Below, piece after piece: positions 1-64,000 of a stretch of 64,000 bases of DNA. The notes below the pieces were generated by a model. The model saw only the letters and a program-made list of their open reading frames with translations. It did no database searches and was not told where the DNA came from. The DNA is taken from assembly GCF_007671685.1 (NCBI RefSeq), contig NZ_VCNL01000002.1, forward strand, positions 248,001 through 312,000, in the 5' to 3' direction. Each line of letters begins with the position of its first letter. Position 1 is the first letter of the stretch. Both the position numbers and the translations under genes were made by a program. This DNA comes from Halorubrum salsamenti (lineage in GTDB: Archaea > Halobacteriota > Halobacteria > Halobacteriales > Haloferacaceae).

Positions 1-227
1 GCCACGGCATCGACTACATCTCCCCGCTCTCCGGGTTCGGCCGCCACGCCGTCGACCGGCTCGTCGAAGAGACGTTCGACGTCCAGCAGGGACCGAGCGA
101 GGAGGTCCCCAAGGCCGACTACGAGGACGAACTCCGAACGCTCATCGGCGACGAACACGGCGAGGAGACCGTCGGCGAGGTGTTCCCGGACCACGACCAG
201 ACGTACGTGCACGGTCGGAACGACTGA
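1..227 (+). CDS. C-terminal end of an unidentified protein (5' truncated by window)
   Basis: The frame is open from the window edge (first full codon at base 3) to a TGA at 225-227, giving about 74 residues. It contains HGIDYISPLSGFGRHAVDRL and ends in an acidic tail closing with YVHGRND. Codon use is GC-rich and acidic like the neighbouring core genes, so it is probably real. I do not recognise the family from this tail, and no catalytic motif is visible. The next gene begins 90 bases downstream on the same strand. Confidence 0.55.
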   Translation, partial: HGIDYISPLSGFGRHAVDRLVEETFDVQQGPSEEVPKADYEDELRTLIGDEHGEETVGEVFPDHDQTYVHGRND

Positions 228-317
228 GCGATCCGCACGCCGCCCACGGGACCGCCGAGTTCTCGTCGGCCCGGGATCGCCGGAACCGCTTTCCTCCCCG
301 CGCTCGTAGCCTCGAGT

Positions 318-773
318 ATGTCAAGTGAACGAGTCGTCGAGCTGCTCCGAGAGGCCTACGCCGACGAGATCGAGACCGTGATGAACTACCAGACGAACGC
401 CATCGTCCTCGACGGCGTCCGCGCCGAGGAGATCAAAGAGAGCCTCAAACAGGACGTGCAAGAGGAGCTCGGACACGCCGAACAGCTGGGACAGCGGCTC
501 AAACAGCTCGACGCACGGCCGCCGGGATCGGCCGAGTTCACGGCCACGCAAGACTCCCTGCAGCCGCCCGAGGACTCGACCGACGTACTGGCGGTCATCA
601 ACGGCGTGCTCGACGCCGAGGAGGGCGCGATCGCGACGTACCGGGATCTGATCGACGCCGCCGAGGACGCGGACGACCCGGTCACCGAAGATCTCGCCGT
701 GACGCTCCTCTCCGACGAGGAGGCCCACCGGACCGAGTTCCGCGGGTTCCAGAAGGAGTACCAGCGCGACTAG
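318..773 (+). CDS. Ferritin-like diiron protein
   Basis: A 151-residue all-helical protein. Two helix pairs carry the carboxylate/histidine pattern of ferritin-like diiron proteins: DEIETVMNY near residue 16 and EELGHAEQL near 49 in the first half, then DAEEGAIATYRDLI near 100 and SDEEAHRTEF near 131 in the second. These ExxH-type ligands are typical of rubrerythrin, bacterioferritin and Dps relatives. The likely role is iron handling or peroxide protection in the cytoplasm, but the subfamily cannot be fixed by eye. The ATG at 318 is the natural start. It stands alone, about 100 bases before hisS. Iron storage, Dps-like protection and a rubrerythrin-like role are the alternatives. Confidence 0.8.
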   Translation: MSSERVVELLREAYADEIETVMNYQTNAIVLDGVRAEEIKESLKQDVQEELGHAEQLGQRLKQLDARPPGSAEFTATQDSLQPPEDSTDVLAVINGVLDAEEGAIATYRDLIDAAEDADDPVTEDLAVTLLSDEEAHRTEFRGFQKEYQRD

Positions 774-875
774 ACGAGGCGAGCCGCATCTCGTCGGGCA
801 GGTCGCCAGGCGTCGGCGACCGCGCCCCCGCCCCGAAAGGATGCTTTCAAGCGGGCGCTCGCCGAACCGACGTGC

Positions 876-2198
876 ATGTACGACGGCCTCAAGGGATTCC
901 GCGACTTCTACCCCGGCGAGCAGTCGGCCCGCCGCGAGGTGACCGACGCGATCGAGGACGCCGCGAGCCGCTACGGCTTCCGCGAGATCGCCACCCCCGC
1001 GTTGGAGCGGACGGAGATGTACGTCGACAAGTCGGGCGAGGAGATCGTCGAGGAGCTGTACGCCTTCGACGACAAGGGCGGCCGCGGCGTTTCGATGACG
1101 CCGGAGCTCACGCCGACCGTCGCTCGGATGGTCGTCGCGAAGGGGCAGGAGCTCTCGAAGCCGATCAAGTGGGTCTCAACCCGCCCGTTCTGGCGCTACG
1201 AGCAGGTCCAACAGGGTCGGTTCCGCGAGTTCTACCAGACGAACATCGACGTGTTCGGCTCCTCGGCGCCCGAGGCCGACGCCGAGGTGCTGGCGGTCGC
1301 CGCCGACGCGCTCACGGGCCTGGGGCTCACCGGCGACGACTTCGAGTTCCGCGTCTCCCACCGCGACATCCTCGGCGGCCTCGTCCGGGCGCTCGCCGAC
1401 GACCCCGACGCGGTCGACGCGAAGGCCGCGATCCGCGCGGTCGACAAGCGCGCGAAGGTCGACGACGGCGAGTACCTCGGGCTCCTCTCGGACGCGGGGC
1501 TCGACCGCGCGACCGCCCGCGAGTTCGACGACCTCATCACGGGCGTCGACGCCCCCGAGGACCTCGACGCGGTCGCCGAGGCCGGCGGCGGGGACGTCGA
1601 GGCCGCCGTCGAGAACCTCCGGAACGTGCTCGCCGCGGCCGACGACTTCGGCGCGGGCGACTTCTGTGAGGTGTCGCTGACGACCGCCCGCGGGCTCGAC
1701 TACTACACCGGCGTCGTCTTCGAGTGCTTCGACTCCACCGGCGAGGTGTCCCGCTCCGTCTTCGGCGGCGGGCGCTACGACGACCTCATCGAGAGCTTCG
1801 GCGGCCAGCCCACCCCCGCGGTCGGGGTCGCGCCCGGCCACGCCACGCTCAAGCTCCTCTGTCAGCGCGCCGGCGTCTGGCCCGACGAGGAGTTGACGAC
1901 CGACTACTACGTGCTCAGCGTGGGCGACACGCGGAGCGAGGCGGCCGACCTCGCCCGCGATCTCCGCGCGCTCGGCGACGACGTGGTCGTCGAGGGGGAC
2001 GTCTCCGACCGGTCGTTCGGCGCGCAGCTCGGCTACGCCGACTCGATCAACGCCGAGACGGTCGTCGTCGTCGGCGAGCGCGACCTAGAGAACGGCGAGT
2101 ACACGGTGAAAGACATGGAGAGCGGCGACGAGACGACCGTGCCGGTCGAGGAGTTCCCGCCCGAGGAGGGGCTGCCGACGTACGAGGACTACGAGTAG
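876..2198 (+). CDS. hisS: Histidyl-tRNA synthetase
   Basis: A class II aminoacyl-tRNA synthetase of 440 residues, the usual length for HisRS, that charges tRNA-His in the cytoplasm. The N-terminus MYDGLKGFRDFYP is a typical HisRS opening. Class II motif 2 appears as RPFWRYEQVQQGRFREFYQ around residues 107-125. The histidine-specific motifs ARGLDYYTG and FGGGRYDDL follow near residues 272 and 307, with an anticodon-binding domain at the C-terminus. A TATA-like TTTCAAG lies about 28 bases before the ATG, which suggests a leaderless transcript and supports this start. Confidence 0.97.
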   Translation: MYDGLKGFRDFYPGEQSARREVTDAIEDAASRYGFREIATPALERTEMYVDKSGEEIVEELYAFDDKGGRGVSMTPELTPTVARMVVAKGQELSKPIKWVSTRPFWRYEQVQQGRFREFYQTNIDVFGSSAPEADAEVLAVAADALTGLGLTGDDFEFRVSHRDILGGLVRALADDPDAVDAKAAIRAVDKRAKVDDGEYLGLLSDAGLDRATAREFDDLITGVDAPEDLDAVAEAGGGDVEAAVENLRNVLAAADDFGAGDFCEVSLTTARGLDYYTGVVFECFDSTGEVSRSVFGGGRYDDLIESFGGQPTPAVGVAPGHATLKLLCQRAGVWPDEELTTDYYVLSVGDTRSEAADLARDLRALGDDVVVEGDVSDRSFGAQLGYADSINAETVVVVGERDLENGEYTVKDMESGDETTVPVEEFPPEEGLPTYEDYE

Positions 2199-2273
2199 CG
2201 CTCCGGCGCGCCCGTCACCGATCGCCGCTTCGCGGCTCGGTCCCTCAACGCTTTTTAAGCATGCGCCTGGACC

Positions 2274-3359
2274 GTGGAAACGATGATCCCGCTCGCGACA
2301 GCGATGCCCCCCGGAGAGATCGGTCTTCGCGTGGCGGCCGGCGTCGCCCTCATCCTGATCAACGCGTACTTCGTGGCGATCGAGTTCGGCCTGACCCGCC
2401 TGCGTCAGTACCCCGAATCGGAGATTGACACCCCCGGACTGCGGCGCGCGTGGGAGATGACGGACGACCTGGAGTTCTACCTCACGACCTGTCAGGTGTG
2501 GATCTCCGGGACGAGCATCGCGCTCGGCATCGTCGCGGAGCCGGGACTCGCCGCGCTGTTCGCGCCGGTCTTCGAGAACACGGCGTTCGCGTCGGCGGGC
2601 GCGGGCTCGCTTTTGGGCTTTTTCATCATCAACATGGTCCACCTCACCCACGGCGAGCAGACCCCGACGTACCTCGGCGTCGAGCGCTCGAAGCAGGTCG
2701 CCGAGTACGGCGCCCGGCCGCTGTACTGGTTCGCGTGGCTCATCTCGCCGCTGATCAAGGTCGGCGACTGGGTCGCGAAGGGCACCCTCAGGCTGTTCGG
2801 CGTCGAGATGACCGGGTCGTGGACGGAGACCGAGAGCGAGGTCTTGGAGACGCGCGCGGAGCTCCGCAACCGCCTCGGGTCGATGATGGAGGAGGTCGAG
2901 CTCCCCGAGGAGCGGCGCGAGGAGGTGCTCAACGCGCTCGCCATCGACGAGGTCGACGTGACCGAGATCATGACGCCCGTCGACGAGATCGTCTCGCTGT
3001 CGACGACCGCGTCGGTGGCCGAGAACCTCGACCGCATCCGCGACACGCCGCACAGCCGCTTCCCGCTCGTGGGCGAGGACCCGACCAGCTTCGAGGGGAT
3101 CGTGTACGGCCCCTCGATCGTCTCCAACTTCGAGGCCCTGCAGCGAGGCGACGTGAGCTTCGCGGAGATCGCGGCCCCGCCGATGACGATCTCGGCCGAC
3201 GCCAACGCGAGCGACGCGTACGACCGGTTCCAAGCGGAGAATCAGGAGCTCGCGCTCGTGCTCCGGGACGGCGAAGTCGTGGGGCTCCTCACCGCGACCG
3301 ACGCGCTGGAGGCGGTGATGGGACAGCTCGAGGACCCGCTCGACGAGGGGGATGTATAA
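2274..3359 (+). CDS. DUF21/CNNM-type membrane protein with CBS pair
   Basis: A 361-residue membrane protein. The N-terminal DUF21 transmembrane domain (about residues 10-190) contains the family-like segment ALILINAYFVAIEFGLTRLR. Two CBS domains follow, with MTPVDEIVSL near residue 237. This is the CNNM/CorC/HlyC architecture, linked in other organisms to magnesium or cobalt transport or its regulation and often mis-annotated as hemolysin. The C-terminal CorC domain seen in some relatives is absent, since the protein stops after the CBS pair. A box CTTTTTAAG at 2250-2258 sits about 25 bases before the GTG at 2274 and 33 before an ATG at 2283. Either could be the start, and the GTG fits a leaderless mRNA. 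Confidence 0.85.
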   Translation: METMIPLATAMPPGEIGLRVAAGVALILINAYFVAIEFGLTRLRQYPESEIDTPGLRRAWEMTDDLEFYLTTCQVWISGTSIALGIVAEPGLAALFAPVFENTAFASAGAGSLLGFFIINMVHLTHGEQTPTYLGVERSKQVAEYGARPLYWFAWLISPLIKVGDWVAKGTLRLFGVEMTGSWTETESEVLETRAELRNRLGSMMEEVELPEERREEVLNALAIDEVDVTEIMTPVDEIVSLSTTASVAENLDRIRDTPHSRFPLVGEDPTSFEGIVYGPSIVSNFEALQRGDVSFAEIAAPPMTISADANASDAYDRFQAENQELALVLRDGEVVGLLTATDALEAVMGQLEDPLDEGDV

Positions 3360-3387
3360 GCAGGGGGAACTGACCGACGCGAGGGCG

Positions 3388-3750
3388 TTACGTGTATCGG
3401 TTCCAGTAGTCGATCGACCGATACAGGAGGAACAGGACGGCGTTGAGCAGCCCCGCCAGTGCGACGAGCGCTCCGATTTGCGGACCGAGCGTGTTAAAGA
3501 GGCTCCCTGGACCGCCGATCTCGCTCACGCCGTAGGTGAAAAGCGCCGCGATAACGCCCCAAACGAGCAGTATCGCGGCGATACGAGCGCCGTCGGCGAT
3601 GTATTCCGATATCGGGTGTGTCGATGGGATGGAGGGCGGTGTAGGCACGGTCCCCCGTTTTCCCAACCGTTTATTAAAATCCTCGATATGTGACCTATTC
3701 GTCTCGACTGCTTCGATCTGATCGAACGTGGAGAGAATCCCGTGTGACAC
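3388..3750 (-). CDS. Small two-helix membrane protein, unknown function
   Basis: A 120-residue protein starting at GTG. The soluble N-terminal half contains a charged helix (QIEAVETNRSHIEDFNKRL). Two hydrophobic helices follow, around residues 56-76 (IAAILLVWGVIAALF) and 88-108 (IGALVALAGLLNAVLFLLY), and the protein ends YWNRYT. This is the look of the many small haloarchaeal inner-membrane proteins of unknown role. It lies tail-to-tail with the DUF21/CBS gene. No motif suggests an enzyme. Confidence 0.6.
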   Translation of the reverse strand: MSHGILSTFDQIEAVETNRSHIEDFNKRLGKRGTVPTPPSIPSTHPISEYIADGARIAAILLVWGVIAALFTYGVSEIGGPGSLFNTLGPQIGALVALAGLLNAVLFLLYRSIDYWNRYT

Positions 3751-3839
3751 CCACTCCCGTATTCACCACGTCCGCTGACACATAGCAGTACGACGGGGTA
3801 TCAACGGGGCGATCATCGACGGGAGCGGGACGTGCCCAC

Positions 3840-4244
3840 TCAGTTAAACGCCTCCCGCAGGAACACGATCGCCCCGCCGAGCATCGCGAGGTTCCCGAAG
3901 AACGCGAGCCGCTCGCCGCTTCTGTCCTCCTCGTCGGCGTTCCAGAAGTCGTGCATCGTCGCCGTCACGACCGTCAGGAAGGCGACGGCGGCGCCGGTCG
4001 CGACCCGCGGGAGCCGCCAGAGCGCGATGCCGATCCCGGCGGTGGCCATCATCCCGGACGCGAACGGGGCCGCGAGCTCGGGCGCGGGCACCCCCGCCGA
4101 CTCCGCGTACTCGATCGTGTCCTCCATGTCGCGGAAGTCCTCGGAGGCCTGCGCCGCGAGGCCGATTCCGAGCAGGACGCGGCCGATCCGCGACGGGGCT
4201 CCCCGGTTCCGTTCCGTCTCCTCCGTGGCTTCGTCGTTGCTCAT
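3840..4244 (-). CDS. DoxX-like small membrane protein
   Basis: About 134 residues from the ATG at 4244; an upstream in-frame start at 4271 is less likely. Four hydrophobic segments are visible: LLGIGLAAQASEDF, ELAAPFASGMMATAGIGIALW, TGAAVAFLTVVTATMHDFW and FFGNLAMLGGAIVFL. The pattern, with HDFW near the end of the third helix, resembles the DoxX/DoxD family of four-helix membrane proteins, whose role is poorly defined (some are linked to quinone or redox chemistry). It lies on the same strand as the DJ-1-like gene, 76 bases downstream of it. Confidence 0.65.
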   Translation of the reverse strand: MSNDEATEETERNRGAPSRIGRVLLGIGLAAQASEDFRDMEDTIEYAESAGVPAPELAAPFASGMMATAGIGIALWRLPRVATGAAVAFLTVVTATMHDFWNADEEDRSGERLAFFGNLAMLGGAIVFLREAFN

Positions 4245-4320
4245 GGGTCGGACAACGATAGCATCCCTCATAAAGAACCGTGCGACCGGCTGTGACGGAC
4301 AAACGCCGCCGGAGAACCGG

Positions 4321-4914
4321 TCAGTCCGCGGTCGCTTCGGGCGCGCCGTGGTCGATCTCCGTGCCGAGTAGGTCGAGGAACTGCGCGATCCACTCGGGGT
4401 GATCCGGCCACGCCTGTCCCGTGACGAGGTTCCCGTCGGTGGTGACGCCGTCGACCCACGAGCAGCCCGCGGCCTCGACCTCGGGCCTGACCGCGGGGTA
4501 CGCCGTCATCTCGTAGCCGTCGAGCACGCCCGCCGCCGCGAGGATCTGCGGGCCGTGACAGATCGACGCGACCGGCTTGTCGGCCTCGAAGAAGTGCCGG
4601 ACCGCGTCCAACACCTCGTCGTAGCCGCGGAGATACTCGGGAGCGCGCCCGCCGGGGACGACCAGCGCGTCGTAGTCGGCCGGGTCGACCTCGTCGAACC
4701 CGTGGGTGAGCTCGAAGTCGTGGCCGCGGGTCTCCAGGTACGTCTGGTCGCCCCGGAAGTCGTGGATCGCGGTTTTGATCGCCTCTCCGTCCTCCTTCTC
4801 CGGGCAGACCGCGTGGACCTCGTGGCCGACCGCCCGTAACGCTTGGAACGGCACCATGATCTCGTAGTCCTCGCCGAAATCGCCGACGATCATCAGTATT
4901 TGTTTTCCTGTCAT
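4321..4914 (-). CDS. DJ-1/PfpI superfamily protein
   Basis: 197 residues from the ATG at 4914, beginning MTGKQILMIVGDFGEDYE, the usual DJ-1/PfpI first strand with its conserved acidic residue. The nucleophile elbow is present as ASICHGPQ near residue 106, with Cys followed by His. Members act as glyoxalases/deglycases, chaperones or intracellular peptidases. The sequence cannot say which, but PfpI-type stress protection is the usual inference. The protein ends in an acidic alanine-rich tail. Spacing to nirK upstream is about 147 bases, so co-transcription is possible but not shown. Confidence 0.85.
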   Translation of the reverse strand: MTGKQILMIVGDFGEDYEIMVPFQALRAVGHEVHAVCPEKEDGEAIKTAIHDFRGDQTYLETRGHDFELTHGFDEVDPADYDALVVPGGRAPEYLRGYDEVLDAVRHFFEADKPVASICHGPQILAAAGVLDGYEMTAYPAVRPEVEAAGCSWVDGVTTDGNLVTGQAWPDHPEWIAQFLDLLGTEIDHGAPEATAD

Positions 4915-5061
4915 ATTCACAACACCACCGCAACGTACGCTCCGCGAACGCATAATTGTACTGTCGCCTGGTACCGTGCCGCGCGGTAGCGGCGGGGTCG
5001 TTGGCAAGACGACGATGAGGGGATTCGCGCGCGGTCTTCCGTCACCGGGACTGGTCCCGGT

Positions 5062-6159
5062 TCACTCGTCGGTACCGGGGTCGTACACGTCCGGGTTCGG
5101 CTCGCCGTCGACGTCGACGACGGCGAGCGCGCCGCGGCGTCCGGCCCGCGAGAGCGCGTGGTCGACGACCTTGATCGGTCCCGGCACCACGAGGTCCATC
5201 TCGCCGACCGTCGCCGTCCCGGGCGCGACCGGCGTCGTCTCGACGTACCGCCCGGGCGGCGACACGAGATCGCCGTCGCGGTACAGCCGCGACCAGACGT
5301 TCCCGATCGGGTGCCAGGAGCTGGACTGGTTCGGCCCGCCGTTCACGAAGAACGCGCGGACGGTCTCGCCGACCGAGGCGCCGATCGCGCCGAGGCGGTC
5401 CCCCGTGAATCCGTGGTGTTCGCCGTTGAAAACGACGTACGTCGGGTCCTCGGCGAGCATCGCCCCGTGATCGAAGGCGTGGTGGCCCTTCTCGCCGAGG
5501 TCGCCCTTGGTGTACAGCTCGTGTTGACCGAGGTACAGCTCGCGGTCCACGGCCGGGAGCCCCGCCTCGGGCTCGACGAGTATCGCGCCGAACATCCCCG
5601 AGCTGACGTGGTGGTCCATCGCCGGCACCGCGCAGTGGTAGGTGAACAGGCCGGGGAACTCGGCGCGGAAGCTCAGTTCCGCCGCGTCGTCGCCGGGCAC
5701 GAGCGTCGTGTCGACGGCCCCGCCGCCGGGGCCGTACACGGCGTGGAAGTCCACGTTGTGGATGTCGCTGTTGTCGTCGGCCGGCACCTCGAACCGGAGG
5801 TTCACGGTGTCGCCGCGCCGGACGCGGATCATCGGTCCGGGGACCTGGCCCTCGAAGGTCATGTACTTGAACGTGACTCCGGGCTCGATCTCCGCGACGA
5901 GCTCCTTCGTGCGAAGGGTGACGTCGTGCTCGCGCGGCTCGTCCCAGTCCACCGGCGCCGGCACGTCGGTCGGGTCGGCGGCGATCCGGTCGACGTCGAC
6001 GTCGCGTGCGGGGTCCAGTTCGGCGGCGACGCCCTCGTTCGCGCCCTCCGGTGGCGGGGTCTCCGCGTTCACCGGCGCGCCGATACAGCCGGCAACGGCG
6101 CCGACCGCTCCGATCCCGAGTGCCGCAACCATCTTTCGCCTGCTGAGGTCTTGTGACAT
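5062..6159 (-). CDS. nirK: Copper-containing nitrite reductase, Tat lipoprotein
   Basis: 365 residues, two cupredoxin domains. It would reduce nitrite to nitric oxide on the outer face of the membrane in denitrification. The N-terminus has a twin-arginine signal (SRRK at residues 6-9), a hydrophobic stretch and a lipobox ending AGC at Cys25, so it is probably exported by Tat and lipid-anchored. HNVDFHA provides the type 2 copper His and the catalytic Asp. YHCAVPAMDHHVSSGM gives Cys and His ligands around type 1 and type 2 copper, and SSWHPIGNVW matches the third type 2 His region. No other denitrification gene is visible nearby. A TATA-rich stretch lies at 6195-6210. Confidence 0.93.
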   Translation of the reverse strand: MSQDLSRRKMVAALGIGAVGAVAGCIGAPVNAETPPPEGANEGVAAELDPARDVDVDRIAADPTDVPAPVDWDEPREHDVTLRTKELVAEIEPGVTFKYMTFEGQVPGPMIRVRRGDTVNLRFEVPADDNSDIHNVDFHAVYGPGGGAVDTTLVPGDDAAELSFRAEFPGLFTYHCAVPAMDHHVSSGMFGAILVEPEAGLPAVDRELYLGQHELYTKGDLGEKGHHAFDHGAMLAEDPTYVVFNGEHHGFTGDRLGAIGASVGETVRAFFVNGGPNQSSSWHPIGNVWSRLYRDGDLVSPPGRYVETTPVAPGTATVGEMDLVVPGPIKVVDHALSRAGRRGALAVVDVDGEPNPDVYDPGTDE

Positions 6160-6709
6160 GATTCGTCCCTACTTCTTCCGAGGCCTCCAGGTGACATATA
6201 TAATATATACTGTTCCCCAATACCGGGGCAAGATCGCCTATCTACCCACATATAGGGGATGTTAAATACAGTACATATTCGACACGACAGATCGGATAGC
6301 CGCCGACGCAGTGGGCCGTCGGTGTAGAGTCAACGCTACAGAAGTACCAAATTTATAGATATACTATATTTTTAATATATTAGAATATTTAGTTCTATTT
6401 TGTGCTATAATTAAGTTCTTAACTTCAGTATTATTGCCTTATAAGGCCTAAAAGACTATTAGACAGATCAGTGGGCCAAAGATGATTTTTATAATATTTC
6501 CGTCTTTTTCTCAGAAAGATATAATAATATATGTGATATGATAGGTGAGTTTTTAATACAAAATAATTCTAATTAATTAATTTTATTATAATCTATTTAG
6601 GAGTGTATGACCATATACCAGTTACTATATCGGTTTTTATTGGAATTTTGTAAATTTTTGAAGATCAGATCGGCTGCGCCGTGGATCGCGTCACGTCGCC
6701 CCTGCTCGC
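6160..6709. other. AT-rich gene-free interval between nirK and the catabolic island
   Basis: About 550 bases with no convincing gene. Base composition changes sharply: from about 6340 to 6665 the sequence is mostly A and T (for example TATATTTTTAATATATTAG near 6365) while genes on both sides are strongly GC-rich. The end near 6195-6210 contains an ATATATAATATATAC block that can serve as the nirK TATA region, followed by CCCCAATACCGGGG (6214-6227), a short inverted repeat that could be an operator. I see no insertion sequence, tRNA or clear terminator hairpin. It forms the left edge of the catabolic cluster. Confidence 0.7.
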
Positions 6710-7237
6710 TCACTCGGTACCGAGTTTCGCTCGCGTGTACGGTTCGAGCCCGCCGCGGTCGACGAGCGTCTGCAGGAACTCGGGTAGCGGGTCCGCGTCG
6801 TACCGCTCGTCCGCGGTGTGGTTGATAACGGCTCCCTCGGCGAGTCGGAGACTGATCGCGTCGCCGTCTTCGATCCGATCGGCGTCCGGACAGATCAACA
6901 CGGGGAGCCCGAGGTTGATCCCGTTTCGGAAGAAGATCCGGGCGAACGACTGCGCGACGACCCCGTCGATCCCCGCGCCCAAAAGCGAGAGGGGGGCGTG
7001 CTCGCGGGAGGAGCCGCTCCCGAAGTTGTGCCCGCCCACGACGAAGTCGCCGTCCGAAACGTTCGGAGCGAACTCCGGGCGGAGGTCGTTGAACGCGTGC
7101 TCGCCGAGCTCCGCCGGGTCGCTGGAGACGAGGAACCGCGACGGGATGATCTGGTCGGTGTCGATGTCGTCGCCGAACGTCCACGCCCGGCCGGGCTCGG
7201 TCGTGTCGATGTCGCGGCCCGCGTCGGCGTCGGTCAC
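6710..7237 (-). CDS. Aconitase-family hydratase, small (LeuD-like) subunit
   Basis: 175 residues from a GTG at 7237 that overlaps the stop of the large-subunit gene by 4 nt (GTGA), so the two are translationally coupled. It has the swivel-domain motifs of isopropylmalate isomerase small subunits: DDIDTDQIIPSRF near the N-terminus, VGGHNFGSGSSREHAP, and FFRNGINLGLPV. It would pair with the product of the next gene to (de)hydrate a 2- or 3-hydroxy di/tricarboxylate. The family includes LeuD, homoaconitase, dimethylmaleate hydratase and citraconate hydratase. Its location in a degradative operon argues against routine leucine synthesis. The exact substrate is unknown. Confidence 0.88.
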   Translation of the reverse strand: MTDADAGRDIDTTEPGRAWTFGDDIDTDQIIPSRFLVSSDPAELGEHAFNDLRPEFAPNVSDGDFVVGGHNFGSGSSREHAPLSLLGAGIDGVVAQSFARIFFRNGINLGLPVLICPDADRIEDGDAISLRLAEGAVINHTADERYDADPLPEFLQTLVDRGGLEPYTRAKLGTE

Positions 7238-8547
7238 GCGCCCACCCCCTCGAGGACGTAGTCGTCGTAGCGGTTCAGCTCGACCTCCCGCGGGTCCGTG
7301 ATCTCGCCGTACAGCGCCGACGCGCCCACCGTGGCGGGGCTGGCGAGGTACACCTCGCTCGTCATCGACCCCTCGCGGCCCGGGAAGTTGCGGTTCGCCG
7401 TGGCGAGGCAGACGTCGCCGTCGCCGAGCACGCCCTGGTGCGTCCCGAAGCAGGACCCGCAGCCGGCGCTCTGGACGATCGCGCCCGCGTCGACGAACGT
7501 CTCCATCACGCCGGTGTCCATCATCTGCTTGTACACCGACCGCGAGGCCGGGACGACGACCATCCGCGTGTCGGGGGCGAGCCGCTCGCCCTCGATGATG
7601 TCCGCGACGACCCGGATGTCCTCGTACCGCCCGTTGGTACACGTCCCGACGAACAGCTGGTCGATCTCCGTGCCGACGACCTCGTCGACGGGGACCGCGT
7701 TCTCCGGGTTCGACGGCGTCGACACCTGCGGCGAGAGCGACTCGGCCCGGTAGGAGTGGACCGCCTCGTACTCCGCGCCGTCGTCCGGCCGCGTGTACGC
7801 CGGTATCTCGGGCCGCTCCCCGGTCTGCGCCTCGAGGAAGTCGACGGTCCGCTCGTCGGGCGCGACGATCCCGGCCTTCCCGCCCATCTCGATCGCCATG
7901 TTCGAGAGGACGAGCCGCTCGTGGATCGGCAGCTCCTCGACCGCCGAGCCGCCGTACTCGGCGGTCTTGTACGTGCAGCCGTCGAACCCCACGTCGCCGA
8001 TGAACTTCAGGATGAGGTCCTTCGCGTACACCCCGTCGGGGAGGTCGCCCTCGACCTCGAACCGGAGCGTCTCCGGCACCCGGAACCACAGCTCGCCGGT
8101 CGCGAGCGTCGTCCCGAGGTCGGTGGAGCCGACGCCGGTGCCGAAGCCGCCGACGCCCCCGAAGGTGGTCGAGTGCGAGTCCGCGCCGATAACCAGGTCG
8201 CCCGGGGAGACGAACCCCTCCTCGACGAGCAGCTGGTGACAGATCCCGTCGCCCACGTCGTACTGCTGGGCGCCGTACTCGTCGGCGAACTCCCGGACGA
8301 TGTTGTGGTTGTTCGCGGCCTCGACGCCGTCGGCCGGCGCGTGGTGGTCGATCGTGATGACGGTGTTGTCCGGGTCGACGAGCTCCGGGTCGTCGCCCGT
8401 GACGTCCTCGAAGACCTCGAAGGTCAGCGGTCCCGTCACGTCGTGGGTCATCATCACGTCGACCTCGGCTTCGACGTAGTCGCCGGCCCGCACGTCGTCT
8501 CCCGATTTCTCCGACAGCAGCTTTTCCGATATGGTTTTTCCGGTCAT
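7234..8547 (-). CDS. Aconitase-family hydratase, large (LeuC-like) subunit
   Basis: 437 residues, a normal length for the archaeal LeuC type. The [4Fe-4S] cysteines are recognisable in FVGTCTNGRYEDI and in QSAGCGSCFGTHQGVL. The substrate/cluster loops DHHAPADG and GADSHSTTFGGVGGFG are also present. Together with the LeuD-like subunit it should catalyse a reversible dehydration/hydration. Its start overlaps the stop of the HMG-CoA-lyase-like gene by 4 nt (ATGA). Leucine, methylaspartate-cycle, nicotinate-type (dimethylmaleate) and itaconate/citraconate pathways all use this fold. The neighbours (CoA transferase, lyase, hydantoinase, importer) favour catabolism. Specificity is inference only. 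Confidence 0.9.
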   Translation of the reverse strand: MTGKTISEKLLSEKSGDDVRAGDYVEAEVDVMMTHDVTGPLTFEVFEDVTGDDPELVDPDNTVITIDHHAPADGVEAANNHNIVREFADEYGAQQYDVGDGICHQLLVEEGFVSPGDLVIGADSHSTTFGGVGGFGTGVGSTDLGTTLATGELWFRVPETLRFEVEGDLPDGVYAKDLILKFIGDVGFDGCTYKTAEYGGSAVEELPIHERLVLSNMAIEMGGKAGIVAPDERTVDFLEAQTGERPEIPAYTRPDDGAEYEAVHSYRAESLSPQVSTPSNPENAVPVDEVVGTEIDQLFVGTCTNGRYEDIRVVADIIEGERLAPDTRMVVVPASRSVYKQMMDTGVMETFVDAGAIVQSAGCGSCFGTHQGVLGDGDVCLATANRNFPGREGSMTSEVYLASPATVGASALYGEITDPREVELNRYDDYVLEGVGA

Positions 8548-9488
8548 GAGTCGTCCTCCGCGACGGTCGCTAACACGCGGTCGACGGTCCCGCCCATCAG
8601 GACGTGGCTCGTCGCCCCCAGGTCGAGTCGGTCGGCGACATCGTGCGCGACCGACTCGACGCGCTCGAAGTCCGCGTTCGTTTCGAGGTCCATTCTACTC
8701 AGCATCTGGACGAGGTCCTCGGTCGGCGTGTTGCCGACGCCGGAGAGCCCGTCCGGCAGGACGACGCCCCCGCCGAGCCCGCAGTGGGACGCGTCGAACC
8801 GGCCGACGCCGCACTGCATCGCGACGAGGGTGTTCGCGAGGCTCATCCCGTTCGTGTCGTGGAGATGTAGCCCCGCGTCCAGGTCGGGGTGCCGGTCGAA
8901 CACCGCCGTGTACATCTCCTCGATCTCGACCGGGTCGGCGAGCCCCATCGTCGTCGCCAGCGTCACCTCGTCGACGCCGGCGTCGACGACGCGGTCGACG
9001 ACCGACAGCGTGTCATCCGTGGGGATCTTCCCCTCGTACGGGCAGTAGAAGCTCGTCCCCATCCCGGCCTCGACCTCGATGCCCGTTCCGTCGGCCATCT
9101 CGACGATCTCCTCGACCCCGTCGAGGATCTCCTCGACCGTCATGTTCTGGTTGTGCTCGCTGTACGTCTCGCTCACGGTCACCAGGGCGTTCACCTTGTC
9201 GACGCCGGCGTCGATCGCGCGCTCCATCCCGACCGCGTTCGGCACCAGCGCGCGGTACGTCACGTCGTCGTGCCGCTCGATGCGCTGCGCGACCTCGTCG
9301 GCGTCCCGCAACGTCGGGACCGCCTTCGGGTGGGTGAAGGAGGTGATCTCGATCTCGTCGACCCCGGTCCCGGAGAGGGCGTCGATGATCTCGACCTTCT
9401 CGTCGGTCGGGACGAACCCGTCGAGGCGCTGGAACCCGTCGCGCGGGAGCATCTCGACGAGGGTCACGTCCGAGGGGTACTCGGTCAT
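8544..9488 (-). CDS. HMG-CoA-lyase-like (DRE-TIM) enzyme
   Basis: 314 residues with a TIM-barrel lyase layout. MLPRDGFQ near residue 13 supplies the Arg-Asp pair, and LHLHDTNGMS near 204 supplies the metal-binding HxH. The barrel loop SHCGLGGGVVLPDGLSG follows near 235, then GNTPTEDLVQML. In classical HMG-CoA lyase this loop reads GLGGCPY with a catalytic cysteine. Here that position is Gly, and the only nearby Cys is just before the loop. It should cleave a 3-hydroxy-acyl-CoA or related acid by a retro-Claisen/aldol step, probably not HMG-CoA itself. It overlaps both neighbouring genes by 4 nt, between the CoA transferase and the LeuC-like subunit, which suggests consecutive steps. Confidence 0.85.
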   Translation of the reverse strand: MTEYPSDVTLVEMLPRDGFQRLDGFVPTDEKVEIIDALSGTGVDEIEITSFTHPKAVPTLRDADEVAQRIERHDDVTYRALVPNAVGMERAIDAGVDKVNALVTVSETYSEHNQNMTVEEILDGVEEIVEMADGTGIEVEAGMGTSFYCPYEGKIPTDDTLSVVDRVVDAGVDEVTLATTMGLADPVEIEEMYTAVFDRHPDLDAGLHLHDTNGMSLANTLVAMQCGVGRFDASHCGLGGGVVLPDGLSGVGNTPTEDLVQMLSRMDLETNADFERVESVAHDVADRLDLGATSHVLMGGTVDRVLATVAEDDS

Positions 9489-10726
9489 ATCACGCCCTCC
9501 GAGTCGAGCTTGGCAAGCGTCTCGTCATCGTACGACAGGCGATCGCCGTACACCGCCTCGTTGTGCGCGCCGAGCCGCGGCCCGAGATGCGAGATTTCCC
9601 CCGGCGTCTCCGAGAAGCGCGGCACGGTGTTCTGGACCGCGCCGGCGCCGAGCTGGTCGTCCGGGACCTCTACGACCGCGTCTCGGGCCTTGTAATGCTC
9701 GTCGTCGAGGATGTCCGCGACGTTGTAGATCGGCGCGATCGTCGCCTCGTGCTCCTCGAAGCGGTCGATGACCTCCTCGCGGGTGTGGTCGTCCATCCAG
9801 TCTTGAATGATCGCGTCGAGCGCCTCGACGTTCTCCAGCCGCTTCTCGTTGTCCGCGAAGCGGGGGTCGTCTTTCAAATCCGGCCGCTCGATCGCGTCGA
9901 ACACCCGCATCGCGATCGGCTGCGCGCTCGCCGAGATGGCGACCGCCCGCCCGTCCCCCGTCTCGTAGACGTTGCGCGGCGCGGACGACGTCGAGCGGTT
10001 CCCCGACCGCTCCTCGATCTCGTCGAGCTGCTGGTAGCGGAGCGGCTGTGGCCCGATGAGCGAGAAGATCGGCTCGATGAGGCTCGTGTCGATGTACTGG
10101 CCGGTCCCGCCGTTCGCGTCGCGGCTGTACAGCGCGAACGCGACCGCCATCGTGGAGAACATCGCCGCGATCCCGTCCGCCAGCCCGGTCGGCGGCAACA
10201 GCGGCTCGCGGTCGGGGTAGCCGTTGAGGTACGCGAATCCCGACATCGCCTCGGCGAGCGTCCCGAACCCGGGGCGGTCGCTGTACGGCCCCGTCTGTCC
10301 GAACCCGCTCAGCCGGAGCATCACGAGCCCGGGGTTGAGATCGGAGAGGTGGTCGTAGCCGAGGCCCCAGCGCTCTAAGGTGCCGGGACGGAAGTTCTCG
10401 ATGAGCGCGTCGGCCTCGGCGACCAGGTCCTCGAAGACGACTTTCCCCTCTTCGGTGGAGATGTCGAGGGTCACCGACTGCTTGTTGCGACCGAGGTACT
10501 TCCACCAGAGCCCGACCCCGTCCTTCTGCGGGCCGAAGTGGCGCAGGTGATCGCCGGTCTCCGGGTGTTCGACCTTGATCACGTCCGCGCCGAAGTCCGC
10601 GAGCAGGCGGCCGACCGTCCCGATAGAGATCATCGATCCGGCCTCGATCACGGTCACGCCGTCGAGCGGGCCGGCGGGGGAGTCGGCGTCGGCCGATTTG
10701 TCGTCGGTGGTCGCGTCGCGGCTCAT
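9485..10726 (-). CDS. Type III (CaiB/BaiF) CoA transferase
   Basis: 413 residues from the ATG at 10726. Family landmarks are PLDGVTVIEAGSMIS at the start, VIKVEHPETGDHLRHFGP, LIENFRPGTLERWGLGYD and RLSGFGQTGPYSDRPGFG. It would move CoA between an acyl-CoA donor and a carboxylic acid, probably a dicarboxylate, preparing it for the downstream lyase. In well-studied members an Asp nucleophile follows the aromatic residue in RPG(F/Y)D. Here that position is Gly (PGFGTLAEAMSG) with a Glu four residues on, a form I recall in a subgroup of CaiB homologues. The gene overlaps the lyase gene by 4 nt and is 151 bases from the upstream hydantoinase-like gene. Confidence 0.87.
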   Translation of the reverse strand: MSRDATTDDKSADADSPAGPLDGVTVIEAGSMISIGTVGRLLADFGADVIKVEHPETGDHLRHFGPQKDGVGLWWKYLGRNKQSVTLDISTEEGKVVFEDLVAEADALIENFRPGTLERWGLGYDHLSDLNPGLVMLRLSGFGQTGPYSDRPGFGTLAEAMSGFAYLNGYPDREPLLPPTGLADGIAAMFSTMAVAFALYSRDANGGTGQYIDTSLIEPIFSLIGPQPLRYQQLDEIEERSGNRSTSSAPRNVYETGDGRAVAISASAQPIAMRVFDAIERPDLKDDPRFADNEKRLENVEALDAIIQDWMDDHTREEVIDRFEEHEATIAPIYNVADILDDEHYKARDAVVEVPDDQLGAGAVQNTVPRFSETPGEISHLGPRLGAHNEAVYGDRLSYDDETLAKLDSEGVI

Positions 10727-10877
10727 ACGGGTCGCCCCGGTGTCTCGACACCGCCGTGGGCGGTGCGTGCCGTTCGTTCCGTCGTCGTTCGGGTGCTGTG
10801 TCCTGTCATGTTCGGGTCTCCGTCGTGGTCGTCTTCGTATCGCCGTGTTCGCCGCGTGGTTCGTGCGGTCGCCGCGG

Positions 10878-12287
10878 TCAGATCGGGCGATCGATGTGGG
10901 TCCCGTGCCCGGGTTCGCCGACGATCTCGCCGTCCTCGTAGGCGACCTGGCCACGGACAATCGTGTGCGTCGGCCAGCCGGTCACCTCGCGCCCCTCGTA
11001 GGGAGAGTAGTCCGCGCCGCCGCGGAGCAGTTCCGGGGTCACCGCCTTCGTCTCGTCGAGGTCGACGACCGCTAGGTCCGCGTCGGTTCCGACCTGAATG
11101 GAACCCTTCTTCGGGTATATATCGAACGCTTTCGCGGTGTTCGTCGAGGTCACCTCGACCGCGCGTTCGAGCGAGATGCGTCCCTCGTGAACTCCCTCCG
11201 AAAGGATCAGCGGGAGCATCGTCGCGGACGAGGGGAAGCCGGGGAGGCTATCGGGCACGTCCTCGCCGACCTTGTCGTCGCGCAGGTTCGCGCAGTGGTC
11301 CGTGCCGATACAGGAGATGGTGCCGTCGGCGACCCGCTTCCACAGCGTCTCCTGGTCCGCTTTCGACCGCACCGGCGGGTTGACGTTGTGGCGCTCGTCG
11401 CACTCCTCCGCGGTCAGCGTCAGGTAGTGGGTGCACGTCTCCCCGGTGATCTCCCACCCGGCGTCGTGGAGCATCGCCAGCTCGTCGGCGGTACGCCCGG
11501 CCGAGATGTGGACCGCGTAGAAGCCGTCGTCGTAGTCGTGTTGTCGGGCCAGCGATCCGCTCGCGGTCATGCTCTGCGTCTCCGCGTAGTCGGGGAACTG
11601 GTCGACCAACACGTCGTAATCGCGGTACTCCTGGTCCTCGTCGACCGCGGAGTCGAGGTACGGGTTGTCGCCGAGCGCGCTCGTGATCTCCATGTTCTCG
11701 GAGTGGTGACCGAGCGTCGTGGGCGCGTCCTGCGCGGCGAGCGCCTGAATGAACGCGTCCGCCCAGTCGTCGTGCATCTCCGAGTTGGTGCCGAACTTCT
11801 CGGGCGCGACGTCCTTGTAGTTCTTGTACCACTTGAACGACGTAATTCCCAGCTCCTCGACGATGTACGGGATCTCCTCGATGTGCTCGAACGAGAGCAG
11901 CCCCAGCGAGAAGAAGTAGTCGTGGTAGTAGTTCGGCTCCGCCTCGGCGAAGTAGCCGTCCATGATCTCCTCGTAGGAACCGCCTCTCCGGAAGTAGTTC
12001 CCGATGGTCGTGACGCCGCCGACGAGGTCGGAGCGCGACTCCGTCTCGGCGTCGGCCTCCAGCCCGCGGTAGATCCCGTGGTGGGTGTGCGGGTCGATCG
12101 CGCCGGGGAGGACGTGTTTCCCCTCGGCGTCGATCACACGGTCGCCGGAGAGGGTCCCCGGGCTCGCGATCGCGGCGATCTCGTCGCCGTCGGCGGCCAC
12201 GTCGGCCTCGAAGGCACCGAGTTCGGGGGTGACGACGGTGCCGTTCGCAATGACGAGGTCGTGGGTGTGGTCGCCGTCTCCCGTCAT
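10878..12287 (-). CDS. Hydantoinase/dihydropyrimidinase-like amidohydrolase
   Basis: 469 residues from the ATG at 12287, which overlaps the amidase gene stop by 4 nt. Binuclear-metal amidohydrolase features are DPHTHHG near residue 64 (HxH), a candidate carbamylated lysine in TSFKWYKNY, histidines in LGHHSEN and VHISAGRT, and Asp in CIGTDHC. Hydantoinases, dihydropyrimidinases, allantoinases and the enamidase of anaerobic nicotinate breakdown share this fold. All hydrolyse a cyclic amide or imide, or a ring enamide. With an N-carbamoyl-amidase-like partner directly upstream, opening of a nitrogen ring followed by deamidation is the best inference. The exact ring is unknown. Confidence 0.88.
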   Translation of the reverse strand: MTGDGDHTHDLVIANGTVVTPELGAFEADVAADGDEIAAIASPGTLSGDRVIDAEGKHVLPGAIDPHTHHGIYRGLEADAETESRSDLVGGVTTIGNYFRRGGSYEEIMDGYFAEAEPNYYHDYFFSLGLLSFEHIEEIPYIVEELGITSFKWYKNYKDVAPEKFGTNSEMHDDWADAFIQALAAQDAPTTLGHHSENMEITSALGDNPYLDSAVDEDQEYRDYDVLVDQFPDYAETQSMTASGSLARQHDYDDGFYAVHISAGRTADELAMLHDAGWEITGETCTHYLTLTAEECDERHNVNPPVRSKADQETLWKRVADGTISCIGTDHCANLRDDKVGEDVPDSLPGFPSSATMLPLILSEGVHEGRISLERAVEVTSTNTAKAFDIYPKKGSIQVGTDADLAVVDLDETKAVTPELLRGGADYSPYEGREVTGWPTHTIVRGQVAYEDGEIVGEPGHGTHIDRPI

Positions 12288-12949
12288 TCGCCGGTCCCCT
12301 CCACCCACGACTCCACCTCGTCGCGCTCGAGCACCTCGGCGTACTTCATCCACAGGTCCATCAGGGCGACCTTGTGGCTCGCCTCGATGCGGTCGAACAC
12401 GCACTCCTGTGGCAACACGACGTTGAAGCCGTTCTGCTGGGCGTCGATCGCGGTCGCGCGGACGCACCCGCTCGTGGAGTTGCCGACGATGATCACGGAG
12501 TCGTGGCCGCCGCGGACCAGCCGCGAGAGCAGGTCGGTCCCGTAGAAGGCCGAGGCGTACGACTTGTCGATCACCGTCTCGCCGTCCTCGGGCGCGACGG
12601 CGTCGACGATGTCGAGGTCCCCGTGGTCCGGGTCGTCGTAGCTCGACGGGACGACCCGCGTGTACGTGACGGGGACCTCGTGGTCCCGAGCGAAATCGAG
12701 GAAGGGCCCGATGTGGTCGATCGCGTCCCACGCGATCTCGCCCATCGCGGTGCGGTACTCCTCGACCGCGTCGAGAATGGGCTCGTCCTCGCCGACGACG
12801 AGCCGCTGCATGTCGATGACCAGGACCATCGGGTTCGTCCCCATCCCGCGGGACTCCCACGAGGACGCCCCCTCCTTGTCGTAACCGGCCGCCGAGATGA
12901 CCCGCTCGTCGCGCTCGGTGAGCAGGTCCTCCCAGATACGCTTTGTCAT
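12284..12949 (-). CDS. Isochorismatase-fold amidohydrolase, N-carbamoylsarcosine-amidase-like
   Basis: 221 residues from the ATG at 12949. The cysteine hydrolase triad is visible: Asp in VLVIDMQRLVVG, Lys in VIDKSYASAFYG and the nucleophile Cys in NSTSGCVRATA. The SGCVRATA block is the form seen in N-carbamoylsarcosine amidase. Related enzymes deamidate maleamate (NicF) or ureidoacrylate (RutB). It therefore probably removes an amide or carbamoyl group from the ring-opened product of the hydantoinase-like enzyme, releasing ammonia (and CO2 if a carbamoyl group). It lies 115 bases after the LLM gene. A weak TATA-like AATTATGCG (minus strand) near 12980 could give it its own promoter. Confidence 0.88.
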   Translation of the reverse strand: MTKRIWEDLLTERDERVISAAGYDKEGASSWESRGMGTNPMVLVIDMQRLVVGEDEPILDAVEEYRTAMGEIAWDAIDHIGPFLDFARDHEVPVTYTRVVPSSYDDPDHGDLDIVDAVAPEDGETVIDKSYASAFYGTDLLSRLVRGGHDSVIIVGNSTSGCVRATAIDAQQNGFNVVLPQECVFDRIEASHKVALMDLWMKYAEVLERDEVESWVEGTGE

Positions 12950-13064
12950 GTTAACGAGTCCCAGTACGACGAGCAGTCGCATAATTCTGTGGGTCGGATC
13001 GAACTGTCCGGACGCCCCGCCACACCGCGACGGTGCGGCCGGCTCCACCGCGATACGACGCGAC

Positions 13065-14072
13065 TCACCGCGACGGCGCGAACGCCTCCAGCGTCCGCTC
13101 CACCCACTCCCTGTCGCTCCCGGCGGGGGCGCGAACGATCGGGAGGTCGACGCCGATCCTCCGGAGGTGATCCAACTGGGCCCGTGCCTCCTCGGGAGTC
13201 CCGACGACCGCGAGGCGGTCGAGGAGCCCGTCGTCGACTCGCTCCGCGCCGGCGGCGGTCGAGGGTGCCGCACGGACCGCCTCGACCACGTCCTCGAACC
13301 CCGCCTCCACCGCGGCGCGGTCGTAGTACCCCGGGATGTCGCGCAGGTAGTAGGCCACGTGTTCGGCCGCGACACGACGCGCGCGCTCCGAGTCCTCGTC
13401 GACTGCGGTCAACACGTACATAGCCACGTCGATCGACGCCGGGTCCCTGTCGCCGCGGGCCGCGCCGTCGGCGAGCCACCCCCGCGCCTCCTCGAACCGC
13501 GAGTCGGGGTAGAGGTTCGGCACCCACCCGTCCGCGAACTGCCCGGTCAGCCGGACGTTGCCGGGCCCCAGCGCGCCGTTGTAGATCGGGATCGACGCGC
13601 GCTCGGGCTCGAACGCCTCCCAGAACGCGGTCCGCGACGGCGAGAAGAACTCCCCGTCGAACCCCTCCGGGTCGCCCCGGAGGTACCGCCGAACCAGTCG
13701 GATGTACTCGGCCATCCGCGGCAGGGGGCGCTCGAACTCGGCGCCGTGGAACCCCTCGACGACGCCCGGGTGGGCGACGCCGAGTCCGAGGATCGCGCGA
13801 CCGCCCGAGTGCGAGTCGAGCGTCGCGGCCGCCTGCGCGATCGCGGCCGGCGTCCGCGAGAACACGTTGACGATGCCGGTCGCGAGCCCGATCCGATCGG
13901 TGTGAACCGCCCAGCGCTCGAGCTTGCCGAACGCCGACTTCCCCTGTCCCTCCGCGGCCCAGGCGCTCTCGTACCCCAACTGCTCCGCGCGGACGACGAG
14001 AGCCGGCTCGTCGCGCAGCGCGAAGAGGACGCCGACGCGGTCGGCGGTCTCTTCGTTGCACTCGTCGCTCAC
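13065..14072 (-). CDS. LLM-class flavin/F420-dependent oxidoreductase
   Basis: 335 residues from a GTG at 14072 overlapping the upstream stop by 4 nt (GTGA). Luciferase-like monooxygenase features include the N-terminal barrel strand, AEQLGYESAWAAEGQGK, and TDRIGLATGIVNVFSRTP followed by IAQAAATLDSHSGGRAILG and VAHPGVVEGFHG. The C-terminal VVGTPEEARAQLDHL is typical of F420-dependent LLM proteins (N5,N10-methylene-H4MPT reductase and F420-dependent dehydrogenase relatives). Haloarchaea make F420, so F420 is a plausible cofactor, but FMN (as in the pyrimidine oxygenase RutA) cannot be excluded. Placed beside a cyclic amidase and an N-carbamoyl-type amidase, it may act on the ring before opening. 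Confidence 0.85.
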   Translation of the reverse strand: MSDECNEETADRVGVLFALRDEPALVVRAEQLGYESAWAAEGQGKSAFGKLERWAVHTDRIGLATGIVNVFSRTPAAIAQAAATLDSHSGGRAILGLGVAHPGVVEGFHGAEFERPLPRMAEYIRLVRRYLRGDPEGFDGEFFSPSRTAFWEAFEPERASIPIYNGALGPGNVRLTGQFADGWVPNLYPDSRFEEARGWLADGAARGDRDPASIDVAMYVLTAVDEDSERARRVAAEHVAYYLRDIPGYYDRAAVEAGFEDVVEAVRAAPSTAAGAERVDDGLLDRLAVVGTPEEARAQLDHLRRIGVDLPIVRAPAGSDREWVERTLEAFAPSR

Positions 14073-14446
14073 GGTTCGACGACCCCCTCGACCGCGAGGT
14101 CGTTGTACACGTCCAGCCGGCGGATCGCGCCCTCGCGGACCTCGTAGACGTCGACGTACCGCACGCCCTCGAAGCGCTCGCCGTCGTTGTCGACGCCGTG
14201 GAGGGTCCCCTGACTGACGACCCGGTCGCCGTCGACGGTCCACCGGCCGAACGCCTTGCCCGCGCGCTCGTAGCGGGGTTCGAGAAACGCGAGGAACGAC
14301 GCCGCCGCGTCGGGGCCCTCGAACCGCGCACCCGGGACCGTGACGACGGCGTCGTCGGCGAACAGCTCGCCGACGGCCTCCCGTTCGTCCGGGTCACCCA
14401 TCCGCTCGAAGAACTCCTCTACCGTCTCGCGTGGCGTTCGAGCCAT
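14069..14446 (-). CDS. SnoaL/NTF2-like protein
   Basis: 125 residues from the ATG at 14446. The small alpha+beta cone fold is recognisable from ETVEEFFERMGD, LFADDAVVTVPGARFEG, SQGTLHGVDNDGERF and RYVDVYEVREGAIRRLDVY. Members include polyketide cyclases, limonene-epoxide hydrolases and ketosteroid isomerases, and many only bind ligands. It is the first gene of the minus-strand set. A TATAAAT box at 14471-14477 lies about 27 bases upstream, so the transcript probably starts at or next to the ATG. Its role in the pathway is unknown; isomerisation or hydrolysis of an intermediate is possible. Confidence 0.78.
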   Translation of the reverse strand: MARTPRETVEEFFERMGDPDEREAVGELFADDAVVTVPGARFEGPDAAASFLAFLEPRYERAGKAFGRWTVDGDRVVSQGTLHGVDNDGERFEGVRYVDVYEVREGAIRRLDVYNDLAVEGVVEP

Positions 14447-14622
14447 GATACCTGTACGCACCCGAAGAGATATAAATCGGGCTGCCGACGACCAGGATGC
14501 CGATCGGCGGTCGCACACAGGAGTCGCCAGCGGCGCGGACTCGGGGAGATCGATATTGGCACACGAACGGCGACACCTCGCCGACCGGTAGCTTTACGCG
14601 ATGTGGTTCCTTCCACCGTGGT
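14447..14622. promoter_or_regulatory. Divergent promoter region of the catabolic island
   Basis: This 176-base gap separates the two divergent gene sets. For the minus strand, TATAAAT at 14471-14477 is about 27 bases from the SnoaL-like ATG. For the plus strand, GCTTTACGC at 14591-14599 is about 28 bases from the flavoprotein ATG. Both distances fit haloarchaeal leaderless promoters. I saw no copy of the TTTTGWCAA motif found near livGF and the IclR gene. Confidence 0.6.
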
Positions 14623-16071
14623 ATGAGTTCGCTCGATACGGAGCCGCAGCGGCGGACGCTAGACGACGCGAGCGCGGAGGTCGTCTCCGCGGACGAGGTC
14701 GAGTTCGACGTGGAGACCGACGTGCTGATCGCGGGGGCCGGCGGGTGCGGGCTCACGGCGACGCTCGCGGCCTGCGAGAACGAGGACCTGACCGTCACTT
14801 TACTGGAGAAGAGCGGCGAGGTCGGCGGCAACGCGGCGCTGTCGACGGGGATGATCCCTGCGGCCGGCACCCGCTTCCAGCGCGAGGCGGGGATCGAGGA
14901 GGAGCCCGCGGACATGGCGCGAGACATCTTGGAGAAGAACGGCCACGAAGCGGACGAGGAACTGGTCCGGCACCTCTGTGAGAACAGCGTCGATCTGGTT
15001 CACTGGCTCGTCGACGACTGGGACCTCTCCCTGCACCTCGTGGACGATTTCAAATACCCCAAACACTCCGAGTACCGGATGCACGCGCCACCGGGACGGA
15101 ACGGGGAGCACCTCGTCGCAGAGATGCGCGATCGGATCGAGACGCGGGAGAACGCGGAGCTGCTGACGAACACGCCGGTGACGAAGCTGGTCGCGAAGGA
15201 CGGGGCCGTCGAGGGCGTCGTCGCCGGGTCGGTCCGAGAGGAGGCGATCCGCGCGGAGAAGGTGGTCCTCGCGACCGACGGCTTCGCGGGGAACCGGGAG
15301 ATGGTCCGCGCCTACTGCGAGGCCGACATCGCCGACGCGCTCTACTACGGCTCGGACGGCAACACCGGTGACGGGATCCGCTGGGGCGCGGAGCTCGGCG
15401 GCGCGCTCGCGTCGATGGACGCGTTTCAGGGCCACGCGACCGTCGTCAGCGGGACCGGCGCGCTGTCGACGTACGCCGTCGTGATGAACGGCGGGATCCT
15501 CGTCAACGCCGACGGAGAGCGCTTCGGGAACGAGTCGAAGGGGTACTCCGAGTTCGCGGTCGACGTGGTCCGGCAGCCGGACGGCGTCGCCTACGAGGTG
15601 TTCGACGAGCGTATCTTCGAGCGTTTACGAGGCGAATTCGACGACTTCGACCGCGCGATCGACCTCGGCTCGTACACCGGCGCCGACACCGTCGAGGAAC
15701 TCGCCGCGGAGCTCGGCTGCGACCCGGAGGCGACCCGAGACGCGGTCGAGTCGTACAACGCCGCCGTCGAGGCGGACGAACCGGACGAGGTCGGACGAGT
15801 CGACGGCCGAAACGTCCTCTCCCCGCCGTTCTACGGGACCGAGGTGACGGGATCGCTGTTCCACACGCAGGGCGGGCTCGTCGTCGACGAGCACGCGCGG
15901 GTGCTTCGCGAGGACGGGTCGACCGTCGACGACCTCTACGCCGGGGGCGGCACCGCGACGGGCATCAGCGGCCACGGGGCCGACGGCTACCTCTCCGGGA
16001 ACGGGCTCACGACCGCCATGGGGTTCGGCCGGCTCGCCGGCCTGCACGCCGCCCGGTCGCTCGGTGAGTGA
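14623..16071 (+). CDS. Fumarate-reductase/ketosteroid-dehydrogenase-like flavoprotein
   Basis: 482 residues from the ATG at 14623. The Rossmann FAD motif VLIAGAGGCGLTATLAACE is near residue 35, followed by LLEKSGEVGGNAALSTG. The C-terminal GGLVVDEHARVLREDGSTV and DLYAGGGTATGISGHGADGY complete a typical FAD_binding_2 protein. Relatives reduce or introduce a C=C bond next to a carbonyl or carboxylate (fumarate, urocanate, 3-ketosteroids). No Sec/Tat signal or heme motif is visible, so it is probably cytoplasmic. It heads the plus-strand set and overlaps the SDR gene by 4 nt, suggesting linked redox steps in the pathway. Confidence 0.85.
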   Translation: MSSLDTEPQRRTLDDASAEVVSADEVEFDVETDVLIAGAGGCGLTATLAACENEDLTVTLLEKSGEVGGNAALSTGMIPAAGTRFQREAGIEEEPADMARDILEKNGHEADEELVRHLCENSVDLVHWLVDDWDLSLHLVDDFKYPKHSEYRMHAPPGRNGEHLVAEMRDRIETRENAELLTNTPVTKLVAKDGAVEGVVAGSVREEAIRAEKVVLATDGFAGNREMVRAYCEADIADALYYGSDGNTGDGIRWGAELGGALASMDAFQGHATVVSGTGALSTYAVVMNGGILVNADGERFGNESKGYSEFAVDVVRQPDGVAYEVFDERIFERLRGEFDDFDRAIDLGSYTGADTVEELAAELGCDPEATRDAVESYNAAVEADEPDEVGRVDGRNVLSPPFYGTEVTGSLFHTQGGLVVDEHARVLREDGSTVDDLYAGGGTATGISGHGADGYLSGNGLTTAMGFGRLAGLHAARSLGE

Positions 16072-16847
16072 CGATGGGATCGACCGACGAGGGGCCGACG
16101 CCGGACCCGTCGTTCGCCGGCGAGACCGCGCTGATCACCGGAACGGCCCGGGGGATCGGCCGCGCCTGCGCGGTTCGCTTCGCCGAGCGCGGCGCGACGG
16201 TGGTCGGCGGCGACCGACTCGACCAGTCGGAGACCGCCGCGACCTGTGCGGACCTCCCGGGGGCGTTCGAACCGGTGGCCGCCGACGTGACCGACCCGGC
16301 GGCGGTCGAAGCGCTGGTCGAGCGCGCGGCGGACACCGGGCGCGTCGACGCGGTCGTCAACGTCGCCGGAATCGTCGCGCGTGAACCCCTCGCGACCCAC
16401 GACGGCGAGCCGTGGGAGCGCTCGGTGGCGGTCAACCTCACCGCGCCGTTCCGGATCGCCCGCGAGGCCGCGCCGCATCTCCGAGAGACCGGCGGCGCGG
16501 TCGTCAACGTCTCGTCGATTTACGGGCAGATCGGCGCGGCCGAGCGCGCCGGCTACGTGTCGACGAAAGCCGGACTAGAGGGGTTGACGCGCGCTCTCGC
16601 CGCCGAGCTGGGCGAGGACGGGGTACGGGCGAACGCCGTCGCGCCGGGATTCATCGAGACGCCGATGACCGAGCCGTACGCCGAGGACGGGGCGGCGCGC
16701 GAGCGGTTCCGGGAGCTCGCGGCCCTCGGACGGCTCGGGGAGCCGTCGGAGGTTGCGAGCGTCGTCACCTTCCTCGCGAGCGACGACGCCTCGTTCGTCA
16801 CGGGAGAAACGGTCCTCGTCGACGGCGGCCGGGCCACGGTGGAGTGA
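16068..16847 (+). CDS. Short-chain dehydrogenase/reductase (SDR)
   Basis: 259 residues from a GTG at 16068 that overlaps the flavoprotein stop (GTGA); an ATG lies two codons later at 16074. Classical SDR motifs are ALITGTARGIGRACA (TGxxxGxG), NVAGIV, VVNVSSIYG with the catalytic Ser, GYVSTKAG with YxxxK, and NAVAPGFIETPM. It would oxidise an alcohol or reduce a ketone with NAD(P). The G-D pattern at the end of the second strand (VVGGDRLD) suggests NAD preference, though weakly. Its place in the operon suggests it acts on a hydroxy-acid or semialdehyde intermediate. Confidence 0.88.
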   Translation: MTMGSTDEGPTPDPSFAGETALITGTARGIGRACAVRFAERGATVVGGDRLDQSETAATCADLPGAFEPVAADVTDPAAVEALVERAADTGRVDAVVNVAGIVAREPLATHDGEPWERSVAVNLTAPFRIAREAAPHLRETGGAVVNVSSIYGQIGAAERAGYVSTKAGLEGLTRALAAELGEDGVRANAVAPGFIETPMTEPYAEDGAARERFRELAALGRLGEPSEVASVVTFLASDDASFVTGETVLVDGGRATVE

Positions 16848-16897
16848 ATCGGTCGCCGGACGGCGGTGATCGGCCGGTGGCGGCGACTACGAACCAG

Positions 16898-16908
16898 TTT
16901 TGACAAAA
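16898..16908. promoter_or_regulatory. Candidate regulator site TTTTGACAAAA upstream of livGF
   Basis: An odd-symmetry perfect palindrome, 5+1+5 bases, about 45 bases before the livGF TATA-like element. The half TTTTGWCAA recurs at 25205-25213, 50 bases before the IclR gene. The link to the IclR regulator is inference. Confidence 0.35.
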
Positions 16909-16910
16909 AC

Positions 16911-16922
16911 ACACACGTGTGT
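16911..16922. promoter_or_regulatory. 12-bp palindrome ACACACGTGTGT upstream of livGF
   Basis: A perfect inverted repeat with no spacer, 20 to 30 bases before the TATA-like TTTATT at 16943-16948. The position fits a repressor or activator operator for the transport genes. I did not see the same palindrome elsewhere in the cluster. Confidence 0.35.
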
Positions 16923-16971
16923 CACTGACAGGCAGGAAAACGTTTATTCGCACGTGCGGTCACGTTCGGGT

Positions 16972-18657
16972 ATGACTCGCCCGATTCTGGAGACCGAGGA
17001 GTTGACGAAACGGTTCGGCTCCCTCGTCGCAAACGACAAGCTCTCCGTGACCGTCGAGGAGGACACGATCCACGGCATCATGGGACCGAACGGCTCCGGA
17101 AAGTCGACGTTTTTCAACACCGTCACCGGCTTCTACCGCCCCGACGGCGGCACCGTCCGGTTCGACGGGGAGGACGTGACCGGGTGGAAGCCGGACGAGA
17201 TCGCCCGGCGCGGGCTCGCTCGGACCTTCCAGATCCCGTCGCCCTTCGAGGACCTCACGGTCAGAGAGAACATGCTGGCGGTGTTCACCGGGGGGATCCG
17301 CTCCGGGATGCGGATCTCCGAGGAGAAGCGCGCCCGCGCCGACGAGCTGCTCGAACTGCTCGAGATCGACCACGTCGCCGACCAGGAGGCCGGCGGGATC
17401 TCGGGAGGGCAGGAGAAGCTGCTCGAACTCGGCCGGATTCTGATGCTCGAACCGGCCTGCGTGATGCTCGACGAACCCACTGCGGGGGTCAACCCCTCCC
17501 TCCGGAACCGGCTGCTCGACCACTTGGAGACGCTCAACGACCGCGGCACGACCTTCGTGATCATCGAACACGACATGCGCGTCATCGCGGACGTGTGCGA
17601 CCGCGTCACCGTGTTCAATCAGGGACAGGTCCTCGTCGAGGGCGACTTCGAGTCGGTGACGACTGACGAGCGCGTCCGCGACGCCTACCTCGGCGGCGCC
17701 GCCGAGCACGACGCGTCGCTGGAGACGCTCATCGGCGAGGGGTCGAACGCGTCCGCCTCCGAGGAAGTCGAAGCCCCCGACGCTGGGGCGGCTACCGATG
17801 CCGGCGCCACGGCCGCCAACGCCGGGGCGGACCCCGCGTCGACCGGCGGCGCGGGCGTGGTTCCGGCGGGCGGCGCGAGCGAGGCCGCTTCGGCCGCGGC
17901 GAGTTCCACGTCCGCGCTCTCCGGGATCGGCGCGGAGTCCGACGGGGAGCCGTGGCTCGTCGGCGAGGACCTCGTCAGCGGCTACGGGAACCACCGAGTC
18001 GTCGACGGGGTCTCGATGGAGAGCCGGGACGGCGTGACCTGCGTCTTCGGGCCGAACGGGTCGGGGAAGTCGACGCTTTTGAAGACGCTCGCCGGCGTCG
18101 TCCCGGCGTGGGAGGGGCGGGTCACCCACCGCGGCGTCGACGTGACCGACAACGGGCCGGCCGAGAACGTCCACCGCGGCGTCACGATGCTCCCGCAGGA
18201 CGGCGGGATATTCGGCGACCTCACCGTCCGCGAGAACCTCCTCCTCGGCGGCTACACCGTCAGTGACGGGGCGGTCCGCGAGGAACGGTTCGACGAGGTC
18301 CTGTCGTCGTTCCCGGAGCTCGAGGGCAAACTCGACGAGCGGGGCCGGTCGCTGTCGGGCGGCCAGCAGATGATGCTCAGCTACGGCCGCGCGATGATGA
18401 CCGGCGCGGAGGTGTACCTCCTCGACGAGCCGTCGAGCGGGCTGGCCCCCTCCCTCATCGATCAGGTGTTCGAGATGACGCGGCGGCTCGTCGAGAGCGG
18501 CGCACAGGTGGTCCTCATCGAGCAGAACGTCCGTGAGGCGCTTCGAATCGCCGATTACGTCTACATCCTGGCACAGGGACAGCTCCAGTTCGAGGGGACC
18601 CCGGGTGACCTGACCGACGAGGACGATCTCGTCGAGCTGTATCTCGGACTCGACTGA
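16972..18657 (+). CDS. Fused LivG-LivF: branched-chain-type ABC importer, both ATPases in one chain
   Basis: 561 residues from the ATG at 16972, supported by TTTATT about 27 bases upstream. The first nucleotide-binding domain (about 1-245) has Walker A GPNGSGKST, LARTFQIPSPF typical of LivG, signature ISGGQ and Walker B CVMLDEP. An Ala/Gly/Asp-rich linker (about 260-325) follows. The second domain has another GPNGSGKST, the LivF-like VTMLPQDGGIFGDLTVREN, signature LSGGQ and VYLLDEPSSG. LivG and LivF are normally separate genes, so this is a fusion. It would power the LivH/LivM channel encoded just downstream. The encoded linker is unlike the rest of the protein and is probably flexible. Confidence 0.93.
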   Translation: MTRPILETEELTKRFGSLVANDKLSVTVEEDTIHGIMGPNGSGKSTFFNTVTGFYRPDGGTVRFDGEDVTGWKPDEIARRGLARTFQIPSPFEDLTVRENMLAVFTGGIRSGMRISEEKRARADELLELLEIDHVADQEAGGISGGQEKLLELGRILMLEPACVMLDEPTAGVNPSLRNRLLDHLETLNDRGTTFVIIEHDMRVIADVCDRVTVFNQGQVLVEGDFESVTTDERVRDAYLGGAAEHDASLETLIGEGSNASASEEVEAPDAGAATDAGATAANAGADPASTGGAGVVPAGGASEAASAAASSTSALSGIGAESDGEPWLVGEDLVSGYGNHRVVDGVSMESRDGVTCVFGPNGSGKSTLLKTLAGVVPAWEGRVTHRGVDVTDNGPAENVHRGVTMLPQDGGIFGDLTVRENLLLGGYTVSDGAVREERFDEVLSSFPELEGKLDERGRSLSGGQQMMLSYGRAMMTGAEVYLLDEPSSGLAPSLIDQVFEMTRRLVESGAQVVLIEQNVREALRIADYVYILAQGQLQFEGTPGDLTDEDDLVELYLGLD

Positions 18658-18975
18658 ACCGGCGAACCACGTCCCACGTCGATCGGCGCTCGCCCCGTCC
18701 CGCTTCTCCGACTGTCTGTCGATACCGCCGCTCAGTATCCGTCTCGACCGTCCGCTTCACGGTCCGTCCCGACCACCTGCTCCACCGCCCGCCCCGACCG
18801 CCTGCTCCACCGCCCGCCCCGACCGCCTGCTCCACCGCCCGCCCCGATCGCCTGCTCCACCGCCCGCCCCGACCGCCTGCTCCACCGCCCGCCCCGACCG
18901 CCTGTCACGGTCCGTAACTGAGATCACGATCTTCCGTAACAAACTATATGTGTACCCGTCACACACAGAAGGTAT
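18658..18975. promoter_or_regulatory. livGF-livK intergenic region with repeat array and promoter
   Basis: 318 bases between the fused ATPase gene and livK. It contains a 25-bp tandem repeat (listed separately) and, downstream of it, a promoter-like AAACTATATG at 18941-18950 about 28 bases before the livK ATG. livK therefore probably has its own promoter. The binding protein of an ABC importer is often made in excess, which would fit. Confidence 0.6.
18777..18901. repeat. Tandem repeat, five units of 25 bp
   Basis: Units begin at 18777, 18802, 18827, 18852 and 18877 and read CTGCTCCACCGCCC plus GCCCCGACCGC; the third unit differs by one base (GATCGC). The array is flanked by a direct repeat CACGGTCCGT at 18758-18767 and 18906-18915. 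It is not CRISPR: there are no spacers and the units abut. Slippage would change its length, and with it the distance between livGF and the livK promoter. Confidence 0.9.
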
Positions 18976-20283
18976 ATGGGAGAGAATCCCGCGGATAGTG
19001 TCAGTAGACGGTCGTTTGTCAAGTACAGCGGTGCGGCCGGCGTCACCGGCGCCTTGGCCGGCTGTAGTAGTAACGGCGGTGACGGCGGTGACGGCGGCGA
19101 CGGCTCTGACGGGTCCGACGGGAGCGACGGCTCTGACGGATCCGACGGGAGCGACGGCGGCGATGCCCCCGACGAGGTGATCATCGGTTCGAACCACCCG
19201 CTGAGCGGGGCGCTCAGCAACACCGGCGAGCGAATGGACGAGGCCGTCCGGCTGGCCGCGATGATGAAGAACGAGTCGGGCGGGATCGAGTCGCTCGACG
19301 GCGCGGAGCTCAGCGTCATCAGCGGGGACAACGAGGGCGCACAGGAGCTCGGCGGGGAGGTCGCACAGGAGCTCATCGACGACGGCGCGAGCGTGCTGAC
19401 CGGCTGTTACTCCTCGCCGGTGACGAGCGCCGCGACCCGGACGTCGGAGAACGCGGGCGTGCCGTTCGTCATCTCGGTGTCCGTGGCCAACTCGATCCTC
19501 CGGGAGACGCAGCTCAACTACGCGTACCGACCCCAGCCGCCGGCGGATCAGATGGCGATCGACCACGCGCGGCTCCTCGCTGACACCATCCGGAACGCCG
19601 GCGAGGAGATCGAGACCGCGGGGCTGTTCTACATCGACATCAGTTTCGGTCAGTCGATCCGCGACGCGCTCCGGGAGGAGCTCCCGGCGAACGACATCGA
19701 GATCGTCGCCGAGACCGCCTACGAGCCGGGCGACACCGCCGACACGCAGGTCACGTCGCTCCGGGACGCGGACCCCGACGCCGTCATCGCGACCACCTAC
19801 CGGTCGGGAACGATCGAGCTCGTGAACGCGATGGACAACCAGGACTACCGCCCGGACTACCTGACCGGCTGTTCGAACGCGGCGATGAACGACATCAGCG
19901 CGCTCGAGGAGATGGGCGACACCGTCGAAGGCGGGTTCGCGACCAACTTCGCGCTCGACCCGACCTCCGACCGCGCCGGAGAGGTCCGCTCGCGCTTCGA
20001 ATCGGAGTTCGATTCCGGATTCGATGCCAACGTCGCGATGACGTACGCGGCCACCGAGGTCATCATCGCGGCGATCGAGGAGGCCGGCTCGGCCGACCCC
20101 GAGGACATCAACGACGCGCTCGGAGCGATCACCGTCGAAGACCACATCGCGGCGATGCCGCCGATCACCTTCGCCGACAACGGTGAGAACGAGAACGCGC
20201 TCGCGCCGCTGTTCCAGATTCAGGATCTCGAGGACCGCGTCGTCGCACCCGAGGAGTTCGCCGAGACCGACGTGCAGTTCTGA
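18976..20283 (+). CDS. Liv-type substrate-binding lipoprotein
   Basis: 435 residues. It starts with a twin-arginine signal (SRRSFVKYSGAAG) and a lipobox ALAGC, so it is exported by Tat and lipid-anchored outside the cell. A spacer of repeated Gly-Ser-Asp triplets (about residues 34-60) leads to a type 1 periplasmic-binding fold: VIIGSNHPLSGALSNTG, LLSVISGDNEG-like segments, and AVIATTYRSG. Relatives bind leucine, amides, urea or aromatic acids. The neighbouring enzymes make the pathway's starting compound the likely ligand. The Ser-Asp repeats are a common haloarchaeal lipoprotein linker. Confidence 0.9.
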   Translation: MGENPADSVSRRSFVKYSGAAGVTGALAGCSSNGGDGGDGGDGSDGSDGSDGSDGSDGSDGGDAPDEVIIGSNHPLSGALSNTGERMDEAVRLAAMMKNESGGIESLDGAELSVISGDNEGAQELGGEVAQELIDDGASVLTGCYSSPVTSAATRTSENAGVPFVISVSVANSILRETQLNYAYRPQPPADQMAIDHARLLADTIRNAGEEIETAGLFYIDISFGQSIRDALREELPANDIEIVAETAYEPGDTADTQVTSLRDADPDAVIATTYRSGTIELVNAMDNQDYRPDYLTGCSNAAMNDISALEEMGDTVEGGFATNFALDPTSDRAGEVRSRFESEFDSGFDANVAMTYAATEVIIAAIEEAGSADPEDINDALGAITVEDHIAAMPPITFADNGENENALAPLFQIQDLEDRVVAPEEFAETDVQF

Positions 20284-20288
20284 CCCAC

Positions 20289-21347
20289 ATGCTCTCCTCG
20301 TTTCTTCCTGACGCCTGCTGTCGAGAAGCGGCTGCCGTCGCGCTCGCCAGTGCGCCCGACGTCCCCGCCAGTGCGCCCGACGTCCCCGCCAGCGCCGCCG
20401 ACGCGCTCGGGGGGCTCGCCGCCCTCGCCGGCGCGTTCGACGCGCTCGGGACGCAGGCCGTGCTCGGCGTCTCGCTTCCGTCGCCGACGATCTTCGCCCA
20501 GTACTTCGTGTTCGCGGTGCTGCTCGGCGGGATATACGGGCTCGTCGCGCTCGGGCTGACGATGATCTTCGGCGTGATGGACGTCATCAACTTCGCGCAC
20601 GGGGCGCTGATGGTGGTCGCGATGTACGCGGTGCTGGTCTTCTCGGACGCCACGGGACTCTCGCCGTTTTTCGCCATCCCGTTCGCCGTCCTGTTGCTGT
20701 TCGTCGTCGGCGTCCTCATCTACCGATCGACGATCGCGCCGATCATCGACGCGCCACAGGAGAACCAGCTCATCGTCACCTTCGGAGTCCTGTTGATCCT
20801 CATCAGCGCCGTCGAGATGGTCTTCGGCTCCGACCCGCAACAGCTCGGGCTCGACCTCGGCTCCCTCGAAATCTCCGGGGTCTTCGTTCCCCAGGGACAG
20901 CTGTACGCGCTCGTCATCGCGCTCGTCGCACTGGCGGGAACGTGGCTGTTCCTCCAGCGAACGATGCTCGGTCGGGCGATCCGCGGGACCGCCGACAACC
21001 GCGACGGCGCGCAGTACGTCGGGATCGACGTCCCTCGGATCGACGCGCTCACCTTCGGGATCGGCGCCGCACTGGCGGGACTCGCCGGCGGAGTCATCCC
21101 GCTGTTCCAGTCGTTCACCCCGGCGCTCGGCGACCAGTACCTGATAAACGCGTTCGTCGTGGTCGTGCTGGGCGGACTCGGCTCATTCCCCGGCGCGTTC
21201 GTCGGCGGGCTCATCATCGGCTTCATCCAAGTGTTCGGCTCGGCGTACCTAGGCGGCTCCACCTACCAAATCGTGATATTCCTCGCATTCATCCTCGTGT
21301 TGCTCGTGAAACCGGAGGGACTGCTCGGAGGGAGCGCCGATGAGTAA
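20289..21347 (+). CDS. ABC importer permease, LivH type
   Basis: 352 residues, five bases after livK. The core from about residue 75 has the LivH pattern: VFAVLLGGIYGLVALGLTMIFG, VINFAHGALMVVAMYAVL, RAIRGTADNRDGAQYVGID (the EAA-like loop) and VVVLGGLGSFPGAFVGG. An unusual N-terminal extension of about 70 residues is rich in Ala/Pro/Ser and encoded partly by a 21-bp direct repeat. The extension may be cytoplasmic or exterior, or the true start may be further in. It overlaps livM by 8 nt and forms the channel with LivM. Confidence 0.9.
   Translation: MLSSFLPDACCREAAAVALASAPDVPASAPDVPASAADALGGLAALAGAFDALGTQAVLGVSLPSPTIFAQYFVFAVLLGGIYGLVALGLTMIFGVMDVINFAHGALMVVAMYAVLVFSDATGLSPFFAIPFAVLLLFVVGVLIYRSTIAPIIDAPQENQLIVTFGVLLILISAVEMVFGSDPQQLGLDLGSLEISGVFVPQGQLYALVIALVALAGTWLFLQRTMLGRAIRGTADNRDGAQYVGIDVPRIDALTFGIGAALAGLAGGVIPLFQSFTPALGDQYLINAFVVVVLGGLGSFPGAFVGGLIIGFIQVFGSAYLGGSTYQIVIFLAFILVLLVKPEGLLGGSADE
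20346..20387 (+). repeat. Two 21-bp direct repeats inside livH 5' end
   Basis: Two identical 21-base units (GCCAGTGCGCCCGACGTCCC plus C) at 20346-20366 and 20367-20387, in frame, encoding SAPDVPA twice. A third degenerate start follows. Copy number changes here would keep the frame. Confidence 0.85.
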
Positions 21348-22419
21348 CGCGCTCTCACGGGCCGTCGAGCGGTACGGCGCGTTCCGGGACGAGCGGTACG
21401 CGCTCCCCGTACTGGTCGCGGTGAGCCTCGTCGTGCTCGCGGCGATACCGTTCCTCCGACAGCTCGCGCTGTTCGGGTACGCCCCGCTGGGCTGGCTCAG
21501 CCTGAACATGCTCATCGTCACCCTCATCTGGGCGACGACCGCGCAGGCGTGGAACATCATGTCCGGGTACACCGGACAGTTCTCGTTCGGACACGCCGCG
21601 TTCTTCGGCCTCGGCGCGTACACGACGATCATCCTGACCGGAACGCTCGGGGTCTCTCCGTGGATCGGGATGCTGCTCGGCAGCGTCCTCTCGGGGATAT
21701 ACGGCCTGCTGATCGGCGCGCTGACCTTCCGCTACGATCTGGAGGGGCACTACTTCGCGCTGGCGACGCTGGCGTTCGCTGAGCTGTTGCGATACGTGTT
21801 CACGAACGTCCCGCAGCTCGGGGGCGCGAGCGGGTTCTTCAGGCCGCTGGCGCGCGAGTACGCCGACGGGCCGGGGCTGGCCGCGTTCCAGTTCACCGGC
21901 GACCTGCCGTACTACTACCTCATCCTCGGATTCCTGACGATCGTCACCGTCGTCTCGCTCGCGATCAACCGGTCGCAACTGGGCTACTACCTGTTCGCGA
22001 TCCGCGAGCGGGAGCAGGCCGCGGCCGCGATCGGCGTCCCGACGTACCGGTACAAGCTGTTGGCCGTCGCCGTGAGCGCCTTCTTCACGGCGTGGCCCGG
22101 GGCGTTCTGGGCGATGTACTTCAACACGATCCGCCCGACGACGGTGTTCGAGCTGCTCGTCAACGTCGAGATACTCCTGCCGGCGATCGTCGGCGGGATC
22201 GGCACCGTCCTCGGCCCGATCGTGGGGTCGTTCGTCGTCATCCCCGTCGGCGAGTTCGTCCGGCAGTCCTTCTCCGTTCCCGGGCTGAACAACGCCGTCT
22301 ACGGTGTCATCCTCATCGCGATCGTGTTGTACAGCCCGAAGGGCGTCGTCTCGTGGCCGTCCCGGTTCGTCGAACTACTCCGGTCGCGCACCGACCTGTT
22401 GGACGACGATGGCGCCTGA
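21340..22419 (+). CDS. ABC importer permease, LivM type
   Basis: 359 residues starting at the ATG at 21340, inside the end of livH (8-nt overlap). LivM hallmarks are AQAWNIMSGYTGQFSFGHAA, YFALATLAFAELLRYVF, FAIREREQAAAAIGVPTYRY (the cytoplasmic coupling loop) and IVGGIGTVLGPIVGSFV. About nine or ten hydrophobic segments are visible. With LivH, the fused LivGF and the binding lipoprotein it makes a complete importer. Its 3' end overlaps the first prpD-like gene by 11 nt, tying transport to catabolism in one operon. Confidence 0.92.
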   Translation: MSNALSRAVERYGAFRDERYALPVLVAVSLVVLAAIPFLRQLALFGYAPLGWLSLNMLIVTLIWATTAQAWNIMSGYTGQFSFGHAAFFGLGAYTTIILTGTLGVSPWIGMLLGSVLSGIYGLLIGALTFRYDLEGHYFALATLAFAELLRYVFTNVPQLGGASGFFRPLAREYADGPGLAAFQFTGDLPYYYLILGFLTIVTVVSLAINRSQLGYYLFAIREREQAAAAIGVPTYRYKLLAVAVSAFFTAWPGAFWAMYFNTIRPTTVFELLVNVEILLPAIVGGIGTVLGPIVGSFVVIPVGEFVRQSFSVPGLNNAVYGVILIAIVLYSPKGVVSWPSRFVELLRSRTDLLDDDGA

Positions 22420-23737
22420 ACACGAACGCGACCTCGCGACGTTCGCCGCGGAGCTAGAGACGGGAGCGATCCCCGATCGGGTCCGCGACCGGGCGGGGCT
22501 CACCGTTGCCGACACGCTCGGCGCGATCGTCGCGGGGTCGACCGACGACGCGGTCGGCGCGCTCGCGCGGCGCTGGACCGAGGGCGCCTCGGGCGGGGCG
22601 ACGGTGCTCGGCGCCGACGGCGGCGAGACGGTCCCGCCGTTGGCGGCGCTGTGTAACGGCGCGGCGGGGACCGTACTCGAACTCGACGAGGGGCATCGGT
22701 TCGCGGCCGGCCATCCCGCGATCCACGTGCTGCCCGCGCTGTTGGCCGACGCCGAGATCGGATACGGCGACAGCGACGCGTTCGTGCGCTCGTTCGTCGC
22801 GGGCTACGAGGTGGCCGTCCGGACCGCCCGCGCGCTCGGGACGCTCCGATCGGGGTACCACCCGCACGGCGTGTGGGGCGCGGTCGGCGGGGCGGCCGCC
22901 GTGGCTCGCTCGCGCGGGCTCGACCCGGAAACGACGCGGTCAGCCATGGCCATCGCGGCGAACTACGCGCAACACACCCGGTTCGAGGCGGCGACCGAGG
23001 GCGCGACCGTGCGGAACGCCTACGCCGGCATGAGCAACCTCGCGGCGCTGGTCGCCGTCGATCAGGCGGAGGCCGGGTTCGGCGGCCTGGAGAACGGCGT
23101 CGCGCGACACCTCGAGCACGCCGCCGCCGATGGGGTCGACGAGGCGGCCCTCTCGACCGGGCTCAACGAGCGCTGGGAGCTGGAACACGGGTACTTCAAG
23201 ATCCACGCCGCGTGTCGGTACACCCATCCGACGCTGGACGCCGTCGCGGCGCTCCCGGACGGGCTAGACCCGGCAACCGTGGAGTCGGTGCGCGTCGAGA
23301 CGTACCCGGCGGCCGCGCGGTTGACGGAGCGGCGACCGCGGAACCAGCTGCAGGCGAAGTTCTCGATCCCCTTCGCGGTCGCGACGGCGCTGCTGCGCGG
23401 CGACACCGGCCCGACGGCGTTCGCGGACGAGGCGATCACGCCGGAAGCGATCGCGCTCGCCGAGCGCGTCACGGTCGCCGTCGACGACGAGATCGCCGCT
23501 CGGGCTCCCGAGCAGCGGGGCGCGCGGGTGACCGTCGAGACGGCGGACGAACGCTTCTCGCGGGAGGTCGCCGCGCCGCGGGGCGGCGAGCACGACCCGT
23601 TCGACGAGGCGCGGCTCGAATCGAAGTTCCGGGAGCTGGTCGCGCCCGTGATCGGCGAGGACCGGGCGGCCACGCTCTGGGAGGGCGCCAGGGCGCCGGA
23701 GCCGCCGCGCGTCCTCTGTACGCTCGCGCGGCGCTGA
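22409..23737 (+). CDS. MmgE/PrpD family protein, first copy
   Basis: 442 residues from the ATG at 22409, overlapping the end of livM. MmgE/PrpD features are DTLGAIVAGSTDDAVGAL, NGAAGTVLELDEGHRFAAGH, SGYHPHGVWGAVGGAAA and a C-terminal PRNQLQAKFSIPFAVATALL. Known members dehydrate 2-methylcitrate (PrpD) or decarboxylate cis-aconitate. Here it probably eliminates water or CO2 from a polycarboxylic acid intermediate. It shares only family-level motifs with the second copy downstream, so the two may have different substrates or form a heteromer. Confidence 0.88.
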   Translation: MAPEHERDLATFAAELETGAIPDRVRDRAGLTVADTLGAIVAGSTDDAVGALARRWTEGASGGATVLGADGGETVPPLAALCNGAAGTVLELDEGHRFAAGHPAIHVLPALLADAEIGYGDSDAFVRSFVAGYEVAVRTARALGTLRSGYHPHGVWGAVGGAAAVARSRGLDPETTRSAMAIAANYAQHTRFEAATEGATVRNAYAGMSNLAALVAVDQAEAGFGGLENGVARHLEHAAADGVDEAALSTGLNERWELEHGYFKIHAACRYTHPTLDAVAALPDGLDPATVESVRVETYPAAARLTERRPRNQLQAKFSIPFAVATALLRGDTGPTAFADEAITPEAIALAERVTVAVDDEIAARAPEQRGARVTVETADERFSREVAAPRGGEHDPFDEARLESKFRELVAPVIGEDRAATLWEGARAPEPPRVLCTLARR

Positions 23738-23808
23738 GCTCGCAGATTCCCTCCCGCGGCGCTGCCGCCGCCCCATACGCTTTTGCCCGCGACGCGCGTC
23801 ACTCAACT

Positions 23809-25191
23809 ATGGCAACACGACACACTCGAGAGTGGGAGCGAGCGGTCGCCGAGTTCCTCGCGTCGCCCGTCGACGACACGGCCCGCGAGCACGGGCGGGC
23901 GGTGGTCGCCGACGTGCTGGCGGCCGCCGTCGCCGGGTCGGCGGCGCCCGGGGTCGCCGGCGTCGCGAGGGACGCGGTGTTTTCCGGCGACGAGGCGTCG
24001 ATACTCGGGACCGACCGGCGGGTCGCGCCGCCGCAGGCCGCTATGACCAACGCGGCGGCCGCCATCGCACAGGAGGTCGAGGAAGGGCACAACACGGGGG
24101 GCCACGTCGGCGCCGGGATCGTCGCCGGCGGGCTCGCCGCCGCGGAGGCGAACGACGTCGACGGCGAGACGTTCGTCGACGCCTGCACGCGGGCGTACGA
24201 GGTCTGCGTCCGACTGGAGCGGGCGATCTTCGCGATGAAAGACCGGATGAACGACGCGATCCCGTGGCTCGTCCGGAACCCGCACTCGACGTGGACGACC
24301 GTGGGACCGGCGGTGACGAGCGCCGTCTGTCTGGACGCGACCGCGGAGGAACTCGCGGAGACGTTCCGGATCGCCGCGAACCTCGCGGTGGTCTCGATGC
24401 ACGACCCGTACGCCGAGGGCGCGCCCGCGCGGAACTTCACCGCCGGCTTCTCGGCGCAGGCCGGCGTGACCGCGGCGCTGACCGCGATCGCGGGGCTAGA
24501 GGGGTCCGGTGCAGCGATAGAGGAGGTGTACGACCCCTTCGAGGAACTGCTACCGGACGGGTTCGCCGGCCAGTTCGAGACGCTCGGCGAGGAGTGGGCG
24601 ATCGCGGAGCACTACCTCAAACCCTACCCCTCTTGCCGGTACACTCACCCGCCGCTCGACGCGCTCCGCGAGGCGATCGACGGGCGGCCGATCGATCCGT
24701 CCGACGTCGAGGCGATCACGGTCAGAACGTTCGCCAACGCGACCGACATGTCCCACGCCGAGCCCGAGACGATGACCGCCGGGAAGTTCTCCGCGCCGTA
24801 CGTGCTGGCGACGTACCTCTGTCGGGGGAGCGTCGACCTCGACGGCTTCACGGCCGAAGCGCTGGCGGACGAGACGGTCCGGTCCGTGGCCGAGCGGGTC
24901 GAGCTCCGCGAGGACGACGCGTACGAGGCGGCGTTCCCCGAGTCGTGGGGGGCGAGCGTCGCCGTCGAACTGCGCGACGGGACGACCCTGACCGGCGCGC
25001 GCGACTATCCCCGCGGCGACTACCGCGACCCCGTCCCCGACGCGGAGTACCGCGCGCGGAACCGCGCGCTGCTGGCGCACGGACTCTCCGGTGATCAGGG
25101 AGATAACGCCCGCGTCGACGAGGCGCTCGACGCCCTGGACGCGGTCGCCGAGCGCCCGATCCGAGAGACGGTCGCCGCGCTTCGGCCGTAA
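23809..25191 (+). CDS. MmgE/PrpD family protein, second copy
   Basis: 460 residues from the ATG at 23809. A TATA-like ACGCTTTTG near 23777 is about 28 bases upstream, so it may have its own promoter in addition to read-through. It carries the family landmarks AVVADVLAAAVAGSAAPGV, AIAQEVEEGHNTGGHVGAG, KPYPSCRYTHPPLDAL and TAGKFSAPYVLATYL. The Asp of the first copy's LDEGH is Glu here (EEGHN). As with the first copy, a dehydratase or decarboxylase acting on a polycarboxylate is the family inference; the substrate is unknown. Confidence 0.87.
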   Translation: MATRHTREWERAVAEFLASPVDDTAREHGRAVVADVLAAAVAGSAAPGVAGVARDAVFSGDEASILGTDRRVAPPQAAMTNAAAAIAQEVEEGHNTGGHVGAGIVAGGLAAAEANDVDGETFVDACTRAYEVCVRLERAIFAMKDRMNDAIPWLVRNPHSTWTTVGPAVTSAVCLDATAEELAETFRIAANLAVVSMHDPYAEGAPARNFTAGFSAQAGVTAALTAIAGLEGSGAAIEEVYDPFEELLPDGFAGQFETLGEEWAIAEHYLKPYPSCRYTHPPLDALREAIDGRPIDPSDVEAITVRTFANATDMSHAEPETMTAGKFSAPYVLATYLCRGSVDLDGFTAEALADETVRSVAERVELREDDAYEAAFPESWGASVAVELRDGTTLTGARDYPRGDYRDPVPDAEYRARNRALLAHGLSGDQGDNARVDEALDALDAVAERPIRETVAALRP

Positions 25192-25204
25192 TACTGAACA
25201 AACG

Positions 25205-25213
25205 TTTTGTCAA
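25205..25213. promoter_or_regulatory. Candidate operator half-site TTTTGTCAA before the IclR gene
   Basis: Sits in an imperfect palindrome GAACAAACGTTTTGTC (25196-25211), 50 to 60 bases before the regulator's ATG. It matches the TTTTGACAA half of the site upstream of livGF. It may be an autoregulatory site; this is inference from two occurrences. Confidence 0.35.
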
Positions 25214-25262
25214 GCCGAACACACTCGGTAGATATTTCACTCGAGCGCGCGTTCCACCGAGT

Positions 25263-26039
25263 ATGGCACGCGACGACACACCGAACGCGGCGTCGGTCGG
25301 GACGACAGAACGATCGTTCCGTATCCTCGAACGTCTCGGCGATCGGGAGGGGTGCGGCGTCTCGGAGCTGGCGGACTCCCTATCGATCTCGAAGAGTACG
25401 GTCCACAACCACCTCCAGACCCTCCGGGAGCTGGGATACGTCGTTCAGGACGGCGACGAGTACCGGCTCGGGCTGCAGTTCCTCGGGCTCGGCGATCGAG
25501 CACGCCAGCACCACGATCTGTACCACGTCGCCAAGCCCGAGACGGACAGCCTGGTCGAGGCGGTCGGCGAGCGCGCGCAGGTGATGGTCGAGGAGGACGG
25601 CGTCGGGATCTACGTTTACCAGTCGCTGGCGGACCAAGCGGTGCGGACGGACTCGCACATCGGGACCGTCGTCGACCTCCACGCGACCGCCGTCGGGAAG
25701 GCGTACCTCGCGCACTTCCCCGACGACCGCCTCGACACGGTGCTCGACCGGCTGGTGTTCGACGAGCAGACGCCGCAGACGCTCACGGACGCGGAGGCGC
25801 TGCGGACCGAACTCGACGAGATCGCTGAGCGCGGATACGCGTTCAACGACGAAGAGCGGACCGTCGGCATGCGAGCGGTCGGTGCGCCGATCCTGTCGGC
25901 GGACGACGGGCATGTCCTCGGCGCTATCAGCGTCTCAGGACCGACAACGCGGATGAACGGGACATGGTACCACGAGGAGGTCCCCGAGATGGTCGCGCAG
26001 TCCGCCCAGATAATCGGTATCCGCGCGACGTACTCGTAG
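25263..26039 (+). CDS. IclR-family transcriptional regulator
   Basis: 258 residues. The N-terminal winged helix (about 15-75) includes ERSFRILERLGDREGCGVSE and SISKSTVHNHLQTLRELGYV. The C-terminal effector domain (about 85-258) has DLHATAVGKAYLAHF, ERGYAFNDEERTVGMRAVGAP and AISVSGPTTRM, the standard IclR ligand-pocket pattern. IclR regulators usually control an adjacent degradative operon and sense a pathway substrate. It is the last gene of the plus-strand set, so it is the probable regulator of this island. Confidence 0.93.
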   Translation: MARDDTPNAASVGTTERSFRILERLGDREGCGVSELADSLSISKSTVHNHLQTLRELGYVVQDGDEYRLGLQFLGLGDRARQHHDLYHVAKPETDSLVEAVGERAQVMVEEDGVGIYVYQSLADQAVRTDSHIGTVVDLHATAVGKAYLAHFPDDRLDTVLDRLVFDEQTPQTLTDAEALRTELDEIAERGYAFNDEERTVGMRAVGAPILSADDGHVLGAISVSGPTTRMNGTWYHEEVPEMVAQSAQIIGIRATYS

Positions 26040-27020
26040 GCGTTTTGCTCTGCAGAACTGCCGTTCGTCTCTACGTCCGATCGTGCGAGGCGTCGAAGTC
26101 TCCTCGTCAGTACGGCACGTCGGGAGTACGTATCATTACGGTAGTAAGATTGTAACGGAGATCGGCAGCGGACGCCGATCGGCTTCGGGGGAGACTCGAA
26201 GCGCTGTCGACGATCGATGACCGTAATGACCGCACGCGATCCGAATAATACCAATATATAGTATATGATCGAAATCCGGTAGATAGTGGTCTCTGAGATC
26301 GAACGCCCGCGTGATCGAGCGCAAACGATCGAGCGGAGACGACCGAGCGACGGTCACCTATGATGACCGTCTCGATCGCGTCGCAATCTCACCCACGGCG
26401 GCCTGTTCCGACGTCGAAAAGCGCTGATAGCGCGGTATCGACGCTCTTGAGCATCGACATCCCGCCGCTCGCGTCTCGGCCGACGTGCGCGGCTCCGACT
26501 GGGGTCCGCCCGTATCGATCGAGGAATGCGACCTCACAGACGTCCACAGCAGTCACCGATCTCCACACAACGAACGGTAGAAGGACTATCTCCCGTCAAC
26601 ACGGCATTTCTTCCAGTTACAGTGACAATTCTGAACGAACGCGCCGTGTGGACCACGTCCCGCCTCAAAGTCCGCGGCGATCGGAGGCTCTACTATATTT
26701 AAGAATAAATTCATATACCATAAATACTCAGTATTCAAACTATTCAAGTGCGCCGGCTCGCGGACCACAGGAACGCGGTTCCAGGCTTGCGCACCGATCC
26801 GGGCGGTCGAGGGGACCTGAAGTCCCGTTTCTGCCGCCGAGAAGGGTAAATATATAAATGTGTTTGGGAAAAGCTCCGATCCGAGATCGTATATTTAAGC
26901 AGCCGTCCCTGAGTGCGCCTCTCAGAGACGGTACCGGGTCTCAGTCATCAAACGGCTTACGTCGCCCGTCAGAGTCCGCCGTGAGTCACCGTTCGAGTCC
27001 GTTCGCTTATAACTCGGCGT
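26040..27020. other. Gene-poor interval at the right edge of the catabolic island
   Basis: About 980 bases with no convincing gene. Composition drops in patches, especially 26240-26275 (ATACCAATATATAGTATATG) and 26690-26740, both unlike the flanking GC-rich genes. A short minus-strand frame at 26389-26556 reads plausibly but is only 55 codons and unrecognised. TATA-like AAATATATAAATG lies at 26848-26860. No insertion sequence, tRNA or inverted repeat was recognised. Together with 6160-6709 it brackets the catabolic genes. Confidence 0.6.
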
Positions 27021-27929
27021 TCAAACGCCGCGGCCCTGCAGTTTCTCCTCGTCGTCCATGTCCTCGTTCGACTGGCCCTTCATCCCCTTCCCGATGCCGG
27101 ATGCGATATCGGCGAGTTCGTCGGGGTCGTCCCAGTTGTTGACGGCCTCGACGATCGCCGTGCCCATCGCCTCGGGGTCCTCCGCGCCGAAGATACCGGA
27201 GCCGACGAAGATGCCGTCGCAGCCGTGGTGCATCATCAGGGCGGCGTCGGCGGGCGTCGCGATGCCGCCGGCCGCGAAGTTGACGACCGGGAGCCGGCCC
27301 GCCTCGGCGGTCTCGTGGACCAGGTCGCGGGGAGCGCCGTGCTCGCGGGCCCACTTCTCGCGCTCCTCGTGGTTGAGTCCGGTGAGCGTCCGGATCTGGG
27401 TTTTGATGGTTCGCTGGTGTTTGACCGCTTGGTTGACGTCGCCGGTGCCGGCCTCGCCCTTCGTTCGGATCATCGCCGCGCCCTCGCGGATGCGCCGGAG
27501 CGCCTCGGGGAGATCGCGAGCGCCACAGACGAACGGGGACGCGAAGTCGCGTTTGTCGGTGTGGTACTCGTCGTCGGCGGGGGTGAGCACCTCGGACTCG
27601 TCGATCATGTCGACGCCGAGCGACTCCAGGATCTCCGCCTCCTTGCGGTGACCGATCCGCGATTTCCCCATCACCGGGATCGACACCTCGTCGATGATCT
27701 CGGTGACGTTTTCGGGGTCGGGCATCCGCGCGACGCCGCCGCGCTTGCGGATGTCGGCCGGGACGGCCTCGAGGGCCATCACCGCGACCGCACCGGTATC
27801 CTCCGCGATCCGAGCCTGTTCGCGGGTGACGACGTCCATAATGACCCCGCCCTTCTGCATCTGTGCGAAGCCGCGCTTGACTAGGTCGGTCCCCCGCTTC
27901 AGCTCCTCCAGATCCGTGGCCTCTGCCAT
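27021..27929 (-). CDS. pdxS: Pyridoxal 5'-phosphate synthase, lyase subunit PdxS
   Basis: 302 residues, the normal PdxS (Pdx1) length. It makes pyridoxal phosphate from ribose 5-phosphate, glyceraldehyde 3-phosphate and ammonia supplied by PdxT. Motifs are [47 protein letters not shown] with the first catalytic Lys, [16 protein letters not shown] with the second, and [19 protein letters not shown] for the phosphate loop. The acidic C-terminus ([10 protein letters not shown]) is normal for haloarchaea. pdxT is not in the adjacent sequence. Confidence 0.97.
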
Positions 27930-28082
27930 ATCGGAATGCTGGACCGCCGGCCACTTAACGAGTCGCTTTGCCGGGAGTTGGGGCGCCGTTCCCGACTCGA
28001 AACACCGGCTCTCCGCTCGCGGCTACCGCAACCGCGAGATCCGACCGCAACCGCGAAGTCCCTCGACGCAGAGATATGACCC

Positions 28083-28772
28083 GTGACAACCGGAGCCATC
28101 CTCGCCGGGGGGCGCTCGACCCGCTTCGGCGACCGAGACAAGGCCGTCGCCCCGCTCGCGGGCGTGCCGATGGTCCGCCGCGTCGCGGACCGGCTCGCCG
28201 GCGACGACGACCCCGTCCCGCCGGGCGCCGACCGCGCCGCCGGCGGCGACCCCGTCGTCGACGAGCTCGTGATCAACTGTCGGCCCGATCAGCGAGACGC
28301 GATCGAAGGCGCGCTCGACGGACTCTCCCTTCCCCTCCGCTGGGCGGTCGACGACGAGCCCGACTTGGGACCGGTCGCCGGCATCCGGAACGCCTGCCGG
28401 GCCGCCGCCGGCGAGTACGTCGCCGTCGTCGCCTGCGACATGCCGTTCGTCGACCCGTCGTTTCTCGACACCCTCCGCGGGGACGCCGCGGGCCACGAGG
28501 CCGCGATCCCCCGGCTGGACGACCGCTGGCTCCAGACGACGCAGGCGGTGTACCGCGCGGAGCCGACCGCGACCGCCTGCGAGCGCGCCCTCGCCCGCGG
28601 CGACCGGAAGGTGCTGGCGCCGATCGACGACCTCGACCGCATCGTCGTCGGCGACGCCGAGATCCGCGAGCGCACCACGGAACGGACGTTCACCAACGTC
28701 AACACGCAGGCGGAGCTCGCGGAGGCGGAGACCGCGATCCAGGAGGCGCTCAACGGCGCCGGCACTCGGTGA
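28083..28772 (+). CDS. mobA: Molybdenum cofactor guanylyltransferase (MobA-like)
   Basis: 229 residues from a GTG at 28083. The nucleotidyltransferase signature AILAGGRSTRFGDRDKAVAPL opens the protein and binds GTP. CDMPFVDP carries the metal-binding Asp, and LGPVAGIRNA is the usual MobA loop. It attaches GMP to molybdopterin. A short haloarchaeal insertion (about 45-65) of Asp/Pro/Ala-rich sequence is present. NTP transferases of the MobA and IspD/GlmU types look alike at the N-terminus, but the length and FTNVNTQAELAEAE ending favour MobA. Confidence 0.85.
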   Translation: MTTGAILAGGRSTRFGDRDKAVAPLAGVPMVRRVADRLAGDDDPVPPGADRAAGGDPVVDELVINCRPDQRDAIEGALDGLSLPLRWAVDDEPDLGPVAGIRNACRAAAGEYVAVVACDMPFVDPSFLDTLRGDAAGHEAAIPRLDDRWLQTTQAVYRAEPTATACERALARGDRKVLAPIDDLDRIVVGDAEIRERTTERTFTNVNTQAELAEAETAIQEALNGAGTR

Positions 28773-28798
28773 TCGGATGGGTCCCGAACGGATCGCGG

Positions 28799-29368
28799 TC
28801 AGTCTCTCAACAGCTCGTACGCCTCGTTCAGCTCCTTGAACGCCGCCTCGTCGCCGCGCTCCCCGTCCGGGTGGAGCCGCTTCGCCCGCTCCCGGTAGGT
28901 GGACCGGATCGTCTCGCTGTCGGCGGTCCGATCGAGTCCGAGCGTCTCGTACGCCTCGCGTTCGGACATCCCGCTCGTCGGCGGCGCGCGGTCGCGGGGA
29001 TCGCCGGCCTCGGCGCCTCCGGCTCCGGACGCGGATCGATCTCCGCGACCGCGAGTGCCTCCCGTCGCTCCCCGGCCGAACCCGCCGTCCGTCGCGCCGG
29101 CCGAACGGTACGCGGACCGGCGGTGTTCGGTGGCTCGCGCGCGCTGACGAGCCCGCGCGCGCTCTCCGGGGCCCACCTGCGCGGCCTCGCGTCGGACGCG
29201 GTCGCGGAGCCGACCGCTGGCGTGGTACCAGAGGAAGTACGAGACGATACCGAACGGAACGGCGACCGCCAACAGGACGGGGGAGACGACGACTCCGGCG
29301 ACGAGCAGGAGGGCCGTCAGTCCGATGAACGTCGCTGCCATGCCGACGACGATCGCGCGGTTCGTCAC
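28799..29368 (-). CDS. Membrane-anchored J-domain protein
   Basis: 189 residues. Two N-terminal hydrophobic helices (about 8-28 and 31-48) are followed by an Arg/Gly-rich linker of about 80 residues and a C-terminal J domain (about 135-189). The domain includes EAYETLGLDRTADSETIRS, the diagnostic HPD in RLHPDGERG, and FKELNEAYELLRD. The J domain would stimulate the ATPase of DnaK, here from the membrane surface. This arrangement, TM first and J last, is common in haloarchaea. Its client is unknown. Confidence 0.85.
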   Translation of the reverse strand: MTNRAIVVGMAATFIGLTALLLVAGVVVSPVLLAVAVPFGIVSYFLWYHASGRLRDRVRREAAQVGPGERARARQRARATEHRRSAYRSAGATDGGFGRGATGGTRGRGDRSASGAGGAEAGDPRDRAPPTSGMSEREAYETLGLDRTADSETIRSTYRERAKRLHPDGERGDEAAFKELNEAYELLRD

Positions 29369-29471
29369 GGGCTCTCTCGGGGCTCCAGCGTTGTAAGCGC
29401 TCGGGCGAGAGCCGAGCGCTCCCGTCGGATATCGGGAGGACGGAGGTCGTCCGATCGCGTGGGGCGTCCGG

Positions 29472-30197
29472 TCAGGCGAGCACGTCGTTTCCGCCGGAGC
29501 CGTTCCCGGAGTGACGGACGTACTGGACCGCGATCCCGGCGACGAAGACCGCCGCGAACGCGGCGTTGGAGAGCGCAGCCTGCTCGACGAACGCCACGGG
29601 TTCGCCGGCGGCGACGGCCCGCCAGACGGGGACGGTCATGGCCACGAGCCCGGACCCGAGCGCGACGAGCGACAGCGTGATGATGTAGTCGTAGTACCGC
29701 ATCGCCAGCAGTCCGGCGACGGCGCCGACGACGACGGCGATCAGCAGGAACTGCTGGAACTCGGGCTGGGAGAGCAGCGACGACTCGACCGCGGCGTCGA
29801 CCGCGACCGCGTCGAGCCCGGACGCCTCGGGATCGTAGAACCGCCGCAGGAGCGATTCGCCGGCGGTCATCACCAACACCGCGAGGGTCGCGAAGACGAA
29901 CGCCGCGATCGACACCGCGAACCGCGCCGCCAGCGGGATCAGGATCCGGCCGAGCACGGTGCCGATCAGCACGGCCGCCCCGGCGAGGACCACCCGCTGT
30001 CCAGCGGCCGGCGGGGCCGCCATGAACTCGGGGAGCACCACCCAGCCGACGAACCCGCCGACGATCGCGCCGCCGAGCCAGCTGATCCACCCGAGCACGT
30101 GGTCTTTGAGGTCGTACGCGCTGACGACCAACACGGCTCCGACGAGGGTGTTCACCGCGAGCACCGCAAGAGATATCGGATCTAGTGAAAGTGACAT
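29472..30197 (-). CDS. Polytopic membrane protein (DUF4203/TMEM198-like)
   Basis: 241 residues with six or more hydrophobic segments: AVLAVNTLVGAVLVVSAY, WISWLGGAIVGGFVGWVV, VVLAGAAVLIGTVLGRILI, IAAFVFATLAVLVM, FLLIAVVVGAVAGLLAMRYY and IITLSLVALGSGLVAM. The Gly-rich pattern and MRYYDYIITLSLVALGSG resemble DUF4203/TMEM198-like proteins (recalled, not checked). Transport or a structural role is possible. The gene points away from mutS, with which it shares a roughly 100-base divergent gap. Confidence 0.6.
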   Translation of the reverse strand: MSLSLDPISLAVLAVNTLVGAVLVVSAYDLKDHVLGWISWLGGAIVGGFVGWVVLPEFMAAPPAAGQRVVLAGAAVLIGTVLGRILIPLAARFAVSIAAFVFATLAVLVMTAGESLLRRFYDPEASGLDAVAVDAAVESSLLSQPEFQQFLLIAVVVGAVAGLLAMRYYDYIITLSLVALGSGLVAMTVPVWRAVAAGEPVAFVEQAALSNAAFAAVFVAGIAVQYVRHSGNGSGGNDVLA

Positions 30198-30297
30198 ACG
30201 CTGACACCATTCGTCGACCGACTTAGTTGTGCGGATTCGGGCGATTCCACCGCCCGGCTCCGCACCGTTTATGCCCGCGGGCGACCGGATCCGTGGT

Positions 30298-33159
30298 ATG
30301 CCGACTGCGGACCGCGAGACGGTGACCGGGCTCCCGCCGGGGATCGCCGCCGCCCGCGAGGAGCTGACGCCGATGCTCTCGCAGTACGCCGACCTGTGTG
30401 CGGCCCACGAGGACGCCCTCGTGCTGTTCCAGGTCGGCGACTTCTACGAGGCGTTCTGCGAGGCCGCCGCGGCGGTCGCCCGCGTCTGCGAGGTGACGCT
30501 GACGGAGCGCTCCGACTCGACCGGCGACTACCCGATGGCGGGGATCCCCATCGACAACGCCGCGCCCTACCTCGAATCGCTGCTCGACGCGGGCTACCGC
30601 GTCGCGCTCGGCGACCAGGTCGAGGACGCCGAGCAGGCGTCCGGCCTCGTCGACCGCGCGGTGACCGAGGTGATCACCCCCGGGACCGTCGTCGAGGACG
30701 AGCTGCTGGAGGCGGGGACGACGAACTACGTGGCGGCGGTGGCGGCCGGAGATAGGGACGGTGGAACCGCCCCCGAGCCGGACCCGGTCGGCCTCGCCGC
30801 CGTCGACGTTTCCACGGGCGAGTGTCTCGTCACGTCGGGCGACCGCGACGCGGTAGCGGAGGAGCTCGACCGGATCGCGCCCGCGGAGCTGATCGCGGGA
30901 CCGGACGCCCCCGACTTCGAGCCCGCCGACGCCCAGCACGGGTGGACGACCCACGCCCACGACCCCGGCGCCTTCGAGCGGCGGGCCGCGACGGAGCGGC
31001 TGGAGCCGTACCTCCCGGCCCCCGACCGCCGGTTCGACGGCGACGCGGAGCTCCGCGCCGCCGGGGCGGTGCTCGCGTACGCCGAGTACACGCAGGGCGA
31101 CGACGGTCCCCTCTCGTACGTCACTCGGATCCGGCGGTACGACCCCCGCGACCGGCTCCGGCTCGACGCGGCCGCCCAGCGCAGCCTCGAGCTGTTCGAG
31201 AACCGCGGGCTGGGCGCGAGCGACACCCTGTTCGACGCCCTCGACGAGACGAGTTGCGCGCTCGGCCGGCGGTGTTTAGAGCGGTGGCTCCGTCGCCCCC
31301 TCGTCGACGCCGACGCGATCCGGAGCCGCCACGACGCGGTCGGCGAGCTGGCCGACCGCACCCTCGTCCGCGAGGGGCTCGCCGACGCGCTCGGAGCCGC
31401 CTACGACCTCGAACGCCTCGTCGGCCGGATCTCTCGGGGACGCGCCGACGCCCGCGACCTGCGCTCGCTGCACGCGACGCTCGCGGTCGTCCCGGAGCTG
31501 AAGGCGACGCTGGCGGGGGCGGAAGACGGCGCGGGAGGACCGGAAACCGACGGTGACGCCGACCTCCCCCGCACCGACCACCTCCGCGATCTCCGCGACC
31601 GCCTCGACGAGCTGACCGAGGTCCGGGAGCTGATCGACGACGCGATCGCGACGAATCCCCCACCGGAGATCACCGAGGGCGGCGTCATCCGCGAGGGGTT
31701 CGACGACGACCTCGACGAGCTCCGCGCCACCGAGCGCGAGGGGCGCGAATGGGTCGCCGACCTGGAAGCGAGCGAGCGCGAGCGCACCGGGATCGACTCG
31801 CTGTCGGTCGGCCACAACCAGGTCCACGGCTACTACATCGAGGTGACCGACGCCAACCTCGACCGCGTCCCCGACGACTACCGCCGCCGACAGACGCTGA
31901 AGAACAGCGAGCGCTACTACACGCCGGAGTTGAAGGAGCGCGAGGAGGAGATCGTCGGCGCCGCGGAGCGCGCGGACGCCCTCGAGTACGAGCGGTTCGT
32001 CGACGTCCGCGAGCGCGTCGCGAGCGAGACGGAGCGGATCCAGGGGCTCGCGGACGCGGTCGCGGAGCTCGACGCGCTCCGCTCGCTGGCGACCGTCGCC
32101 GTCGAGGGCGACTACGTCCGCCCGGAGATCGTCGACGACCCCGACGCAGGCGTCGAGATCGAGGGGGGTCGCCACCCGGTCGTCGAGCGCGCCGAGGAGT
32201 CGTTCGTCCCGAACGACGCCGACCTCCCGCGCGGGTCGATCGCGGTGATCACGGGCCCGAATATGAGCGGGAAGTCGACGTACATGCGGTCGGTCGCGCT
32301 CGCGGTCGTGCTCGCGCAGACCGGCTCGTTCGTCCCCGCGCAGGCGGCCTCGCTCCCCGTCTTCGACCGGCTGTTCACCCGCGTCGGCGCCTCCGACGAC
32401 ATCGCGGGCGGGCAGTCGACGTTCATGCGCGAGATGAGCGAGCTGACGGAGATCCTCCACGACGCCGGGCCGAGTTCGCTCGTCCTCCTCGACGAGGTGG
32501 GGCGCGGCACCGCCACGACCGACGGGCGCGCCATCGCCCGCGCCGCCGCCGAGTTCATCCACGACGAGCTGGGCGCGACCGCCCTGTTCGCCACGCACTA
32601 CCACGACCTAACTGACCTCGCGGAGGAGCGCGAGCGCGCCTTCAACCTCCACTTCACGGCGACCCGCGAGGACGGCGACGTGACGTTCCTCCACCGGGTC
32701 GTCCCCGGTGCCTCCTCCTCCTCGTACGGCGTCGAGGTCGCCGAACTCGCCGGCGTACCGGCCCCCGTCGTAGATCGGTCCCGAAACCTCGTGGCCGCGG
32801 AGACGGGCGACGCGGAGGCCGCCGACGCCGAAGGGACCGATACCGGGACGAACGGAGCCGATCCCGCGGCCAACGGCGACGGGGGGGACAACGCCGACGG
32901 GGGCGACGACGCCGACGCCTCGCTGCGGGAGTTCCTCGCGGAAGAGGAGGGGACGGAGAGAGGAGAGGAAGACGAGGGCGACAGAGCGTCCTCTCCCGAC
33001 GCGCCCGCGAGCGACGACGACACCCATACCGACCGGTCGGCCGGTTCCGCGGTCGACCTGACCGCCGCCCTCCGCGACCTCGATCTCGCCCGGATGACGC
33101 CGATCGAGGCGCTGAACGCCCTCCACGACCTTCAGTCGCGAGTCGACGATGACGGGTGA
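30298..33159 (+). CDS. mutS: DNA mismatch repair protein MutS
   Basis: 953 residues from the ATG at 30298. An earlier in-frame ATG at 30271 sits inside the TATA-like GTTTATGC, so 30298 is preferred. The mismatch-contacting loop [10 protein letters not shown] near residue 44 has the MutS1 Phe-x-Glu. The ATPase has Walker [28 protein letters not shown] and [15 protein letters not shown], then [10 protein letters not shown]. It is longer than bacterial MutS owing to an acidic Asp/Ala/Gly-rich insertion (about residues 835-920) before a short conserved C-terminus ([13 protein letters not shown]). The mutL start lies inside the mutS end. Confidence 0.97.
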
Positions 33160-34882
33160 GGAGCGCCCGGTCGGCGGGAGCGAGCGAGAACCGGACCGCG
33201 TCCGCCGGCTCGACCCCGCCACCGTCGACCGGATCGCCGCCGGCGAGGTGGTCACCCGCCCGGCCCGCGTCGTCGGCGAGCTGATCGACAACGCGCTCGA
33301 TGCCGGCGCCTCGCGGGTCGAGGTCGCGGTCGAGGGCGACGGCACGGACCGGCTTCGGGTTGCCGACGACGGTCGCGGGATGAGCCGCGAGGACGCCCGG
33401 ATCGCCGTCGAGCGCCACGCGACGAGCAAGCTCGCGCCCGACGGCGACCCCGTCGGCGTCGACTCGCTCGGCTTCCGGGGCGAGGCGCTGGCGGCGATTT
33501 CCGAGGCCGCGCGGCTCGAACTCGTCACGAGCGACGGCGACGCGGTCGGGACGCGGGTCGTCGTCGACGGGACGACGAGCGACGGTGGTGCTGAGGGTCC
33601 GACCGTCAGCGACGCCGGGCGCGCCCGGGGGACCACCGTCGTCGTCGAGGACCTGTTCGCGAGCCGGCCCGCGCGCCGGGAGTCGCTCGCGGGGTCGGCG
33701 GCCGAGTTCGCGCGGATCTCCTCGTTAGTCGCCGACTACGCGCTGGCGAACCCCGCGGTGGCGTTCGCGCTGGAGCACGACGGGTCGCGGACGCTGTCGA
33801 CGCCGGGGTCCGGGATCACGGAGGCGCTGCTCGGCGTGTACGACCGCGAGACCGCGAGCCGGTCGACGGAGGTCGCTGCGAGCGTCGAGATCGAGGGGGA
33901 CGGGGGCGCGTCGACCGGGATCCGGGTGTCCGGTGCCCTCGCGTACCCCTCGGTGACGCGCTCCTCGCGCGACCACGTCCGGGTCTCGGTGAACGGACGT
34001 CCCGTGCGGAACGACCGGCTCGCGGCCGCGGTCCGGGCGGGGTACGGCCGCCTGCTCCCGGACGGTCGCGAGCCGGTGGCGGCCGTGGACGTGTCGCTGC
34101 CGCCCGCCCGCGTGGACCCGAACGTCCACCCGGCGAAGCGCGAGGTCGGGCTCCGCGACGCCGACGCGGTCGCAGACGCGGTCGAGTCGGTGGTCGCCGA
34201 CGCGCTCACGGGCGCCGACCTGCGGCGGACGGCCGAGGTCGACACCGGACTCGAGGGTGCGCTCGGTCCGGTCGGCGGCGACGAGGGTGAGCGTCCGGCG
34301 CCGTTCACGGACGCAGAGCCGATCGGGACCTTCCGCGACCTCTACGTGCTCGTCGAGGCCGGCGACGAGCTGCTCGTGATCGACGGCCACGCCGCTCACG
34401 AGCGCGTGAACTACGAGCGGCTCGCCCGGGCGTTCGACGGCGAGACGGTGCCGACCGCCTCGCTCGACCCGCCCGCGACCGCCTCGCTGTCGGCCGACGA
34501 GGCGGCGGCCGCGGAGGCGCACGCCGACGCCCTCGCCGCGCTCGGGTTCGAGACGGAGCCGTTCGGCGGCGGGACCGTCAGGCTCCGGACCGTCCCGGCG
34601 CCGTTCGGGCGGGCGGCCGACGCGGACGCGTTCCGCGACGCGCTCGCGACCCTCTCTGACGGGGAGTCGCCGCGGGACGCCCGCGAGGCGCTGCTCGCCG
34701 ATCTGGCGTGTCACCCGTCGCTGAAGCGCGGCGAGATCGGGGCACTGACGCGCGAGGAGCTGCGGTCGCTGCTCGACCGGCTCGGCGAGTGCGACCGCCC
34801 GTACGCGTGTCCGCACGGGCGGCCGACCGTCCTCTCGGTGGACGAGGCGACGTTCGCGGCGGGGTTCGGTCGGGACCGGTGA
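33149..34882 (+). CDS. mutL: DNA mismatch repair protein MutL
   Basis: 577 residues, overlapping mutS by 11 nt. The GHKL ATPase has [37 protein letters not shown] and LGFRGEAL. The transducer domain has [10 protein letters not shown] and [12 protein letters not shown]. The C-terminal dimerisation domain contains [13 protein letters not shown] (the endonuclease DQHAxxxExxxxE with Gln replaced by Gly), [10 protein letters not shown], and [10 protein letters not shown] with a terminal FGRD. It is probably a nicking MutL, as in organisms lacking MutH, although the Gln-to-Gly change is worth noting. It works with MutS in one operon. Confidence 0.95.
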
Positions 34883-34981
34883 GCGGTTCACCCCTTCGGC
34901 GGCACCGGAGGCGTTCGGATGATAACCGCCGGGGACGACGACGGCCCGGGGACGATCGCCGGACCGACGACGCGGAGCCGG

Positions 34982-36223
34982 TCAGGTGGGGCGCTCGCTC
35001 GCGCGTCCGTCGCTGCCGTTCGAGCGCTCGTTGTCGGCGTCGAGACGTTCGACGCGCTCGACGGTCTCTTGCGTCTCCGTCGTCTCCGGCGGGTACGAGA
35101 CGGTCCGCTGCGGGTAGGGGATGGAGATTCCGGCGTCGGCGAAGCGGTCCTGGATCATCTCGACGGCGGTCGCCTTCGAGCGCCACCGCGCCTGCGGGGT
35201 CGGCGGCTCGATCCAGAAGCGGAGGTCGAGTAAGATCGCGGAGTCGCCGAACCCGGAGGGGATCACGTACGGCTTCGGGTTGTTGGCGATGGTGTCGATC
35301 TCGGTGAGGACTTCCTCGGCGATCTCGCTGGCCGCGTCGGGGTCGTCGTCGTACCCGATCCCGACCTCCATGTGGATCCGGAGCCGACCCTCGCGGCTCC
35401 GGTTCGTGATCGCCTGGTTGGTGACCAGATCGTTCGGGACGACGACGTACTCGCCGTCGAAGTTCCGCATGTGGGTGTTCATGATGGTGATCTCGGTGAC
35501 GAACCCCTCCTCGTTGCCGATCTCCACCCAGTCGCCGATCTCGAACGGGCGCGCGAACATCAGCACGAAGCCGGCGATCAGCGATCCGAGCGTCTGGCGG
35601 GCCGCCATCCCGAGCACGATCCCGAGGAACCCGGCCCCGACGAGGAGGCCGCCGAGGTTCACGCCCCAGATCCCGAGGACGGTTATCCCCGCGATCACCA
35701 GCACGCCGACCTGCATGATCCGGCTGAGCAGCTGCTCCTGGTGGGCCGTGATGCGGTCGCTATCGGCCGAGAGGTCCTCGACGTACTCCTCTAACACGTC
35801 GCTCGCGACGTAGGCTGTGCCGAGGAGCAGCAGGGAGAGGAACGCCTGCGCGCCGACCGTGAGCATGTTCTCCGCGACCGGCAGCACCGCCACGACGACC
35901 GCGAACCGCCCCCACAGCGCCAGTATCGCGACGGCGGCGAGCGCGAACAGCGCGAGCTGGAGGAGGCCGACGAGCAGCCGCAGCCCGAAGGAGACCGGGA
36001 CGGCCTCCCGCATCGCCTCGATCGAGTTCTCGCCGCGTCCGTCGAGGAATCGTTCCAGCCAGCGCGTCGTGACCCGCTCACCGGCCCGGACGGCTCGGGG
36101 GAGGAGCAGCCAGCCGATCGCGAGCGTCGCGAGCAGGATCCCGGCGGTCACCGTGACGCGGGCCTCCGTGGTTCCGACGCTCCCCAACAGCGCGTCGAGT
36201 TGCGTTCCCAGTTGTGCGGTCAC
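34982..36223 (-). CDS. MscS-family mechanosensitive channel
   Basis: 413 residues from a GTG at 36223, supported by a minus-strand TTTTTAAC (36246-36253) about 27 bases upstream. Three or four N-terminal helices precede the pore helix GLLVGAGFLGIVLGMAARQTLG, then the MscS beta domain ARPFEIGDWVEIGNEEGFV and NTHMRNFDGEYVVVPNDLV. The C-terminal alpha/beta domain ends ISIPYPQRTVSYPP with an acidic tail. It opens under membrane tension to release solutes during osmotic downshock, useful in salt environments. Confidence 0.92.
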   Translation of the reverse strand: MTAQLGTQLDALLGSVGTTEARVTVTAGILLATLAIGWLLLPRAVRAGERVTTRWLERFLDGRGENSIEAMREAVPVSFGLRLLVGLLQLALFALAAVAILALWGRFAVVVAVLPVAENMLTVGAQAFLSLLLLGTAYVASDVLEEYVEDLSADSDRITAHQEQLLSRIMQVGVLVIAGITVLGIWGVNLGGLLVGAGFLGIVLGMAARQTLGSLIAGFVLMFARPFEIGDWVEIGNEEGFVTEITIMNTHMRNFDGEYVVVPNDLVTNQAITNRSREGRLRIHMEVGIGYDDDPDAASEIAEEVLTEIDTIANNPKPYVIPSGFGDSAILLDLRFWIEPPTPQARWRSKATAVEMIQDRFADAGISIPYPQRTVSYPPETTETQETVERVERLDADNERSNGSDGRASERPT

Positions 36224-36314
36224 TGTCCGACGGTTTTCCCTCGCAGTTAAAAATGGTCCCCCGCGAGTATCGCCGGAGAGAACGGGTCGCGAAGCCGGAG
36301 TCACTGACCCCGGG

Positions 36315-37631
36315 TCAGCGGCCGCGACGGAGCTCCTCGATCAGCTGTTCGATGAGCGCGGACTGCCTGTCGAGCCGCTCGGACTGCTGTTCGACGGTGT
36401 GACGCAGCTCGGCCACCTCGGTCGCGAGATCCTCGCCCTCGACGCCGGCGCTCTCGAACGGCGAGCCGTCGAAGGCGTCCGCGTCGGCCGGATCGGCCGG
36501 AGCGTCGGAGTCGGTCGACCCGATCTCATCCGCCGTCGCCTCCCCCGCGGCGCCGCTTTCGAAGTCGGTCTCGGGCCGCGCGGTCCGATCCACGTCGACG
36601 CCCGGATCCGTTTCCGGGTTGTCGGCGAGCGGATCGTCGGCAAGCGAATCGTCGGCGAGCGAATCGGCGTCGCCCGCGCGGCCGGCGACCGGCTCCTCGA
36701 CGGAGTCCGCGTCGCGAGCGTCTCCTGGATTCTCCGCGACCGACGAGGCCGACCCCTCGCCGCGCGTCGGCTCTCTCCCGGCCGCCGCCTCCTCTCCCAC
36801 CGCCGGTTCGCCTCCGGACACCGGCTCCGTTTCCGGTACCGGTTCCGCTTCGGGTTCCGCCTCCGCGTCCGCGACCGGCGAGGCCGACAGCGGGTCCGGT
36901 CCCTCACCGAAGTCGGTCGTGCCGCCGGCATCTCCCGCGTCGGTGGCCGCGCCGTCGTCGCCCTCGTCGGCGACGGTCACGCGGAACTCTTCGAGGCTGT
37001 CGACGCCGTGGTACGCGCAGACGGCGTCGACGAGCGTCTCCCGGACCGCCCGGGCGGACTCGTTGGGCGCTTTGAACCGCTCGGAGCGCCCGTCGTGGGT
37101 CAACACGATCGCGGTCGCGACGGTCCCCTCCTCGAAGTCGAGGTCGGTGAGGTCGGCGTAGGAGAACTCCTCGAACTCCTCGTCCCAGACCGCGGATCCG
37201 ACGTGTTTGACGAGGCGGTCGCTGGTGACGACGAGCGTGAGTTCGGAGAAGCGGAAGGTCTGAATGACGGACTCGCCGGGGTCGGTGACGCCCGTCGCCG
37301 AGAGAACGCCCGCCAGGATCGGGTGGAGCACGTCGTCGGCGCGCTTGGCCGGCACCGATATCGTCTCGTCGCCGTCGAGGCCGTAGCCGAGGGTGAGTTT
37401 CGCCTTGCGGCGACCCGTCGAAACCGCGATGCGCTCGACGTCGTGAGGGTACTCCGCGACCGACTCGTCCGAAAGCAGGCCGTCGCCGCGATAGACGAGC
37501 GTCTGCGTCGGTGTGACCGCGAGACGGTCGGCTCCCCCGAGCGGGACTTCGGCCACGATCTCCTCGTCGCCGACGGTCCCCGCGAGCAGTTCGGGAAGGC
37601 TCATATCCCGGATATCCGACCCGTCGGCCAT
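36315..37631 (-). CDS. Haloarchaeal protein of unknown function with acidic tail
   Basis: 438 residues from the ATG at 37631. The first 230 or so residues are structured, with two similar PH-like halves: LAVTPTQTLVYRGDGLLSD and LVVTSDRLVKHVGSAVWDE each look like a beta-rich domain. A long disordered stretch (about 240-400) rich in Asp/Glu/Ala/Pro follows. A final coiled-coil, EVAELRHTVEQQSERLDRQS, completes it. The layout suggests a scaffold or adaptor. I recognise no enzyme motif. Confidence 0.7.
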   Translation of the reverse strand: MADGSDIRDMSLPELLAGTVGDEEIVAEVPLGGADRLAVTPTQTLVYRGDGLLSDESVAEYPHDVERIAVSTGRRKAKLTLGYGLDGDETISVPAKRADDVLHPILAGVLSATGVTDPGESVIQTFRFSELTLVVTSDRLVKHVGSAVWDEEFEEFSYADLTDLDFEEGTVATAIVLTHDGRSERFKAPNESARAVRETLVDAVCAYHGVDSLEEFRVTVADEGDDGAATDAGDAGGTTDFGEGPDPLSASPVADAEAEPEAEPVPETEPVSGGEPAVGEEAAAGREPTRGEGSASSVAENPGDARDADSVEEPVAGRAGDADSLADDSLADDPLADNPETDPGVDVDRTARPETDFESGAAGEATADEIGSTDSDAPADPADADAFDGSPFESAGVEGEDLATEVAELRHTVEQQSERLDRQSALIEQLIEELRRGR

Positions 37632-37764
37632 AAATCCGCGGGGTCCGCGTCGGCGGCGGTCGCGGAGCGATCGGAGCCGGACTCTCGCGCCGACTCTGTC
37701 ACGGATTCGCAACCTTCCGACGGATGGGAAGGTTAAAGGGTTTCATCGCGGTACGGGAAGGTGA

Positions 37765-37918
37765 GGCCGGGTGGCTTAGCTGGACATAGCGCCGCACTCA
37801 TAGGGTTCGGAGATTCGGTGCGGTGACGCCTTGGAAGCGTCCGCGTCCTTCCCGTGGCTCCGCCGAGCCTCGGACCTGGGACATGCGGAGATCGTGGGTT
37901 CGGAGCCCACCCCGGCCA
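37765..37918 (+). tRNA. tRNA-Met (CAT), elongator, with intron
   Basis: Exon 1 is 37765-37802 and exon 2 is 37883-37918, with an 80-nt intron (37803-37882) after position 37. The acceptor stem pairs GGCCGGG with CCCGGCC, and the T stem is GTGGG/CCCAC around TTCGGAG. The anticodon stem CCGCA/TGCGG encloses CTCATA, so the anticodon is CAT. The intron sits where the archaeal splicing endonuclease cuts, and a bulge-helix-bulge would form around it. Introns in elongator tRNA-Met are known in haloarchaea. A GGTTAAAGG element near 37730 may be its promoter. Confidence 0.93.
37803..37882 (+). other. tRNA-Met intron, 80 nt
   Basis: The interval between the exons of the tRNA-Met gene. It is GC-rich and its ends, GGGTTCGGAG and CGGACCTGGGAC, can pair near the splice sites (GGTTCGG with CCGAGCC-like segments), as a bulge-helix-bulge needs. 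No coding potential. Confidence 0.85.
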
Positions 37919-38033
37919 CTCTACAGTTACTCAAGCCCCGAGAGGCGTCGACGTCCCGTCGCGAGTGACAGCCGATTCCCCGAACGCGGTGCCGGCCGAA
38001 ACGCCTACCCATGAGCGACGCGACGGCGACCGT

Positions 38034-38528
38034 ATGCAAGCGCGTGACCTGATGGAGCCCGACGTAAAGACCGTCGCTCCCGACGACGACGTGGCCGACG
38101 CGTTCAAGAAGTTCGCTCGGTACGACTTCAGCGGGTTCCCCGTCGTCGACGACGAGGAGCGACTGGTCGGCGTCGTCACCGAGTCTGACCTCGTGGACCT
38201 GTTCGAGCCCGACGACGAGACGCTGTGGATCCCGATCGGGCTCCCCCCGTTCGTCGACACGCTCACCTATCAGGTGAAGGCGCCGTGGGGCGACATCGAT
38301 CTGGGCGTCGACATGCTCCGGAACGCCGACCGCCCGATCTCGGACGTGATGAGCATCGACGTGGCGACGGTGACGCCCGACACCGACGTGAACGAGGTGC
38401 TCGACCTGCTCGCCAGCGACGATCCGAACATCAACCGCGTGCCGGTCGTCGACGACGAGGATCGGATCGTCGGGATCATCGCCCGTCAAGACGTTATTCG
38501 GGCGTTCCGAGATAAGCGGCTGGCGTAG
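38034..38528 (+). CDS. Two-CBS-domain protein
   Basis: 164 residues from the ATG at 38034, beginning MQARDLMEPDVKTVAPDDD. Two CBS motifs are visible: FPVVDDEERLVGVVTESDLV (about 42-61) and its partner RVPVVDDEDRIVGIIARQD near the C-terminus, separated by a loop with TLWIPIGLPPFVDTLTY. CBS pairs sense adenine nucleotides and modulate a partner. No enzyme is fused here, so the partner is unknown. The end IRAFRDKRLA is typical of the family. Confidence 0.85.
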   Translation: MQARDLMEPDVKTVAPDDDVADAFKKFARYDFSGFPVVDDEERLVGVVTESDLVDLFEPDDETLWIPIGLPPFVDTLTYQVKAPWGDIDLGVDMLRNADRPISDVMSIDVATVTPDTDVNEVLDLLASDDPNINRVPVVDDEDRIVGIIARQDVIRAFRDKRLA

Positions 38529-38590
38529 CCGATCTCTCGGCGTGAGAACGGTCCGGGGGTTTGATATTCAAATGACACGAATCGGCACGT

Positions 38591-39055
38591 ATGAGCGACT
38601 CAAACCAAACTACGACGTTCGACGCCCGTACGGAACTCAAAGACGGCATGCAGGTCCACGCGGAGACCCGTCACTTCGAGTTCGTAGTCGACGAGCCGGA
38701 ATCGCTCGGCGGCACGGACGCGGGGCCCAACCCGGTCGAATACCTGCTCGGCGCCTTGGGCGGCTGTCTGAGTATCACCGGACGCGTCGTCGCCGACGAG
38801 ATGGGCATCGAGGTCGTCGAACTGAAGCTCGATCTCGAAGGCGATCTCGATCCGGCGAAGTTCCAGGGAGCTGATGTCGACGCCCGCGCCGGCTTCCAAG
38901 AGATCCGCGCGTCGGTCCAGGCGGAATTGCGGTCGAAAGACGGCGACCACGTCGACGACGACACCCGCGACGAGTGGCTCGATCGGGTCGAGCGGCGGTG
39001 CCCCGTGAGCGATAACCTCGCCGGAGAGACGCCGATCGCGCTCGATCGGTCCTAA
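38591..39055 (+). CDS. OsmC family protein
   Basis: 154 residues. The OsmC fold is marked by GPNPVEYLLGALGGCLSITG with one redox cysteine and VERRCPVSDNL with the second; the pair reduces organic hydroperoxides. The central EMGIEVVELKLDLEGDLDP is typical. It probably protects against oxidative stress in the cytoplasm. It is transcribed on the same strand as the CBS protein, 62 bases after it. Confidence 0.92.
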   Translation: MSDSNQTTTFDARTELKDGMQVHAETRHFEFVVDEPESLGGTDAGPNPVEYLLGALGGCLSITGRVVADEMGIEVVELKLDLEGDLDPAKFQGADVDARAGFQEIRASVQAELRSKDGDHVDDDTRDEWLDRVERRCPVSDNLAGETPIALDRS

Positions 39056-39087
39056 CTCGGTCCGGGGCTCTTTCGGTTCGACGGAGA

Positions 39088-40224
39088 CTACGACGGATCG
39101 ACTCGCACCAGCCACGCCGCGGGGTCGTCGAGTTCGGCGCGCGTCGGGAGGTTCTCCGGGCGCTCCCAGACGGCGCCCGCCGCCTCGATCCCGCGCGCGT
39201 CGACGACCTCGCGGAAGAAGGCGGCGCCCTGCTCGTACTGTCGGCGCTTCAGTCCCAGCCCGAGCAGCCGGCGCGCGATCCGCTGGACCGGACCGCCACC
39301 GCCCCGGCGCTCGTCGAGCTTCCGACGCAGGTCGCCGTACTCGCCGTCGAAGGCGCGGTCCATCAGCACCTCGGCGTACCCCTCGACCGCCGTCATCGCC
39401 GCCTGCAGCTCCGCGAACGGCTCGGTGTCGAGGGCGTCGACCGGGAGGCCGCCAGCGGTCAGCCCGCCGCGACCGGTCTCTCCCGCGCCGCCCGCGAGCC
39501 CCTCGATGCCGCGCTCGACCCGCGACTCGAGGTACTCGGGGAGCCACGGCGCCGCGCCGAACTCCGCCGCGTGCGTCACCTCGTGGAAGGCGATCCAGCG
39601 CCTGAACCGCGGAAAGTCGACGTCGAGCGACGCCGCGACCGCGACGATGTTCGGGTGGACGAAGTAGAGCCCGTGGTCGGCGTCGGGCTCGTCGGCCAGC
39701 AGGAGCGGGTCGTACTGGCCGAGCACGTTGCGCGCTAAGAATCCGAGCGTGAACGCCATCGACCCGGTGTTGGCGATCCGCGAGAGGTCCCGCGCGAACC
39801 CCCGCGTGAGGTCGCCGGCCGGGAGGTCCACGGGGCCGCCGGCGGGTTCGACGATCCCGCCGGTCGACCCGCCGACTCCACCGGCCGATTCGCCGACTCC
39901 GCCGACCGACTCCTCGTCGCTCCCGGTCGCGGCCGCCTCGATCGGCGCCATCACGTTCCGGAACGTGTCGACGCTGGCGTCGATCCAGTGGTGCCGGTTC
40001 TGCACCTCGATCGCGTCCGGCACGTCGAACTCGATCCCGGCCACCTCGCGGAGCCGGGAGCGCGCGTCGCGCACGTCGGTTGCGTACCCCGCCCGCTCGG
40101 CGTCGGTGAGCGCGAGCGACCCCGGATCGGTGCTCGCCTTCGCGGCCACCGCGGCCCGCTCCCAGTCGACGACGCCCGGCCCGCTGGCCTCGGAGACGGT
40201 CCGGAGGCTTCGGAGGATGTCCAT
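39088..40224 (-). CDS. DUF2342-type zincin-like metalloprotein
   Basis: 378 residues with the zinc-binding HExxH in WIAFHEVTHAAEFGAAPW near residue 217. The N-terminal part includes VVDWERAAVAAKA and EVQNRHHWIDASVDTFRNVM, and later FLARNVLGQYDPLLL and HGLYFVHPNI. This matches the DUF2342 family, annotated as a metallopeptidase or in actinobacteria as coenzyme F420 biosynthesis-associated (recalled). A Gly/Ser-rich loop near 105-125 is an insertion. Activity is unproven. Confidence 0.82.
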   Translation of the reverse strand: MDILRSLRTVSEASGPGVVDWERAAVAAKASTDPGSLALTDAERAGYATDVRDARSRLREVAGIEFDVPDAIEVQNRHHWIDASVDTFRNVMAPIEAAATGSDEESVGGVGESAGGVGGSTGGIVEPAGGPVDLPAGDLTRGFARDLSRIANTGSMAFTLGFLARNVLGQYDPLLLADEPDADHGLYFVHPNIVAVAASLDVDFPRFRRWIAFHEVTHAAEFGAAPWLPEYLESRVERGIEGLAGGAGETGRGGLTAGGLPVDALDTEPFAELQAAMTAVEGYAEVLMDRAFDGEYGDLRRKLDERRGGGGPVQRIARRLLGLGLKRRQYEQGAAFFREVVDARGIEAAGAVWERPENLPTRAELDDPAAWLVRVDPS

Positions 40225-40369
40225 ACGAACCGGAGGAGGGCGCGCCTCAAGTCCCTTGTGTCGGTGGCGGGAGCAGCGCGGTGCCGCCCCACTGTCGACC
40301 CGCCACCGTTCGTTACCGCCCCGCCGACCGTATCGGCGGTTTCTTGCCGGCCGCCGGATCAGCCAGCGT

Positions 40370-41434
40370 ATGCGCGACTCACAGAGGGCGTTCCTCGACG
40401 ACCTGCTCGCGACCGCCAGCCCCTCCGGCTTCGAGACGCCGAGCCAGCGGGTCTGGACCGACTACGTCCGCGGCTTCGCCGACGAGGTCTCCGTCGACGC
40501 CTACGGCAACGCCGTCGCCGTCCACGAGGGCGATCCCGACGCGCCGACCATCGCGCTGACGGGCCACGCCGACGAGATCGGCTTCATCGTCCGCGACGTG
40601 CTCGACGACGGCTTCCTCCGGATCAGCCGGATCGGTGGCTCCGATCGCACCGTCTCGAAGGGCCAGCACGTCACCGTTCACGCCGACGAGCCCGTGCAGG
40701 GCGTGATCGGCCAGACCGCGATCCACCTGCGCGACCCCTCGGAGGACGAGTACGAGGAGATAGCCGGCCAGTTCGTCGACATCGGCGCGGCCGACGCCGA
40801 GGAGGCCCGCGAGCACGTCGAGATCGGTGACCCCGTCACCTTCTCGACCGAGGTGGAAGAGCTCGTCGGCGACCGGATCGCCGCCCGCGGGATCGACAAC
40901 CGGACCGGCACGTGGGCGGCCGCCGAGGGGCTCCGGCGCGCCGCCGAACGCGACGCCGACGCCACCGTCTACGCCGTCTCCACGGTACAGGAGGAGGTCG
41001 GGCTTAAAGGGGCGCAGATGGTCGGCGTCGATCTCGACGCGGTGGACGCGTTCGTCGCCGTCGACGTCACCCACGCCACCGACAACCCCGACGTCGACGG
41101 CGAACACCGGGGGCCGGTCGAGCTCGGCGCCGGCCCCGTGATCGCCCGCGGCAGCGCGAATCACCCAGTCCTCGTCGAACTCGCACGCGACGCCGCGGCC
41201 GACGACGACGTCGACGTGCAGCTGCAGGCGGCGGGCTCCCGGACCGGCACCGACGCCGACGCCTTTTACACGTCCCGAGGCGGGGTCCCGTCGCTCAACG
41301 TCTCGATCCCGAACCGCTACATGCACACGCCGGTCGAGGTGGTCGACACCGGCGACCTCGACGCGGTCGCCGACCTCCTCGCCGCGATTGCGGACGGCGC
41401 GAGCGACGCCGCGCCCTTCACTGTCGACGTGTGA
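40370..41434 (+). CDS. M42 family aminopeptidase
   Basis: 354 residues from the ATG at 40370. The two-metal M42 site is recognisable: His in LTGHADEIGF, the bridging Asp in GIDNRTGTWAA, Glu residues in VQEEVGLKGAQM, Asp in VAVDVTHATDNPD, and His in YMHTPVEVVDT. Members form large tetrahedral particles that trim peptides in the cytoplasm, and some are deblocking. It is the last core gene before the tRNA-Glu integration site. Confidence 0.9.
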   Translation: MRDSQRAFLDDLLATASPSGFETPSQRVWTDYVRGFADEVSVDAYGNAVAVHEGDPDAPTIALTGHADEIGFIVRDVLDDGFLRISRIGGSDRTVSKGQHVTVHADEPVQGVIGQTAIHLRDPSEDEYEEIAGQFVDIGAADAEEAREHVEIGDPVTFSTEVEELVGDRIAARGIDNRTGTWAAAEGLRRAAERDADATVYAVSTVQEEVGLKGAQMVGVDLDAVDAFVAVDVTHATDNPDVDGEHRGPVELGAGPVIARGSANHPVLVELARDAAADDDVDVQLQAAGSRTGTDADAFYTSRGGVPSLNVSIPNRYMHTPVEVVDTGDLDAVADLLAAIADGASDAAPFTVDV

Positions 41435-41874
41435 GCGACGCGATTCACCGACGATAGTGGAGCAGTTAGGCACGGTAAACCGGGGCATGGAAGGGTCGAA
41501 ACGGAACTGTTTTACAATATCCTGCCATACCGGTAATTGCGTCGAACGGACGTGCGCTCTGGTGGTGTAGTCCGGCCAATCATATTGCCCTCTCACGGCA
41601 ATGACCTGGGTTCGAATCCCAGCCGGAGCATCCTTTCCTCCCGCCGTCTTGTGGTTTTAGCCTGCGCTGTCACGTATGTTCGACTCAACGCGCAGACCAC
41701 GTAAGTTCGAAGGATTCACACACAACCGTGCAGTCATGCGATTCCCCGGTTTGCGATACCTATCGGGTTCGCAGGACGCGGTCCTCTCCCCGTTGCTGTC
41801 GTGCGATTCGGGTATTTGGTTAGCGGGCGAAGTGCCATCCACTCACCGGGAGGCTCGGTCTCTGGAGGGGGCAG
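41435..41874. other. M42-to-integrase gap holding tRNA-Glu
   Basis: 440 bases. The tRNA-Glu gene (41556-41630) lies inside; the remaining flanks are gene-free. Before the tRNA a TTTTACAATAT element (41510-41520) may be its promoter. After the tRNA 3' end lies a run of about 240 bases with short frames but no gene I would support. The tRNA 3' end is the expected left attachment site. Confidence 0.65.
41556..41630 (+). tRNA. tRNA-Glu (CTC)
   Basis: 75 nt without an encoded CCA. The acceptor stem pairs GCTCTGG with CCGGAGC and A is the discriminator. The anticodon stem TTGCC/GGCAA encloses CTCTCAC, giving anticodon CTC. The T arm is CTGGG TTCGAAT CCCAG. An integrase gene lies about 245 bases downstream, so the 3' half is the likely integration site of the element that follows. 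Confidence 0.93.
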
Positions 41875-42975
41875 ATGGACCTTGACGATTACCCGGTCGT
41901 CACCGAGCCGTCCGAATCGTATCTGAACGAGCGGCAGTTGCTGGATTACCGCTCCGAACGCGAGGAGTGTCTCCGGTGGCTGCTCACCTACGGGAAGGAG
42001 CCGGAGAAAGCCGAGGGGTACGCGAAGGGAACAGTCAAACCGCGGTCGTATCGCATCGACCGGTTCTACCGATGGGTGTGGGAGCAAGAGGGCGGCTACA
42101 CGGTCAACCTCATGCACGACCACGCGGACGGGTGGATGGACCACCTCGCACATCGGGACGTGAGCGCCACGCACAAGGTGAACTGCCAGAAGTCGCTGAA
42201 GATGCTCTACAAGTGGCTTCACCACGAACGCGGCTCCGGACAGTGGGAGCCCGACATCACGTTCTCGGCGGACAACAGCTCGAACCCGCGGGACTTTCTG
42301 ACGAAAGACGAGCGGAAGGCCGTCCGCAACGCGGCGCTCGAATACGGATCGGTGCCCAGTTACAACAACTTGACTCCGACCGAGCGCGAGCGGTGGAAAC
42401 GCTACCTCTCTCAGCGGTTCGAAAAGCCGAAATCGGACGTGACCCCCGACGACTGGGACCGCGCTAACGGCTGGAAGATCCCGTCGCTGGTGTGGGTCAG
42501 TCTAGACGCCGGGCTCCGACCGACCGAGGTCAACCGGTCAACGATGGACTGGATCGACACCGACAACAGTCTCCTTCGCATTCCGAAGGAAGACAGCGCG
42601 AAAAACACCGATCACTGGCGAGTCGGCCTCAGCGATCGAACGGCGGAGATCCTCCAGAACTGGTGTGCGGAGCGACGCGCGTATCCAGCGTACGACGACA
42701 CCGACGCGATTTGGCTGACACGGAAAAAGAATTCGTGGGACGTCTCTTCGCTCCGCTACCTGCTGCATCGCCTGTGTGACATCGCCGGCATCGAGACCGC
42801 GAACCGACAGATGAGCTGGTACGCGATCAGACACTCCGTCGGGACCTACATGACGAGAGAAGAAGACCTCGCGGCGGCGCAGGCCCAGCTCCGTCACAAG
42901 TCACCGGAAACGACCATGAAGTACGATCAGACACCGGTCGAAGACCGGCGAGACGCGTTAGACAGAATGGGGTAG
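41875..42975 (+). CDS. Tyrosine recombinase (integrase), first copy
   Basis: 366 residues. The N-terminal SAM-like/core-binding half is charged, and the C-terminal catalytic half holds the tyrosine-recombinase residues: Arg in LDAGLRPTEV, Arg in YAIRHSVGTYM, His in AQLRHKSPETT and the nucleophile Tyr in TTMKYDQT. It likely integrates or excises the element at the adjacent tRNA-Glu. It ends 12 bases from its paralogue on the opposite strand. The proteins share long similar segments, for example LTPTERERWKRYLSQRF against LTPEDRDRWKTHIAQEL. Confidence 0.88.
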   Translation: MDLDDYPVVTEPSESYLNERQLLDYRSEREECLRWLLTYGKEPEKAEGYAKGTVKPRSYRIDRFYRWVWEQEGGYTVNLMHDHADGWMDHLAHRDVSATHKVNCQKSLKMLYKWLHHERGSGQWEPDITFSADNSSNPRDFLTKDERKAVRNAALEYGSVPSYNNLTPTERERWKRYLSQRFEKPKSDVTPDDWDRANGWKIPSLVWVSLDAGLRPTEVNRSTMDWIDTDNSLLRIPKEDSAKNTDHWRVGLSDRTAEILQNWCAERRAYPAYDDTDAIWLTRKKNSWDVSSLRYLLHRLCDIAGIETANRQMSWYAIRHSVGTYMTREEDLAAAQAQLRHKSPETTMKYDQTPVEDRRDALDRMG

Positions 42976-42987
42976 ACCGGTTCCCCG

Positions 42988-44100
42988 TCACATTAGTTCC
43001 GCCACTTCCTGTTTCCGCTCGGGAAGCGGGTGGATGTAACGATCCGCGGCGGCGAGACTGTTCTGCCGGAGCGCATCCGCCACGACCCGCAGATCCGTGT
43101 ACTCGTGATAGACGTACGTGCCGACGCTGTGCCGGAACGAGTACCACACCAACTTGCGGCCGCGCTGGTTGATCCCCGCGTCCTCCATGAGGTTATCGAG
43201 TAAATCGTTCAGCGTCCCTGACCCGTACGGGTTGCCTTTCCGGGTGAGCCACACCTCGTCACGCCCGTCGTACAGCTCCATGTTCGACCGCTGGTCGAGC
43301 CAGTTCTCGAAGGCGTTCGCCGCCTCGGCCGAGAGTTCCTGGGTCCACGACGAGTCGTTCTTCGGTGCCTCGCCGGCCGGAATGTGAATCGCTTGGTCCT
43401 CCGGGTCGTACCATCCGACTTTCAGCCGCTCGATGAGGGCCGGCCGCCACCCGGCTTCGCGCGTGGTTCGAACGAGTGACGGGATCTTCCAGTCGTGGTT
43501 GAGTTCGTCCCAGTCGCTGGGCCGGACCTCGTCTTTCGGTTTGCCGAGTTCTTGCGCGATGTGGGTCTTCCACCGGTCCCGGTCCTCCGGAGTGAGGTTG
43601 TTGTAGCTGGGAACGCTCTTGTATTCGAGCGCGGCTTGCCACAACTGCCGGAGTTCGTCCTTCTGAAACGGGTCGGCGTGGTTTTCGCTCCGTTCGTCGG
43701 TGAACGTGTGTTCGGGCTCCCACTCGGTATCGCAGAATGCGAACCAGTTCCGCAACACGTCGTTGATTTTCCGTTTGCTGCCTGGCGCGTACCGCTTGCC
43801 GTCGAGGCGGCGGAGCCGGTCTTCGACTAGGGCTTCGTTGACTGCGTCGGCGGCTCCCGTCGTGAGTTCCGTCGTCACCGTCTCGTTGTCCCAGACCCAC
43901 TTCACCGCTCGGTGGAGCCGTGAGATGCGTTGAGTGACGTTGCTGTAACCGAGTTCTCTCTTCGGGTCTTTCCCTTCGGTCTCCAGATACGTTGCAAAGC
44001 GGGTTAGCTTCGCGCGGTACATCTCCCGTTGGCGGGCGTTGAGCGGCTTGAACTGGTGATCCGATAGGATTCGGCTCTCACTGTCGTCCGAGCTACTCAT
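42988..44100 (-). CDS. Tyrosine recombinase (integrase), second copy
   Basis: 370 residues, convergent with the first integrase and homologous to it. The catalytic set is Arg in REAGWRPALIE, Arg in YSFRHSVGTYV, and the nucleophile Tyr in AADRYIHPL; the HxxR-like position before it reads ALRQN instead of LRHKS, so one usual His is missing. It may be a second integrase for the same att site, or a partly degenerate copy. Two-recombinase sets occur in some haloarchaeal elements. Confidence 0.86.
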   Translation of the reverse strand: MSSSDDSESRILSDHQFKPLNARQREMYRAKLTRFATYLETEGKDPKRELGYSNVTQRISRLHRAVKWVWDNETVTTELTTGAADAVNEALVEDRLRRLDGKRYAPGSKRKINDVLRNWFAFCDTEWEPEHTFTDERSENHADPFQKDELRQLWQAALEYKSVPSYNNLTPEDRDRWKTHIAQELGKPKDEVRPSDWDELNHDWKIPSLVRTTREAGWRPALIERLKVGWYDPEDQAIHIPAGEAPKNDSSWTQELSAEAANAFENWLDQRSNMELYDGRDEVWLTRKGNPYGSGTLNDLLDNLMEDAGINQRGRKLVWYSFRHSVGTYVYHEYTDLRVVADALRQNSLAAADRYIHPLPERKQEVAELM

Positions 44101-44778
44101 CGCTCACCTCCGTGGGCGCGACCACGACTCGGGTCGAATTGCGCTGGTCTTCCGACGGGGCACAGGATAGGGATAGATACGGCCCGCGTCTCCACGATTC
44201 TACGTCCCGGTGCGAAATCATCATTTAGCTCAACTGCACCGGCATAAGATCCTATTTAAAATAAATCTCTGCCTCAGCGGCGGTCAGAACTTTCCCCTAG
44301 AAAAGAAACATCCACACACAGCATACAGAGAAAAGACCGTTTTCCTCCTCCTTAGGGGTTCTATCAGAGGATGACGAGAACCCCGCTCCCGCAATCGGAA
44401 CCCATCCGCGTAACGACCGCGCATCGAAAACACGCCTCTCGGACCCGGTTCGCTTGCAACGAAATCTACGTAATCACGGGACGGAAGTTGGTTCTCGAAC
44501 CGCGATCGGCTCCGGTCAGCGACTAACTAAGATTCCGTTGTTCAGACCGTGCCGAATCACGATTCTCACTTGCTATCGATGGTGACACGTCCGCCGTCAG
44601 AGGATCGGGTGTTCTCATCGAAGGTGTCGAACACACACGATTCACTATCGAATCCACCACGCGGCATACTTCCACAGTGACACCGTTCTGGGCTCGCTCC
44701 GTCGCGGCGCGATCAGTCTGACCGCACTGCAATAAAGACGTGTCCGGCGTTCAAGTACGTAGAGCCCAACACGAAACC
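44101..44778. other. Gene-free interval after the integrases
   Basis: About 680 bases without a supported gene. The first part is AT-rich with CCTATTTAAAATAAAT near 44250, which may be a promoter for the second integrase. The rest has short frames only. No tRNA, repeat or insertion-sequence end was recognised. Confidence 0.55.
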
Positions 44779-45132
44779 GTGACTGACGACGCGTTCGCTC
44801 CCGACAATACCGGTGTCCCAACCGTCTCCTGTACCCGGTGTGGCCGCGAGTGGGAGCTTGACCACGAACTGGACGACCTCCACGCCGGGAACCGCGCGGT
44901 CGAACAGTTCGCGCTCGATCACGAACGGCACACCGGTCACTACCCGGACGACGTGACCCCGTGGACCGTTCGGTGCCAGCACTGTCCGGACGGCGAGCAG
45001 TTCCTTTCAGAACGCCCGGCCCGACGCTGGGCGACCACCCACGCACGCCACACGCGCCACACCGTCCAGCTCGAAGGTCCAGACGAAACGGCCGACAGCA
45101 TTTCGCCCGAGAGCAGCGAGTCGCAGCCGTAA
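44779..45132 (+). CDS. Double zinc-finger-like small protein
   Basis: About 117 residues from a GTG at 44779 (an in-frame GTG at 44740 is an alternative; GTTCAAG near 44750 fits a TATA box for 44779). It contains two copies of one unit: CTRCGREW followed by HERHTGH, then CQHCPDGEQ followed by HARHTRH. Each CxxC plus HxxHTxH can bind one zinc. Such units bind nucleic acid or act as adaptors in haloarchaeal elements. I know no function for this one. Confidence 0.65.
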   Translation: MTDDAFAPDNTGVPTVSCTRCGREWELDHELDDLHAGNRAVEQFALDHERHTGHYPDDVTPWTVRCQHCPDGEQFLSERPARRWATTHARHTRHTVQLEGPDETADSISPESSESQP

Positions 45133-45231
45133 ACACCGACAGCAGCATCGCAGGCGAGATAACCGCTTCTCTGCAGACTGCGCTTTCATCACGCGCGAGT
45201 GCCGAATGTGCGACGGGAGAGTGTCTCCCTG

Positions 45232-45879
45232 TCATCCCGGGCCGAGCGCGGCGATATCGGCTCCGACCGCGGCCCGCGCGTCGGCCGGATTCGGTTCGTG
45301 ATCGGCGAGATGCGTCCACTCACACGCTGGCAGCGCGGACAGGTGATCCAGGATCGCCGGGCGATACGGTGCCGCCGCAGCAACACCGTCACCGTCCCCC
45401 CAGATATCGTTAATCACCGTCATCGAATCGATACGGATCTCCACCGTGCCCGGATCACACCGCGAAGCGAGCGCCTCCAGCCCGAGGTGAAGCGCCGCGT
45501 ACTCCGCGGTGTTGTTCTCCGCTCTCGAGCCGACCGGCCGCCCCAACTCCGCAAACGGCTCACCGTCAGCTCGGAGAACAGCGCCCGCACCGGCCGGCCC
45601 GGGATTCCCACGCGAACCCCCATCAACGTACAGCACAACGTCACTCCCGTCAATCTCACGGCGTCGTTCTCCTGTGGACGGCGGATCCCTAGCGAGTATC
45701 TCATCGATCGCCGTTCGAATCTCACCGTCAGTCGTCTCCGGATCAAACAACCCACCGAATCCGGAGACGGCCGCATCGATCGCGTCGATCGCAGCCCGAA
45801 TCTCGTAGTCGTACACTGTGAGCACCTCATCGACCCGACTGGCAAGCGGCGACAGCGTCGCCGTCGGTAAGCGATCCAT
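45232..45879 (-). CDS. rnhA: Ribonuclease HI
   Basis: 215 residues. The N-terminal ~70 residues are an unknown helical extension. The catalytic domain has VLYVDGGSRGNPGPAG with the first Asp, ENNTAEYAALHLGLEAL with Glu, EIRIDSMTVI with the second Asp, and HEPNPADARA with the final acidic residue. It degrades the RNA strand of RNA-DNA hybrids. In an integrated element it may assist replication. Similar haloarchaeal RNase HI proteins are often chromosomal. Confidence 0.9.
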   Translation of the reverse strand: MDRLPTATLSPLASRVDEVLTVYDYEIRAAIDAIDAAVSGFGGLFDPETTDGEIRTAIDEILARDPPSTGERRREIDGSDVVLYVDGGSRGNPGPAGAGAVLRADGEPFAELGRPVGSRAENNTAEYAALHLGLEALASRCDPGTVEIRIDSMTVINDIWGDGDGVAAAAPYRPAILDHLSALPACEWTHLADHEPNPADARAAVGADIAALGPG

Positions 45880-46045
45880 CTTACCTGTCGATCCCCCTCC
45901 ACCGATCTTGCCAGTCCATCCTCACACTCACACTAGGTAGAACGGGGCAAAAACACGCGGGTCCCGACCGTCCAATGCTGAAGTCTGGAATACACACCAG
46001 ACGCGACGCAGAATAACGCGAATCGCCCAACACGAACCGTTACAC

Positions 46046-46594
46046 TCACTCTCTCCCGTATTTCTCGCCGAACGCCGCAAAGTGATCCACGAGGTCTGCC
46101 TGCGCCGCTTCCAGGTCATCGACTGACCCGATGTGTTTGTAGAACACCGTGTTCGAGTCGAACGGATTACTCGCGGTTGAAAGCGACCAGTCGCCCTCTT
46201 GGGTGCGATCAACAATCTCCTGGTCTACGTCTTCGGGAGCGCCTTTGACTTTGTACCCGAAGGCTCGAAGCGCGCCGTCAACGTCCGTGCGATCATACTC
46301 CGTCGGCGGCATCCAATACAGGTGCACATTCAGTCGCTGCGTCCGATCCACCGGGGCACTCGGACCCTCCATTTCGTGGTTGAGGCGGTGGATCGCAAGT
46401 GCCGATCCGGAGTTTTGATTTGTCTTTACGTTGATATTCGTCTCTGAATCGAACAGCTGAGGTTGTTCATCGACCAGTGCCTGATCGAACACGCGGAGCC
46501 GCGCCTCAATTTCGTCTTCGAACTGCGAGATCAACTGAATCGCTTTCAAGTACCGATCCGACTGCAGCCCCTCGGTCAGAAACTCATCGGTCAT
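46046..46594 (-). CDS. Partner protein of the PD-(D/E)XK nuclease, unknown
   Basis: 182 residues, start overlapping the nuclease gene stop by 4 nt (ATGA), so the two are coupled. It begins MTDEFLTEGLQSDRYLKAIQ, then a helical region and a beta-rich middle with RLNVHLYWMPPTEYDR, and VFYKHIGSVDDLEAAQADL near the end. No catalytic motif is recognisable. Operon coupling suggests a regulator, specificity or immunity subunit of the nuclease. Confidence 0.65.
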   Translation of the reverse strand: MTDEFLTEGLQSDRYLKAIQLISQFEDEIEARLRVFDQALVDEQPQLFDSETNINVKTNQNSGSALAIHRLNHEMEGPSAPVDRTQRLNVHLYWMPPTEYDRTDVDGALRAFGYKVKGAPEDVDQEIVDRTQEGDWSLSTASNPFDSNTVFYKHIGSVDDLEAAQADLVDHFAAFGEKYGRE

Positions 46595-47667
46595 ACGCTG
46601 ACTCTCGCCCGGAGATACGTTAACTGTTCGTCAAGTGTACCCGAGACGGCGATCGGCCGCACCGTCTCAACAACACCTGCGGGATCGACCATTCTCTCGA
46701 TCATCGGTTGCGGTTGGAAGCCTGCGACGTACTGTTCGATTGCCGCACAGAAGAGATACGCGTTGGCCGCCCAGTGGTCGTCAACGATATCCCCTCGCCG
46801 TAGTACCGACCGAACCGCTGCCGCGATATCCAGCCAGTACAGGACAGTAATCGGACCCGGGTCGTCCCACTTAACCTCCCGTCTCCCGTCCGCTGACGCC
46901 TCAATAGGCGGTGACACGATTGTCTCAAGACGCCCACGCTGCCGCTTCGGTAACAGCAGCACGTGGTCCCACTGCACATCGTCGAAATGTCGTTCGATGA
47001 GGGATGCCGTCTCCGGAGTTTTCCGATAGTTCTCGTCGCCGAGCTTCACCTCGATCGACACACCGTACTCGGGATGCCGGACCAAAATATCCGCTTGACG
47101 CCACCCGCCGTTCTGTTTCGGGAGCTGAACCTCACGGCGCACCTCGTCAGGCGGCGCTTCGATCGACTCATCAAATAACTCACTGACCAGCGCCGCAGAC
47201 GGTTGCAGTAGCTGCGCGAGCCACTGCGACCAGTCTAATTCACCGTTCGGTCGTAACGGCCCTCTGAACCCTTGTGAACCCGAGATATCCGCGGCAAGTG
47301 GATCCGTTTCGAACGGTGCGTCCGATGCCGCCCACAACTCGTTCGACCGGTCGAGTAACTCACCGACTTCAACTGCTGTCTGGTGACCCGTCGCAGTGAA
47401 TGTCTCCCACCACGGATCCAAGTCACCCCACCACTGAGTCACTCCACCTGGATTCGTCACCTGCAACGCGGCACTGCACACCACTGACGACGCCGGTTCC
47501 TCACCCGTCTGCGTCAGTGCGTCGATAGCCTCCCACTCTCGTTCCGTGTCACGCAGCACTCGCTGCCGATCGGAGCCGTACGCACTTACACCGCTCCCGG
47601 CGTCCAGATACGCGTCAACCCACGGATCGAGGCGCGCCCAGTCATCCGGTTCCACGTCAACAGTCAC
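46591..47667 (-). CDS. PD-(D/E)XK-type nuclease-like protein
   Basis: 358 residues from a GTG at 47667, with TTATATAA (47688-47697) about 25 bases upstream. Around residues 180-215 there is a typical PD-(D/E)XK core: REVQLPKQNGGWRQADILV followed by GVSIEVKLGD, where Asp, Glu and Lys form the D-x(n)-ExK pattern. Flanking parts are helical and unrecognised. It could be a restriction-like or other defence nuclease. It diverges from a methyltransferase remnant, which hints at a restriction-modification unit, but no specificity is provable. Confidence 0.6.
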   Translation of the reverse strand: MTVDVEPDDWARLDPWVDAYLDAGSGVSAYGSDRQRVLRDTEREWEAIDALTQTGEEPASSVVCSAALQVTNPGGVTQWWGDLDPWWETFTATGHQTAVEVGELLDRSNELWAASDAPFETDPLAADISGSQGFRGPLRPNGELDWSQWLAQLLQPSAALVSELFDESIEAPPDEVRREVQLPKQNGGWRQADILVRHPEYGVSIEVKLGDENYRKTPETASLIERHFDDVQWDHVLLLPKRQRGRLETIVSPPIEASADGRREVKWDDPGPITVLYWLDIAAAVRSVLRRGDIVDDHWAANAYLFCAAIEQYVAGFQPQPMIERMVDPAGVVETVRPIAVSGTLDEQLTYLRARVSV

Positions 47668-48105
47668 GCCCAGACCGACTCACCTAAATTATATAACTGC
47701 TTGGCAGGCGACCACGCCGATACACCGACGAACGCCACACTGTGCACACTTCTTATTCGAACCTTGCACATGCTCGGGCGGACAGATGCCACATGAGAGC
47801 GAGAGGATCCGGTGGCGAGTGTGTTCGTCGGGTCATGAGTGCTGGAACATGGAATGTACAGAACTCGGTACTGGGTCGCCGGCACACATTACGAGGTAAG
47901 CGGGTTACAGCGGAATTTGCTGGGACTGAAGCTGCGGAATTCAATTTTTTGCGGTGTACTTCGCTCGGACCGGGGTGGCCGGAAATCACTTCGTACACGC
48001 GTTTTCACGTCGATCCGCCACGGCACCGTGGGTTTCCCGGTATCCCGGTGAGAGTTCTAAGGCAAGTCTTCAAAAGTCGGTGGTTCAAGCTAAGTAGTTA
48101 GGGAA
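47668..48105. other. Divergent gap between nuclease and methyltransferase
   Basis: 438 bases. It holds the nuclease promoter (TTATATAA at 47688-47697) and, near its right end, a weak GGTTCAAGC element before the methyltransferase ATG. No gene or RNA was recognised in between. Confidence 0.5.
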
Positions 48106-50374
48106 ATGCCAGACCGCATTTCCACGACGGCGTTCACGAGAACCGATTCATCGACGCATTACGCGTCTCCAGCACCCGCTCAGTTCGATTCGACGGTCGG
48201 AGTTACAGGTCCGCGCGCGCCGATCAGCACGACTCCGCCGGAACTCGACGAGGGCAGTCCGGACGACCCGATACCGCCCCTGGAGGTTCATGCCGACATC
48301 GAGGCGCTCGAAGAGACGCTTACGGACGCGGCGGAGTCGTTCGCGGAGGCGTTCACCGCAGATGCGTCTGCGGAGCTCCGTTCACGAGCCGAGACGTGGG
48401 CTGTTGAGCGTGACTTCGACGACGACGTCATGAAGACGCCCGTTACGGAACAGGCTGCGCTCGCTGTCCTGTTGCGAGCGACGTTGTATGAGCCTAATCA
48501 CGACGAAGAGTTGCCGCTTGAGAACGCAGAGGAGGCGTTTCGCGCGGCTGCGTCGAACACGACGAACTCGGCACCGGGCTGGTGTGTCCTCGATGACGTC
48601 GCGTGGCTCGCCGCCGACGCGGCACTCGCCCCAGTGATTCGCGCACGACACACGCTCCAGGAGTCAACGTGCCCGTCCGAAGACCTCGGACGGCTGTACG
48701 CCGCTATCGTCACGAGTACCGATCGGCAAACGCTCAGCCAGTTCCGCGCCCCTCGATGGGCTGGCCGCGCCATGCGGGTCTGGGCTGGCGGCGACGGCGA
48801 TACCGTGCTTGACGCCGGCATCGGGCCGGTGCGTTGTCCACACCGTTACACCCCTCGTGGCAGGTCTGCGACGAACCCGCCGAAGTCATCGGGATCGACC
48901 GGAGCCCGCTGTCCGTGCTCCTCGGAACGACAGCGTTAGCGCTCACCAACCACACACCGTACTGCGAGGTGACTACCTTGACACCGAAGCTGACGACCTG
49001 CCGGTGAGCGTCGATGGAATGGTGTGTAACCCGCCGTACGCGCACATTCGCCTGTTGACGGAGCCGGAGAAAACGCAGTGGAACGATCAAGCGGAAGCGG
49101 AAGCCGGCGCTGACATCAGCAAGCAGTCGCCGCTGTACGTCTACTTCATGATTCACGCAGCGGAATTCCTCGATGACGGTGACAGAGCGGCGTTTCTGGT
49201 TCCGCAAGCGTTCCTCGGGACGCAGTACGGAATCGCACTCAAGCGGTTCCTGAAGCAGAACTTCGACATCAACGCGCTGATTCGAGTGGATCCTGACGGG
49301 GGCTCGCTGTTCGCCGACGCGGACACGGCAGCCGTGTTCGTGTTACTCGAAGCGGACGGTGATCCGGCCCCTGGAAGCAAAACTCGGTTCGTCACCGTCG
49401 ATGATCGAGACTTCACTTCGGTTCGAGCTGCGATGTGTAGCACGGCCACCGGGGTAACGGACTGGGGCGAAGTCACCACCGTCGCGCAGGCGGCGCTCAA
49501 TCCGGAACTCAACTGGCAGGCGCAGTTCGATCCGGTCGGCATTGACACGGGCCACCTCCCATCGCTATCGAAGCTCGGGGCGGTTCACGTGGCACCCCCA
49601 GCCGGGGAAGCCGGTGCGTTCTGCTTGACCGCAGGTACTGTCGAGCAGTACGGAATCAGCACGCAGCACCTGTCACGCGTAGCCCGTCACCCGGAAGACG
49701 TGCCAGGGTACGAGGTGCGGGAGGCCGACTGGGTAACGGCGCGCGAGGCCGGTACGGAAGTGTGGCTTCTTGACCCTGAGGACCTCCCCGTGCTCCCCGC
49801 CAGCAACGAGGCGTTCATCGAACAGTACGACGACGGAACCCTCACGGGAGACGCCGTCGATACTCCGCACGACAACCTCCTACGGTACCTGCGAGACAAC
49901 AGCCGAGAGTACGATCTATCCAATAGCTCATGCACGGAGCGACAGCACTGGTTCCGGCCGTCGAGACACGCTCCGGCGCCGATCCTGTTGACGAACGCCA
50001 GCCAGGACCAGTTGCGGTTCATCGTGAACGAAGCCGCGCTTCGAGTCGTGAATAACTTCTACGAGGTCGAACTCGGACTGACAGGCGCTGAGCGAAACGC
50101 CGTGCTCGCGTACTTGAACAGCGGTGTCATGGGAGACGTGCTTCGACGATACGGTCGCATCCGAAGCGGCGGGATGATGAAAATCAGCGTCAGGGCTGCC
50201 GAACAACTCCCGGTCATCGACCCGTCACGCCTGCCCGAAAACCTCGTCCAGAGCCTCGCCGACGCGTTCGACTCCCTACGTGGAACCGATCGAAGCAGCG
50301 ACTCACACGACCAGATCATCGACACCATCGACACGCTGGTTCACCGGGCCATCGAAGAAATGCGGCCGGCGTAA
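48106..50374 (+). pseudogene. N6-adenine DNA methyltransferase, broken by two frameshifts
   Basis: Read through, the product would be about 756 residues. The first frame runs from the ATG at 48106 to the AdoMet-binding region TVLDAGIG near 48830. The frame then shifts by one base: ALSTPLHPSWQV and EVIGIDRSPLSVLLG are read in the next frame (about 48838-48950). A second one-base shift near 48955 restores homology as HTVLRGDYLDTEAD and the catalytic NPPY in GMVCNPPYAHIRL (near 49027). The remainder to 50374 is intact and ends like a target-recognition region (NSGVMGDVLRRYG and IRSGGMMKISVRAAEQLPV). Both shifts equal one lost base. It is either a true pseudogene or two sequencing errors. Eco57I/type IIG-like or PglX-like relatives are possible. 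Confidence 0.8.
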
Positions 50375-50711
50375 CTAACTGTACGCGACAAATCCCACTC
50401 CCGGTGCTCAAATTAGTGACGAAGGCTTAGGTCCTGTCGGTATAGGAGGACTTTCAGGGCGGATCTTACTGCGTCTCTCGATGTGCGTTGCGAAGGGAAC
50501 GGACACCAATCGACACTTCCTGAGGAACGCACGCGGGACCGCCAGACCCTGAATCAGGAGCGGTGGCTGCCAGCATGACCATATTGCGTTTTATGATTGT
50601 AACAGTTGAGACTCATGACTCTATTCTGGGATGGGCTTTCCTTGGTGTGATATAAATGAGTGACCAGATTTTATATGAACTTTAAGTGAATAGAGTAACG
50701 AATTGTTCTTT
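50375..50711. other. Gap before the MNT gene
   Basis: About 335 bases, no gene. The right part is AT-rich and contains ACTTTAAG at 50681-50688, about 27 bases before the GTG at 50712, a good promoter candidate for the toxin-antitoxin pair. Confidence 0.55.
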
Positions 50712-51404
50712 GTGAAAACTGAACCGAACACTGATACTGGCGCTGGCGCGAGCATCTTGCTTGATATTCCCGCGCAAGAGACGGGTCTGTTTAAAAGCCA
50801 GGCCGTTCACGATGTGCTTTCTTTCTTATCTCGATATCACGAAGATGAGTTCTCTATCACGGAATTGGCTGACGCGGTGGACTACTCTCGCCCAACGATC
50901 ACAAAGGCGGTTGACACGCTCGTCGCTAACGACCTTGTCACCGATCGACGGGACGGGAACGCCCGATTAACCCAGATCAACCGGGGACGGTTGTCTCGCC
51001 CCGGCGACCCGTTACTCGAAATTCCTCAAGCCGAGTTTCACGCGCCAGTCCGCACTGCTCTCGAACAAGTACGTGACCAGTTAGACGGCGTCATCGGCGT
51101 CGTTCTGTACGGGAGTGTTGCGCGCGGGACCGCCGACCGGCGGAGTGACATTGACCTCTGGGTGCTCGTGACAGAAGACCGCATGGCGAATCAGCGAACC
51201 GCGAACACAATTCGGCAAGACCTCGAAGCACAAGAGTTCGACACGGGTCGCTACGCGTACGAGATCGACGTCGAAGCCCTGCCAGCCATTCCGAACTACA
51301 CTGAGAACCTCCAAGAGATACTCAGCGACGGCATTGTCCTCCACGACACGGATAAGTTCGAAACAGTTCGAGGGATGGTGTTCCATGGTGACCTCGATGA
51401 GTAG
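50712..51404 (+). CDS. MNT nucleotidyltransferase with winged helix (antitoxin-like)
   Basis: About 230 residues from a GTG at 50712 (a TTG at 50703 is less likely). The N-terminal winged helix (FSITELADAVDYSRPTITKAV) may bind DNA for autoregulation. The nucleotidyltransferase domain has GSVARGTADRRSDIDLWVLV, with the GSx(10)DxD pattern, and a third acidic site in YEIDVEAL. MNT proteins AMPylate and silence their HEPN partner. The next gene fits that partner, and the coding regions overlap. Confidence 0.85.
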   Translation: MKTEPNTDTGAGASILLDIPAQETGLFKSQAVHDVLSFLSRYHEDEFSITELADAVDYSRPTITKAVDTLVANDLVTDRRDGNARLTQINRGRLSRPGDPLLEIPQAEFHAPVRTALEQVRDQLDGVIGVVLYGSVARGTADRRSDIDLWVLVTEDRMANQRTANTIRQDLEAQEFDTGRYAYEIDVEALPAIPNYTENLQEILSDGIVLHDTDKFETVRGMVFHGDLDE

Positions 51405-51912
51405 AGACGCTGACCCACAGGCCATCACGGACGCGCTTGCAGCGGCGATCGATGCGTTCAACGAAGAAGGATACGGCATCCCCACGCGTGAGGACGAGAT
51501 CGATTCAGACGCCGAGTGGAAAACCCAATTGACGAAAGCGTGCCGGTTGTTGGCCGCTATCGAACACATTTCTAGGCAAGGGTTCTACACCGCTGCGATT
51601 GAGTTGTGCTTCGGTGCGACCGAACGGTCCGTCGAAGCCTACGCGCTCGCCGAAGGCGGGGACGAGCTCAATGACTTCCACGATCATACCACGTGCTACG
51701 ACCGAGCGACCGAACTCGGCTTGCTCTCTGACACGACCACGCGAGAGCTCCGGCGACTGTACGATACCAACCGCACCGATAGTTACTACGGCGGCCGCCG
51801 ACCCACAGAACAACAAGCAGAAACGATGCAACAACTCGCTGAGAGCGTCCACGAGTACGTTACAAACCAAATCAGAGAAGGCGGTGTTTGCGTCTGCAAC
51901 AATATCGACTAA
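51385..51912 (+). CDS. HEPN-like protein (toxin-like partner of MNT)
   Basis: About 175 residues from the ATG at 51385; an ATG at 51397 overlapping the MNT stop is an alternative. A four-helix all-alpha protein: AEWKTQLTKACRLLAAIEHI, AAIELCFGATERSVEAYA, TCYDRATELGLL and then LYDTNRTDSYYGG. The last matches the place of the HEPN RxxxxxH motif but has Tyr instead of His, so its RNase centre may be altered. The operon with an MNT gene supports a toxin-antitoxin pair. Confidence 0.7.
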   Translation: MVTSMSRDADPQAITDALAAAIDAFNEEGYGIPTREDEIDSDAEWKTQLTKACRLLAAIEHISRQGFYTAAIELCFGATERSVEAYALAEGGDELNDFHDHTTCYDRATELGLLSDTTTRELRRLYDTNRTDSYYGGRRPTEQQAETMQQLAESVHEYVTNQIREGGVCVCNNID

Positions 51913-51929
51913 CAATCTCGCACCAGAAT

Positions 51930-52838
51930 TCACTGTACTTTCACAAGCTGTGTCGCCAGTGATTCGAGTTCGTCCACTTCATCGATAGCAGCAAGCCACC
52001 GGTCCGGAAGGGTAGATGCTCCAAATCGCGCACCTGCGACTGCACCCGCAATCGCTCCGATCGTATCGGAATCTCCGCCACGACTCACCGCCGTCGCAAT
52101 CGCTTCTTCGGCGCTCTCCGCGAATAGTCCGTCATGGAGCGCCGTCTGTAGCGAATATACGACGTACCCTGACGTTTCCAACGCGGCAGGCGTGTCGCCA
52201 CGAGCGAGTGGTTCGAGCGCCGCTACGAGCTCGCCAGGCGCGTCTGCACTGATGTAGTCAAGCGCGTCCTGCAACGGCGTGTCTGCACCTTCAAGAAGGC
52301 CTGCCACCGTGAGATTCAGGACCGCACAGCCGTCCATACACCGCGGGTCGGCGTGCGTGATCTGCGATGACTGCCGACTGATTTCGGCGAGTCGGCCCCA
52401 GTCGGTGGCGTAGGGGACGGCGAGCGGCGCACACCGCATCACACTCCCATTCCCTGCGTTCTGCCCTTCTCGGCTCTGCTCCCACACGTGCTGTCCCGCC
52501 TCGTCCCACGCGTCGCCATGCTTGAGACGGTCGAGCGACCGCCTCGTCATCCCTCCAATGTCGAACGGACCGCTATCGAACCACGCGACGAACCGCTCAG
52601 CAACGTCCGCTGGATCGAACCCTTGCTGTTCGACGAGGCTTCGCGCGATGCACAGCGCCTGCTCGGTGTCGTCCGTGATCGTCCCGGCGGGCTGATTCCA
52701 CGTCCCGTGCCCGATCATCTCGTCAAGCCGCCCGTGTTCACGCTGGATCGCGGGCGCAGACTGGAATTCGACCGGTCGGCCAAGCGCATCCCCACACGCC
52801 AACCCGAGCATGACTCCACGGGCACGATCCGGATTCAT
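51930..52838 (-). CDS. ADP-ribosylglycohydrolase
   Basis: 302 residues from the ATG at 52838. It has the family opening RARGVMLGLACGDALGRPVE, the metal-binding GTITDDTEQAL and the C-terminal RGGDSDTIGAIAGAVAGA, which together bind two Mg ions. It removes ADP-ribose from proteins or nucleic acids. On a mobile island it could reverse a host or viral ADP-ribosylation, but no ADP-ribosyltransferase is visible nearby. It ends tail-to-tail with the HEPN-like gene. Confidence 0.93.
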   Translation of the reverse strand: MNPDRARGVMLGLACGDALGRPVEFQSAPAIQREHGRLDEMIGHGTWNQPAGTITDDTEQALCIARSLVEQQGFDPADVAERFVAWFDSGPFDIGGMTRRSLDRLKHGDAWDEAGQHVWEQSREGQNAGNGSVMRCAPLAVPYATDWGRLAEISRQSSQITHADPRCMDGCAVLNLTVAGLLEGADTPLQDALDYISADAPGELVAALEPLARGDTPAALETSGYVVYSLQTALHDGLFAESAEEAIATAVSRGGDSDTIGAIAGAVAGARFGASTLPDRWLAAIDEVDELESLATQLVKVQ

Positions 52839-52881
52839 ACACAACTCAACGATGACGTCCGAGAAAAGTGTAGGGTGGTCG

Positions 52882-53151
52882 TCACTCGTCGGGTTTCGAT
52901 CCGGTACGGAGATTCTCCCGGTACGCGGCCCACGCTTGATACATCTCCACTCGTTCCGCCTCCGTCATCGTCTCGTGTTCGTCCGCATCGTAGAACGGGA
53001 GCTCCTCTTTTTCCGGCATTGCCATCACCTGTCTGAGCGGATAGAGTTGCTCGTAGTAGTTCTCTAACACCCAGTCTTCGCCGTGCTCGTCGACGGCTTT
53101 CTGGATGTACGGGGCAGCTTCCGGATACTCGTCAGCGAGCGTCTCAGTCAT
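52882..53151 (-). CDS. Small acidic protein, unknown
   Basis: 89 residues, all helical and strongly acidic: YPEAAPYIQKAVDEHGEDWV and EMYQAWAAYRENLRTGSK. It lies 43 bases upstream of the ADP-ribosylglycohydrolase gene on the same strand and could be co-transcribed. No motif is recognised. It may be a genuine small orphan of the element. Confidence 0.55.
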   Translation of the reverse strand: MTETLADEYPEAAPYIQKAVDEHGEDWVLENYYEQLYPLRQVMAMPEKEELPFYDADEHETMTEAERVEMYQAWAAYRENLRTGSKPDE

Positions 53152-53207
53152 TAGGAGTCACGTTGTTGGTAGGGTATCTGGTTCGTGCGTCGCTTCCTCA
53201 ACTTCCG

Positions 53208-53738
53208 TTACCCGGACTCAGCCCCGTCGTCGCCGTCGGTGACTTGCTGTAGGGCGCGTTCACACTGCCCCCGTTGTTCACGCGCGGTCGCCCAGTCACC
53301 GAGATCGACGCGTACCTCGTCGATCGACCGCTCACTCGTCTCCGTAACGGCGACGGCATCGACTGCGGCAGGTGACCCAGCGTCGTATCGCTCCTCGTAC
53401 TCAACGATCCGCGCCGTTAGATCCTGTATACGGTCCCGTAGCTCCGCATCGGAGTTAGTCGCCGCCAGTTCATTGACGCGCCGCCAGTCGAAATACGCGT
53501 CATTCCGTGCGTACGTGACTTGCGGTCCGTCGTGACGGGTGACGATCCGTAACTCGGTGAACCAAGTCAGGAACTTCCGTGCGGTCTCCGGATCACAGTC
53601 GGCGGCATCAGCGATCGCTTCCACCGATGTCGGCTCACGAGCCTGTAGGATCGTACCGTAGACGCGTTGTTCAACGTCGTCACTGGCGACGGCATCCTCA
53701 AACGGTGGCGGCCCATCGGAACCGCTTGGATCGGGCAC
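53208..53738 (-). CDS. Winged-helix protein (haloarchaeal DUF7342-like)
   Basis: 176 residues from a GTG at 53738. Winged-helix part: EQRVYGTILQAREPTSVEAI and CDPETARKFLTWFTELRIV, followed by VTYARNDAYFDWRRVNEL and a coiled-coil, DAELRDRIQDLTARIVEYEE. This resembles the small haloarchaeal winged-helix DUF7342 family (recalled). It is a likely DNA-binding regulator of nearby genes. Confidence 0.7.
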   Translation of the reverse strand: MPDPSGSDGPPPFEDAVASDDVEQRVYGTILQAREPTSVEAIADAADCDPETARKFLTWFTELRIVTRHDGPQVTYARNDAYFDWRRVNELAATNSDAELRDRIQDLTARIVEYEERYDAGSPAAVDAVAVTETSERSIDEVRVDLGDWATAREQRGQCERALQQVTDGDDGAESG

Positions 53739-54025
53739 ACCCGTTATTACGGCTCAACAGGCATAATTCCCATTTCAAAAATTCGTTCCGACGGTACCGT
53801 CGCTAGCAATCAACGTCGAAGACGGAATACGGCGAGTGCGAGACAAACTCGATTCACTGAGTAATCCAGCACCACCACCGGTAGGCAGTTAGTGCTCGTC
53901 AGAGTTCCACCCATCGCAGTACACTGGGAGTGAGTGTCAGCAAACTCCACAACGCAAACAGCCGTCTCAAACGAACCTGGAATCGGAATACAAACAGCCG
54001 AGTGGTCGTAACGTGAGATATCTAG

Positions 54026-54241
54026 ATGGCAGAAAATAGTGGTTCCAACCAAGTGCCTAGCCAGCCAGTTGTTGTTCAAGAAGACACCCATCAGAACGAG
54101 ATTCCAGAGAATATCGACTCAGAGCTGTACAAGACAGACAGCCCGACCAACTCGTTCCACGAATTCAGAATCGAGCCCGATGACGAGCTCGTTGAAGCAC
54201 TTCGCAACAACGGTCACACGGTGAAATTCAGAGACCGGTAA
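54026..54241 (+). CDS. Small protein upstream of the PolB operon
   Basis: 71 residues. The N-terminal half is polar and the C-terminal half reads FRIEPDDELVEALRNNGHTV, possibly a helix that contacts a partner. It has no known domain and is separated from the RadA-like gene by 67 bases. It may be part of the same transcription unit. Confidence 0.5.
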   Translation: MAENSGSNQVPSQPVVVQEDTHQNEIPENIDSELYKTDSPTNSFHEFRIEPDDELVEALRNNGHTVKFRDR

Positions 54242-54308
54242 TTCCACTTCCAGTTTCACTCCGCGTGTATGGCTCACGCCTTTGACTATCACGTGGCAGG
54301 TAACGAGT

Positions 54309-54998
54309 ATGAACACGTCTCAACGACAGCCACGCGTTGAGTTACCGGAACTGGATGCCGGACTCACGCTCGTGGACGTGGGTTCGGATCTCGGCGTAAC
54401 GCCAGTCCAGTCCTTGCTGCTTGACTCCATCTTCGCCGGGGACGGCGACGCGTACTGGGTTGACGCGGCCGGCACGGCACAGACCACACGGCTTCGTGAA
54501 CTCGCTCCCGATCGGCGGTACCTTCACCGGGTGCACGTCGCTCGCGGGTTCACCGCGTATCAACAAACGTCGCTGCTTGACCGGCTCACCGGTGAGCACG
54601 TCACGGCCCCAAGCGTCGTGGTTGCGACCGGGATCGACCGGTTGTATCGAGACACCGACGTACCGGCAACCCACGCGCAGGACCTGTTGGTCCGGTCAAT
54701 CGCCGCACTCGCTCGCGTCGGGCGTGTCCACGACGTCCCCGTCATCGTGACGCGGTCGCGTGCCGACGAGTTCACGCAACCGCTCGTGAACGCGGCGCAG
54801 ACACACCTTCGGTGTGAGGACACGCAGTTCGGACCGCGATTCACCGACGCGACCGGAGACGTTGATACGCTCGTGTATCACCTCGGCGACGGGTGGGTGC
54901 AGACGACGCTCGCGTACTGGCAAGAGGTCCTCACTCACCGAGCACGGATGCATGACGCCCCGGTCGTGGGTGAAGAGGCGACGTCGGGAGTCGTCTGA
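54309..54998 (+). CDS. RadA/RecA-like protein with degenerate Walker A
   Basis: About 229 residues from the ATG at 54309. The layout resembles a RadA/Rad51 core, with a VHVARGFTAYQQTSLLD segment like the VNVARAFNTDHQ region, PVIVTRSRADEFTQPL like the Walker B strand and loop, and QFGPRFTD near the end. Where Walker A (GxxxxGKT) should be it reads GSDLGVTPVQS, so the phosphate-binding Lys-Thr is lost. ATP hydrolysis is unlikely. It may instead be a structural or loader subunit for the polymerase encoded two genes downstream; its stop overlaps the next ATG by 1 nt. Confidence 0.65.
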   Translation: MNTSQRQPRVELPELDAGLTLVDVGSDLGVTPVQSLLLDSIFAGDGDAYWVDAAGTAQTTRLRELAPDRRYLHRVHVARGFTAYQQTSLLDRLTGEHVTAPSVVVATGIDRLYRDTDVPATHAQDLLVRSIAALARVGRVHDVPVIVTRSRADEFTQPLVNAAQTHLRCEDTQFGPRFTDATGDVDTLVYHLGDGWVQTTLAYWQEVLTHRARMHDAPVVGEEATSGVV

Positions 54999-55279
54999 TG
55001 GGCCGGACCAACCCGACGTACCGTGACACGCTGCGCGCGATCGAGGACCGCTGGGGCCCGTACCGCCGGACGCTGCGCCGCCGCGATCAACCGCGATTTG
55101 ACCAGTTGTTCGTGTACGCCCGCAACCACGCTGATGCGGCCGGGATGTTGAATCACGAAGACCGGTTCGCACCTCTGCTGGTGAGCATCGCCATCGAACA
55201 GGAACGCCGGATCGACGAGCTCGAAGCTCGCATCACCGACCTCGAAGGCTCCACCAGTCCCGATGGTGCTGACCGTTGA
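54998..55279 (+). CDS. Small helical protein of the PolB operon
   Basis: 93 residues: TYRDTLRAIEDRWGPYRRTL at the start, then DQLFVYARNHADAAGML and a C-terminal coiled-coil, IAIEQERRIDELEARITDL. The start overlaps the RadA-like gene by 1 nt, and its 3' end overlaps the polymerase start by 17 nt. This tight packing suggests it works with the polymerase. It may match a haloarchaeal family near PolB (recalled), function unknown. Confidence 0.65.
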   Translation: MGRTNPTYRDTLRAIEDRWGPYRRTLRRRDQPRFDQLFVYARNHADAAGMLNHEDRFAPLLVSIAIEQERRIDELEARITDLEGSTSPDGADR

Positions 55280-57470
55280 TTTCCACTCTGCTGGTGACGT
55301 CGTTCGCTGGTCACTCACCGATGACGGCGTCACCCGCACAGTCCATGAAGGGTACACGCCGACGCTGTTCGTCGGCGACGCAGCTCGTGATCTGTACGGG
55401 CGGCGCGGCGGCCCGACCCCGACACCACCGGACCGTGATGGACTGTCCGACTCGCTCACTGAACTCCAAGCGTTCCTCACCGGGCAGGACGCTGTCGCCA
55501 ACACGGGATGTGAATCTTACCGGCAGACGTTTCGAACGGCACCGCGGCCGCTCCTCCGAATCGATGCGGCCAGCGTGGACGCGGTGCGGCAAATCGCACA
55601 ACGCGTCCAGCAGTTCAACAGACCGGCCGAGTACACGTGTTACAACGTCGATCTGACGCGGCAGTTCCGGTACTGCCTCGAAACCGGGACGCCGGCGAGC
55701 CCCGACCAGTCTGTCCGGCCACTCCGCACACTCTCCCTCTCGATCCCACCACACAAATCAGGGCCTGACGCCCTGACGCACCTCACGATCGACGGTGACG
55801 CTGCCGGGCAGACACCCGAAGCTGCAGTCACCGCCGTTGACCGTGCCGTCCGCGAACGAGATCCCGACGTCATCGTCGTGTCCACAGCGGACCTCATCCC
55901 GCTGCTGTTCGACGCCGCCGACACGCACGACGTATCTGGTTTCGAACTCGGCCGCGAGCCCGGGTACACGAAACTCGCCGGGGAATCCACGTACACGAGC
56001 TATGGGCAAGTCGGGCATTCCCCGGCCCGGTACACACTCCCCGGCCGCGTCGTGATCGACGAGTCGAACACGTTCTTCTACCACGAAGCTGGGCTACCCG
56101 GCTGCCTCGATCTCGTGAACCGCGCCGGACTCCCGCTCGAAGAACTCGGGTGGGCGTCGATCGGACGCGTCCTCACCGCCATGCAGATCCGCGCCGCCCG
56201 CGACCGTGACGTCCTCGTCCCGTGGCAAGCGTGGCGACCGGAACTCTTCAAACCCGCAGCCACGCTGGACGCCGCCGACCGCGGTGGCACCACGTTCGCC
56301 CCCGCAGTCGGCGTTCACGAGAACGTCCACGAACTGGACTTTGCGTCCCTGTACCCGAACATCATTCGCACACGCAACATCTCCCCGGAAACCGTTCGAT
56401 GCGGGTGCTGCGACACCGACGACGTTCCCGGCCTGGGGTACTCGATTTGCGACGCTGATGGGTACCTCCCGACGGTGCTCGGCCCGCTCATCGACGCGCG
56501 CAGCCGGATCAAAGACCAGATCGAGGAAACGACCGACGACGCCGAACGCGACCGGCTCGAATCAGCGTCGGCAGCGATCAAATGGATTCTCGTCTCGTGT
56601 TTCGGGTACCAAGGCTTCTCGAACGCGAAGTTCGGCCGCATCGAATGTCACGAAGCGATCAACGCGTTCGCCCGCGACATCCTCCTCGATGCGAAAACCG
56701 CGCTCGAAGCCGTCGGGTGGCAAGTGCTCCACGGCATCGTCGATTCCATCTGGGTCACCCCGGCCCCGGACCGTGACCAACGCCCGCTCGAAACCGTCGC
56801 CGCAGAGATCTCCGCAGACACCGGGATCGCGTTAGAATATGAGTCCGCGTTCGACTGGGTCGCGTTCTGCCCGATGCGGAACGGCGACAGCGGCGCACTC
56901 ACCCGATACTTCGGAAAACGACGCGTCGAAACCACACCGTCCACTGGCGAGCTCGGTGACGCGATCAAAACGCGTGGCATCGAAACCCGGCAGCGAAACA
57001 CCCCGCCGTGGGTGAGTACCGTCCAGGAAGACGCGCTCCGCGTGTTCGACGCCACGCGGTCACCTGACGCCGTGTGCGACGTGCTCCACCGGCACCTCAC
57101 CGCACTACGCCGCGGCGACGTCGCAACGGACGACCTCATCGTCGCCAACCGCGTCTCCAAACGGGCGGACGCGTACACGCAGGAAACACTCACCGTCGCC
57201 GCACTCCGCCGCACCCAACACCACGGGTCAAGCCTCGCCCCAGGGCAAACCGTCCGCTACATCGTCGTCAACGCCGACGGACGCGGCATCGACCGCGTCC
57301 GCCTCCCGTTCGAAGACAGCGAGTCGTACGATGCTGACTGGTACGAAGACGCCGCGATCCGCGCCGTCGAAAGCATCGTCTCGTGTGTCGGCTGGGACCG
57401 CACAGACATCGACCAGTACCTCGCAGACACTACCGAAACCACTCTCGGGAGTTACAATACACAACCTTGA
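55263..57470 (+). CDS. Family-B DNA polymerase with altered motifs
   Basis: 735 residues. Motif A is intact (HELDFASLYPNII, about 357-368). Motif B is K440WILVSCFG: the usual Asn is Val and Tyr is Phe. Motif C is GIVDS (491-495), keeping the second Asp of DTD but replacing the first by Ile. In place of the exonuclease Exo I DIE there is TLSLSI (157-161), and the Exo II Asn/Asp region reads VIVVSTADLIPLL. A CGCC run near 380 may bind zinc. Proofreading is probably absent; polymerase activity is uncertain. This is much like the inactivated archaeal PolB2 group (recalled). A short replicative or repair polymerase of the element is the alternative. Confidence 0.85.
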   Translation: MVLTVDFHSAGDVVRWSLTDDGVTRTVHEGYTPTLFVGDAARDLYGRRGGPTPTPPDRDGLSDSLTELQAFLTGQDAVANTGCESYRQTFRTAPRPLLRIDAASVDAVRQIAQRVQQFNRPAEYTCYNVDLTRQFRYCLETGTPASPDQSVRPLRTLSLSIPPHKSGPDALTHLTIDGDAAGQTPEAAVTAVDRAVRERDPDVIVVSTADLIPLLFDAADTHDVSGFELGREPGYTKLAGESTYTSYGQVGHSPARYTLPGRVVIDESNTFFYHEAGLPGCLDLVNRAGLPLEELGWASIGRVLTAMQIRAARDRDVLVPWQAWRPELFKPAATLDAADRGGTTFAPAVGVHENVHELDFASLYPNIIRTRNISPETVRCGCCDTDDVPGLGYSICDADGYLPTVLGPLIDARSRIKDQIEETTDDAERDRLESASAAIKWILVSCFGYQGFSNAKFGRIECHEAINAFARDILLDAKTALEAVGWQVLHGIVDSIWVTPAPDRDQRPLETVAAEISADTGIALEYESAFDWVAFCPMRNGDSGALTRYFGKRRVETTPSTGELGDAIKTRGIETRQRNTPPWVSTVQEDALRVFDATRSPDAVCDVLHRHLTALRRGDVATDDLIVANRVSKRADAYTQETLTVAALRRTQHHGSSLAPGQTVRYIVVNADGRGIDRVRLPFEDSESYDADWYEDAAIRAVESIVSCVGWDRTDIDQYLADTTETTLGSYNTQP

Positions 57471-57566
57471 ATTCAACCAGAGGCAGCAGCTCCGCCACCT
57501 CTCCGCTCCTAACCGAATCGTCGTCCGACCAAACTGCTTAGTTCGTAGTCCGCGTACCTCTGAGCC

Positions 57567-58196
57567 ATGCTGGGCACTCCGGGTTCCATTCAGCCACTGG
57601 ATGGGAGCCACACAGCCCGCCGGTTCTTCGCCGTCCAGGAATTACTGGGTACTCCGGAACTCGCCCGGTTTTACACGGACCTCCTGATCAACTCTCCGAC
57701 GACGATCACGGCAGCGCGTGAGCGTCACGGTTTCTCCGAACGCACCGCGTACGAGTACGCCAATAAGCTTGAGGAGTTGGGCGTCGCGGAAGAACTGGAC
57801 GAATACCAAGACGGGTCTGCACTCTGGCGTGCCGACCCAGTAAGCGGCGAGTGGACCGATGAGACCACGGTCGAATTCGGCCCCGCCATTATCGCCGTCT
57901 ACGGGGCAACAAGCGTTGATGACGATCTCGAACGCTACGTGGACCGTCACGGAAAGGCGGCGCTGACACCCGCGGTGACGGCAACGATCAACTACCTACA
58001 GGGCGAGACGACCCGCCGCGGTATAGCCGACACCCTCAGAGTCCCACCTGTCGAAGCCATCGCAGTCACGCAAGCAATTGAACGGATCGTGGCCGTAGTG
58101 ACAGACTTCGATCCGACGCTTAGCGACGTTACGTTCACCGTAGACGTTCACGACCGGGCAACCGAGCAAAGCCCATACCAACGTGTCGATGAGTGA
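57567..58196 (+). CDS. Winged-helix protein following the polymerase
   Basis: 209 residues. An N-terminal winged helix, ITAARERHGFSERTAYEYAN and KLEELGVAEELDEY, is followed by a second helical domain (RRGIADTLRVPPVEAIAVTQ). It lies 96 bases after the polymerase gene, on the same strand. It may regulate the operon or belong to it; a DUF7437-like family is suspected from memory. Confidence 0.65.
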   Translation: MLGTPGSIQPLDGSHTARRFFAVQELLGTPELARFYTDLLINSPTTITAARERHGFSERTAYEYANKLEELGVAEELDEYQDGSALWRADPVSGEWTDETTVEFGPAIIAVYGATSVDDDLERYVDRHGKAALTPAVTATINYLQGETTRRGIADTLRVPPVEAIAVTQAIERIVAVVTDFDPTLSDVTFTVDVHDRATEQSPYQRVDE

Positions 58197-58389
58197 GAAC
58201 CTGAATGCCGGGAACCAACCGTCCCCGCCCAGTATCGAAGAAACGACGCAAGGACACCTCAAATGAGGTCGCGCGTGATCTCCACAGCCATGAGAGATTA
58301 AGACCGTCGCCAATGTTCACAAGCCGATGTTTTTGAGAAATTTCGGCTTGAGAACGCCTAAGCGTCTCTTCCCCGCACGGAACACTACG

Positions 58390-58802
58390 ATGGCGACGAA
58401 TCACTCGCAGACCGCCGGCGCAGCGTTCTCGGAGGACCCCGAAGACCTGCTGCCCGAGGACAGCGCCCTCAGCCTTAACGAGTACCTGGCGATGCACGCA
58501 GCGGTCGGGCACCGCATCAGATACGAAATCCTCTACCGACTCGTCCACAGCGGCGACATGAGCCCCACAGAACTGGCGGACGCGATCGACATCGACGACA
58601 GTACCCTCCACTATCACCTCAACAAACCCGCGACGTGGAACTCGTCGAAAAACGCCAACACACCGAGCGAGAAGCAGACGGCCTCTAGACGTACTACCGA
58701 GCGACAGTGCTCGGCGAGGTAACGCTCACGAGCGGCGTTGACGAACTGATCCGCGGCGAGAAAGACTTCGAAGCGATGTACGACAGTTCGACCGAGAACT
58801 GA
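58390..58802 (+). pseudogene. ArsR/MarR-type winged-helix regulator, decayed
   Basis: The frame from the ATG at 58390 reads well through the winged-helix core (AVGHRIRYEILYRLVHSGD, MSPTELADAIDIDDSTLHYH) up to about 58626. Homology then continues one base earlier as RDVELVEKRQHTEREADGL, ends at TAG (58686-58688), and goes on as TYYRATVLGEVTL to a TGA at 58800-58802. A one-base deletion and a premature stop (probably TAC to TAG) therefore inactivated it. Confidence 0.75.
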
Positions 58803-58888
58803 GAGACATCGCCGAGGGTCTCGTCAACTTGTGTTCTGACTAGTACGGTTGAACGATCAGCGTGGTCATCGATGTACTGGCAGGCGCT

Positions 58889-59434
58889 CTACGCTGCGGG
58901 ACCAGAGGAACTCGTCTCTTCTTCGTCGTCAGATCTGACTGTGATTGACACGTCGATGTCCTCTGACGGGTCAAGTCCCTCTACGAAGGCAGCTCCCATT
59001 CGAATACTTAACTCAAGCCCCGCAGGTTGGAACGCCTCGTACAGAAACGCCGAAATTCGGGCCCACAGAACAAAATCTTCCATCGCCTCATCAGGCGGGT
59101 CCTCTTCAAACACTTCTTCTTCCAAGAAGAGCCCCAAGATGGGTTCTTTATCGAACCAGTCCCACCGTTGAAGGATTGCGAGGTCTGTGAGCGATTTCTT
59201 CACGCCTTCTTCGAGGTACCACTGATAGGGTTCAGCTGGCGGTTCTTGCTCACCGTTCATCGAATCGAGGATCGACTGGACATCGTATCCATCCAAGAAA
59301 CCACTCAGTTCATTCTGAGCTGATTCTCTCACACGCTCTTCGCTTAACTCATCGAGTATCGGAAACCCGCAATTCCCACAGTAATTCGCTTCGGCCATGG
59401 GCAGCTCTTCTCGGCAGCGGATACACGTTACCAT
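58889..59434 (-). CDS. Zinc-ribbon protein of unknown function
   Basis: 181 residues. The N-terminus MVTCIRCREELPMAEANYCG has CxxC and later CxxC (YCGNCGFPIL), a likely zinc ribbon. The rest is helical and acidic, WYLEEGVKKSLTDLAILQRW and FVLWARISAFLYEAFQPAGL. The end is a polar acidic tail. No enzyme motif was seen. It may be an orphan of the element. Confidence 0.6.
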   Translation of the reverse strand: MVTCIRCREELPMAEANYCGNCGFPILDELSEERVRESAQNELSGFLDGYDVQSILDSMNGEQEPPAEPYQWYLEEGVKKSLTDLAILQRWDWFDKEPILGLFLEEEVFEEDPPDEAMEDFVLWARISAFLYEAFQPAGLELSIRMGAAFVEGLDPSEDIDVSITVRSDDEEETSSSGPAA

Positions 59435-59542
59435 ACAACGCAGTATCTAGCTTAGAACATAAACCAAGACCCAGAAGAAATACGGAATTACGCTGACGAT
59501 CCCACACGGTCACCAGTCCCTCCTCTACGGACTCGCTGCCAG

Positions 59543-59749
59543 TCAGCTGCCGTCCCATTCTTCGGGGAACATTCTAGGGTGTTTGTGATCCGGGGAAATC
59601 TCAGCGAGAACTTGTTTAATATCGCGTTCAGTCTCCTCACTGTGAGAACTGACGAACTCAACCGTCGCCATCCCGATGTTGTACGGATTCGCGCCGGCTA
59701 CGTCTTTTTCGACACGCCGGAGTTTCCGTTTGAGTTGCTCTGTCCCCAC
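59543..59749 (-). CDS. Small protein, unknown; start uncertain
   Basis: 68 residues from a GTG at 59749: KRKLRRVEKDVAGANPYNIG and VEFVSSHSEETERDIKQVLA. The same frame stays open upstream for about 24 more codons with plausible sequence (TDTGLRAYVYDDV), but no ATG, GTG or TTG start is visible before a TGA near 59818. The true start is unclear, and the gene may have lost its 5' end. Confidence 0.45.
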   Translation of the reverse strand: MGTEQLKRKLRRVEKDVAGANPYNIGMATVEFVSSHSEETERDIKQVLAEISPDHKHPRMFPEEWDGS

Positions 59750-60272
59750 ATCATCGTAGACATACGCACGTAACCCGGTATCTGTCCGGTTTCGAACTGT
59801 CCCATCAAATTCTCCTCATATGCGTATAGCCACCACTGTGAAAAACGCTGCCTGGGAACGTCGCTAAAACCTCACTTTTGCCGCCGAACCAGCCCGAGCC
59901 GCGTGATATCATTCGCCGCGATAAGTCTTTCAACCCCGTCTCACGCCAGGCTCCTCCATAGTTTCCTGGCGAGTCTGCGCCGCAATTTCTGACCTCACAC
60001 TACGCGTGGGACAGAAACCAATTTCCCAATACCACCGTGTTCATCCCGTAGAACACGGTTGTTGAACCCCTCACTCCGTAATCGTGTTCAACAGTCCTGC
60101 TGTATAGCGGGGCGCATATCTCACCCGAGACTGCGCCAGAATAGGAGTGTTCAACTCGGGACCGACAGGCGTGCGCCGTGGCGTCTTCGGTTCGTCTGCG
60201 CGGTCAGGTATAATTGCCACGTACAGATCGGTCGAAGATCTCTTCTCCCGGACCGTCAACTCCCACGATACG
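59750..60272. other. Gene-free interval
   Basis: About 520 bases. Apart from the open extension of the preceding small frame (to about 59815) there is no supported gene. Composition is intermediate. No repeat, tRNA or IS end recognised. Confidence 0.5.
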
Positions 60273-61406
60273 TTACTCGTGGAGCGCTAATCGGACGGCA
60301 TCGGACATTCCACTGACGCGAGCGGCATGCTCCCACGATTCCTCGCGGATGCCGTTGGTGACGTATGCGAAGCCGACGTTCAGTTCCGGGTCACCCCAGC
60401 CGAAAATACTCCCGAGCCCGGCATGCCCGAACATCCGTTCGCGGCTGAACGATCCGAACATGTTGTTCGCTAACCCGCCAGTCCAAAACCCGAGCGCATA
60501 CCGGGCCGACCGCGAGAGTGTCCCGTCAGCGTCTGTTTCGGCGTGGGTCCGCGTCGCTTCGGCAACCGTCTCCTCATCAAGCAGGCGTGTGCCATCGAGT
60601 TCACCGCCGTTGGCCATACACGCGTAAAACCGCGCCATGTCTCGCGCAGTACCGATCCCGTTTGCCGCCGGGATCACTGCACGCCGCACAGCTTCAGTGT
60701 TAAACGCGTCCGCGGATTCGGACGCCGGGATACCTAACCCTTCACCGGGATCCCGGCAGCGGTCGAACACCTCGAACCCGGCGAGAGTAGCGACATCGTC
60801 GTCGTCATCCGAGTCAAGCCCGATCGACGACCGATCCATTCCTAACGGGTCAAACACGTGTTCGGCGACATACTCATCGACGTGCTGCCCGGACAAACGG
60901 TGAATGAGTTCACCGACGACCCAGCCGTAGTTGAACGTGTGATACGCCGGTTGCTCACCCGGGTCGAACACCGGATCGATGTCTTCCATAGCCTGGACGA
61001 CTGCGTCCCAGTCACCCCATTTTTCAGGCTGATCATCGAAGTCACCAAACGGAATCCCGGCAGTGTGGCTCAGCACCTGTCGAATAGTGATCTCGGCTTT
61101 CTGCGTCCCGTTGTCGGCGAACCCAGGCCAATGATCGACAACCGGGTCGTCGTACGCGGCCTCGCCCTGCTCGATGAGTTGCTGCAGGCCAACACCCGCA
61201 TACGGTTTCGTACACGAAAAGATGAGATGACGCGTTTCTGCGGTGGTTTCACCGCCATCCGGGCCAGTTGTCCCGCCGGCGAAATCCACGACGAGATCCC
61301 CGTCAACGTAAACCGCGAGTTGCGCGCCATGATGCAGACCGACATCGAGGTGACGGTCAAATTCAGCTCGAAGTCGCTGTCGATCACTCTCGGTGAGTGC
61401 TACCAT
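60273..61406 (-). CDS. Beta-lactamase-fold serine hydrolase
   Basis: 377 residues from the ATG at 61406. Serine-hydrolase (class C beta-lactamase/EstB type) motifs are FSCTKPY (SxxK, the nucleophile Ser and Lys) near residue 86, the YxN equivalent in YHTFNYGW, and HAGLGS near 345. VLSHTAGIPFGDF is typical of these esterases. It would hydrolyse an ester or a small peptide bond; no signal peptide is visible, so it is probably cytoplasmic. Its place on the island may be accidental. Confidence 0.9.
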   Translation of the reverse strand: MVALTESDRQRLRAEFDRHLDVGLHHGAQLAVYVDGDLVVDFAGGTTGPDGGETTAETRHLIFSCTKPYAGVGLQQLIEQGEAAYDDPVVDHWPGFADNGTQKAEITIRQVLSHTAGIPFGDFDDQPEKWGDWDAVVQAMEDIDPVFDPGEQPAYHTFNYGWVVGELIHRLSGQHVDEYVAEHVFDPLGMDRSSIGLDSDDDDDVATLAGFEVFDRCRDPGEGLGIPASESADAFNTEAVRRAVIPAANGIGTARDMARFYACMANGGELDGTRLLDEETVAEATRTHAETDADGTLSRSARYALGFWTGGLANNMFGSFSRERMFGHAGLGSIFGWGDPELNVGFAYVTNGIREESWEHAARVSGMSDAVRLALHE

Positions 61407-61902
61407 ACCACTACTCACAAACAATTGTCAATTAAGATTCGGTGGCTTCGTTGAAGTCTGATTATCCAGACACATCATCGCCTGAAACAGCCAGTCGCTG
61501 AAGAGTGCTTGTTGATTACTGTAGTTTCTGCCAACTTGACGAGGTTATCTGGTGGCGGTGCGAGATACAAGGCGCGAATCGGTCACCGGACTCCCAATAA
61601 AAGTGTACACCTGATTTGATCAGTGCAGAAGAAGTAGTGATCACTGACACACAGCGTATTGTCAGCAGTATAAAAATCTTGCAAACAAATTATAGGAATA
61701 GTACCAACCTATGGTACCAATCCGATACCAATCTTAGGCCTCCTCCATAGCCGATCTCCCCAGCCATTCGCGGCTTCCAGCACACATGTCGATCATCATG
61801 GTTGCCATCTGCCGTGTAAAACCACTCTAACTCCAACTTAGCATCTATTCAACACAGCAAAAATATTATGTCGATTGGTTGCTTACTTTCATACAAGTTA
61901 GC
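61407..61902. other. AT-rich gene-free interval
   Basis: About 496 bases between the hydrolase and the Tat-exported protein. From about 61650 the sequence is AT-rich, with AAATATTATG at 61860-61869 a possible TATA region for the next gene. No gene or RNA found. Confidence 0.55.
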
Positions 61903-62763
61903 ATGTCCCACGATAACCAGATGCTGCCCAACTCTACTCGTCGGCAAGCGATGAAGACGCTGGGCGGGGGTCTAGGTTTCGCGGGAATGGGTGGAGTCGC
62001 GGGTGCCGCCGAGGACGTTGATCAAGGTCCGACTAGCTTGTTGCCCGTTGATGAAGCAGATTTTGCTGAACCAACAATAGAGAAATCAAGCATAGGGCCA
62101 GATACGTACGTTGCAACCCCAATCCGCGAAACAAGAGTTAGAGATAATGGCTATGCAGTGATCAATCTTCGTGGCAGGGTGGGTTGGGGTAAGGGCGAGT
62201 TGTCAATGGGAGGTACTGCTTGGCTTGACTCAATATGGGAGGCGCCCAGTACGGGTGAGTACAAACTAGAGGCTGAGTATGAGCATGGGGGCAGAAATAG
62301 CGACCAAATTTACAATTCTGCAGGGATAACTATTACTAGAGAGCCAAGTATTGCGGTTGAAAACGTCCGAACGGGAGAAATTGTCGGTTGGGATCCAAAA
62401 ATTGGGAGTAGTCTTGTTTCGGCGGAAATTACTGAGCAGACTATCGAATTCCTTCTTACTCGGATCACGTCCTATCTCATTTTCCCCAGCGCAGGTTTTA
62501 TTGCAAGAAGGTTAGCGAATCATATTCTGGGAGAAGTTTTTGATCATCTCATTGAGGTTCGTCCACAGGGAACTACCGGGAGGTGGCTAGATTCGGGCGC
62601 TACCAGCTTCTGGGCAGAAGAAGGTGAAAAATACCGTATTCGATTTGCTGTTGATAACAATTTATCAGGTCAATGCCAGAATGATGATTCTGCATTCGTG
62701 GGACATTCAGCTGTGTATTATCAACTCAACCAATTCCAGATCTCACCGGTCAATAGTAACTAA
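61903..62763 (+). CDS. Tat-exported protein of unknown function, AT-rich
   Basis: 286 residues from the ATG at 61903. The Tat-like signal STRRQAMKTLGGGLGFAGMG leads to a mature part with VINLRGRVGWGKGELSMG, WLDSIWEAPSTGEYKLEAEY and RITSYLIFPSAGFIARRLAN. The gene's codons use far more A/T than the neighbours. A secreted or cell-surface role is likely. I do not recognise the family. Confidence 0.7.
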   Translation: MSHDNQMLPNSTRRQAMKTLGGGLGFAGMGGVAGAAEDVDQGPTSLLPVDEADFAEPTIEKSSIGPDTYVATPIRETRVRDNGYAVINLRGRVGWGKGELSMGGTAWLDSIWEAPSTGEYKLEAEYEHGGRNSDQIYNSAGITITREPSIAVENVRTGEIVGWDPKIGSSLVSAEITEQTIEFLLTRITSYLIFPSAGFIARRLANHILGEVFDHLIEVRPQGTTGRWLDSGATSFWAEEGEKYRIRFAVDNNLSGQCQNDDSAFVGHSAVYYQLNQFQISPVNSN

Positions 62764-63232
62764 GGTATTCCGTGCAGAAACACCAAATCTGTGCAGCTGC
62801 ACAAGCTGTCTCGGAAAGCAAAGTGACAAATTCTAGCCCCAGTCAAAATTAATAGAATTGAATAGTTGTCAATCGTAATCCATGGTATTCTCACACTGGG
62901 TGGGAGTATCGCGGCCTCAATCGTGTAAATGACCCGGAGTTAGTGCGATGGCAATATACTCCTGATTAACATTCCTATCTCATAAAAGAATAGAATCTAC
63001 CTCCGTCATTCCGATGTGTCAGTATAAACGAATGTTGTTCAGTATGGAAGTAATCGAAAGAATCGAGACCAGTGTGCTGACTACACCCTCTGTATTCAGC
63101 AGCCGTATTCTGACAGCATCCAGAAATATCGATAATTGCTCCGGTAACTTGTTGCCCTGTACTGGCCGAGACTGGGTCAGAATCTGTCACTTGCTGAGGA
63201 TTTCAACAGAGCCGCACTCCGGTAGTTGAACA
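62764..63232. other. AT-rich gene-free interval
   Basis: About 470 bases of mostly AT-rich sequence, continuing the composition of the exported-protein gene. Only short frames. No repeat or RNA recognised. Confidence 0.5.
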
Positions 63233-64000
63233 TCAGATCTCGGTCGGCCTTTCCAATATTCGGTTTATGCTGCCTACATCGAACAGGGACCACGAATCAT
63301 CGACCTCCTGATCGAGTCCCTCCACAAATCCACTCCTCGAAAACAACGCGAATCGTTCAGTCCGCGAATTCGGTCCCCACTGTACGTGTTCGGCTTTCGC
63401 CCGGAGATCTTCGACGAGTCCCCGGCCAACCGGCTCTGAAGTCCACTTACACTCGGCAAAGAGAATTCTATCGTCAGCCGGCGAAAGCCCGACGATGTCG
63501 ATTTCGTTCTCACTGTACCACCATCGACCGATCTCCGAGTACTGCTCGAACTCTCCGCGTCGAATTCCGTCCCAGATCGCCTCCTGACAGATGTCTTCGA
63601 ACGTCTCGCCGACGAGGTTCGGGAGATCAGGTTCGATCGTGTTCTCGTACACGATCCCCGGTGCTTCCTCGATACTCGATCGGTTCGGCCCGACGTAGCG
63701 GAACCAGAACCGGAGGAACTCGTCTGCGACGTAGTACTTGGAGCGCTTCGACTTTTTCGCTGACGCAGTCACGGGAATTTCCCGCTCGATGAGCCGTAGT
63801 TTTTGGAGCTTGCGAAGGTATTTGGAGAGTGGTCCCGAGTCGATCCCGGTCGCTCCCGATATTTCGTTCGGTGTCGTGTGACCGAGGGCAATGGACTCCA
63901 AGATGCTCATGTAGCGTGCTGGACTTCGGAGCTCCGTCCGTAGCAAGAACTCTGGCTCGTTGTAGAGTACTGCTGACGGCGAGAGGATCTGCGATCGAAT
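63233..64000 (-). CDS. DUF234-type archaeal ATPase, C-terminal part (cut by window)
   Basis: About 255 residues are visible and the frame remains open to the window edge (upstream residues include SPSAVLYNEPEFLLRTELRS), so the N-terminal ATPase part lies outside. The visible part has a winged helix (TPNEISGATGIDSGPLSKYL) and a PD-(D/E)XK-like DUF234 domain: ENEIDIVGLSPADDRILFAECKW with Asp, Glu and Lys. Family members couple an AAA ATPase to this nuclease-like domain; function is unclear. Confidence 0.8.
   Translation of the reverse strand: MRSQILSPSAVLYNEPEFLLRTELRSPARYMSILESIALGHTTPNEISGATGIDSGPLSKYLRKLQKLRLIEREIPVTASAKKSKRSKYYVADEFLRFWFRYVGPNRSSIEEAPGIVYENTIEPDLPNLVGETFEDICQEAIWDGIRRGEFEQYSEIGRWWYSENEIDIVGLSPADDRILFAECKWTSEPVGRGLVEDLRAKAEHVQWGPNSRTERFALFSRSGFVEGLDQEVDDSWSLFDVGSINRILERPTEI

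Follow-up and report, generated by a model that had tools for sequence, protein, structure and literature searches.

The window, that is, the whole 64,000-nucleotide stretch that was analysed (G000:C12:248001-312000, from a source genome in 21 contigs), carries two tyrosine recombinase genes, Int1 and Int2, beside an intact tRNA-Glu (Table 1). Both products matched PF00589 (Phage_integrase) above the Pfam cut-off of 27.1 bits (Int1: 54.7 bits, E 1.4e-14; Int2: 44.6 bits, E 1.8e-11). An earlier note on this DNA had described two tyrosine recombinases on opposite strands, converging to within 12 bases of each other at a tRNA-Glu, and the open reading frame coordinates, the spacer and the predicted tRNA-Glu(CTC) agree with that description. 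The long similar segments that it reported were also recovered: the two proteins share 37% identity across 356 aligned columns (E 2e-65), a likeness that is therefore not due to chance. A third recombinase paralogue in the source genome is solitary and adjoins a tRNA-Gly on contig C1.

Table 1. Features of the tRNA-Glu locus and its island. Positions are those of the window unless a contig is named.
Feature	Position	Strand	Remarks
tRNA-Glu (CTC), intact; target of integration, left end	41556..41630	+	ARAGORN
attL core repeat, 44 bp	41589..41632	+	Anticodon loop to just beyond tRNA 3' end
Left arm of element, tRNA to Int1	41633..41874	+	Conserved across 16 aligned loci
Int1, tyrosine recombinase, HSTV2-type haloarchaeal family, 366 aa	41875..42975	+	R215, K243, YxxR319, H341, Y350
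Spacer between Int1 and Int2 stop codons, 12 bp	42976..42987		
Int2, diverged recombinase paralogue, 370 aa	42988..44100	-	R219, K247, R323, Y355 kept; Gln346 replaces catalytic His
Variable cargo, left part	44101..64000		Continues past window to C12:377793
Cargo: Eco57I-type restriction-modification methylase	49019..50374	+	Pfam
Cargo: nucleotidyltransferase gene, then HEPN gene	50712..51912	+	Pfam
Cargo: family B DNA polymerase (PolB)	55263..57470	+	Pfam
attR, second copy of 44-bp repeat	G000:C12:377794-377837		Outside window

The second recombinase had also been noted to lack an expected His, and this holds: QLRHKS in Int1 corresponds to ALRQNS in Int2, profile alignment to XerA (5hxy) places Gln346 on the catalytic His, and a PDB profile search pairs the same Gln with the His of both XerA and XerH. 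Gln346 was found in 12 of 12 close Int2s, all of which retain both catalytic Arg residues, Lys and Tyr. In the HxxR box both proteins have Tyr for His (YAIR, YSFR), which is normal for the family (40 of 40 Int1-like rows). Relative to the complete set R-K-H-R-(H/W)-Y, Int1 therefore departs only in Tyr for the first His, and Int2 in this Tyr and in Gln for the last His; the family-complete set was present in 40/40 Int1-like rows (residues at L184 and L173 were read in two pieces). Among 24 partners of a second set, 18 lacked Arg-I and six had it. Those without it are the sister (type-B) partners (18/18, with Ile, Ala, Thr, Leu or Pro in its place), which keep Lys, the second Arg, His and Tyr; the partners at L172, L173, L174, L177, L196 and L201 had both Arg-I and His. 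Four positions were invariant in 73 sequences (K247, R323, R345 and Y355). An AlphaFold2 model of Int2 built from the 73 sequences had a tyrosine-recombinase fold at high confidence (pLDDT 92.3; an earlier, poor model from 11 sequences, pLDDT 58.9, was set aside). The nearest solved folds to the model were XerA (Z 21.2, rmsd 15.2), XerH (Z 18.6, rmsd 4.4), Cre and lambda Int, with the MrpR/YopR and phi3T SroF repressors lower.

The 44-bp tRNA copy on the right is a perfect direct repeat of attL at a distance of 88.2 kb, as in a tRNA-integrated island, and the element is thus 88.2 kb long, with its first 22 kb in the window. The span of 41556-44100 given in the earlier note is correct for the tRNA and the genes, but the element runs far on, past the window, to C12:377837. 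GC content drops from ∼0.70 to ∼0.60 in the island. A motif scan of the left arm found GTCTTGCGATT-like direct repeats at ∼41646, ∼41733 and ∼41798, which are possible candidates for arm-type binding sites. The same motif (≤1 mismatch) was absent near Int2 and from the final 500 bases before attR; since it recurs at the left end only, the scan yielded no binding site for Int2. Further cargo comprises Dnd-Pbe phosphorothioation genes (PADLOC), NurA and HerA domains and an Mrr nuclease. The cargo genes that were searched pointed to defense and metabolism, with no capsid gene among them and, of functions that could bear on conjugation, HerA/NurA-type genes only, and the Int2 profile recovered one distant match only (35%) from the IMG/VR viral collection and five distant matches from a plasmid collection. 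The search of relatives for the element and its att sites that the earlier note had proposed revealed, in addition to the repeat and recurring islands, an unoccupied site at 3 of 19 loci of relatives (G121, G125 and G118): the right-flank DNA of G000 lies 0.5-1.2 kb past the same tRNA-Glu there, and the site is therefore empty. At the remaining 16 of 19 loci no right-flank match was found within 1.5 kb after the tRNA-Glu.

To establish how widely the pair occurs, 391 Halobacteria genomes were searched with Int1 and with Int2; 227 matched Int1 and 139 matched Int2 (E≤1e-50, cross-matches to Int1-like genes being counted as well). Gene order was examined at 20 loci, each ≤20 kb, and then at the 40 next-ranked Int1 loci, in which a second recombinase was convergent in 21 and in the same direction in 3, with none within the stretch examined in 16. 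Partners were present at 20 of the 27 tRNA-Glu(CTC) loci among these 40 and at 0 of 9 loci at other tRNAs; no tRNA was found at the other 4 of the 40. The convergent pair recurs in islands across several haloarchaeal families, and hosts of Int2-type partners include Halopenitus, Haloferax massiliensis, Halohasta litorea and Halorientalis marina. The spacer measured 3-14 bp in half of 12 convergent pairs (6/12). Elsewhere Int1 and Int2 lie 0.6-5.9 kb apart or are co-directional, so tight convergence is not essential. In an Int1 tree of 55 loci, one clade of 46 had a second recombinase in 42 (two as remnants only, two remote) and none in G188, G199, G351 and G416; the other clade had a partner in 0/9 rows. 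A search of the "single" loci for remnants recovered C-terminal fragments of a partner next to Int1 at two loci only, G090 and G162. Loci dropped from the 55-locus table were G318, G364, G304 and G158, which lie at contig ends; G315, where the start of the contig truncates Int1; G320, with a frameshift in Int1; G066, which has the same Int1 as G065; and G156, with N inside Int2. Three of those dropped (G320, G066 and G315) nevertheless carry the convergent pair.

Int1 and its partner are inherited together. A single branch of the joint tree splits all Int1s from all partners (SH-aLRT 100), and the phylogeny of both recombinases, another comparison that had been proposed, was congruent: distances of Int1 and Int2 were strongly correlated over 14 pairs (r 0.918, 0/20,000 permutations) and over 12 pairs after removal of near-duplicates (r 0.872), as were patristic distances of Int1 and partners of all types over 37 pairs (Mantel r 0.816, 0/10,000 permutations; tested without G239 and G285, with the partner in two pieces, and G259, with a partial partner). 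The matching trees show a single old pairing rather than recurrent chance neighbors. Shared gene content is the stronger argument, because linkage alone also yields congruence. In six islands delimited from att to att (G000, G065, G032, G204, G214 and G320; 19-81 genes each, called by an in-house codon-usage gene caller), Int1 and Int2 were the only gene content common to all six, including G320, with its frameshifted Int1, and G214, in which Int2 is co-directional with Int1. All 14 Int2 sequences compared have an open reading frame. Int2 had a dN/dS of 0.12 between G046 and G047 and 0.065 between G204 and G244 (dS near saturation in the latter), and in the G046/G047 comparison its dN was 0.055 vs 0.022 for Int1. 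Both genes are under purifying selection.

The att cores differ between paired and single islands. In paired islands the repeat begins at the anticodon loop, and the left half-site, which comes from the element, does not resemble the tRNA: the attP left half-site equaled the tRNA at 56/140 positions in 14 paired islands, versus 40/40 in four Glu(TTC) islands with a single integrase, where the repeat continues across the anticodon stem's 5' strand. The difference held at one and the same target, Glu(TTC), with asymmetric cores in the paired islands G032, G046 and G047 and symmetric cores in the single islands G312, G063, G084 and G256. Symmetric cores were also found in single islands at tRNA-Gly and tRNA-Arg (G243, G183 and G396), and asymmetric cores in the single-integrase island G273-C41 (tRNA-Gly, in the 9-row clade) and the island of the distant G000 tRNA-Gly paralogue. 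By clade, cores had two unlike half-sites in 19/19 known cases of the paired clade and were symmetric in 7/8 known cases of the partnerless clade of 9. Loci of the paired clade that later lost the partner (G188, G199, G351 and G416, and G090 and G162 with remnants) still have asymmetric cores where these are known, G188, G351 and G416 included; a partner is thus not needed to preserve asymmetry, and the four loci without any partner show that the element is able at least to persist without one. Paired islands were also larger (24.8-288 kb, median 65 kb, 12 islands) than single ones (3.1-39.3 kb, median 10 kb, 13 islands), with sizes taken to the nearest same-strand att copy, such that tandem arrays could distort individual values. 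The corresponding tests ignore relatedness and are descriptive (size: Mann-Whitney P = 1.6e-5; symmetry: Fisher P = 2.5e-4 without G090, G416 and the G000 tRNA-Gly paralogue, and P = 0.0014 with three more asymmetric singles). The links of the partner to island size and to asymmetry are correlations only, because there is one evolutionary transition on the Int1 tree, and as partner presence and asymmetry coincide in that one split they are not independent tests; an independent-pairs test had no power (4 pairs, asymmetry differing in ≤1).

It has been suggested, in the earlier note, that the two genes reflect either two-enzyme integration or one element nested in another. We favor, with a probability of about 0.5, a form of the former, in which the pair is one ancient recombination module of large tRNA-Glu cargo islands acting through a mixed Int1/Int2 synapse, with Int2 as a specialized subunit. 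The conserved, co-inherited pair, with its congruent trees, retention through cargo turnover and purifying selection, argues for this part of the suggestion; the joint reaction itself, i.e., a mixed tetramer with weaker cutting by Int2, is what we infer. Int1 would be the main catalyst, recognizing and cutting at the tRNA-derived half-sites, and Int2 a specialized second subunit that would sit at the element's diverged left half-site (attP, attR), recombination requiring a mixed synapse (tetramer), as with XerC/XerD. Replacement of His by Gln, or loss of Arg-I in the sister type, might yield a weak or noncutting partner, whose main job would be half-site recognition, synapsis and control of the timing or direction of island movement. 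A rather doubtful extension would make these islands a haloarchaeal cargo-island class with a full integrase and a conserved pseudo-recombinase: the partner would read the element's half-site, only one strand pair might be exchanged by the recombinase, and host enzymes would finish the Holliday junction, gain of the partner having freed the core from symmetry and accompanied larger islands.

The main rival, which we consider possible though unlikely, is that Int2, like the type-B partners, serves as a DNA-binding regulator or a directionality factor and acts, outside the synaptic tetramer, on Int1 expression or on the choice between excision and integration, in the way of MrpR, the SPbeta master repressor, which has a tyrosine-recombinase fold and has lost recombinase function, most catalytic residues being gone with K and Y kept, according to the account in PMC10516654. 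Both partner types have a conserved alteration of the active site, MrpR/YopR and SroF are among the fold matches of Int2, and the short distance between stop codons (3-14 bp) could allow antisense interference. Unlike MrpR as that account presents it, Int2 keeps four catalytic residues (two Arg, Lys and the Tyr nucleophile), having lost one rather than most, and sits beside a complete paralogue. Moreover, the six partners that still have Arg-I and His speak against a purely regulatory role, and a regulator alone would leave the att asymmetry unexplained.

That Int2 is a separate working recombinase with a site of its own, used for example to capture cargo, resolve dimers or invert DNA within the island, is improbable. 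It keeps the Tyr nucleophile, and cargo lies between Int1 and Int2 at L095, L099, L103 and L104; however, a search with the tRNA repeat and a single arm motif revealed neither a second conserved repeat nor a site for inversion, and type-B partners without Arg-I are not expected to cut DNA alone. There is very little to recommend a functionless, decaying duplicate of Int1 carried along by linkage. Int2 does lack one catalytic residue and evolves faster than Int1 (see dN above), but its reading frame is intact in 14 sequences, dN/dS is 0.07-0.12 in the two informative comparisons, the identical substitution is fixed across the Int2 clade and the gene is retained amid turnover of other island genes; the fixed Gln and purifying selection thus disfavor decay. 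Least likely of all, and rejected, is the earlier note's other suggestion, a nested element, widened here to any separate element of Int2 inside or alongside that of Int1: a tandem case exists at the same tRNA (G204, att copies at 2512697, 2537482 and 2598537) and a further recombinase lies near several loci, but the tandem elements in G204 carry different integrases, the window holds a lone att copy, with no second one between or beside the genes, the same convergent partner recurs in several families with a congruent phylogeny over 37 pairs, and this pair alone is common to the six complete islands.

A single module shared by two subunits, the reading preferred here, would mean that a major haloarchaeal exchange route for defense systems (in this island Dnd-Pbe, NurA/HerA-type and restriction) uses a two-subunit recombinase. 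Large haloarchaeal islands at a tRNA gene are marked by two related recombinases that have long been co-inherited, one of them with an altered active site, and this suggests that the task of moving the island is divided between two different subunits. No conserved recombinase pair in haloarchaeal islands, and no two-subunit recombinase of such islands, was described in the literature searched (titles and abstract openings, subscription papers being outside its scope). Paired and single relatives at the same tRNA also provide a testable system for the effect of an altered second subunit on site choice, direction and element size.

Among known systems, GInts, SEs and XerCD are closest in kind, the bacterial GInts and SEs being the nearest analogues. 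Unlike Int1 and Int2, XerC and XerD both have the full catalytic set, and they are chromosomal, unlinked and controlled by FtsK. As described in PMC5241119, they are two paralogous recombinases, each serving one arm of an asymmetric core, and the present locus resembles them in having two paralogous recombinases and an asymmetric core, with XerA and XerH the nearest solved folds to Int2. Within haloarchaea, Int1 shares 50% identity over 98% with the HSTV-2 integrase and 36% with those of HF1/HF2. By the family definition of Badel et al. 2021 (≥30% identity over 60% of the protein, SiLiX; PMC8371274), Int1 belongs to the HSTV2 family through HSTV-2, and Int2 joins it through Int1; in the relevant passages of that paper these are single integrases and a conserved second recombinase goes unmentioned. 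Dyall-Smith et al. 2011 (PMC3119063) noted that HF2-type integrases adjoin tRNA-Glu, a truncated copy of which lies 5-48 kb downstream, and that GI3 of Haloquadratum walsbyi holds "an additional integrase"; those passages do not mention that such integrases form a conserved pair, that active sites are altered or that the att cores are asymmetric. SE, RIT and Tn554 elements of bacterial hosts encode two or three tyrosine recombinases together in operons, and SEs, by the description in PMC10214605, carry terminal inverted repeats, leave no empty site behind and encode one protein that has the recombinase fold but lacks the catalytic motif. In the present island, unlike in SEs, the pair is convergent, the repeats are direct and tRNA-derived, an empty site exists in three relatives and the intA-tfp-intB-srap arrangement is absent. 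GInts, as portrayed in PMC5385486, are site-specific bacterial cargo islands of 2.5-70+ kb with variable cargo and a conserved recombination module, ginABCD, in which three recombinases and GinD form one operon and GinC is without part of the active site; they are reported there as not found in archaea, in a text that leaves tRNA unmentioned. The present island differs from that description in having two convergent recombinases at an archaeal tRNA-Glu, with neither a third recombinase beside the pair nor ginABCD, and resembles it in being a site-specific cargo island defined by more than one tyrosine recombinase, one of which has an altered active site, with variable cargo and a conserved recombination module.

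The H. salsamenti genome carries a third paralogue of Int1 and Int2, the convergent tyrosine recombinases beside tRNA-Glu(CTC) in the window. Its catalytic set is complete, and the island at its tRNA-Gly(TCC) is 12.0 kb in size with a tRNA repeat of 43 bp. Among other Halobacteria genomes, the 3.1-kb mini-island of G416 looks like a deletion derivative; its right end is nearly identical to that of the paired island (Int1 with a second recombinase) of G320. Two single-integrase Glu(TTC) islands (L208 and L204), which carry an Int1 relative without the partner, have in common a small protein (50% identity between copies) that had no match in a Pfam search and is a candidate helper replacing the second recombinase.

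A single tRNA-Glu of G204 holds islands in tandem, and copies of the att site lie at 2512697, 2537482 and 2598537. In the first of these islands the integrase is of another type and has Ile at the last catalytic His. The island of G189 seems to be rearranged; one of its two additional tRNA-Glu copies is inverted and adjoins a truncated Int1-like gene.

Features of the tRNA-associated islands and their cargo
Feature	Location	Strand	Remark
Mini-island, 3.1 kb	L108 (G416:C5) 3615-6780		Int1 only
Tandem islands of G204 tRNA-Glu	L092 (G204:C1) 1889-3034 and 3483		
Additional tRNA-Glu copies	G189:C1:1549298 and 1670438	- and +	One mismatch
Third paralogue of Int1/Int2	G000 (H. salsamenti):C1, L013:14021-15160	-	Adjoins tRNA-Gly(TCC)
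tRNA-Gly(TCC) beside third paralogue	L013:15349-15420		
Small-protein genes	L208:5315-5848 and L204:5655-6152	- and -	Directly after integrase
NurA and HerA domains, two Mre11/Rad50-like genes	G000:C12:363275-371147		Counterpart L092:15165-19998
Dnd-Pbe phosphorothioation genes	G000:C12:321805-337778		
Nucleotidyltransferase and HEPN genes	window:50712-51912		Basis Pfam

Within the window, GC of the H. salsamenti tRNA-Glu island is at its minimum (0.46-0.60) at positions 59001-64000, pointing to more recently acquired cargo there. The NurA/HerA cluster, two genes of which look like Mre11/Rad50, is also present in the G204 island at 76-86% identity, the remaining cargo being mostly different. 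PbeA/PbeC-like proteins occur in two sets in the Dnd-Pbe region. The nucleotidyltransferase and HEPN genes overlap by 20 bases and are likely an MNT-HEPN-type toxin-antitoxin pair.
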